This document shows, in pieces, positions 1 through 29,230 of a DNA stretch of 29,230 bases (position 1 is the first letter of the stretch; the number at the start of each line of letters is the position of its first letter). Origin of the DNA: a virus. A program made the translations under genes and the position numbers. Below the pieces are notes generated by a model. That model worked only from the letters and a program-made list of their open reading frames with translations. It ran no database searches and was not told where the DNA came from. Location: IMG/VR virus record IMGVR_UViG_3300010375_000044, positions 1-29,230 of that record, one strand, 5' to 3'.

Positions 1-168
1 CGCTTTGAAATGTCTTCGATGGTGGAGATGCGAGAGCTTGCGCCAGATGAGAAGTGGAAGGGATGCCCGATCTTGATTGAGGTAGTCGAGTACGAGGACG
101 GGCCTACTTGCTGCAGCCACACGGAACCTGTTTCGGGGCCACAAGGGAAGGACGGTAAGCCGGAATGA
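1..168 (+). CDS. C-terminal part of a hypothetical protein (5' end outside window)
   Basis: Frame 1 is open from the first base to a TGA at 166-168 and gives about 55 residues: a mixed-charge segment, a Cys-Cys pair (residues 40-41) and a Gly/Pro/Lys-rich tail. The stop overlaps the start of the next gene in an ATGA junction, which argues that both belong to one rightward operon. No family is recognised. The true start may lie upstream of the window; internal ATG codons at 10, 19 and 28 are also possible starts. Confidence 0.6.
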   Translation, partial: RFEMSSMVEMRELAPDEKWKGCPILIEVVEYEDGPTCCSHTEPVSGPQGKDGKPE

Positions 169-449
169 GATTCGTTTTGGGGTTAGCCCTCTTGGTGGGG
201 ACGGTATGCGTTGGGCAGCAGCCGAAACCGTTGACCTGCCCGAAGTATGAGCACGTCATGTTCCAGCGCGAAACCTGCATCCCAGACGGGTGCTTCATGG
301 CTTCAAGTGAGCCGTATTGCGCTCCCGACCTCCACGTAGTCACAGAGAAGGAGTGGGCTGAGCTCCAAGAACGGCTGAAATGGCTCGATGAAGAGATTCG
401 CTGCCTGAGTACCAAGAACTGTGCGATTGGACTAGGCAAGCAGCAGTGA
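165..449 (+). CDS. Small secreted cysteine-rich protein (hypothetical)
   Basis: This 94-residue product begins with a Sec-type signal peptide: Arg2, a hydrophobic core to about residue 16, then Gly-Gln with predicted cleavage before Gln18. The mature part has six cysteines, an even number that suits disulfide bonds in the periplasm or outside, and a short charged helix near residues 61-80. It starts within an ATGA overlap with the partial gene upstream, so translation is probably coupled. Function is unknown. The [A/G]-Q cleavage site resembles those of the tail and spike genes on the other strand, which suggests the same secretion route. A periplasmic superinfection or lysis-related role is possible but unproven. 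Confidence 0.7.
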   Translation: MRFVLGLALLVGTVCVGQQPKPLTCPKYEHVMFQRETCIPDGCFMASSEPYCAPDLHVVTEKEWAELQERLKWLDEEIRCLSTKNCAIGLGKQQ

Positions 450-480
450 CCCTCCGGGGGATGTAGAGGAAGGTGGAGAG

Positions 481-729
481 ATGGGCGCAAGATTGTCCAA
501 GAAAGATAAGCAGCTTCTCGCAGACGAGGAGAAGGCCGCTCAGATGTATCTATGTGCGCACCTCAAGATGACTGGCCCTATCGAATATATCGACGACGGG
601 AAGACGGATGTAATTGCAAGCCTGCCTTGGCCGTCTCTAGTCAGGCTGCTTAGGGACTACGGCGTCAGCAGACTAGCGAACTTTTACGCTGCTGCAAAAG
701 GAAAGCCCCAGCACAAGGCCGGGGCGTGA
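481..729 (+). CDS. Hypothetical small soluble protein
   Basis: The product is 82 residues and starts at an ATG directly after a purine-rich GGAGAG stretch (AAGGTGGAGAG upstream), so the start is well supported. It is Lys-rich at both ends, with a probable helical region in the middle (residues 8-30) and a second helix near residues 50-70. No signal peptide or membrane segment is seen. It is the last gene of the rightward cluster and converges on the leftward late operon, with its stop at 727-729 and the opposing stop at 750-752. I do not recognise the family. Confidence 0.65.
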   Translation: MGARLSKKDKQLLADEEKAAQMYLCAHLKMTGPIEYIDDGKTDVIASLPWPSLVRLLRDYGVSRLANFYAAAKGKPQHKAGA

Positions 730-749
730 GGGCTGAGACGGGTTAGGGG
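721..749 (+). other. Candidate G-quadruplex at a convergent gene junction
   Basis: Four G tracts (721-724, 730-732, 740-742, 746-749) with loops of 5, 7 and 3 bases fit the canonical G3+N1-7 pattern. A fifth tract lies at 760-764. The motif covers the stop codon of the rightward gene and runs up to the stop of the leftward gene, where no ordinary hairpin-plus-T terminator is visible. A role in transcription pausing is inference. Confidence 0.45.
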
Positions 750-995
750 TTAGGCGGTAGGGGGTGTCAGCGGCTCCGGGTTTGGCAGGAGCGCTTGCAG
801 GCTCTCAACCGTGATCGGCGTTCCCGCTGCCTGACTCCAGCCGGCGAGTGCCTTGGTTGCGAGCTTGGCAAACACTTCCGCAAGTTCGATCGGCGCTGTC
901 GAAGCAGGCACAAGAGATTCGATGATGCCCTTGAGCTCATCGACAATGACGAGGATTTCATTGGTGGTATCGGCTACCTGTTGAGTGCTGGCCAT
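750..995 (-). CDS. Hypothetical protein, end of the late operon
   Basis: This 81-residue, Ala/Leu/Val-rich, mostly helical protein has a Pro-rich tail. ATG 995 is preferred over the in-frame GTG at 998 because AGGAGG sits about 6 bases upstream of the ATG; the start overlaps the stop of the lipoprotein gene (TGATG). No signal peptide or membrane segment is clear. It is the last leftward gene of the lysis cassette. The family is not recognised, and its position alone does not prove a role in lysis. Confidence 0.65.
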   Translation of the reverse strand: MASTQQVADTTNEILVIVDELKGIIESLVPASTAPIELAEVFAKLATKALAGWSQAAGTPITVESLQALLPNPEPLTPPTA

Positions 996-1387
996 CACTT
1001 GCCTCCTGCGTAAAGCGATTTCACATCTGAGATCAATCCAGGCAGCGCAGCTAGTGCCGTTTCTACGTCTGTCTGGGCTTGCTGGAGAGCCGCTTGGCCC
1101 TGCGATGCGGCCTTGGCCGTCTCATACGTCACCATCGCGTCTACGGCGGTTTTCTGCGCGTTCTTGGCCTTGGTGATCGCAGCGAATGCCTGCTGAGTAT
1201 GCGGAATGCAGGGAGTCGCTGAAGCTGGAGGACAGGGAGCAGAGGCTGAAACCTCATAGGCCGCCTGTGCCGAGTCAACAGCCGCCTTCGATGCGGAGAG
1301 GGACTGGAACGCCTGCCGCTCCCAGTTGGTGCAGCCGACCGCAGCAAAGACGATCAGCAGCAGAACATATTGCGCGTAGTTTCTCAT
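995..1387 (-). CDS. Predicted lipoprotein, outer-spanin-like candidate
   Basis: The 130-residue product has a type II signal: a hydrophobic segment at residues 8-17 ending in the lipobox Ala-Val-Gly-Cys with Cys19, then Thr20. The mature part is Ala/Gln-rich and helical (residues 25-45 and 70-120), interrupted by a Pro/Cys segment with two further Cys. It starts in an ATGA overlap with the holin candidate, with GGAGA 10 bases upstream. A small lipoprotein beside a holin and a cell-wall enzyme is the usual setting of an outer spanin (o-spanin), which joins the outer membrane to an inner-membrane partner. The spanin role is inferred from context; the lipoprotein nature is seen directly. Confidence 0.75.
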   Translation of the reverse strand: MRNYAQYVLLLIVFAAVGCTNWERQAFQSLSASKAAVDSAQAAYEVSASAPCPPASATPCIPHTQQAFAAITKAKNAQKTAVDAMVTYETAKAASQGQAALQQAQTDVETALAALPGLISDVKSLYAGGK

Positions 1388-1635
1388 GGTTTGGTTGTCT
1401 CCTGAGTTGCGGTGACGGTGGTGGTTACGGTTTCGGTCGCTGTTGGCAGCGGGGATTGCTTCAAATAGCCAGCAACCGCAACCAGCGCATTGACCCCGCA
1501 GACGGTAGCAAGCTTGCTCAGTCCAGCGGAAGTGAAGTTGAAGGAATCAGGAGCCACGATCACTAGCGTGACGCCAGACGCCGCGCTAGATATGGCCGCT
1601 GCTACCAGTGAGTGAAGCCATGCTTTCCAGTTCAT
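1384..1635 (-). CDS. Holin candidate, two membrane segments
   Basis: The 83-residue product has two hydrophobic segments (about residues 8-28 and 42-58), a short loop with an Asp-Ser-Phe-Asn stretch, and a polar Thr-rich tail. Size and topology fit a class II holin, which permeabilises the inner membrane at lysis. AAGGAG lies 4 bases before the ATG, a very strong ribosome site as expected for a late lysis gene. It sits between the candidate endolysin and the lipoprotein. Small phage membrane proteins with similar starts and a Leu-Lys-Gln-Ser-Pro motif after the second segment are familiar to me, but without a proven function. Confidence 0.7.
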   Translation of the reverse strand: MNWKAWLHSLVAAAISSAASGVTLVIVAPDSFNFTSAGLSKLATVCGVNALVAVAGYLKQSPLPTATETVTTTVTATQETTKP

Positions 1636-1643
1636 ATTTCTCC

Positions 1644-2006
1644 TTACACAACCTGCAAAATACAGTCGCCTGATGTGGCGATCTGCTCCCTGAGTGACCG
1701 TGCCAGAATGATGCAGCCGTAGCTTGCACCCTCGTTATGCAGAGCGTTGTCGCCGTGAATCATGAATCCGCCGCGTCCGAACGTCTCTGTGCCTTCGTCG
1801 GGGCTCAGCCTTGCTACCAGAGGGCCCTTGCCGCCCGGATCGTCAAAGAAGTGGCTGATCGTCCAGCTTCCCCTTGGGATGGGCCCTGTGTTGTGAATGC
1901 TCTCCATCTCAGGGTTATTGACGCCTGCCTGGTGCCCGGAATAGCCAGTGCCGATAATGATCCCGTTGCGAATCAGGCTTCCGTTGGAGGAGTTGTAGAC
2001 CCACAT
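1644..2006 (-). CDS. Tlde1/DUF2778-like L,D-transpeptidase-fold enzyme, candidate endolysin
   Basis: The 120-residue protein is essentially one domain. Visible motifs are GYSGH (21-25), GPIPRG (41-46), GRGGF (77-81), IHGD with His84, and ASYGC with Cys98. The His and the Ser-x-Gly-Cys motif match the catalytic pair of L,D-transpeptidase folds, and the NNP / GPIPRG / IHGD set matches the Tlde1 (DUF2778) group known from type VI secretion effectors that cut or exchange peptidoglycan stem peptides. GGAGG 7 bases before the ATG supports the start, which overlaps the upstream gene by 34 bases. No signal peptide is present, so release would depend on the holin. The endolysin role is inferred from its place next to the holin and lipoprotein genes. 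Confidence 0.82.
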   Translation of the reverse strand: MWVYNSSNGSLIRNGIIIGTGYSGHQAGVNNPEMESIHNTGPIPRGSWTISHFFDDPGGKGPLVARLSPDEGTETFGRGGFMIHGDNALHNEGASYGCIILARSLREQIATSGDCILQVV

Positions 2007-2170
2007 TCCATTGCCTCCAGTCTCATGCGTGCCTCAGCCTTCACCACAGCGTTGTCCAAGCCGAAATCGCTTAGGAATTGCAAACCTCGCGCTTCGAGGT
2101 AAGCAGCAGCTAGCACAATGTCGTCGCTCGGCTCACACTCGTACTCCCACTTCCAGTCGGACAATCGCAT
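1973..2170 (-). CDS. Hypothetical small acidic protein
   Basis: This 65-residue product starts at ATG 2170 with a GGGGGAT purine stretch just upstream; the longer reading to 2281 is an Arg/Ser-rich extension lying inside the preceding gene and is rejected. It is Trp- and Glu-rich at the N-terminus, with two probable helices (residues 18-35 and 38-55). The 3' end overlaps the candidate endolysin gene by 34 bases, so translation is likely coupled. The family is not recognised. Confidence 0.6.
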   Translation of the reverse strand: MRLSDWKWEYECEPSDDIVLAAAYLEARGLQFLSDFGLDNAVVKAEARMRLEAMECGSTTPPTEA

Positions 2171-2181
2171 GTCATCCCCCG

Positions 2182-2397
2182 CTACTCGATCCCTCTTACT
2201 TTCGCTACTTCCTTGGCTAGCGCGTGAATGGCGTTTTCGTTGGGGAGCAGCAGGCCGGAAAGAATCATCTGCACCTGCCAATCCGAAAGCACTGCGTCAG
2301 GCTTGGTTACGCCTGCTGGTAGCGGCCTGGAGGCTGGTTCAGGTGGGCACGGGGGCTGATTGGGCCCTCCGCATGGTCCGATCACTGGCTTTGGCAT
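2182..2397 (-). CDS. Hypothetical protein with Pro/Cys-rich N-terminus
   Basis: The 71-residue product has an N-terminal Pro/Gly stretch carrying two Cys (GPCGGPNQPPCPPEP, residues 7-21) followed by a helical segment of about 35 residues. AAGGA 8 bases before ATG 2397 supports the start. It begins immediately after the stop of the coiled-coil membrane protein and ends 11 bases before the next gene, inside the lysis cluster. No signal or membrane segment is seen and the function is unknown. Confidence 0.62.
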   Translation of the reverse strand: MPKPVIGPCGGPNQPPCPPEPASRPLPAGVTKPDAVLSDWQVQMILSGLLLPNENAIHALAKEVAKVRGIE

Positions 2398-2398
2398 C

Positions 2399-2839
2399 TT
2401 ACTGGTCCTTTGCGTTGAAGTTCTGTTGCGGCTGCGAAAGTGACTGCTGCGGAGATTGGCTTATGTGATGCCGCTGTTCGAAGTGGTCTGCCCAGTTGAG
2501 CATCCATCCGAAAAAGGTGAGGATTAAGCCGCTGAGAAGCGACAACCACCAGAAGTGAATCCGCGCCCGGCGTTTGTCTTTCTTCTCTTCTTCCTTTTCC
2601 TTTAGCTCGAGTTCTTCTTTCTCTTTCTTCTCTCTCCGCGCCTGATCTTCCTTGTCTCTTTTTTCCTGTATCTCGCGCTGCTTCGCACGTTCATCCTGCC
2701 GAGTAAAGAAGTCATGCGCTTCCGTATGGAAGTTCCTTGAGATTTCCACCCACCCCTCCACGATTCTGAGGCGTTCTTCGATTCGCGATAGACGCTCCCC
2801 GTGGTTATCTCCACCACTACCAACGTATCGAGCTGTCAT
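2399..2839 (-). CDS. Coiled-coil protein with one membrane segment
   Basis: The 146-residue product has a highly charged Glu/Lys/Arg coiled coil from about residue 15 to 92, one hydrophobic segment at about 95-117 (Trp-rich start, Leu/Phe core), then a polar Gln/Ser-rich tail. It precedes the lysis genes. Topology and context allow an inner-membrane lysis factor, but a classical inner spanin has the membrane anchor at the N-terminus with the coil in the periplasm. Here the coil is N-terminal and followed by Arg-Arg, so by the positive-inside rule it would be cytoplasmic. The function is therefore open. Confidence 0.7.
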   Translation of the reverse strand: MTARYVGSGGDNHGERLSRIEERLRIVEGWVEISRNFHTEAHDFFTRQDERAKQREIQEKRDKEDQARREKKEKEELELKEKEEEKKDKRRARIHFWWLSLLSGLILTFFGWMLNWADHFEQRHHISQSPQQSLSQPQQNFNAKDQ

Positions 2840-2865
2840 TTTGTCCCAAGGCCCCTCTCAAAAGT

Positions 2866-2905
2866 CCCTGCACCTCTCGGCTGAGCTGTTACCGCTCCAG
2901 CAGGG
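2866..2905 (-). other. Intergenic stem structure upstream of the lysis genes
   Basis: In the 75-base gap before the coiled-coil membrane gene, CCCTGC (2900-2905 read on the minus strand) pairs with GCAGGG (2866-2871), with a smaller GAGC/GCTC stem inside. The outer stem is followed by ACTTTTGAG. This may be a weak terminator or mRNA processing element; the T run is short. Confidence 0.3.
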
Positions 2906-2914
2906 TTCAACGTG

Positions 2915-3394
2915 TTACTGAAGTCCTACCGACCCTGAGACAACCAGCACCGGAGGTCCCACCACCGGCACTTGGGCTTGAGCGGGCATCTGAAAGGTGA
3001 TAATCGGTGATGTCGCCGATACGCCTCCCGCTGCTGTAGTGCCTTGCGATGAATAGTTGATGGTTGAACCCCAAGAGTGCGGGTCGTTGTAGTTCTGCGG
3101 AGTCGAGGTCTGCGAGAACTGAATACACTTCCAGTTGCCGATCGCCGCACCAGTAACCGGAGTCGGACACAAGCTGGAGGCTGTTTGCCCCGCTCTGGCG
3201 GTGTCTAGCTGCGCCTGAGTGCAGTTGGAGCTAGTCATCCCCACGCAAGTCCAGAGCGCGGTCACAGAGGGCAGCGCGTTGCTGTTGGCGATAGGAACCT
3301 GCACGCATGGACTCGTTGTAGAGCAGGACTGCCCAAACGCTACAAGGCCTAGCATTGTGTAAATCAGACCGATACCGAGTAAAGCTTTCTTCAT
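2915..3394 (-). CDS. Secreted hypothetical protein in the spike cluster
   Basis: The 159-residue protein starts with a clear Sec signal: Lys2-Lys3, a hydrophobic core to about residue 19, then Phe-Gly with predicted cleavage before Gln22. The mature part is Ser/Thr/Gly/Pro-rich with seven Cys and a Val/Pro-rich end, which looks extracellular. The start overlaps the stop of the big adhesin-like gene in an ATGA junction, so the two are probably made together. No known domain is recognised. It is the last of four signal-peptide genes in the late operon. Confidence 0.72.
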   Translation of the reverse strand: MKKALLGIGLIYTMLGLVAFGQSCSTTSPCVQVPIANSNALPSVTALWTCVGMTSSNCTQAQLDTARAGQTASSLCPTPVTGAAIGNWKCIQFSQTSTPQNYNDPHSWGSTINYSSQGTTAAGGVSATSPIITFQMPAQAQVPVVGPPVLVVSGSVGLQ

Positions 3395-6300
3395 TGAACC
3401 CCCTGTGTTCCTGAAAGTGTGACCCTGCCGCCCATTACGCTCGTAGTGGTGCTAGCAGCATTGACTTGCCATGTGCCGCCCACCACTGCTGACGAGACGT
3501 ACCCGCTCTGGCAGGCAATCACGCGGTACTGATATGTGCCTGCCGTGGTGATGCTCAGGTTTCCACCCGGATAGGCTGTGCTCCCGCATGTCGGCGCAGA
3601 GCCATCGGACGTGTAGTGCATCGTGCAGCCTGCCGTGGGCGAAGTAAACCCTACCGTCATCGGCAGAGTTGTTGGGGGGGCGGTGTACGTGCCTGAGAAG
3701 TTCGGGCTGAGCTGCGAAGGGTCGCCGCAAGTGAGAATCGGCGCGAAGCTGGCTGTCAGCGTCCCATTGCTGCTCAGGGTGCAACTCGTAGTTCCTGTTC
3801 CTGAGGCCGCAGAACATGCCCCGGTGCCAGACCATCCCGTAAAGCTGAACCCTGCATTCGGAGTTGCGGTGCAGGCTCCTACCGAGGTTCCCGTTGCATA
3901 GCTGCCTGTAGTGCAGTTGGTGCCCGAAACAGATCCATTCGCATTCGTGAGCACGAGCGTATTCATGGGCGTGATGACATAGGGAGCGGAGCCAACCGCC
4001 GAGTTAGTGAATGTCGGCTGAGTGGCGATTGCCTTGAGCGTTAGAGACGATGGAACCGCTACAGGCAGATAGTAAGGCGTGCTCCCTGTCGTCGGCGTGC
4101 TTCCATTGGTCGTATAGAAGACGTTCGGCGCAAGCGAGAAGGCTACGAGGTTGTCAAAGTCCACCGTGTTCGTCAGAGTCGCAGAGGCCTGGTTCACATC
4201 CCACTGATGCTGCAAGGCAAACTCATTGCGCGTCCAGGTAGTCTTGGAAACTGCCGTGCCCTGCGGAGTTAACCCCGTGGTTGCGTCTTGCAGGTTGTAG
4301 CAGGTGAGCCCAGTTCCTGCGGTGTAGTCTCCGACGCACAGCCGGTCATAGTAGAACGTGCATCCCGAGGCAGGGCCGGTGTTACAAACCGCATCGTGGT
4401 GCATCCAGATTTGGGTGTAGATCCAGTGATTCGCGGGCCATGAGTAGGTGGTGGAAATGGTTCCATCGGCTGCCACGAGCTTGACGTTGTGCCAAGATCC
4501 CCCTTGTGGGTCGAACCTAAACTTCCCATTGGGAAAGTCGAAGTCCCAGCCTTGGCCGATATAGACGCCTGCCGTGGTGTTGTAGTTCGTGTCATATTCG
4601 AGATGCTCCCCTGCGACAGACGTTGTGTTGACCTTTTGGCAGGTTTCCCTTACCCAATAAAGAGCCGAGTCGCCGCCTGAATACGTCCATTTCGTCGGAG
4701 CCAAGAGAGATGTGTTGAAGTTCCCGCTCTGCGTGGTAATCCCATACGTCGTATTCGCAGCAGAGACGTTTCCAGGCAGGGTGATTCCGGGGAAGCTCGT
4801 TGCGATGTTCGTTCCTACAGGACATCCATTCTGATTTGCCTGCCCATAGGTCGCAGTCAACGAGGCTGCGGAGTCATCCCCTCCCGCATCCTGTCCATTC
4901 TGTACCGGGTGAATGCCTGTGCCTGAGTTTGCAGCCGTGACGACGCCGAGATTCGGGCCGCCTGCTGCTACTGCGTTGGTTTTGTCGGTGACGTTGCAGT
5001 AGAGATCCCCTACCGGAACCCCGGTAGGTGTCAGGGCAGAGCCGTTCCAGCCCTCTGCGCAGTTGGTGTAGAGGTTTCGGCTGGGCGCATCACCGTTTGA
5101 TGAATTGCCGTTTGAGCCCTCAGTTGCCTTGAAGACTTGCGTACCAGAAGGAGAGGTGATCGTCACCCACTGCGCACTGGAGTAGGTTCCGGCTGGAGGG
5201 GTGAAGGTCGGAGTCGCGAGGGTATTTGAGAACGTTGCAGTGACCGTGCAGGCGTTGTTCGGCATCGTGCCGGTGAAGGTCGAAGTTCCTGAACCTCCGC
5301 AGCCCGTCACGCTGGTGATGGTCGATCCAGCTGAAGGCGTGACGGTGCAGGTATATGTGGAACCATAATTGTGAGCGCCCGAACATCCTGTAATCGTGCC
5401 TGAGCCCGAACCTGCCGTAGCGGTAGTTAGGGTCCAGCTATTCAGCGTGAAACTCGCCGTTAGAGTCGAGTTGGCAGCAAGCGAGAACGGTCCACACGTA
5501 CCCGTGCCCGAGCAGGACGCAGAGCCCGTCGAAGACCAGCCTGAGAACGAATAGCCTGTATTCGGAGTGGCCGTGCAAGCGCCGATTGAAGTACCGGAGG
5601 CATAGGTTCCTGCCGAGCAATTCGAGCCGCTGATTGAGCCGTTGGTTGCGGTGATTCCGAGAGTGAAGTTGGTTCCGCTGGTGCCATCCGGGTAGGGGTG
5701 AGCAAGTGGAGTATAGCTGGCGATTCCGGTGTAGATACCGACGCTCGACGGCTTGGCCGAACCTGCGAAGTAATCCACGGCACCGTTGTAAGGCCCCGCC
5801 AGAGAGTGTGCAGTGCTTTTGAGGTAGTTCGCCATGTTGCGCGGGCTGCTTGAAACGTCCAGATTGAACGTCACTGAATTCGTGCAGCTTCCGCCTGTCG
5901 AGCAACCTGATTGCGCCCCGTTATTCCACATGATGAAGGGAACAGAGTTGACGTTTGACCGCGTACATCCACCAGCGATGCAAGCTGAGCCAACCTGTCC
6001 AGCGCAAGGCCAGCCTGGAGCATTCGTGTCTCCAGCGTTTACGTCAATCTGCGAGTTTGACGGAGGGCTTCCGGCGCATTCACCAGCGATACCTCCGGTC
6101 TGTATTCCCGCTCCGCGATCCTCGTCAATCTGAAATGAGTTGACGCCATAACCCGTGATTGTGTTGTTGAAGATTACGCCCGTGCCTGCCTGGAATCGCC
6201 CCGGGTATCCTGCCGAGCAGTTGGTTCCTGAGCAGCTGTAATTGTTGTTGTAGATTTCAATCCTGCCGCCATCCCACTCGCCATTCCGCGTCCAGTGGGC

Positions 6301-7113
6301 GTAGTTGTAGCAGGTGCCGGTGATCGTGTTGTACCGAAGCACCATTCTCTGCGGGCCAGATTCAGAATCACTCAGAGCGCCAGCGCCATAGGAACCAGTA
6401 CAGGCAAAAGACGAGTCTTCGATGTAGACCGCGTTCTGATCCCCGAGTCCCAGCGCATAGGTCCGCCCAACGGTTTCGCCCAAGAGCAGCGAAGAGGAAG
6501 GCGGGTACTCAGAGTTCAAGTACATCGCCTGCTCGAAGTGATTCCCCGCCCCGACTGATCCGGTCAGGTTGCCGAACCGCCCATAGACGGGCCCGTAGAT
6601 AATGAAGTTGTTGCCTCCCGCCGAGGTCGTATAGGTGAGATTGTCGATGCGGTAGAAGCCTGCCCATGTAGTCATGTCGGGGTTTGAGGAGTTGATGTTG
6701 ACTCCATGCCCGCCATTTTGCGTAAACCCCGAAATCCTGAACGCCGCTGCCGTCGATTGATGGTTCCCCGCTGCCCCGGTGACGCGAACGGCAAACATGT
6801 AATCCGAAGGCGTGATGGTCGGATTTGAGCCGATCACGTTGATATTCTTGTCGGCCCAAGAGACCGGCGTAGACCATGAGCAGGAACCGCTTGGCACATA
6901 CACCCCATCCCCGATGAAGCTGGTAGGGCTGACGTACCCCGCTCCACCGGACGCAGAAGCGTTAATCGCCGCCTGAATGTCCGATTGGTTGCAGGTCGTT
7001 GCCTGCCGACAGGTGCCCGTTTCCCCATGCGTACAGGAGACGGTGGAGAACTGACCCAAAAGTGGTAGAGGAGCAAGGAGGCAGAGTGCTAGACTGAACG
7101 CCCCATGAAACAC
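3391..7113 (-). CDS. Large modular secreted adhesin or spike (beta-helix, InlB-like and chitobiase-C-like modules)
   Basis: From GTG 7113 the product is 1240 residues. It begins with a hydrophobic signal-like segment (residues 5-19) followed by Gly-Gln. Modules in order: parallel beta-helix-like region (about 40-430, many Asn/Gly turns); InlB B-repeat-like module with GACTATPN and FSGW motifs (491-556); a second related module (561-629); a concanavalin/LamG-like domain (about 800-940); a chitobiase C-terminal-like repeat with YTTNGSTPT (about 997-1046); another InlB-like copy (1059-1124); a second chitobiase-like repeat with YTSDGSAPT (about 1161-1216). Cysteines are frequent, as in exported proteins. 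The frame stays open to 7680, but that part lies antisense to a methyltransferase gene and is rejected as coding. ATG 7182 would give a basic n-region, but no start here has a good ribosome site. Role as receptor-binding spike or secreted adhesin is inferred. Confidence 0.75.
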   Translation of the reverse strand: MFHGAFSLALCLLAPLPLLGQFSTVSCTHGETGTCRQATTCNQSDIQAAINASASGGAGYVSPTSFIGDGVYVPSGSCSWSTPVSWADKNINVIGSNPTITPSDYMFAVRVTGAAGNHQSTAAAFRISGFTQNGGHGVNINSSNPDMTTWAGFYRIDNLTYTTSAGGNNFIIYGPVYGRFGNLTGSVGAGNHFEQAMYLNSEYPPSSSLLLGETVGRTYALGLGDQNAVYIEDSSFACTGSYGAGALSDSESGPQRMVLRYNTITGTCYNYAHWTRNGEWDGGRIEIYNNNYSCSGTNCSAGYPGRFQAGTGVIFNNTITGYGVNSFQIDEDRGAGIQTGGIAGECAGSPPSNSQIDVNAGDTNAPGWPCAGQVGSACIAGGCTRSNVNSVPFIMWNNGAQSGCSTGGSCTNSVTFNLDVSSSPRNMANYLKSTAHSLAGPYNGAVDYFAGSAKPSSVGIYTGIASYTPLAHPYPDGTSGTNFTLGITATNGSISGSNCSAGTYASGTSIGACTATPNTGYSFSGWSSTGSASCSGTGTCGPFSLAANSTLTASFTLNSWTLTTATAGSGSGTITGCSGAHNYGSTYTCTVTPSAGSTITSVTGCGGSGTSTFTGTMPNNACTVTATFSNTLATPTFTPPAGTYSSAQWVTITSPSGTQVFKATEGSNGNSSNGDAPSRNLYTNCAEGWNGSALTPTGVPVGDLYCNVTDKTNAVAAGGPNLGVVTAANSGTGIHPVQNGQDAGGDDSAASLTATYGQANQNGCPVGTNIATSFPGITLPGNVSAANTTYGITTQSGNFNTSLLAPTKWTYSGGDSALYWVRETCQKVNTTSVAGEHLEYDTNYNTTAGVYIGQGWDFDFPNGKFRFDPQGGSWHNVKLVAADGTISTTYSWPANHWIYTQIWMHHDAVCNTGPASGCTFYYDRLCVGDYTAGTGLTCYNLQDATTGLTPQGTAVSKTTWTRNEFALQHQWDVNQASATLTNTVDFDNLVAFSLAPNVFYTTNGSTPTTGSTPYYLPVAVPSSLTLKAIATQPTFTNSAVGSAPYVITPMNTLVLTNANGSVSGTNCTTGSYATGTSVGACTATPNAGFSFTGWSGTGACSAASGTGTTSCTLSSNGTLTASFAPILTCGDPSQLSPNFSGTYTAPPTTLPMTVGFTSPTAGCTMHYTSDGSAPTCGSTAYPGGNLSITTAGTYQYRVIACQSGYVSSAVVGGTWQVNAASTTTSVMGGRVTLSGTQGVQ
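3742..3939 (-). repeat. InlB-like module, copy B (protein-level duplication)
   Basis: This is a 198-base (66-codon) unit inside the large adhesin-like gene. It shares with the 5446-5643 unit an NGS[IV]SG start, GT[SV]xGACTATPN in the middle, an F[ST]GW motif and a TLTASF end. The two copies are equal in length but diverged. Confidence 0.7.
5446..5643 (-). repeat. InlB-like module, copy A (protein-level duplication)
   Basis: This 198-base unit pairs with 3742-3939. Both keep the GACTATPN and FxGW signatures of divergent InlB B-repeat domains and a pair of Cys in the second half. Confidence 0.7.
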
Positions 7114-7716
7114 ATACGCCCGTGGCAGTTCTTTGAGATGTACAAGGGAGAGAACCGAGATATTGTGCTTCCTATTCCGCATCGGCGCGGACTCGGAGCA
7201 TTGATGGCCCTTGAGACAATGGTTCTTATTGCCGCCGCTCGCATGGTCAATGCAGAGAGAATCTTCGAGTTCGGCACCTTCCTTGGAGCGACTACCCGAG
7301 CCTTCGCCCGAAACACTTCTGCTCAGGTCGTCACGCTTGACCTTGCTCCCGAAGACATTCAGAACCTTCCACAGAATGCGTCGGAGGCCGAGATAACATC
7401 CGTTCATTTGGGCAGCCCTCTTGATTTCGAGGGGCAGCCCGAGAGCGAGAGAATTACCGTTCTGCACGGCAACTCCCTGACGTTCGATTTCACGCCGTTC
7501 CAAGAGTCCTTCGATCTGGTTTTTATCGATGCTGGACATGAACTTCCAAACCTCATTTCCGATACTCAGAACGCGCTCAAAATCGTGAAGCCGAACGGTT
7601 GCATTGCCTGGCATGACTACGGGAATCCCGACTACCCAGACCTGAAGGAATACCTCGATGCAATGCCAAGTCTCATCCACATCGAGGATTCCTGGTTGTG
7701 TGTTCTATTGCGCTAG
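7105..7716 (+). CDS. Class I SAM-dependent methyltransferase (Methyltransf_24-like), antisense to the late operon
   Basis: The 203-residue protein has a SAM-binding Rossmann fold: motif I EFGTFLGATT (55-64), an acidic residue ending strand 2 (Asp79 in VVTLDL), DLVFIDAGH (137-145) and WHDYG (169-173). The FIDxxH and HDY signatures fit the Methyltransf_24 type, often found with sugar or polysaccharide biosynthesis genes; the substrate cannot be read. It is the only long plus-strand gene inside the leftward operon. Its start overlaps the adhesin start by 9 bases (divergent) and its end overlaps the spike gene stop by 12 bases (convergent). No ribosome site stands near the ATG; AGGAGG is 24 bases away. 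An extended -10-like TGCTAGACT (7087-7095) ends 9 bases before the ATG, so a nearly leaderless mRNA is possible. Confidence 0.85.
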   Translation: MKHIRPWQFFEMYKGENRDIVLPIPHRRGLGALMALETMVLIAAARMVNAERIFEFGTFLGATTRAFARNTSAQVVTLDLAPEDIQNLPQNASEAEITSVHLGSPLDFEGQPESERITVLHGNSLTFDFTPFQESFDLVFIDAGHELPNLISDTQNALKIVKPNGCIAWHDYGNPDYPDLKEYLDAMPSLIHIEDSWLCVLLR

Positions 7717-10700
7717 CGGCTGACATGTGAGTGTTCCCGTGAAAGTGGCTGACCCCGAAGTGCTCGTAATTTGCACGGCATCCACGTTGTTCGTTGTGTA
7801 CTCAATCGATCCGCCGATGTAGTAGTAATTCGACCCGATCTTTGGAGTATTAGTCTGTTCACCGACCATCGGAGTGGTGCCCGCATTCAGAGGGTCGTGA
7901 AGAATAAGCGTCCCCACGATGCGGTCATTGGTATTCCAGTTTGTATCGCCAGAGAATAACGAAGGAATGATCCCTGCCGAAGAACTCGACACTGCGCTTC
8001 CATTCGTCCTTTGATAGAGGTAATGCGCGGCTGTCGAATCATAAGTGCCCGACAAACCAAATCGGATGACGTCTGTTTGTCCAGACCCGGACGCCTGCGT
8101 GACGTTGTAGCGAATCTGATAGTCCTTATAGGTTGATGTAATGCAGCCAGTTACAGAGAGCGCAGTCACCCCCGTTCCACTTACAGTTGTCGGGGCGGGA
8201 AATGACGATCCCGCTGCTTGCCATGTGGCAGTGCTTGATGATGTTGCCGTAGGTACGTAGCCGGTAGAGGGGGTCCCGGTAACAGTGATTCCGCCAATCT
8301 TTGTGGCGTTGATGGTTCCTGTTCCGGAGACATCCATTGACCCGCCCGATCCAACAACCATGGCCGCTGTGGTGTTCGTTCCGGAAGTGATTGCCGAAAA
8401 GGCTGAACCGCCTCCCGATACGCCGCACGCGCCTCCTGCGTCATCGACCAGCCACGTGGTTCCGTGCAATGTAGGCTGTCCGCAATGGCCGCTGGTAAAA
8501 GTTCCCGATAGTGGAAGCATGAGTGTATCCGCCCCATTCACCCAACAATGCCAATTCTTGTTTGTGGAGTCGTAGCCACATTCTCCATTGGCAAGGGATG
8601 CGAAGCTAGCCGCCACAGGTAATTTGAACTGCGTTGCGCCCGACGCGTCAGGAGTGCCGGTGAATGTTGGGGATGCTGTGGGAGCCTTGGCATTGAGCGC
8701 GGTCTGAAGATCGGTTTGGCTGCTCAGGGTTCCGGTAATTGAACCCCATGCGGTTGCAGCTGTGAGTTGGTTATTTGAACCCGAGTCCGAAATCTTCGTC
8801 GTGTACGCTGTGTCAATGGCGTTCGTGTTGAGAAACGAGTTATTAGAACTCGTAGCATCCGCCGAAATGCCAGTTACTGAACTTCCCCCTCCTCCGATCC
8901 AGTTGCCAGACAGAGCGTTGCGCACTGAAGTGTTTTTTAGGATGACGTTCGTTATGCTGGTTGTGTTGACCTGAAAATTGTTTCCTGTGACCGTTACACC
9001 AGAACTGCCATCCAGAATCAGAGAGCTTGACGGGTTACTGAACCCCGCCCAGCCTCCAAAGAAATGGTTGTCGCTTACGGAAATTAGCTGCGATGAGTGA
9101 AGGTAAATTCCTGCTGTAGACATGCCCCCATTGGGCACAATTTGCATATCGTGAATGGCTATACCATACGAGCTTTCAATGTCGATTCCGTACGATCCGC
9201 CGCTCGCTTCGGCCCATCCCCCGCCAAATTCTATAGTCGATTCGTTGGTGGGCAGCGTGCCGGTAACGTAGATACATGCGACTTTGCAGTTGTCTAGGAT
9301 CGGGTCAGTGAAGTGCAGGTCTGATTCATGGAACCCGCCTCCCCCACCCGAGCCATCAATATAGACCCCATAACTAGTGGCTTCTGTCTGAAGACCCTGC
9401 ACCATCAGGTCGGAGATGATTGATCCAGTAACATAGACGCCATAGATCGTCGGAGTGCCGGTTACAGTGCCAACTCCAACGCCAGGACGGGTAAGGATGG
9501 TTGACGCGAAAGGGTCTGAGCCATCGAGATAGAATCCGTAGTAGGAGACGCTTGCATTTGGGGTGAACGATCCAAATCCGATTTGCGCATCGGAATCGTT
9601 TATTTCCCCAACGCCGCAGTTTCCAAAGCCCTTGAGGTAGAAACCCCTCACTGCATCCTCTGAGAACACGCGATTCACGAAGGCTCCGCACATGAAGCTG
9701 AGTGAAAGGTTTGTCGCGGTTCCTGTGGGCTGTATCGTCCTCTTGAGGTCCAGATCGGAAATATAGTTGTGGTACATGTACGTCAGTTGCGTTGTACCTG
9801 TACCTGCGAAGTCGAAGATGGTCGCGCTTGCTGAAGTGGTGAAGACGACTGTCCCGGTTGTGTTGCCTTTCGAGTTCGTCTGGCAGCCCTTGATCCCGAT
9901 GTTGTTTCGAGCATGGACGTTGACCACCGAAGCAGATTTGTAGGTGGCGCATTGCAGAACCATGTTGCCAACGCTGATTGAGTCAATCGTCTTCTGAAAT
10001 GCCACTGCGTTGTCGGTGCCGGTGCCTGCCGAATAGACCCCATCTCCCACCGCGCCGAACCATTCCGCATTCGCGTCCTGTGCAGCGAGGGCGACTGATC
10101 CAGACCCGGCAAAGTGCTGAACCGGGGATGCGTCCGTGGTGGTGATAGGCTTCGAGAACGTGACGGTCTGCCCGCTTGCAATTGTCCACAGTCCAGCTTT
10201 TGAGAACTGCACAGGACAAGTAACGGTGCCACCTGTTGCGATAGAGAGCGGAGTGGTTGCGTAGAGAGTCCCGGTTCCGCATTTTGTATTCAGAGCCGAA
10301 ACGGTTGTTTCTGATGCGGAGCCGGGAACGTTGGTGTAACTGGCTCCCGTGCCTCCCGAAGCCTCGAGATTGATCGTGGAACCAGATGGTGTGATAGCGA
10401 CGGTCCCGCCTGTAGAGGTAAGCGAGAGCCCGCCTGCCAGAGAGTTGAGCGTGGTCACCCCAGCAGCGCCGAGACACGTACCCGCTCCACCATTGGCTGA
10501 ATACTTGATACAGTGAGAGCCCGAATCGCCCCACAGGAGATCGTGGCCCGCTGCTGGCGTAGGTGCCGTTCCTTCTGTGGAATCCCATGTTCCGCCCTGC
10601 CCAACGACTGTGCCTGTCGTGGTGAGGGTTTTCATGGTTTCGTTTCCGGCTCCATCTGTAGTGAAGCCAGTATCTCCACCGAACGAGCCTCCATTGTTGT

Positions 10701-11637
10701 ATTGGATCTGCCCGTTGGTGCCTCCAGGCGATGTGCTGCCGCCTGAAAAAGTGCAGCCGGTTCCCGAGCAGCTGACGCCAGAGCCTGAGAACGTGAATGC
10801 ACCCGCAGAGCCGTTAATACTGAGCACGCCGCCAGCGGAAACAGAGATTGGAGCGGTTGACACCCAGAAGCCGGGGAGCACGTTGGAGCCGTCTGTTGAG
10901 GGTGCGCAATTCGCTTGCCCTGAAGCGTCAAAGCTTGGCGTTCCTGGAACTCCGCAGAGCGCGAAATCGGTGATTGTTCCGCTTACCCACTGCACAACAA
11001 CTGGCGTGCCCTCCACACCTATCGCAGCAATTACGGGAGGAGTGGAGCTGGTGATGTTGATGGGGTAGCGAGAATTGATCCCTCCCGTATTGACCCAAGG
11101 GGGGGCTTGCGAACTAACCGTGTAGTTCGTCCCATTGACGCTGATTACCCAGCTTCCCGATTGGTCTGTGAGTAAGTCATCGTTGACGCCAAGTTGGAGT
11201 TGTGTTGCGCCATGAGGCACGTAGAAGGTGGTCGGGCCGTTGCCTAAAGCGACTGGCTGGATAACATTGCCAGAGGAATCCGTGAAGGCTCCAACGAGGG
11301 AGTCGAAGTTAGGAGGAGAAAAGACGTTGCCCCCAAACTTGCTTGGGATATTCAGCACACCGCCTGAAAGAATTGGCAGGCCGCTATTGCCATCTGTTGT
11401 GACTGAACTGACTGCTCCGCTTCCGCCATTGAAGGTGCAGGTCGTTACTCCCGAACTAGTCGAGCAGCCGCCGAACCCATCTCCGCTTAACGTGAAATCG
11501 CCAGTCTGCCCCTGGATCGAGGAGACTCCCGGCTGATTGCCGCCGATCTGCACTGTAGAACTGGGCGTGCCGCCGATGGACACCTGCGCAACCGCCAGAG
11601 AGGGGAATAGAACGAGCAATCCGATCAGCTTTTTCAT
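7705..11637 (-). CDS. Giant tail spike with pectate-lyase-type beta-helix and a signal peptide
   Basis: ATG 11637 overlaps the upstream stop (ATGA), has GAGGTG 9 bases before it, and gives 1310 residues. It starts with a Sec-like signal: Lys2-Lys3, a Leu/Val core, then Ala-Val-Ala with cleavage before Gln18. The N-terminal third has low-complexity fibre repeats (for example NGQIQYNNGGSFGGD). From about residue 520, EWFGAVGDGV followed by TDNAVAFQKTID is the classic start of a pectate-lyase-3 type beta-helix, continuing to about 980. The C-terminal part carries fibre motifs: an Ala/Pro/Thr stretch with SPTFTGTP and a GYDSTNKNWHCWVNG module. Such proteins bind and often cleave host surface glycans. 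A signal peptide on a virion spike is unexpected. The function as spike or depolymerase is well supported by family features; the location is uncertain. Confidence 0.82.
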   Translation of the reverse strand: MKKLIGLLVLFPSLAVAQVSIGGTPSSTVQIGGNQPGVSSIQGQTGDFTLSGDGFGGCSTSSGVTTCTFNGGSGAVSSVTTDGNSGLPILSGGVLNIPSKFGGNVFSPPNFDSLVGAFTDSSGNVIQPVALGNGPTTFYVPHGATQLQLGVNDDLLTDQSGSWVISVNGTNYTVSSQAPPWVNTGGINSRYPINITSSTPPVIAAIGVEGTPVVVQWVSGTITDFALCGVPGTPSFDASGQANCAPSTDGSNVLPGFWVSTAPISVSAGGVLSINGSAGAFTFSGSGVSCSGTGCTFSGGSTSPGGTNGQIQYNNGGSFGGDTGFTTDGAGNETMKTLTTTGTVVGQGGTWDSTEGTAPTPAAGHDLLWGDSGSHCIKYSANGGAGTCLGAAGVTTLNSLAGGLSLTSTGGTVAITPSGSTINLEASGGTGASYTNVPGSASETTVSALNTKCGTGTLYATTPLSIATGGTVTCPVQFSKAGLWTIASGQTVTFSKPITTTDASPVQHFAGSGSVALAAQDANAEWFGAVGDGVYSAGTGTDNAVAFQKTIDSISVGNMVLQCATYKSASVVNVHARNNIGIKGCQTNSKGNTTGTVVFTTSASATIFDFAGTGTTQLTYMYHNYISDLDLKRTIQPTGTATNLSLSFMCGAFVNRVFSEDAVRGFYLKGFGNCGVGEINDSDAQIGFGSFTPNASVSYYGFYLDGSDPFASTILTRPGVGVGTVTGTPTIYGVYVTGSIISDLMVQGLQTEATSYGVYIDGSGGGGGFHESDLHFTDPILDNCKVACIYVTGTLPTNESTIEFGGGWAEASGGSYGIDIESSYGIAIHDMQIVPNGGMSTAGIYLHSSQLISVSDNHFFGGWAGFSNPSSSLILDGSSGVTVTGNNFQVNTTSITNVILKNTSVRNALSGNWIGGGGSSVTGISADATSSNNSFLNTNAIDTAYTTKISDSGSNNQLTAATAWGSITGTLSSQTDLQTALNAKAPTASPTFTGTPDASGATQFKLPVAASFASLANGECGYDSTNKNWHCWVNGADTLMLPLSGTFTSGHCGQPTLHGTTWLVDDAGGACGVSGGGSAFSAITSGTNTTAAMVVGSGGSMDVSGTGTINATKIGGITVTGTPSTGYVPTATSSSTATWQAAGSSFPAPTTVSGTGVTALSVTGCITSTYKDYQIRYNVTQASGSGQTDVIRFGLSGTYDSTAAHYLYQRTNGSAVSSSSAGIIPSLFSGDTNWNTNDRIVGTLILHDPLNAGTTPMVGEQTNTPKIGSNYYYIGGSIEYTTNNVDAVQITSTSGSATFTGTLTCQPLAQ

Positions 11638-12776
11638 TTGCAAAGCACCTCAATGTACGGGGTAGCGGCGTCGTAGGAGTGGTCTGGTACGCGTTGCATG
11701 GCAATGGTTGCGGTGGTAAGGGTGTTCGACACGAGCACAAAGACACCCATGTGCGTGTCATCAAAAACAGAGGTTTTGGTGCCGGGAATCACTGCGAAGA
11801 CTTGGGTGGTGCAGGCAGTTGGGAAGTTGATTGTCTGCGTAACCGAGGAGTCAGACATCGAAGTTCCCGATGCCCACTGCAGGATGAGCCCGGAACCGAA
11901 GGTCTGATAGCCGTTCGCTGTGAGCGAGGAGGTTCCGAGGGCGCACGGCGCTCCAGCATCCCCGAGGTTCCCTGAGGACCATTGAGCGCAGTTGCCATCT
12001 GTACCGGCTGCTGAGGCCGTTACCGCGTCCGTTCCGCTTCCGGTTGTATGCAGGCCCAAAGCGATGGTTCCCGAGGTTGTCACCGGAGAGCCGGAAACCG
12101 TCATCTGCGCAGGAACCGAAACGCCAACGCTGGTTACCGTTCCACCCGAGGCCGGAAGTGCTGTCCAGTCTCCTGTGCCGCCGTCGCAATACTTCCCTGC
12201 TGCCTTGGTGCCGCCGCAGAGCGAAAGACCAGCCTTCTCCGGGCTCGATACGTCGAACGTCCAATTGCTCAGCACGGGGCTGAGATTGGTCATGGTGAAG
12301 TGATTTGCCGGAAGTGGCCCGCCTACATTGATCGTGTGCAGCGTTTTGTTGATGGTGATATAGGCATCGCAATCCAAGCCTGTGACAGTCGAGTTTTCAA
12401 AGGTGATCGCGCCTGCTATCCCGCATCCCCCACCCCCTGCTCCCCCGGCTGGAATGTTGTCGGCTGTCCAGATGGTTGTGCCGAAGGAATCCTTGAGCAC
12501 GAGCTTCAGCGTGGCAGTGCCTACCCAGATATTTGCGCTTCCTGAGGCGTCGAGAATGATGGGATTGGTATTTGTTGAGGTGCCGCTTGCATCCGTGTAA
12601 GTCGGCGTGCTGGTGGTCGTACCTGCAAGATAGGTATAGAGCTTGCAGCCCGCGCACGCTGCTCCAGATTGGTCAAAGAACGTCCAATGTGGCTGCACGA
12701 GGGGCGTCTTCGACTGGGCAAAGGCCAGCGAGCCACACAACAGCGCGAAAGCAGCGAGTAACCGCTTCAGTTTCAT
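11634..12776 (-). CDS. Tail fibre or spike-like protein with a signal peptide
   Basis: ATG 12776 has GGAG 9 bases upstream and begins a 380-residue product with a clear Sec signal: Lys2, Lys4, Arg5, a Leu/Ala core, then Ala-Phe-Ala with cleavage before Gln21. The next about 90 residues (YTYLAGTTTSTPTYTDASG, NPIILDASG, LVLKDSFGTTIWTADN) match the N-terminal adaptor-like domain common in phage tail fibres. The rest is Gly/Ser/Thr-rich with fibre-type repeats and a beta-rich C-terminal domain ending in IEVLCK. The open frame runs up to 12920, but those 48 residues have no ribosome site and lie before the signal, so they are rejected. It is the first gene of the spike cluster and is coupled to the giant spike by an ATGA overlap. 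Confidence 0.8.
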   Translation of the reverse strand: MKLKRLLAAFALLCGSLAFAQSKTPLVQPHWTFFDQSGAACAGCKLYTYLAGTTTSTPTYTDASGTSTNTNPIILDASGSANIWVGTATLKLVLKDSFGTTIWTADNIPAGGAGGGGCGIAGAITFENSTVTGLDCDAYITINKTLHTINVGGPLPANHFTMTNLSPVLSNWTFDVSSPEKAGLSLCGGTKAAGKYCDGGTGDWTALPASGGTVTSVGVSVPAQMTVSGSPVTTSGTIALGLHTTGSGTDAVTASAAGTDGNCAQWSSGNLGDAGAPCALGTSSLTANGYQTFGSGLILQWASGTSMSDSSVTQTINFPTACTTQVFAVIPGTKTSVFDDTHMGVFVLVSNTLTTATIAMQRVPDHSYDAATPYIEVLCK

Positions 12777-12816
12777 CTTGAATTTCTCCAGTTGCGGGTG
12801 ATAGAGTCTCAACCCT

Positions 12817-12933
12817 ATGGAATTTGTTCTTGGCTGCCTGCTTTTCGGCGCTGCCTTCGTGGTTCTCGCCAAGGTTGCGTCTGGGATATTCTGGGACACA
12901 AAAGCGTCCCGAGATCGCACTTCTATCGATTAA
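12817..12933 (+). CDS. Candidate 38-residue membrane peptide on the opposite strand
   Basis: A plus-strand ORF in the 146-base gap between the ejection genes and the spike cluster encodes 38 residues: a hydrophobic segment (about residues 3-22, MEFVLGCLLFGAAFVVLAKV) followed by a polar tail. It overlaps the stop of the neighbouring minus gene by 11 bases. No good ribosome site is seen. The single membrane-length segment is the only support, so this is tentative. Confidence 0.25.
   Translation: MEFVLGCLLFGAAFVVLAKVASGIFWDTKASRDRTSID
12893..12910. other. Short hairpin in the gap before the spike cluster
   Basis: GGGACAC-AAAA-GCGTCCC forms a 7-pair stem (one G.T-type pair) with a 4-base loop. 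It lies just after the stop of the 370-residue ejection-type gene in the leftward direction. No T run follows, so it is not a classic terminator; an mRNA stability or pausing element is possible. Confidence 0.3.
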
Positions 12934-14035
12934 CGCTGTTGTAGACGTTCAGTAGCTTCCCGGCCCCAGCCATCCCAGCAGCACCTAGCGCAGCAGGAAT
13001 CGCGTATTTCTTCGCGGCGTCGTACCATTCCTGCAATTTCGCGGCTGTATGGTAGTCATTTAGGCCTTTGTAATAGTCGGCTGCATGGCCTACCTGGTCG
13101 GCAGCGTTGCCGATGTCCTGCTTCAGCCCGACAACCATCTGCACGAGCTGACGACGAACCGGAGGAGCCATTTTCATGGTTTCGTCGGCACTCAGACTGC
13201 CCAGAACTTGATAGAAATCTCGCGCCTCTTCATAGGTGAGCGGCCCTGCCTTCGGATTGGTGATCCGGTTGAGGAATTTGTTGACTGTTGGGCCGAGATT
13301 CGTCTTCCTCTGCCAGTCCATGAGTTTCAGCGCAGCATCTCCCGCATTATCGAGGTTCACGGGGATCTTGTTGGCGTCATGTGCGACTGATTGCAGCAGC
13401 CCACCCGCCTTTTGCTTCATTACGGAAGGCACAACCTTCTCCGCAATGGCTTGGGCCGCCTGCCCAGCGTAAGGAGCAGCTACCTTTGCCGCTCCGCCAA
13501 GCGCCCTGCCGCCTTCTACGGTCCCGAGAAGCTGCCCCGCCGTGTTCTCTGCGGCAAGTGCAGTTCCGCCCTGCTGCTGGTCGTTCTGGAAGTTCTCAAC
13601 CATCGGCTTTACCAATTCAGCGCCGAAGGTGTACGGGTTGCCTCCGCTTGCGATGAGCGGTTTGGCCACTGAAGCGACTGCGTTCAGCGGATGCCGCGCT
13701 GTGTCTGCGATAGTCTTGATGGCTTGGCCGCCAACCTGGAGCGCTCCCCCAAGCAATCCCTGCTCTCTGCCGCCTGATCCGACTGGGTTGGTGAGCGCTT
13801 CCCAGTAGCGATTTTCAGGATGGTCGGGCTGATCCGGTGCGCCGAGCTTAAATCCGGCTTTGACGGCATCCTGAGCGCGTTCCTGTGGGATGTATCCGAC
13901 TTTCCCATCCGGCGATGTCATCTCATAAGCAGGCTTGAAACCAGCTTTTAGAGCATCCTGCACCTTCGACTGCGGGATCTCGCCTGTAGTCGTTCCGTCT
14001 GGCGCGAACATTGGCACTGTTGCGTTGGTTGCCAT
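12923..14035 (-). CDS. Putative internal ejection protein (P22 gp16 position)
   Basis: The 370-residue, Ala/Gly/Lys-rich protein starts with two tandem copies of a ~28-residue motif: PDGTTTGEIPQSKVQDALKA (about 12-31) and PDGKVGYIPQERAQDAVKAG (about 42-61). A helical body follows, with an Ala/Gly-rich hydrophobic stretch near the C-terminus (about 341-360). It is the third of three ejection-type genes between the tail genes and the spikes, matching the place of P22 gp16, and begins in a TAATG overlap with the gene before it. Family identity is inferred from order and composition; length is shorter than P22 gp16. Confidence 0.6.
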   Translation of the reverse strand: MATNATVPMFAPDGTTTGEIPQSKVQDALKAGFKPAYEMTSPDGKVGYIPQERAQDAVKAGFKLGAPDQPDHPENRYWEALTNPVGSGGREQGLLGGALQVGGQAIKTIADTARHPLNAVASVAKPLIASGGNPYTFGAELVKPMVENFQNDQQQGGTALAAENTAGQLLGTVEGGRALGGAAKVAAPYAGQAAQAIAEKVVPSVMKQKAGGLLQSVAHDANKIPVNLDNAGDAALKLMDWQRKTNLGPTVNKFLNRITNPKAGPLTYEEARDFYQVLGSLSADETMKMAPPVRRQLVQMVVGLKQDIGNAADQVGHAADYYKGLNDYHTAAKLQEWYDAAKKYAIPAALGAAGMAGAGKLLNVYNSVNR

Positions 14036-15453
14036 TAGTGAGCCTTGCCGCCGAACTGCGCGAAGGGATCATTGCCCGCCGCTGGCGTAGCTGCCGGTGC
14101 GCTCTCGTCATTATTGAAGGCGGGTTTACCCTGCATGCCCTGCTGGAATTGAACCTGAAGGTTATGAGCCTTCGAGCGGAGGAGCATGCGGTATGTTGCG
14201 ATCGCGCCTTTCAATTGCATGGGACTCTGAGCACGGCTGAATGTGCCGTCAACCTTCTCGATTTCCTTATCTGTTGCTCCTGAGGCCTTGAGAGCCGCCG
14301 CCACTTCACCAGACATGGCGTTTTTCGCCGCCTCAAAGTTGGCTGGTACAGGACTGCCCGTGGCAGTAGCCCAAGCCTGTTTTGCCTTGTTCGCGATTTG
14401 CAGGTTTGAGTTGTTAAGATCCGCGCCGAGTTTGTCGAGCAGGTCGAGATGCTGCATGGCTGTGTTGAAGGCCGTGAGCTGCTGAGCGCCCTTGCCGGAA
14501 GTCATGTACTTGTCTTCGGCCTTGATTGCCTGCGTTGATGCGCTGCCCCTGCCCTTCATGCCTACCGCATCGTTGCGCCGAACCATGATGGTTTCGCCGG
14601 GGTTGTTCGGGTCGGCTACTTCGGTCGGCATCTGCAAGAGCGCACTCATGCGCACCTGGGCGGGCGCGATCTTCGTTTCCTTGGTGTACTCCTGGAATGC
14701 CTTTTGGCGATTCTCTGGCGTGTTATCGAGCTTGCGAGATTGCAGGTAGTCGTAGATGAACTTGTCGGTGTCTGTCTTGCCGCCGCGTGCGAGGTCCATC
14801 TGGCCCAACTGCACATCAGTCTGCGTCTTCGTGAGCCCAAGAGCCTTTTCCTGCCTGGAGAGCGCATCATCCAGATACGCATTCTGCATCGACACGAACG
14901 GGGCGAACTGCTTCAACTGCTCCTTGGTCATCGGCTGTTGAGGGTTGAGCGGAAGCTTCTGATTGCCGGGGATGGCGTTGTACTGCTCGACGATCTGAGG
15001 CCACTGGGCCTGCAATGCATCGTCAGGGAGGTTCTGGATGTTGTTGTAGAGCTGCTGGGTTTGTTCGTGCGCAGCCTTCATGTTGGCAAGCTGGTCTTTG
15101 TCGAGCGTTGCCAGAGATTGACGCTGCTCGATATCGGCTTTTTTGAGCGCGGAATAGGTCTGAGCCGAGAGCCCGCCTTTTTTCGCCAGCGTATCTGCAA
15201 TCTGGCCCAGAGTCTTTCCTTGCATCGACGGGTCGGCCATCGCATCGCGAAAGGCTTGCTGGTGCTTCTGTGCCTGCTGCTCCTGTTGAAGCTGAAGTTG
15301 CCCAGACTGCACGCGTTGCTGCGCCTCCTGCTGCTGGAGGGGAACAAGGGCCATCTGGTTCTTGAGCGCAAGGATTTGCCCGATCTGGCTGGTTAAGTCT
15401 TGTTGCGGCTGCGGGCCCTGAACGTGCAGTGCCGGAAGAGGAATGGTCGCCAT
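14035..15453 (-). CDS. Putative internal ejection protein, Gln-rich coiled coil (P22 gp20 position)
   Basis: The 472-residue protein is dominated by Gln-rich helices (residues 30-70: repeated Leu-Gln-Gln-Glu) and a long Ala/Lys/Gln helical body, with no signal peptide or hydrophobic anchor. The C-terminal tail is Ala/Pro-rich. It starts directly after the stop of the gp7-position gene (TAGATG). In P22-like phages the equivalent proteins are carried in the virion and ejected into the cell envelope with the DNA. Assignment rests on position, length and composition; P22 gp20 is of similar size. Confidence 0.6.
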   Translation of the reverse strand: MATIPLPALHVQGPQPQQDLTSQIGQILALKNQMALVPLQQQEAQQRVQSGQLQLQQEQQAQKHQQAFRDAMADPSMQGKTLGQIADTLAKKGGLSAQTYSALKKADIEQRQSLATLDKDQLANMKAAHEQTQQLYNNIQNLPDDALQAQWPQIVEQYNAIPGNQKLPLNPQQPMTKEQLKQFAPFVSMQNAYLDDALSRQEKALGLTKTQTDVQLGQMDLARGGKTDTDKFIYDYLQSRKLDNTPENRQKAFQEYTKETKIAPAQVRMSALLQMPTEVADPNNPGETIMVRRNDAVGMKGRGSASTQAIKAEDKYMTSGKGAQQLTAFNTAMQHLDLLDKLGADLNNSNLQIANKAKQAWATATGSPVPANFEAAKNAMSGEVAAALKASGATDKEIEKVDGTFSRAQSPMQLKGAIATYRMLLRSKAHNLQVQFQQGMQGKPAFNNDESAPAATPAAGNDPFAQFGGKAH

Positions 15454-16557
15454 CTATGCAATCCCCAACTGTTTCAGCATCAGAAGTTGTGAAAGGTTGT
15501 TGCCCGTGTTTCCAATCGCCCCGGACCATGCGTTGCCGGAGCCCACAATGCCGGAGGCGTTGGCCGCGCCTGCATTGTTGTAGTCCTGCCCAATCTGCTG
15601 GCCTGTGCCCAAGAGATTTCCGGTGACGTTGTTGGAGGATTCCTGCCCGAAAGCCCCGAGCGAGTTTGCAGCCTGCTGCCCTGAGTTCGACAGTCCCAAA
15701 AGTCGGCTGTAGATGTTGTTCTGGTCGTTGTTCCAGACGCCGTAGTTCGTGCCGAAGGTGCTCAGAGCGCGGTTGTACACATTTCCGTACTCGTTGCTGG
15801 CGTAGTCCTGCCCGTACTGATCCAGAGCCTTGGCCGTTCCGCCTGTGAGCACTCCACCGCGTGCCGCTGCGCTGCGCTGAATGGCGTCGGTGCCCATCTT
15901 GAGCCGTGCCTGGTAGCCGGGATCGTTCTGCTCTGTGATGTCCGTGGGAGCAGTGAACTGCTGGCCGTAGCCCTGAATCAGCGAGCCGAAGCCGCCAGTC
16001 TGCCCCGGAGCGGTCTGTGTGCCGAGAGCCTGATTCATCGAGCCGCCCGCAGTTACGGGATTCGCCCTCGGAACCCCTGCGGGTAGGCCGCCAGAGGCTT
16101 GCAGTGATCCCGTTCCGCCCATCGCTGGAACCGCCCCTACTGCGCCAGAAGTGGGCTGTACGGGGCTGCCTGGTGCAAGGAGTGAACCTGTGCCGCCGAG
16201 TCTCGAAACACCCGTCGCCGCGTTGGTCTGTGGCTGGCCTGCTGTCTGAGGGTTGAGGCCCTGTGCTGGCTGAACCTGCCCGCCGAGAGAGGTATTCGGA
16301 GAGATGCCCAAAAGGTAGCTGAGATTGTTCAGTGCTCCCCCGCCTGCCTGAAGCCAAGGGGCAAGGTTCTGCTGGGTCTGGTTGTAGACGCCGTTCTGGT
16401 AGTTGAGGGCGTTGTTGGAGCCTTGCAACTGAAGATTTGCCGCCTGTTGAGCAGCCTGCATCTGCTTGTCGGCAGCACTTGAAGCCGAATGCGATCCAAT
16501 CAGCGCAGAGCCGATCGAACCCAGAGCACTGATTCCTGCGACTGCTGCTAACGGCAT
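15454..16557 (-). CDS. Putative DNA-transfer/ejection protein (P22 gp7 position)
   Basis: The 367-residue product starts with an Ala/Gly/Ser hydrophobic segment (residues 3-22), then a Gln/Ala-rich helix, then NLAPWLQAGGGALNNLSYLL (about 64-83). This last stretch (PW/PY-x-x-AG-x-x-ALNxL) is a signature I associate with gp7-like phage DNA-transfer proteins. The rest is Gly/Asn/Gln-rich with repeated Gly-Thr-Gly-Ser-Leu motifs. AGGAGG 8 bases before the ATG is a strong start and the gene overlaps the previous stop as TAATG. It should be a virion protein ejected during infection. Confidence 0.7.
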   Translation of the reverse strand: MPLAAVAGISALGSIGSALIGSHSASSAADKQMQAAQQAANLQLQGSNNALNYQNGVYNQTQQNLAPWLQAGGGALNNLSYLLGISPNTSLGGQVQPAQGLNPQTAGQPQTNAATGVSRLGGTGSLLAPGSPVQPTSGAVGAVPAMGGTGSLQASGGLPAGVPRANPVTAGGSMNQALGTQTAPGQTGGFGSLIQGYGQQFTAPTDITEQNDPGYQARLKMGTDAIQRSAAARGGVLTGGTAKALDQYGQDYASNEYGNVYNRALSTFGTNYGVWNNDQNNIYSRLLGLSNSGQQAANSLGAFGQESSNNVTGNLLGTGQQIGQDYNNAGAANASGIVGSGNAWSGAIGNTGNNLSQLLMLKQLGIA

Positions 16558-16925
16558 TAGGCTTTCCTCCTGAAGATGTTCCAGTTCAACCGCTCAAACC
16601 CCAATTTCTGTGCAATCCTGCCGATTCTCTTGCCTGCGTCATCGCAGCGCGTCATGGTGAGCACACGATCCGCGCCTAAACGCTCTTTGGCGAACTTCGT
16701 TGCCAGTCGATACACCGCTAACAGGTGCGCCGAGGAATCCCGTGCCCACAAACCCTCGAGGAAGATGGCGTTTTGTAGCATCTGGTAGGCGATGACCTGC
16801 CCCGCGTCGTCAAACTCGACTGCTGCCACATAGCATCCCGGCTTGGGTATCTCAGAGCCGTTCTGCTTGAGGATGGGGAGCAGATGCTGGTCTAGTTCGG
16901 CTTGGCTTTCGAGGATCTTGTACAT
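16557..16925 (-). CDS. Small GNAT-like protein at the P22 gp14 / T7 gp13 position
   Basis: The 122-residue protein has a GNAT-like layout: a beta-hairpin (YVAAVEFDDAGQVIAYQML, 32-50), a central helix (70-84), a strand VLTMTR (88-93) and the end motif GKRIGRIAQKLGFERL (98-113), which resembles the C-terminal helix and strand of N-acetyltransferases. The usual acetyl-CoA loop (Q/RxxGxG/A) is not clear, so it may not be an active enzyme. Small GNAT-fold proteins occur next to ejection genes in short-tailed phages, T7 gp13 being the known example as I remember it. It begins in a TAATG overlap. Confidence 0.6.
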   Translation of the reverse strand: MYKILESQAELDQHLLPILKQNGSEIPKPGCYVAAVEFDDAGQVIAYQMLQNAIFLEGLWARDSSAHLLAVYRLATKFAKERLGADRVLTMTRCDDAGKRIGRIAQKLGFERLNWNIFRRKA

Positions 16926-17524
16926 TAGGTCGGGTCCACAAACCCCGTAATCACGCCATTTGCGTTCCAGCTAATCGATCCGTCTGTACCGCCGCCCGTC
17001 AACTTGAGCAGCGTGATCGTGTGCGCTGTGACTCCGGGGAACTTGCTATCCGTGTAGGCCTTCGAAGCCGTCTCTGCTGCGCCTGCGGAGCCTGCCGGGT
17101 CGCTGGCTGCCTGTGCTGCCGCTGCTGCGCCTGCTGGATCAAATGCGCTTGTGGGCTGAAACGCTGCCGAGTCCAGCACGTTCGATGGAGCGCCAGCGGG
17201 TAGAACTACGGCTCCCTGCGTAATCGGATCTGCTGCGGGGAGCTGTGCTGGCTGAACGATGCCCGTCAGAGCCGTTGCCGCAAGCAATCCCGAGGCGCTG
17301 AGGTTCTGAATGTTGTCTTTGAGCGTCCCAACATGCCCCGCCACTGTTGCGTCTGGGCCGATAACGCCATCGAACTGCCCAAGAATGCTCAGCGCGTTGT
17401 TGACTGTCTGAGCAAGCCCCTGCGCAAACTTCAGAAACTCCCATGTCGCATAGCCGTTGTCATCCACCAGCTTCGTGCGGGGCGTAAACGGGGAGACTAC
17501 GAGATTTGCGGGGTTGTTGCTCAT
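16925..17524 (-). CDS. Virion-associated protein at the tail-needle position
   Basis: The 199-residue protein has an N-terminal segment (residues 1-45, with DDNGYATWEFLKFAQGL), a helical middle with VGTLKDNIQNLS (66-77), an Ala/Gly/Pro low-complexity stretch (about 125-155) and a C-terminal module ending in Gly-Ser-Ile-Ser-Trp-Asn-Ala-Asn-Gly-Val-Ile-Thr-Gly-Phe. This last motif resembles small beta modules at the ends of phage fibre proteins. It follows the gp10-like gene with an ATGA overlap, where P22 keeps gene 26 (the needle that plugs the portal). A needle or short fibre role is inferred from position and composition, not from similarity to gp26. Confidence 0.6.
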   Translation of the reverse strand: MSNNPANLVVSPFTPRTKLVDDNGYATWEFLKFAQGLAQTVNNALSILGQFDGVIGPDATVAGHVGTLKDNIQNLSASGLLAATALTGIVQPAQLPAADPITQGAVVLPAGAPSNVLDSAAFQPTSAFDPAGAAAAAQAASDPAGSAGAAETASKAYTDSKFPGVTAHTITLLKLTGGGTDGSISWNANGVITGFVDPT

Positions 17525-19026
17525 GCTCCGTCTGGCCCGTTCAGATACGCATCCCTGATGTACGTCGGTATAGGGTCAGTCTGCGACCACTCATAGACTC
17601 TGCGGCGTGCACGTCCCAAGCGGAGGAACCGAACCCGAGTCTGATATTCGCCCGACATCCCGCAATCGGCTGTATGCACGTTCGACCAGACACCGAAAAC
17701 CGAATCGTCTGTCCAGCGCAACATGCACTGCGGTGCCCTGTCGTTGCCGTCGCCATCCTGCAAGGAAGGCTGAGGGCCCAGCCCTGTCGCCATGTCGATG
17801 GTCAATTTCGCGTGAGTCTCGTACTCAAGCTCATTCTGCGCAGTCGGCAGTCTGCGATAGCGCCGTATGACCTTACCTGCGAAGGCGGCGAATGAGTAAG
17901 TTCCGTCGCCATTGTTGATGACGGAATGCGTCTCGTAAATATTTCCTGACTCCCAATCGCCTAAGAGATGCTTGCCATTGACGTAGACGTGATTCCAGCT
18001 TCGATGCGGACTCCACGGACCATTGTCGTTGTCCCATTGGGCAAGCTTGAACCAGTTGTTTTCCCCTACGTCATACACCCAATGCCATGACGAGTTTGGA
18101 ATATAAATTACCCACCACAGATGCCCATCGATCTGCATTGAGTAGCTTGCGATGGTGGCTATCTGCGTAGCGGAGAACGTTGCAAGGTCAATCTCTACCG
18201 CGTGCGTCGAGATCCGTTGCGGGGTGTAGCCGTTCGATCTCCATGCCGTGCGTCCACCGCGCCAGTCCTGATCGATCCAGAGCACGGAGTTATCAAGCAG
18301 GCAGGGCGCATTGAGTGCAATGTTTCCCTTTTCGATCAGAGCGCCTGGAATAGTCTCGAACACATCGTCATTGCCGGTGATCTGGTAGACCTGCGTATGG
18401 AAGAGCCCGTGCACCCAGAGTTCGTTGTGGTTCGCGATGATGCTCGAAATGTTCTCCGCAAAGACGGACACGCCGTTCACATTGAGCCCCGGCCACGTCA
18501 TGCCGTCCAAGATGTCGGAGAACTGAAACTTGTTCGTGCCCAGCAGATTCACTACAAAGTAGGTGCCGAGATAGATGACGACTCCCGGCGTGCCTGCCAT
18601 CTGCGCACTGACATCGGTCAGAACATCCGTTGCCAGGTCGTAGCAGTAAGCTGAGCCGAAGGAAACAATGAGTAGTTGAATACTCGAAAAAGCGATTGAG
18701 ACTAGCTGCGCATCGTTGGTGATGGTGCCCCGAACCGTCAGGCTCTTGTCCGGGTTGATCTCGTAGAGCGTGTCGCCGCCTACTGCGAAGTGACGTGTTC
18801 CTGTCCAGCACTGCCCACGTACCGGAAGAGTCGGCAGTGTGACGTATGTCTCCAGCCCCGGCGCTCCCTTGAGCCCGCCCGTGCCCTGCGCCATCGAACC
18901 GCCATAGGCTCTGCCTGGAGTAACAGCGCCCTGCGACTCGACAGAGGTTTTGTACAAATTGATGCATTCTTCGTCGGCAAGAGACGTGTCCGTGTATGCT
19001 CCCCCGACGAATCCGATTCTAGGCAC
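17521..19026 (-). CDS. P22 gp10-like packaged-DNA stabilisation / tail hub protein
   Basis: From GTG 19026 the product is 501 residues, close to P22 gp10 (about 472). It begins PRIGFVGGAYTDTSLADEEC and is a beta-rich, Trp/Gly-rich protein with repeated strands such as LDNSVLWIDQDWRG and WHWVYDVGENNWFKL, as expected for the gp10 tail-accessory family that closes the portal-gp4 channel and binds the tail spikes or needle. GTG 19026 is chosen over TTG 19053 because GGAG lies 10 bases upstream and the overlap with the preceding 43-residue gene is shorter. It lies between the gp4-like gene and the needle-position gene, as in P22. Confidence 0.82.
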   Translation of the reverse strand: MPRIGFVGGAYTDTSLADEECINLYKTSVESQGAVTPGRAYGGSMAQGTGGLKGAPGLETYVTLPTLPVRGQCWTGTRHFAVGGDTLYEINPDKSLTVRGTITNDAQLVSIAFSSIQLLIVSFGSAYCYDLATDVLTDVSAQMAGTPGVVIYLGTYFVVNLLGTNKFQFSDILDGMTWPGLNVNGVSVFAENISSIIANHNELWVHGLFHTQVYQITGNDDVFETIPGALIEKGNIALNAPCLLDNSVLWIDQDWRGGRTAWRSNGYTPQRISTHAVEIDLATFSATQIATIASYSMQIDGHLWWVIYIPNSSWHWVYDVGENNWFKLAQWDNDNGPWSPHRSWNHVYVNGKHLLGDWESGNIYETHSVINNGDGTYSFAAFAGKVIRRYRRLPTAQNELEYETHAKLTIDMATGLGPQPSLQDGDGNDRAPQCMLRWTDDSVFGVWSNVHTADCGMSGEYQTRVRFLRLGRARRRVYEWSQTDPIPTYIRDAYLNGPDGA

Positions 19027-19150
19027 CTTTGGGCTTCTCCGTGCTCCAGCCAATGCGAATCAGGTTTTCAAGCTCTGCCTGCGTGTTGGCAGTGAGTTCC
19101 TTCACCGTGCCGTTCGGACGCAGGTAATAGACCTTGCAGGGGGCTGTCAT
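19019..19150 (-). CDS. Small hypothetical protein between the gp4-like and gp10-like genes
   Basis: This 43-residue ORF (MTAPCKVYYLRPNGTVKELT then a short helix ending STEKPKGA) starts in a TAATG overlap with the gp4-like gene and its stop overlaps the gp10-like GTG start by 8 bases. It has balanced composition and fills an otherwise empty gap, which supports real translation. No family is recognised. Confidence 0.55.
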   Translation of the reverse strand: MTAPCKVYYLRPNGTVKELTANTQAELENLIRIGWSTEKPKGA

Positions 19151-19893
19151 TAGAGCGGTCCATAGGGCAAGCCGAACATGTCAGCCTGGTAGTTGTAGCC
19201 TGCCGGATCAGACGTGAGATCGGAGGTGATCAGCAAATCAGGCGCGTTTAGCGTTTTGACCATAGCTAACGATGAAGCCGCTTGCTCGGCAACTACTGCT
19301 GGAAGAGGTTGGGCAAATTCGGCGGCAAGATCGACCGCAAGATTGAAGCGGAACGCCTTGCGGTATCCCGGTGGGACTGCGATGGCCGTTGCAAGCGTGG
19401 CCGGTTGAGTCAGAGCCTGCCATGAGTAGATTCGAGCTTTGTTTCCCGGCTGATCCGTAGGGATAGGCCAGAAGTTCAGGGTCCGCAGCGGGAATCCGCC
19501 GTCGTCATAAACCCCCAGAGGAATCGAGCCTGGAGTTTTCTTGACGTTAATCTCCGTCTGCCACTGCTGCCAGGTCCACATCGGGATTGGCTGCTCAACA
19601 GGGTTTGCGGGGTCGGGATTGAAGATGATGGAACTCACCGCATCGATTGCCGCAGGCCGCGCCATATCGAAATCACCACCAGCCCCGAGTGTGTAGGCTT
19701 GCTGCCCTAGCACGAACGGGAAATCATCCGAGCGCGTGGTATAGATGCTCAGCCTATCCGTATTCCATGAGTCGATCATGTCATTCAGTACCGCAAGCGC
19801 ATCGTTCGCCATGTCGATAGGCGTTGGTTCGCCCGCCGCTTGGACGTTGATGAGCCGTAACGCGCTGCTAATTAGGTCGAGGGCGGTTGCCAT
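19150..19893 (-). CDS. P22 gp4-like head completion / tail accessory protein
   Basis: The 247-residue protein begins with TALDLISSALRLINV followed by DALAVLNDMIDSW (about 31-43), a helical N-terminal signature typical of P22 gp4-type proteins that bind under the portal. The middle part (FVLGQQAYTLGAGGDFDMAR) and the late YRKAFRFNLAVDLAAEF segment also fit. P22 gp4 is shorter (about 166 residues). It acts in head completion after DNA packaging and links the portal to gp10. Its place after the coat gene agrees. The start ATG lies inside the end of a small 47-residue ORF. Confidence 0.8.
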   Translation of the reverse strand: MATALDLISSALRLINVQAAGEPTPIDMANDALAVLNDMIDSWNTDRLSIYTTRSDDFPFVLGQQAYTLGAGGDFDMARPAAIDAVSSIIFNPDPANPVEQPIPMWTWQQWQTEINVKKTPGSIPLGVYDDGGFPLRTLNFWPIPTDQPGNKARIYSWQALTQPATLATAIAVPPGYRKAFRFNLAVDLAAEFAQPLPAVVAEQAASSLAMVKTLNAPDLLITSDLTSDPAGYNYQADMFGLPYGPL

Positions 19894-20011
19894 AGGAAGG
19901 CTTTGGTTCCTTCTTTTCGTTCAGGAGCGCTAGTTGATAGGCGATTTCCTTGAGCCAGCATCTATCCGGTTTATCGCCCGCCAGAGTCTCTTCAATTTCT
20001 TTGCTTGTCAT
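19868..20011 (-). CDS. Small hypothetical protein after the coat gene
   Basis: This 47-residue ORF (begins MTSKEIEETLAGDKPDRCWL, then a Leu-rich helix with KEIAYQLALLNEKKEPKP) lies between the coat-gene terminator and the gp4-like gene, whose start it overlaps by 26 bases. Composition looks protein-like and the overlap suggests coupled translation. Only a weak ribosome site is visible. No known family. Confidence 0.55.
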   Translation of the reverse strand: MTSKEIEETLAGDKPDRCWLKEIAYQLALLNEKKEPKPSYGNRPRPN

Positions 20012-20019
20012 GGCTACTC

Positions 20020-20054
20020 AAAAAGGCGGGTGCGCACCCCAGAGCACGCACCCG
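20020..20054 (-). terminator. Intrinsic terminator after the coat gene
   Basis: Reading leftwards, CGGGTGCG (20054-20047) pairs with CGCACCCG (20034-20027), an 8-pair GC-rich stem with a 12-base loop, followed by CC and TTTTT (20024-20020). It starts about 14 bases after the coat stop codon. Because related tail genes continue just downstream, it probably terminates only part of the transcripts. The stem arm also contains a 12-base palindrome GGGTGCGCACCC (20028-20039), so an alternative fold exists. Confidence 0.8.
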
Positions 20055-20067
20055 GTTGCAGTTGGGA

Positions 20068-21264
20068 CTACTGGGCAATGACGCGGCAGGCAAGCTCAGG
20101 CCTGATTGTCTTGTACCCATAGAGCACGTCGATACGGGCCGGAATGGTCGCATCGGAAATGCTGTACTGCTGCGCGATGGACATGGAAATTCCGTCCATA
20201 ACCTGACGGGTTCCCCATGCGCCGTACTTGGAAGGATCGACCAGATCGGCAGTGACGAACGTGAAGGCGTCCTCCTGGAAGAGAATCGACTGCTTGTAGA
20301 GAGCCGATGCGCCTCCACCAATCTTGACAACAGTCAAACCCGCACCCACAGCAGTCACGTTCTGCAGAGCGCCAGAGGTGACAGGAGTGGGAGAGATCGA
20401 CATGTTGCCAGCGCCGCCCGCGTAATCCGCAGTCACGACGAACTTCTGCAGGAATCCGCGATCGAGTTTGGTTTCGGGATCAACCGCATCCACTGTCGAG
20501 AAGGTCACGATATCGCCCTTCTTAAAGGTGGTTGAGCCCGCCGCCATGACCGCCGTTGCGCTGCCAGAGGTCAGGGTTGCGGTGTAGCCGGTTGTGGCCG
20601 CAGCGGTGCCCGTCTGGAAGGGGTTGAGCAGGGTGTTTTCGTAGGTGTCGAAGCCGTTGACCTTGCCGATTTTGCCGGTGAGGTAGGGCTTGGACACGGA
20701 CTCCTGCGGGTTGAAGTTGCCCTTGATGTCGTTCAGGTAGTTGATGACGTGGCCGGAATTGAGCACTGCGCTCCGGTTGAAGTCAGGGGCAAGGTACTGA
20801 TTCAGGATTCCGCGCCCGTTGTTGAAATCCTTGTATGCAAACGGATTTGCGTTGTCGTCGTAGGCGTTGTAGACATCGAGCAGCATGTTCAGCGCGTCGG
20901 CTTCGATGGTTGAGGCCAACTGCGAAACTGCCGGAACGATATAGCGCTTCGAGAAGTCATCCAGCGTGAGGGTCAGTTCCTGCTGGCTGAAGGTGAAATC
21001 CACGCCCTTGACCGTGGAAACAGTCAGCACCTGGCTCTGCTCGGTGATGTCCTGATTGACGCGAGTCCAGCCGGTGCGGGTCGTAAAGCGGTTCGGCATA
21101 CGAATGGTCAGAGAAGGACCAATTTTGCCGGAAGGCGATGCCCCGGAATTGGCGAACTGGTTGTCGTATTGCCGGTTGATGTTCGAAATGAAGTTGAGCT
21201 TCGCATGCAGGACGCGCAGCGCTTCCCGCGTGATGATTGTGGGTGAAAGAAGTGTGTTGGACAC
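20068..21264 (-). CDS. Major capsid (coat) protein, P22 gp5 family
   Basis: The 398-residue protein has the P22-coat type N-terminus: TLLSPTIITREALRVLHAKL, then INRQYDNQF, GPSLTIRMPNRF and a TEQSQVLTVSTVKGVDFTFS stretch (about 75-94) followed by LTLDDFSKRYIVPA. These match the HK97-fold coat protein of P22-like phages (about 430 residues there). The C-terminal half ends with DVLYGYKTIRPELACRVIAQ. Start is GTG 21264 with GGGAG upstream. It assembles the procapsid with the scaffold and portal encoded just before it. A terminator follows closely. Confidence 0.9.
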   Translation of the reverse strand: MSNTLLSPTIITREALRVLHAKLNFISNINRQYDNQFANSGASPSGKIGPSLTIRMPNRFTTRTGWTRVNQDITEQSQVLTVSTVKGVDFTFSQQELTLTLDDFSKRYIVPAVSQLASTIEADALNMLLDVYNAYDDNANPFAYKDFNNGRGILNQYLAPDFNRSAVLNSGHVINYLNDIKGNFNPQESVSKPYLTGKIGKVNGFDTYENTLLNPFQTGTAAATTGYTATLTSGSATAVMAAGSTTFKKGDIVTFSTVDAVDPETKLDRGFLQKFVVTADYAGGAGNMSISPTPVTSGALQNVTAVGAGLTVVKIGGGASALYKQSILFQEDAFTFVTADLVDPSKYGAWGTRQVMDGISMSIAQQYSISDATIPARIDVLYGYKTIRPELACRVIAQ

Positions 21265-21287
21265 GGGTTAGATCTCCCGAACGCCCT

Positions 21288-22295
21288 CTAGCCGATCCCG
21301 AGTTGCTTATTGCGTTTCCGCATCCACTCTTCGGAGGACAGGCTGTCGTCGTTCACGTCAAAGGCCCGCGAAGATCCCCCAGTGACAGGGGAAACAGGCT
21401 TCGGGGCTTGTGTTTGGCGTTTTTCAGGAGCTGCGAATTTGCCGTCATTGCCACGTACAGGCATCTTGGCTGGCTTCGCTAATTCTTCCGCAATCAGGCT
21501 TTCCACCTTGGTCACATATCGGATGGCCTTGTTCGGGTTGCTCTTTGCCATATCTACGAACTTGGCAAGTTCTGCCGGGTCCGAGCCGATGGTGTAGAGC
21601 AGGTGGGCCATTACGTCCGAGTCGTTGATCATGCTCAGAACGGGCAACGGAATCAGTGGCGCTCCTTTTTCGCTGATGGTTTTGGCGAGGAAGTTATCCT
21701 TGATCTCGTCAAAATCCGCGTACCTGTCGCGAGCCTCACTGACGCGTGATTCAAGCGCTTGCTTCTCTGCATTTACTCGCTGCTCGATCGTGTCGAAGTG
21801 CCTGCGCACCTCATACAAGTGATCGGCCATCGCAGCATTCGCGTCTTCGTAGCTCGCATCGGGGTTCTGCTTGGCATATTCCTCGATGAAAGCGGAAGGC
21901 TTGAATGCCTGACGGTATTCCTGATAATTCTGGGGCGGCTGCGGCTGAGCGGGTCTAGCGGTGGACGAGTCCGGGCGGGCGTCCTGTTTCGTAACCTCTT
22001 CCAGCTTGCGCCTGAGTTGATAGCGTTCGGCGAGTAATTGCTTGATGCGCTTGTCGGCGGGAGTTTCTTCTTTTTGCGGTTGCTCCTGGGCTTCATCCGG
22101 GTCCGAATCCGGGTCAATGTCGGATTGTTCAGTCTCTTTCGACTCGTCAGCAGGGGCCGATTCTGCGGGGTCGGCTGGTTTGAATCGTTCGGGGATCGTG
22201 CCATCCTCACGGTACTTGCTGAACTCCGCTAGGCTGACTTGCTCTCCGTTAAACACATCTGCGGGTGACGATGCCGCTTGGGTCGTCTCATTCAT
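21288..22295 (-). CDS. Scaffolding protein
   Basis: The 335-residue protein is highly charged, with an acidic disordered N-terminal part (residues 45-80, Asp/Glu/Pro/Ser-rich), coiled-coil helices (80-105 and about 150-200, Arg/Glu/Lys-rich) and a short basic C-terminal helix with EEWMRKRNKQLG. A basic C-terminal helix that docks on the coat protein is the hallmark of P22-type scaffolds. It lies between portal and coat, as in P22 (gene 8), and has a similar length (P22 about 303). AGGA about 8 bases before the ATG supports the start. It should guide procapsid assembly and exit or be recycled before packaging. Confidence 0.85.
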   Translation of the reverse strand: MNETTQAASSPADVFNGEQVSLAEFSKYREDGTIPERFKPADPAESAPADESKETEQSDIDPDSDPDEAQEQPQKEETPADKRIKQLLAERYQLRRKLEEVTKQDARPDSSTARPAQPQPPQNYQEYRQAFKPSAFIEEYAKQNPDASYEDANAAMADHLYEVRRHFDTIEQRVNAEKQALESRVSEARDRYADFDEIKDNFLAKTISEKGAPLIPLPVLSMINDSDVMAHLLYTIGSDPAELAKFVDMAKSNPNKAIRYVTKVESLIAEELAKPAKMPVRGNDGKFAAPEKRQTQAPKPVSPVTGGSSRAFDVNDDSLSSEEWMRKRNKQLGIG

Positions 22296-22343
22296 GGTGT
22301 TGTCCTTGGGTGTTACGTGAAAATCTTCAGGCGTGGGGCAGGA

Positions 22344-24494
22344 TTACTGCTCTGCCCCTTGGGTTGTCGCCTGTGCAACTTGAGCAGCTTCCTGCTGCTG
22401 TGCGGCGTCCTGAGCGCTCTGTGCGCTTTGGTGGCCCGCCTGCTGATCTGTTAGCTGCGCTTGGTTCTGGGCCTGCTGCTGGCCTTGTGCGAGCGCCTGA
22501 GCGTGTTCCTGTGCAGACATAGCCGCATCGTGAGCCTGCGAGTGCAATTGCTTGGCGAACTCTTCAACGAATGCCAGACGCTCATCCAGTCTTTGCGCCT
22601 TGGTGTTGATCTCGGCAACAGCCAACTGCGCTTGCAGCTTCTTGTCTTCAAGCGCCATGTCTGCCTGGAACTTCGCGGCAACTTCCTGCAGTCTGTTCTG
22701 GCCCTCTTGCATCTTGGCTGCCCGCTCAAACTGGAGCTTCTGGAGCTCTCCACCCAACGCCTGCATCTGCTGTTGAGCCTGGGCAAGCATGGCCTGAGCC
22801 TGTTCCGGCGTCTGGTCGCCATGATCCTGCAGTGGAGGCGGCAGCATCTTGTGCAGACGCTCTGCGATCTGGTCTGCGCCCGCAAGGTCGGACTGTTGAA
22901 AGAAAATGTCGCCGATGACGTGAATGAGATCGGGGGCGCTCTGCAGAACCTGCTGCATCGTGTCGAACGATTCAGCGCGTTTCGAGTCGAACGCCTGCCC
23001 CATCGAAACGACATACGACATTTTTGCGCCAGCAACCTTGTAATGCTTGATCTTTCCGGGGGATTCCTCGTATGCCTTGTTGATCGTGACTACTTTTTGC
23101 TTCTCGTCTTCGCCCAGAATCTCAATCTCGCGCTCTGTATCGTAAATCTTCGGCACTACTTCAGCGATAATGTCGCCGCCCTGCTTGAAAGAGCGTGCAA
23201 GGTTGTCTATGTAGTGCATCGTAGTGAGATTGGCCTGATCTCTGCGGGCTAGAATCGCTTTGCCGCTCGTCTCATTAGCCTGATTGCCGAGCGATGCATC
23301 GAAGATCCCGGTTGTGGCCTTCATATCATCCACTTCCTGCGCAACAAAGGCAGAAAGCGATGCGATGGGAGGCTCAAATGTCTGTCTTTGCGGAGGCGGG
23401 GCGGGTCTGCCTCCTGCATCGACCACGTTGTATTCGAGTACCGTTGCCGTGGTGTTGGCATTCTCCCACTGTTGCTGCTTGCCGCTGGGAATCTGGCCTA
23501 CTGCCATGATCCAGGGAGAAATGGGAGCTATCGAAAGCGTCTCGGCAATGCGCGATTTCGTGTAGTTGAGGAGCTGCTGAGCGGCTTTCTGCGGGCGCAC
23601 CACTGAGAACAACTGAGGCTTGCCCTCGATGATCATCTGCTTGCCCAGAACCGGAATAATCGGGATAGTCGAGCCTACCCAGTCATACTCTTCCAACACT
23701 TCCATGCCGTTGATCTTGGAGCATTTGACTGGCGGCTTCGGCCTTCTCTGGCGCGACTTGGTTTTGCCTGCTTTCGGCTGTGCTTCATCGTCATCATCTG
23801 AAGCCTGAGCCTGCTCGACGTACCAATACTCAGCAATGCGAACCGAGTCAGAGCCAACCCAGCCTTCCGAATCCTTCTCTGCTTCCGCCCAGTCCAAGGA
23901 CGCAAGAGACGATTTCGGATACTGCAGCTTGTACTCTTCTTTCGGCACGTCCTCAACCACGAAGGCAAAGAACACCTTGCGATTGAAGCACGAAGGAACC
24001 AGCACGCCATAGATTGTCAGCGGGTCGTAAACCGGAACAACCTTGAGCTCTAGTTCGTCGCCCTCGTCATAGGCGTAATCGGTCAGAAAGCGGTAATAGC
24101 CAAACGAACCGCCTGCCGAGTATTCAATGGCCGTTTCATAAGCAACTTGAGCCTGCGAATCGTACTGGATGTAGCGTGCCAGTCCTTCCAGAATCTCCGC
24201 AGTGTCCTTGTCCTGATCCAACCTGGGCGCGAACTTAATGGTCGGCTTCTTTTGCCGCGCTTCGTTCGATACCTGCTGCACAAAGGTATGACAGCGAGGA
24301 AACGACATAGCAGGACGCTTGGCGGCGCGTCTCTGCTCTTTGATCACAGGGTCCCACTGCTCATCCCCATCGGGAGAGGCGAACTTTAGATCGTGGGCGA
24401 ACTTCTTGCGGAGGTCCTTTTCGTCCTCTGCTGCAGCAGCGAAGCGCTTACGCGCCCGCGCTAGAAATTCGTCTTTCTTGCTATCTTCCGACAA
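22344..24494 (-). CDS. Portal protein, P22 gp1 family
   Basis: The 716-residue product is close in length to P22 portal (725). It begins with charged helices, then LKFASPDGDEQWDP and RPAMSFPRCHTFVQQVSNEA (about 60-79), which fit P22-type portals. The region WVGSDSVRIAEYWYVEQA (about 193-210) and FEPPIASLSAFVAQEVDDM (about 378-396) are also typical. The last 190 residues are a Gln/Ala-rich coiled coil like the P22 portal barrel, here with an even more Gln-rich end. It starts at TTG 24494, supported by GGAGA 4-5 bases upstream. The portal forms the dodecameric channel for DNA packaging and tail attachment. Confidence 0.9.
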   Translation of the reverse strand: MSEDSKKDEFLARARKRFAAAAEDEKDLRKKFAHDLKFASPDGDEQWDPVIKEQRRAAKRPAMSFPRCHTFVQQVSNEARQKKPTIKFAPRLDQDKDTAEILEGLARYIQYDSQAQVAYETAIEYSAGGSFGYYRFLTDYAYDEGDELELKVVPVYDPLTIYGVLVPSCFNRKVFFAFVVEDVPKEEYKLQYPKSSLASLDWAEAEKDSEGWVGSDSVRIAEYWYVEQAQASDDDDEAQPKAGKTKSRQRRPKPPVKCSKINGMEVLEEYDWVGSTIPIIPVLGKQMIIEGKPQLFSVVRPQKAAQQLLNYTKSRIAETLSIAPISPWIMAVGQIPSGKQQQWENANTTATVLEYNVVDAGGRPAPPPQRQTFEPPIASLSAFVAQEVDDMKATTGIFDASLGNQANETSGKAILARRDQANLTTMHYIDNLARSFKQGGDIIAEVVPKIYDTEREIEILGEDEKQKVVTINKAYEESPGKIKHYKVAGAKMSYVVSMGQAFDSKRAESFDTMQQVLQSAPDLIHVIGDIFFQQSDLAGADQIAERLHKMLPPPLQDHGDQTPEQAQAMLAQAQQQMQALGGELQKLQFERAAKMQEGQNRLQEVAAKFQADMALEDKKLQAQLAVAEINTKAQRLDERLAFVEEFAKQLHSQAHDAAMSAQEHAQALAQGQQQAQNQAQLTDQQAGHQSAQSAQDAAQQQEAAQVAQATTQGAEQ

Positions 24495-24533
24495 TGCGTC
24501 TCCAGAGTGCTTCTAAAGCAACAGCGGTGTAGT

Positions 24534-24722
24534 TCAATTTTCCGCATCCTCATCGGACAGCACGGAAGCGATAGACATCCACACGCTTGCTACACACTTC
24601 GCATGGCGTCGATCACGCTCGATGATGCGCTGCATAGCGGCGTTTACCTCGCCAGGAGGGAAGATGAGTCCCAGACGTGCAATGACCGCCGCTTCTTCGG
24701 CTATTTGCTGGATAACGTCCAT
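24534..24722 (-). CDS. Small hypothetical protein upstream of the portal gene
   Basis: The 62-residue, mainly helical product (MDVIQQIAEEAAVIARLGLI...) starts at ATG 24722, overlapping the previous stop as TGATG; the in-frame GTG 24725 is an alternative. It has an Arg-rich middle (RIIERDRRHAK) and an acidic end. It lies in a run of four small genes between the large terminase and portal. Function unknown. Confidence 0.55.
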   Translation of the reverse strand: MDVIQQIAEEAAVIARLGLIFPPGEVNAAMQRIIERDRRHAKCVASVWMSIASVLSDEDAEN

Positions 24723-24970
24723 CACTTCTCTGCTTTCTTGCGGATGTCCGCTGCCACGTCAGGCTTGATGAAGGATTTCGTTGCGTCGGCAGTGCGCTGC
24801 GCATTGGCCTGCTTGTTCATGTCGGCAATGGCTTTGTCATGGTCGCTCGGAGTAGGAGCGGAGACGTGCTTCGACCACATGTCCTTCATGCCCTGAATGA
24901 AGGTGTCGCCAGTGATGAACTTGTGAAACGTGTCGGCGAGCCCGCCTGCTATGCCGTTCTGATCTTCCAT
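24722..24970 (-). CDS. Small hypothetical protein, packaging cluster
   Basis: The 82-residue product is helical and Ala/Lys/Asp-rich, with aromatic residues in the N-terminal half (FHKFITGDTFIQGMKDMW). The start codon follows the stop of the 58-residue gene without a gap and the end overlaps the next start, so it is part of a coupled string. No signal or membrane segment is seen. The family is not recognised. Confidence 0.6.
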   Translation of the reverse strand: MEDQNGIAGGLADTFHKFITGDTFIQGMKDMWSKHVSAPTPSDHDKAIADMNKQANAQRTADATKSFIKPDVAADIRKKAEK

Positions 24971-25147
24971 CTACTTGCCTCCCTTGGCCTTCGCACGGAT
25001 GCGGGCTGCAGCAGCGGGGCTGATTCTAGAGGGCAGCTTCATGCCTTTTGAGGCACTGTTCCACTCACCAACATCAACCCCCTGCTTTTCGAGCTTGGAG
25101 CGGTTTGCGTTGAAGTAGCGCTCTTGCGCCACTGACTTGTAGGGCAT
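24971..25147 (-). CDS. Small conserved-type phage protein (58 residues)
   Basis: This short ORF begins MPYKSVAQERYFNANRSKLE and continues with QGVDVGEWNSASKG and a Lys/Ala/Arg-rich tail ending AKAKGGK. The pattern of an aromatic YFN near the start, then LExQGVDVxEWNxASKG, is one I associate with small phage proteins located near packaging genes, often unannotated because of their size. It fits between the neighbours with a 3-base gap before and none after. Basic composition suggests nucleic-acid or capsid contact, but the role is unknown. Confidence 0.7.
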   Translation of the reverse strand: MPYKSVAQERYFNANRSKLEKQGVDVGEWNSASKGMKLPSRISPAAAARIRAKAKGGK

Positions 25148-25150
25148 GGA

Positions 25151-25507
25151 TTAGACAGTGGGAGCAGGCGATGCCGGCGTCGCAGCGCTCAGGTTCTGAA
25201 TATCCGTCTGCGCGGTGGCAAGCTGCGATTTGAGAGTATTCACGGCATCGAGTACGGCTGGATCTTCCGAAGACGCGCCGGAATTGGCAAGCGCGGCTGC
25301 AGCGGCGTTAACCGCATCGGTGAGGTTGTTGACGACGGTTGCAAAGTCGGTTGCGAACTGCTGAAGAGCAGCGAGGCCGGGGAGTGCTGTGCTCATGGCG
25401 TGTTTGATCTCCTGTAGGATTTGGTTGGTCTTTCGTGATTCGTTCACTAAGTGCTTAAGTAGGCGATCTTGGCTGTGATCTTGCTCATCAATGATGATGA
25501 ATTCCAT
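25151..25507 (-). CDS. Hypothetical helical protein after the large terminase
   Basis: The 118-residue product starts at the ATG that directly follows the terminase stop. The N-terminal 35 residues are charged (DEQDHSQDRLLKHLVNESRK), followed by Ala/Thr/Leu-rich amphipathic helices (40-75, 83-105) and a Pro/Ala tail ending PTV. An internal ATG at 25396 with GGAG about 12 bases upstream could give a shorter 81-residue form. Coiled-coil trimer or decoration-type proteins look like this, but there is no direct evidence. Confidence 0.6.
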   Translation of the reverse strand: MEFIIIDEQDHSQDRLLKHLVNESRKTNQILQEIKHAMSTALPGLAALQQFATDFATVVNNLTDAVNAAAAALANSGASSEDPAVLDAVNTLKSQLATAQTDIQNLSAATPASPAPTV

Positions 25508-26842
25508 TTATGCCATCCATCCATCGGAACCCGAGCGGTAGTACTGCTCAACTACCGGCTCAGACTGTCTTTCCGGTTCCCTAATACCTACTGCTAAAGT
25601 TCGGAGTGCATCTGCTGGGTGTGAGGCGTCGTCATGCAATGGCTGACTACGCGGAACCGATGTGTTCACGGCTTTCACTTCGATCGGCGGACCCCATTGA
25701 TAGCGGCGGAGAAGCGTGAGGCCTTCGTCGCACAACGACTTGTCAAAGTACATCTGCGGGAATAGGGTTCTGACCGCGTTGATGCCGTGATGAACCTCAA
25801 GCCTGCGAACCACGCGAACCTTGAATCCATTGGCCCGCATGATGTCTTCGATCGACTTTCCAGTGCCGAGTTCCTTTGTTGCGCCGTCCCAGGGAAGCCA
25901 GCACGTTCCGATCACATATCCCCAGGTCTGCACTTCCTTGAGGTAATAGCCAATTGCCTGATGGTCGTCCTGAAAGTAGCGAAGCAAGCGAGTATCAAAA
26001 GGTGTACGCTGTGCTGCCCAGATTGCCACCCGATCGCCAAAGCCAAGGTCAAAGAACAGGTCAACTGGCTGCATGGGATCGTAAGGCACGTTCCGAATCC
26101 TGCCCTCGTTCTCCGCTGCGATCAGTTCGGCCTTGTAGATCGCCCCTTCAACTGTCGAGCGCGTTGCGCCCTCGTACACGTGGTGAAAGGTGTCTGGATC
26201 TCTTTCCTTCAGCGTCTCAATCTTTGCCTTCGACTCATCCGACAGCCAGACATTGTCTTTGTAGCTCGTCTTAACAGTCACAGCGCCTTTGGGCGGATGA
26301 ATGACGAAATCCTGATAGACGGGATCGCCTTCCAAGTCAGGATTGAGCGACCACCAGATCTCAGACCCAGGCTTACGAATCGTCGGCAGCAGAATGGTTA
26401 AGCTTCTGCGTGATACCGTGCTGGCCTCTTCCCCCCAGAAGATGTCGATGGCTTCGTAAGACTTGATGGAGCTAACCGTTTGCTTGCGGAGGCCGCAGAA
26501 TACGAACTCAGTGCCGTTCTTTCCCCTAATCTCTGATTGCAAGGGTGTGTAGAACGATTCGAGGCCCAAGCGCACAATCTGATCTGTTAGCAGCTGATGA
26601 ACCGATTCCCTAATCGAGTCCATCGTCTCGCGTCCGCACAGGATACGCAGCGGATTTGGCCAGCCCGGTATTGAGCCTGTGCCCAGAAGTAAGAGAGCTT
26701 GCGCGATTGACCAGCTCTTAACTCCATCTCTGCCGCCATACAGTGTTTTGTAGGGGTGGTGCTCAAAGAGGAAGGCGAGCTTGTCTAGGAACTGGACCTT
26801 GGCTCTTGCTGGCTCGACTTGGGCGGTTTGCACTGGAAGCAT
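25508..26842 (-). CDS. terL: Terminase large subunit
   Basis: The 444-residue DNA-packaging motor has an N-terminal ATPase domain with a Walker A-like loop GGRDGVKS (36-43), a Walker B DIFWGEEA (133-140) with catalytic Glu, and a C-terminal RNase H-like nuclease with FDLGFGD (264-270), LPWDG (316-320) and DDASHPADALR (404-414). These acidic residues would bind the nuclease metals. The Walker A differs from the usual GGRGSGKS in having Val where Gly is normal before Lys; similar Ala variants exist in phage terminases. It overlaps the zinc-ribbon gene by 58 bases. Length is near P22 gp2 (499). Confidence 0.95.
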   Translation of the reverse strand: MLPVQTAQVEPARAKVQFLDKLAFLFEHHPYKTLYGGRDGVKSWSIAQALLLLGTGSIPGWPNPLRILCGRETMDSIRESVHQLLTDQIVRLGLESFYTPLQSEIRGKNGTEFVFCGLRKQTVSSIKSYEAIDIFWGEEASTVSRRSLTILLPTIRKPGSEIWWSLNPDLEGDPVYQDFVIHPPKGAVTVKTSYKDNVWLSDESKAKIETLKERDPDTFHHVYEGATRSTVEGAIYKAELIAAENEGRIRNVPYDPMQPVDLFFDLGFGDRVAIWAAQRTPFDTRLLRYFQDDHQAIGYYLKEVQTWGYVIGTCWLPWDGATKELGTGKSIEDIMRANGFKVRVVRRLEVHHGINAVRTLFPQMYFDKSLCDEGLTLLRRYQWGPPIEVKAVNTSVPRSQPLHDDASHPADALRTLAVGIREPERQSEPVVEQYYRSGSDGWMA

Positions 26843-27066
26843 CGACAGTTGAACGGATGAAGCTGTTTCAGCGGAACCAGCGGGACAGGTTTAGATTCCG
26901 AATTGGCATTCCACCGCCGAGTCCTGCATTTCCTATTTGGGCAGTGCGTTGGAACCCGCTCGTTGACCTTCAGCCACACATACCCGCAAACATCGCAAAT
27001 CCACGCTTCAGCTGTCGTTGATCCCATGTGCGCATTGTACACAGCATCTGTGCGCAATGTACACAC
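26785..27066 (-). CDS. Zinc-ribbon protein between the terminase subunits
   Basis: Frame open from GTG 27066 (93 residues) or ATG 27027 (80 residues). It has a zinc-ribbon pattern CDVCGY (24-29) and CPNRKC (42-47), plus a second Cys cluster HPFNCRCFQC (70-79). The zinc ribbon and basic residues suggest DNA or RNA binding. GTG overlaps the small-terminase stop by one base, whereas ATG 27027 leaves a 38-base gap filled by a tandem repeat; neither has a clear ribosome site. The gene ends inside the large-terminase gene. A role in packaging is a guess from position. Confidence 0.65.
   Translation of the reverse strand: MCTLRTDAVYNAHMGSTTAEAWICDVCGYVWLKVNERVPTHCPNRKCRTRRWNANSESKPVPLVPLKQLHPFNCRCFQCKPPKSSQQEPRSSS
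27027..27065. repeat. Tandem 17-base dyad repeat at the small-terminase 3' end
   Basis: Two direct copies of TGTGCGCAWTGTACACA (27027-27043 and 27049-27065) differ at one base and have a 22-base period, about two helical turns. Each copy is itself a near dyad (TGTG...CACA arms, 6 of 8 pairs). This looks like a protein-binding site rather than chance; an operator or a packaging (pac-like) site for the small terminase are the two main options. Confidence 0.65.
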
Positions 27067-27434
27067 TACTGCGGGTTCGGCTTCACAAACTCAACCGTGA
27101 TTGCTGCCTGGATCGGCGGGAGATCGTCTGCGCCACCTAAAGCCAGCTTGTCAGTCCAGCCGTAATTCTTGAGCGCAAATATCGCGCCGGTTGGATTGTT
27201 GCTAAATAGCCTGTTTTCAGCGTAATTCTCGCAAACGCTCTTCAACTCTTTTACCGCGTCAGAAAACTCGGAGCGCTTACCATATTCAATGAGAGATTCA
27301 CGCGAACTCAATCCGAGAGCTAAAACCAGTCCAGTCACCAAGATAGGTTGTTCTTTAGCTTTGCATTCATCGAAATAGGCGTAACCCCGATTCAACATTT
27401 CTTCCGGGGATTCGATAATGCGGGGTCTAGGCAT
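27066..27434 (-). CDS. terS: Terminase small subunit (P22 gp3-like)
   Basis: The 122-residue protein has a likely helix-turn-helix region (ILVTGLVLALGLSSRESLIE, 31-50) and the stretch NNPTGAIFALKNYGWTDK (79-96), a hallmark of small terminases of the gp3 type, where the segment follows the oligomerisation helices. It recognises the packaging start on concatemeric DNA and loads the large subunit, encoded just downstream. It overlaps the stop of the previous gene by 8 bases (ATGCCTAG). P22 gp3 is 162 residues. Confidence 0.85.
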   Translation of the reverse strand: MPRPRIIESPEEMLNRGYAYFDECKAKEQPILVTGLVLALGLSSRESLIEYGKRSEFSDAVKELKSVCENYAENRLFSNNPTGAIFALKNYGWTDKLALGGADDLPPIQAAITVEFVKPNPQ

Positions 27435-27849
27435 GTGCTTGGCAGAACTGGTTGGCCTGTTTCAGCAGGGCAAAGGATTGACGGGTTGAGGCTTGTGCGT
27501 TTGGAGCAGGCTTGAAGATGAGGCCGGGGAGCTCAGCGTAGATCGGCTTTTTGACCATTTTGGCTTTCCCGTCTTTGCTGATGACTTCAACCCAATAAAA
27601 CATGCCTTCTTGCTGCCTAGCTGCTTGCGAGCGTCTCTGCACGATCTGTGCGAGATTCAAGTCTCTAATGCTCTTTCCTTGCACAACCCATTCAGAAACG
27701 CAGTTTTCTATGCGTCCTTCGGCTTGACGGACTTTCAGATAGCACTTGGTTGTCAGGTTGAGCACACGAGCAGATGCCAAGACTCCTCCAGAGACTCTAA
27801 GGGCTTTGGTTGTCACACTTGACCCAACTTTTGACCCTGAGTCGGGCAT
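27427..27849 (-). CDS. Hypothetical protein, first gene of the late operon
   Basis: ATG 27849 gives 140 residues: a Ser/Val/Thr-rich start, a region with two Cys and AEGRIENCVSEWVVQGKS, then an Arg/Gln-rich helix (61-81) and a beta-like segment FYWVEVISKDGKAK. The frame is open up to 28185, but the longer form would cross a promoter that fits 25 bases upstream of this ATG, so the short form is preferred. No ribosome site is obvious. It overlaps the small-terminase start by 8 bases. No family is recognised. Confidence 0.6.
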   Translation of the reverse strand: MPDSGSKVGSSVTTKALRVSGGVLASARVLNLTTKCYLKVRQAEGRIENCVSEWVVQGKSIRDLNLAQIVQRRSQAARQQEGMFYWVEVISKDGKAKMVKKPIYAELPGLIFKPAPNAQASTRQSFALLKQANQFCQAHA

Positions 27850-27880
27850 CACAGGACAGCTAAAGGGGGTTGCAAGAGCA

Positions 27881-27908
27881 AATATAAAGCGTTTGTAGAT
27901 GGTGTCAA
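27881..27908 (-). promoter_or_regulatory. Strong sigma70-like promoter for the late operon
   Basis: Read leftwards, a perfect -35 TTGACA (27908-27903) and a -10 TATATT (27886-27881) are separated by 16 bases. Transcription would begin near 27874, about 25 bases before ATG 27849. It faces the packaging and structural genes and is the best promoter seen in the window. Confidence 0.75.
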
Positions 27909-27916
27909 GCACAAAA

Positions 27917-27932
27917 CGTTCCACGTGGAAAC
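27917..27932. promoter_or_regulatory. parS-like palindrome upstream of the late promoter
   Basis: CGTTCCACGTGGAAAC contains a perfect 12-base palindrome TTCCACGTGGAA (27919-27930) and matches 13 of 16 bases of the parS-type site TGTTCCACGTGGAACA known from chromosomal ParB proteins. Its centre is about 50 bases upstream of the expected start, so it could equally be the site of a dimeric activator or repressor. The match is imperfect and no parB gene is in the window. Confidence 0.45.
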
Positions 27933-27967
27933 ATTTGAGCATCATATGTGCAGGAGAACTCTGGAAA

Positions 27968-28168
27968 ATGCTAAGCCTACTGATTTCTCTGCTGATTCTC
28001 TGCCTGATCCTGGGCATCGTCTGGTGGATTATCACCATGATTCCCGTTCCAGCTCCGATGGTCTGGGTTGTGCGCGTGATCTTCGCGATCATTTGCCTGA
28101 TTGCGCTTATCTCGCTGCTGACTGGATCTTGGGCATTCCCGGTGTTTGGGCATGGCGTTCTGCGGTGA
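27968..28168 (+). CDS. Small membrane protein with two hydrophobic segments
   Basis: ATG 27968 has AGGAG 11 bases upstream and gives a 66-residue product with two very hydrophobic segments (about 1-23 and 31-53), separated by the short turn IPVPAP. Small proteins of this shape are widespread in bacteria and phages with no firm function. The longer ORF start at 27899 lies inside the control region and is rejected. It is transcribed rightwards, away from the late operon, so it is probably not part of the lysis cassette, although a holin or antiholin role is possible. Confidence 0.65.
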   Translation: MLSLLISLLILCLILGIVWWIITMIPVPAPMVWVVRVIFAIICLIALISLLTGSWAFPVFGHGVLR

Positions 28169-28408
28169 GCAATCCGGAACAGCAACTCAGAATTGATCTT
28201 GCTACGTTCTTTGCATGGGCATCCATGAGCTGCTGTTTCTCATCAACCGAAACAAACTTGAGAGAGCTTTCGGGGCCGATGCATGCAATTCAAACCACAA
28301 GTCCGACTCCTCATCCATGTTCAGCACAGCAATGGGCTTAAATCAGAGCGAGTGCTCATCTTCCCCGAGCGCCGATACTCCATGCTGCCCACTACAAGAC
28401 GAGAGACG
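28169..28408. other. Region without a convincing gene, possible gene remnant
   Basis: This 240-base stretch lies between the convergent ends of the plus-strand membrane gene and the minus-strand zinc gene cluster. No reading frame has a good ribosome site. On the minus strand, a 38-codon ORF (28202-28318, MDEESDLWFELHASAPKALS...) and, in another frame, a protein-like stretch KFVSVDEKQQLMDAHAKNVA overlap in a way that suggests a frameshifted small gene. A plus-strand 65-codon frame (28215-28412) looks less natural. No terminator hairpin with a T run is seen. Confidence 0.35.
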
Positions 28409-28606
28409 CTAAAAGCGGTGCCGCCTCGCTCCTAAAGTCTGATCGTCATTGCCTCTGAGGTGATGATCTCTCATCAGCAGGCCGGCGATCGACTGTTGCA
28501 GCTTCTTATCCCTTGCTGCTGCTGCAAAGGCTTCCTTTTCATGCAGTTTGCAGAAGCCTTCATCGTTTACGTGGCGCAATGCTACTGCTCCGCAAAAACA
28601 GGTCAT
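28409..28606 (-). CDS. Small Cys/His zinc-binding-type protein
   Basis: ATG 28606 (AGGAGGGG just upstream, ATGA overlap with the previous gene) gives 65 residues beginning MTCFCGAVALRHV then GFCKLHEKEAFAAA: a CxC...CxxH pattern that fits a small zinc finger. The rest is a helix and an Arg/His-rich tail. The longer frame to 28654 lies inside the previous gene and is rejected. It is the last gene of the right-edge cluster. Function unknown. Confidence 0.65.
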   Translation of the reverse strand: MTCFCGAVALRHVNDEGFCKLHEKEAFAAAARDKKLQQSIAGLLMRDHHLRGNDDQTLGARRHRF

Positions 28607-28887
28607 TTCCCCTCCTGTGGGGCTGGCCGTGTGGCCCGCCGAAGTAGCTGGCAAACGTCTGCTACGGCCATAAGCCCGCAGTTGCTCAGGTCGTCCTCGG
28701 GGATTTCTTGCAGCATCGTCAGCGCTGTCTTCATCTCCCGTTGCAGCGCCTCGACTTGTGCCTCCAATTCAGCTTCGCGAGTACTCCGCATGGCTGGCCA
28801 CCATTCCTGTATAGGCCGCGTCATTTGCTCTATCCTTTCTGCGCTCGTCAAACCATCGTGTCCGCGTTCATCTTCTATCTGGCTCAT
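28603..28887 (-). CDS. Hypothetical coiled-coil protein
   Basis: The 94-residue product starts after a strong GGGGAGGGGAGAG ribosome site and overlaps both neighbours by four bases (ATGA at each end). It has a charged N-terminus, a conserved-looking WWPAM, then a coiled coil (REAELEAQVEALQREMKTAL, about 38-57) and a Cys-containing helical end. No family is recognised. It belongs to the same early-type cluster as the zinc proteins around it. Confidence 0.65.
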   Translation of the reverse strand: MSQIEDERGHDGLTSAERIEQMTRPIQEWWPAMRSTREAELEAQVEALQREMKTALTMLQEIPEDDLSNCGLMAVADVCQLLRRATRPAPQEGK

Positions 28888-29081
28888 CTCTCCCCTCCCC
28901 TATCTGGGCCGACATCTGGCTTATCGCTCCCGCAACTCATGCATTTCCATGCTTCCACTAGCACTCTTCCTTTGAGCGGGTTGCTGAATCGATTCGGCAC
29001 CATAATGGCTCCGCAGATCGAACACGTTGGATTGCCATCCAATTCTGGATGTGACACTGAAAGATATCCGCAAAATGTCAC
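28884..29081 (-). CDS. Small zinc-ribbon protein
   Basis: The 65-residue product from GTG 29081 overlaps the upstream gene by GTGA and has GGAGGGGAGAG upstream. It carries CSIC (21-24) and CMSC (47-50) pairs, the spacing of a zinc ribbon, with FSNPLKGR and VEAWKC between them. Similar small ribbons occur in phage early regions and are often of unknown function; nucleic-acid binding is likely. Confidence 0.7.
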   Translation of the reverse strand: MTFCGYLSVSHPELDGNPTCSICGAIMVPNRFSNPLKGRVLVEAWKCMSCGSDKPDVGPDRGGER

Positions 29082-29230
29082 TTACTCTCCCCTCCCTGCG
29101 TCTGGCGCGTGTTCCATGCTGCGATGGCTTGTTCGTCGGTGTAGTAGCGGTGGTCAGGCATTCCGTCGGGATCGTAGTACTCTCCCATTGCGCACCAACA
29201 ATCGCTGCCCATGCAAGCCACATAGAACCG
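29078..29230 (-). CDS. Lar-like restriction alleviation family protein, partial
   Basis: The frame is open from the window edge to TGA 29078 and gives the last 50 residues: FYVACMGSDCWCAMGEYYDP ... DEQAIAAWNTR followed by a short polar tail. The pattern V-x-C-x(4)-C, then a gap, then (E/D)xAIxxWNxR is the C-terminal half of Lar-like proteins, which in phages and prophages counter host restriction (Lar of Rac modulates type I enzymes). Two of the expected zinc Cys are visible; the first CPFCG pair would lie outside the window. Function by family is likely; the restriction role here is inferred. Confidence 0.72.
   Translation of the reverse strand, partial: RFYVACMGSDCWCAMGEYYDPDGMPDHRYYTDEQAIAAWNTRQTQGGESK

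Follow-up and report, generated by a model that had tools for sequence, protein, structure and literature searches.

The window analysed here, a linear virus fragment of 29,230 bases (IMGVR_UViG_3300010375_000044), carried a fibre gene whose product, as judged from sequence comparison and a structural model, is a P22-type tailspike anchor preceded by an export signal. This variant of the P22-type tailspike possibly has a new assembly route. Virion assembly in two compartments, with heads built in the cytoplasm and spikes exported through Sec, given their disulfide bonds in the periplasm and joined to the particles only at lysis, has a slightly better than even chance of being correct, and the whole route (Sec export, oxidative folding, docking at lysis and a Gln at +1 by host habit) appears fairly probable. 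Conserved signals, a head-binding domain, enrichment and parity of cysteines and presence of the hub are supported by the sequences, and the actual export, cleavage, disulfides, post-lysis docking and pyroglutamate in this route are what we infer.

Signal peptides of the late genes

The phage is podovirus-like according to its gene content, which included a P22-like portal (22344-24494), a major head protein (20068-21264, one Cys), a scaffold, a terminase and a tail hub. These and the other late genes were carried on the minus strand, in the order ejection-type genes (12923-16557), four-gene module (12776-2915) and candidate lysis cassette (2006-995). The tail hub/stabilization protein (head closure Hc3; 17521-19053, minus strand), which had no signal, nor did the portal and the major head protein, matched the stabilization protein of Pan3 (2.5e-9) and that of Pam1 (9.1e-8), two tail complexes whose structures also hold the tailspike head-binding domain. 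The lysis cassette (minus strand) encoded a Tlde1-type domain protein as candidate endolysin (1644-2006; Pfam PF10908, E 4.5e-13; phrog_24118), a small membrane protein considered a candidate holin from its hydrophobicity and position (1384-1635; no match in a family search) and a lipoprotein with lipobox AVG↓C and a weak match to Rz-like spanins (995-1387).

Sec signals with Ala-Gln or Gly-Gln cleavage sites had been proposed for five proteins in an earlier note, and the five ORFs were located where it had put them. A rule-based Sec/SPI scan of all ORFs of at least 80 aa, from all possible starts, retrieved four of them: a 94-aa protein on the opposite, plus strand (165-449; MRFVLGLALLVGTVCVG↓QQ) and, on the minus strand, a 159-aa protein (2915-3394; MKKALLGIGLIYTMLGLVAFG↓QS), the large spike of 1310 aa (7705-11637; MKKLIGLLVLFPSLAVA↓QV) and the tailspike/fibre precursor of 380 aa (11634-12776; MKLKRLLAAFALLCGSLAFA↓QS), the fibre signal itself spanning 12717-12776 with a GGAG Shine-Dalgarno site upstream. 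The modular exported protein or adhesin (3391-7113, minus strand) scored no signal: its GTG start gives VFHGAFSLALCLLAPLPLLG↓Q, which keeps the hydrophobic core and the Gly-Gln site without K/R. Because a relative of the adhesin in locus L216 (73% identity) begins with a complete signal (MSKFRPISLALCLLAPLPLLG↓QFSTVSC), the adhesin signal is taken as real from this comparison and the start codon in the window as uncertain. All of the n, h and c regions, together with an AxA-type site, were thus found in four of the five proteins by the scan and in the fifth through its relative, and the prediction that every mature form starts with Gln held for all five.

The same scan also picked the lipoprotein and one antisense false positive (22552-22776, plus strand), while none of the 21 other window genes examined scored as signal-bearing, the lipoprotein apart. 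Among genes of related phages, 12 of 963 scored at least 6.5, several of these being true signals, and none of 68 signal-less fibre relatives scored. By this sequence-based comparison, the window signals exceed chance.

Behind its signal, the fibre consisted of a head-binding domain, a linker and a Gp53-like tail-fibre C-terminal domain (11691-11897, minus strand; Pfam PF21882, 28.8 bits, E 1.8e-6), in a chain of only 380 aa, with the large spike encoded separately. The N-terminus of the large spike (QVSIGG..VQIGG) resembled that of spikes of relatives; sequence searches of this protein gave no match in PDB and no family in Pfam or PHROGs, and pattern searches of DNA gave weak partial relatives only, hence the beta-helix is a reading of its sequence rather than a result. 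The adhesin contained InlB B-repeats, CHB_HEX_C and Fn3_assoc modules. ATGA overlaps joined the start of the large spike to the stop of the fibre and the start of the 159-aa protein to the stop of the adhesin.

In the phage clade defined through the portal, the same locus held signal-bearing fibres and spikes. A signal was present in 9 of 80 IMG/VR loci in a census, and when further loci were added, 91 distinct relatives of the head-binding domain were obtained, 23 with a signal and 68 without. Signal-bearing rows clustered in the tree of fibre domains (2 changes versus about 21 in shuffles), a tree of few columns with many forks unresolved, and one or few signal acquisitions would suffice. 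Counted from mature +1, an invariant Gly stood at residue 17-19 (21 in one case), equal to its count from Met in most signal-less relatives, and the signal is therefore best read from the alignments as an added module whose cleavage restores the usual length of the N-terminus. Shine-Dalgarno sites were present at most signal starts, and most fibres of the clade had Gln at +1.

Head-binding domain and cysteines

The fibre had been described as tail-fibre-like, a description to be corrected, as its first 90 mature residues (12447-12716, minus strand) correspond to a tailspike head-binding domain in PDB profile searches, AF2 modelling, Foldseek and VIA. A profile of 71 fibre relatives matched the head-binding domain of the Pam1 tailspike (7eeq, E 1.5e-15) and the Pan3 tail spike (9vyg, E 1.4e-14), PDB tailspikes that were matched by the single fibre sequence as well. 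The AF2 model had block-mean pLDDT of 91-98 for mature residues 11-90 and was unreliable past mature residue 90 (pLDDT mostly <60). Model residues 1-89 aligned with Pan3 9vyg (Z 11.7), Pam1 (Z 10.0) and P22 1lkt (Z 9.8) in VIA, with a range of Z 11.7 to 9.0 across the Pan3, Pam1, P22 and Sf6 head-binding domains.

Within this domain, a CAGC cysteine pair (12645-12656, minus strand) replaced the PLxGG of signal-less relatives. CxxC occurred within the first 45 residues in 16 of 23 signal-bearing versus 0 of 68 signal-less domains (Fisher 9e-13), the mature Cys count was even in all 23 signal-bearing fibres, and clade-wide parity was 43 even to 4 odd for signal genes versus 34 to 25 for signal-less genes, the rows (those 23 fibres included) being related and not fully independent and the Cys p-values and parity counts indicative only. 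The first 100 residues contained on average 2.1 Cys in signal-bearing and 0.19 in signal-less domains. A further signal-bearing subclade displayed a different cysteine pair (L104, L105, L109, L110), and three signal-bearing fibres (L116-L118) had zero Cys in the first 100 residues.

Mature Cys of the exported window proteins numbered 6 (94-aa protein), 6 (159-aa protein), 38 (adhesin), 22 (large spike) and 10 (fibre), and non-exported proteins contained 3 (portal), 1 (head), 0 (scaffold), 0 (three ejection-type proteins) and 6 (hub). Exported proteins of a noisy host sample showed a weak even bias only (14 even to 10 odd). An even number of Cys is generally taken as a sign that a protein is exported and disulfide-bonded (PMC7678975), and from these counts the cysteines of the exported phage proteins are apparently disulfide-paired.

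Hosts and the N-terminal glutamine

A scan of 84,980 species genomes with the portal profile returned a single match, on a Candidatus Sulfotelmatobacter MAG contig (Acidobacteriota), whose fibre carried a signal. The fibre domain was present in 4 of 396 Acidobacteriota genomes, three times with a signal and once without. From these matches, the hosts of the window phage group, which are soil phages, are probably Acidobacteriota.

In G266, one of the genomes with the fibre domain, 18 of 33 signal-like genes permitted Gln at +1, versus 3 of 12 in E. coli segments, a comparison of small samples and crude sites. Glutaminyl cyclase PF05096 was encoded in G266 (6e-95) and G306 (4e-97), each time with a signal peptide, these two genomes being hosts of related phage genes and the host of the window itself a putative one; the enzyme was not found in MAG G025, which is incomplete. 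As the host sample displayed Gln at +1 and related hosts encoded exported glutaminyl cyclase, with its +1 Gln the phage most likely follows an export habit of the host rather than displaying a phage-specific trait, and the N-terminal Gln is probably cyclized to pyroglutamate.

Tunturi_1 (PP887698; PMC11924767), a cultured podophage of Tunturiibacter psychrotolerans (Acidobacteriota), had signals on its late genes gp12, gp13, gp14 (tail spike), gp16 and gp17 (virion structural), with 20, 10, 20, 1 and 32 mature Cys, respectively. Its proteins gave no match to the head-binding-domain profile, and since its spikes are not homologous by that profile, the export habit recurs, at the level of genes, in at least one further type of phage. 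Between gp17 and the window adhesin, BLASTP reached only E 0.001, although both have CHB_HEX_C and Fn3_assoc modules. Signal peptides were not found discussed in the main text of the Tunturi paper (PMC11924767). Tunturi_3 and Tunturi_4, phages of the same host genus, had no signals on the tail fibres and tail proteins examined; therefore, the host does not require export. As a cultured phage with the same kind of genes, Tunturi_1 makes the idea directly testable.

Proposed route to the virion and known systems

Tailed-phage virions are taught as assembled in the cytoplasm, and P22 tailspikes reportedly were added in vitro to spike-less heads by Israel et al. in 1967 (cited in PMC3741392). In the proposed route, the four genes of the late module would encode receptor-binding spikes made as precursors and sent out via Sec. 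Signal peptidase I would cut these precursors at Ala-Gln or Gly-Gln, and the spikes would fold in the oxidizing periplasm, forming disulfide bonds. Removal of the signal from the product of the first gene, the P22-type tailspike, would regenerate its head-binding domain, and heads with the signal-less hub would be built in the cytoplasm without spikes. Candidate holin, endolysin and spanin would open the cell and pre-folded spike trimers would dock onto the hub, a step modelled on the in vitro addition of P22 tailspikes, with the N-terminal Gln following the host export habit and probably cyclized.

Export and oxidative folding of the spikes are well supported by inference from the sequences, because signals were conserved across divergent phages and mature Cys were enriched and even. 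The weakest step, the joining of spikes to the virion after lysis, is suggested by the retained head-binding domain, the P22-like hub and the known tailing of P22 in vitro. Of the readings offered earlier, the best fit is that of spikes being exported first and joining the virion later, as the fibre keeps the P22-type head-binding domain; a secreted role outside the virion is less likely.

With such a role, which we regard as unlikely, the exported proteins would never join the virion. Their site of action would be the surface of the infected cell or of cells nearby, where they could serve as glycan depolymerase, mask receptors, exclude superinfection or ease escape from debris, and the head-binding domain would be a leftover trimerization cap. 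Signals and cysteines speak for export only, InlB-repeat and CHB_HEX modules make up part of the adhesin, and Q-rule proteins with Sec signals are encoded by Porphyromonas gingivalis phages (five genes, function unknown; PMC10367356). In L216, the exported spike is preceded by a separate protein of 196 aa that lacks a signal and has a weak head-binding-like match. The anchor is therefore not exported in every member, and the division of labour between anchor and exported spike may vary, as far as this locus suggests. However, divergent phages have retained the head-binding domain, whose N-terminus once cleaved is the same, no second copy of it was reported in the relatives searched, and most of these phages would be left without a recognizable tailspike if these genes were taken away.

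Partial export, with some chains acting outside and others escaping Sec, folding in the cytoplasm and joining virions there with their signal uncleaved or trimmed, is improbable, although cytoplasmic assembly is the normal route of P22 tailspikes. Alternative in-frame starts near the cleavage site occurred in single members, but none was conserved (dual translation via an internal start was dropped for this reason), and the gain of Cys with even parity indicates selection in an oxidizing compartment. That the signals are non-functional, the hydrophobic N-termini serving otherwise (e.g., contact with the membrane during infection) or the genes being passengers from host secreted proteins, as the adhesin domain content, like that of secreted proteins of soil bacteria, might suggest, is very improbable, given that all three signal regions and the Ala-Gln or Gly-Gln site recur in otherwise differing sequences, that a phage head-binding domain sits behind the signal and that the late-operon genes overlap head to tail.

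A literature search, mostly outside subscription journals, found no description of a tailed-phage tailspike with a signal peptide. If assembly in two compartments is true, receptor-binding spikes maturing outside the cytoplasm would change the picture of assembly and release, make disulfide-stabilized spikes attainable and account for the possible coating or stripping of an infected cell by the spikes of its own phage ahead of lysis.

The window fibre and the known P22-type tailspikes (P22 gp9, Sf6 gp14, Pam1, Pan3) are alike in the fold and position of the head-binding domain, and the portal and hub are P22-like here too, with a similar order of late genes. Known P22-type tailspikes begin directly at the domain, whereas here a Sec signal peptide comes first, and the window fibre has gained a cysteine pair and has many cysteines, even in number. 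The Q-rule has been termed Bacteroidetes-specific (PMC10653852), and Acidobacteriota are mentioned in neither Q-rule paper (PMC5837995, PMC10653852); a Q-rule-like export habit is suggested beyond Bacteroidetes. Both systems, the present one by prediction, combine a +1 Gln after signal peptidase I with an exported glutaminyl cyclase in host genomes, but here the phylum is Acidobacteriota and the substrates are phage spikes. The P. gingivalis phages share with the window phage Sec signals exposing an N-terminal Gln (PMC10367356); unlike their genes, the window fibre has a virion-binding domain behind the signal and cysteines pointing to oxidative folding.

Lysis region and spike/adhesin gap

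A Tlde1-type domain protein (window 1644-2006, minus strand), of an L,D-transpeptidase-like T6SS effector family, occupied the expected endolysin position, adjoining holin-like and spanin-like genes, and another was likewise found in the expected endolysin place of locus L120 (11136-11552). Between the spike and adhesin genes, the opposite strand encoded a class I methyltransferase (7105-7716, plus strand). This gap looks like a moron insertion site, since the phage relative L216 harbored a methyltransferase-like gene at the equivalent place (5220-5960, minus strand), but a different one; such genes perhaps serve surface glycan modification. L216 also encoded a signal-less 196-aa protein weakly matching a head-binding domain (317-907, plus strand), followed by a 1440-aa spike predicted to be exported.

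Signal-bearing genes in other phage contexts

Exported tail-region proteins may, judging from sequence, extend past the clade of the window phage, because L207 (UViG_3300045838_000006), a 60-kb contig of another phage type, displayed three signal-bearing genes in succession. In the Acidobacteriota genome G266, a phage-derived region (L122; C1, about 5.997-6.017 Mb of a 6.4-Mb chromosome) retained the signal-bearing fibre and two more signal-bearing genes, along with acyltransferase-like genes and duplicated holin-like ones; it is possibly a prophage remnant or domesticated.

Glutamine at +1 in Acidobacteriota

Gln at +1 was common among signal-like genes of the Acidobacteriota genome G266 (L217-L236, L249). 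Both G266 and a second Acidobacteriota genome, G306 (L248), encoded a glutaminyl cyclase that itself carries a signal peptide. Together, these sequence features suggest that a Q-rule-like habit exists beyond Bacteroidetes.
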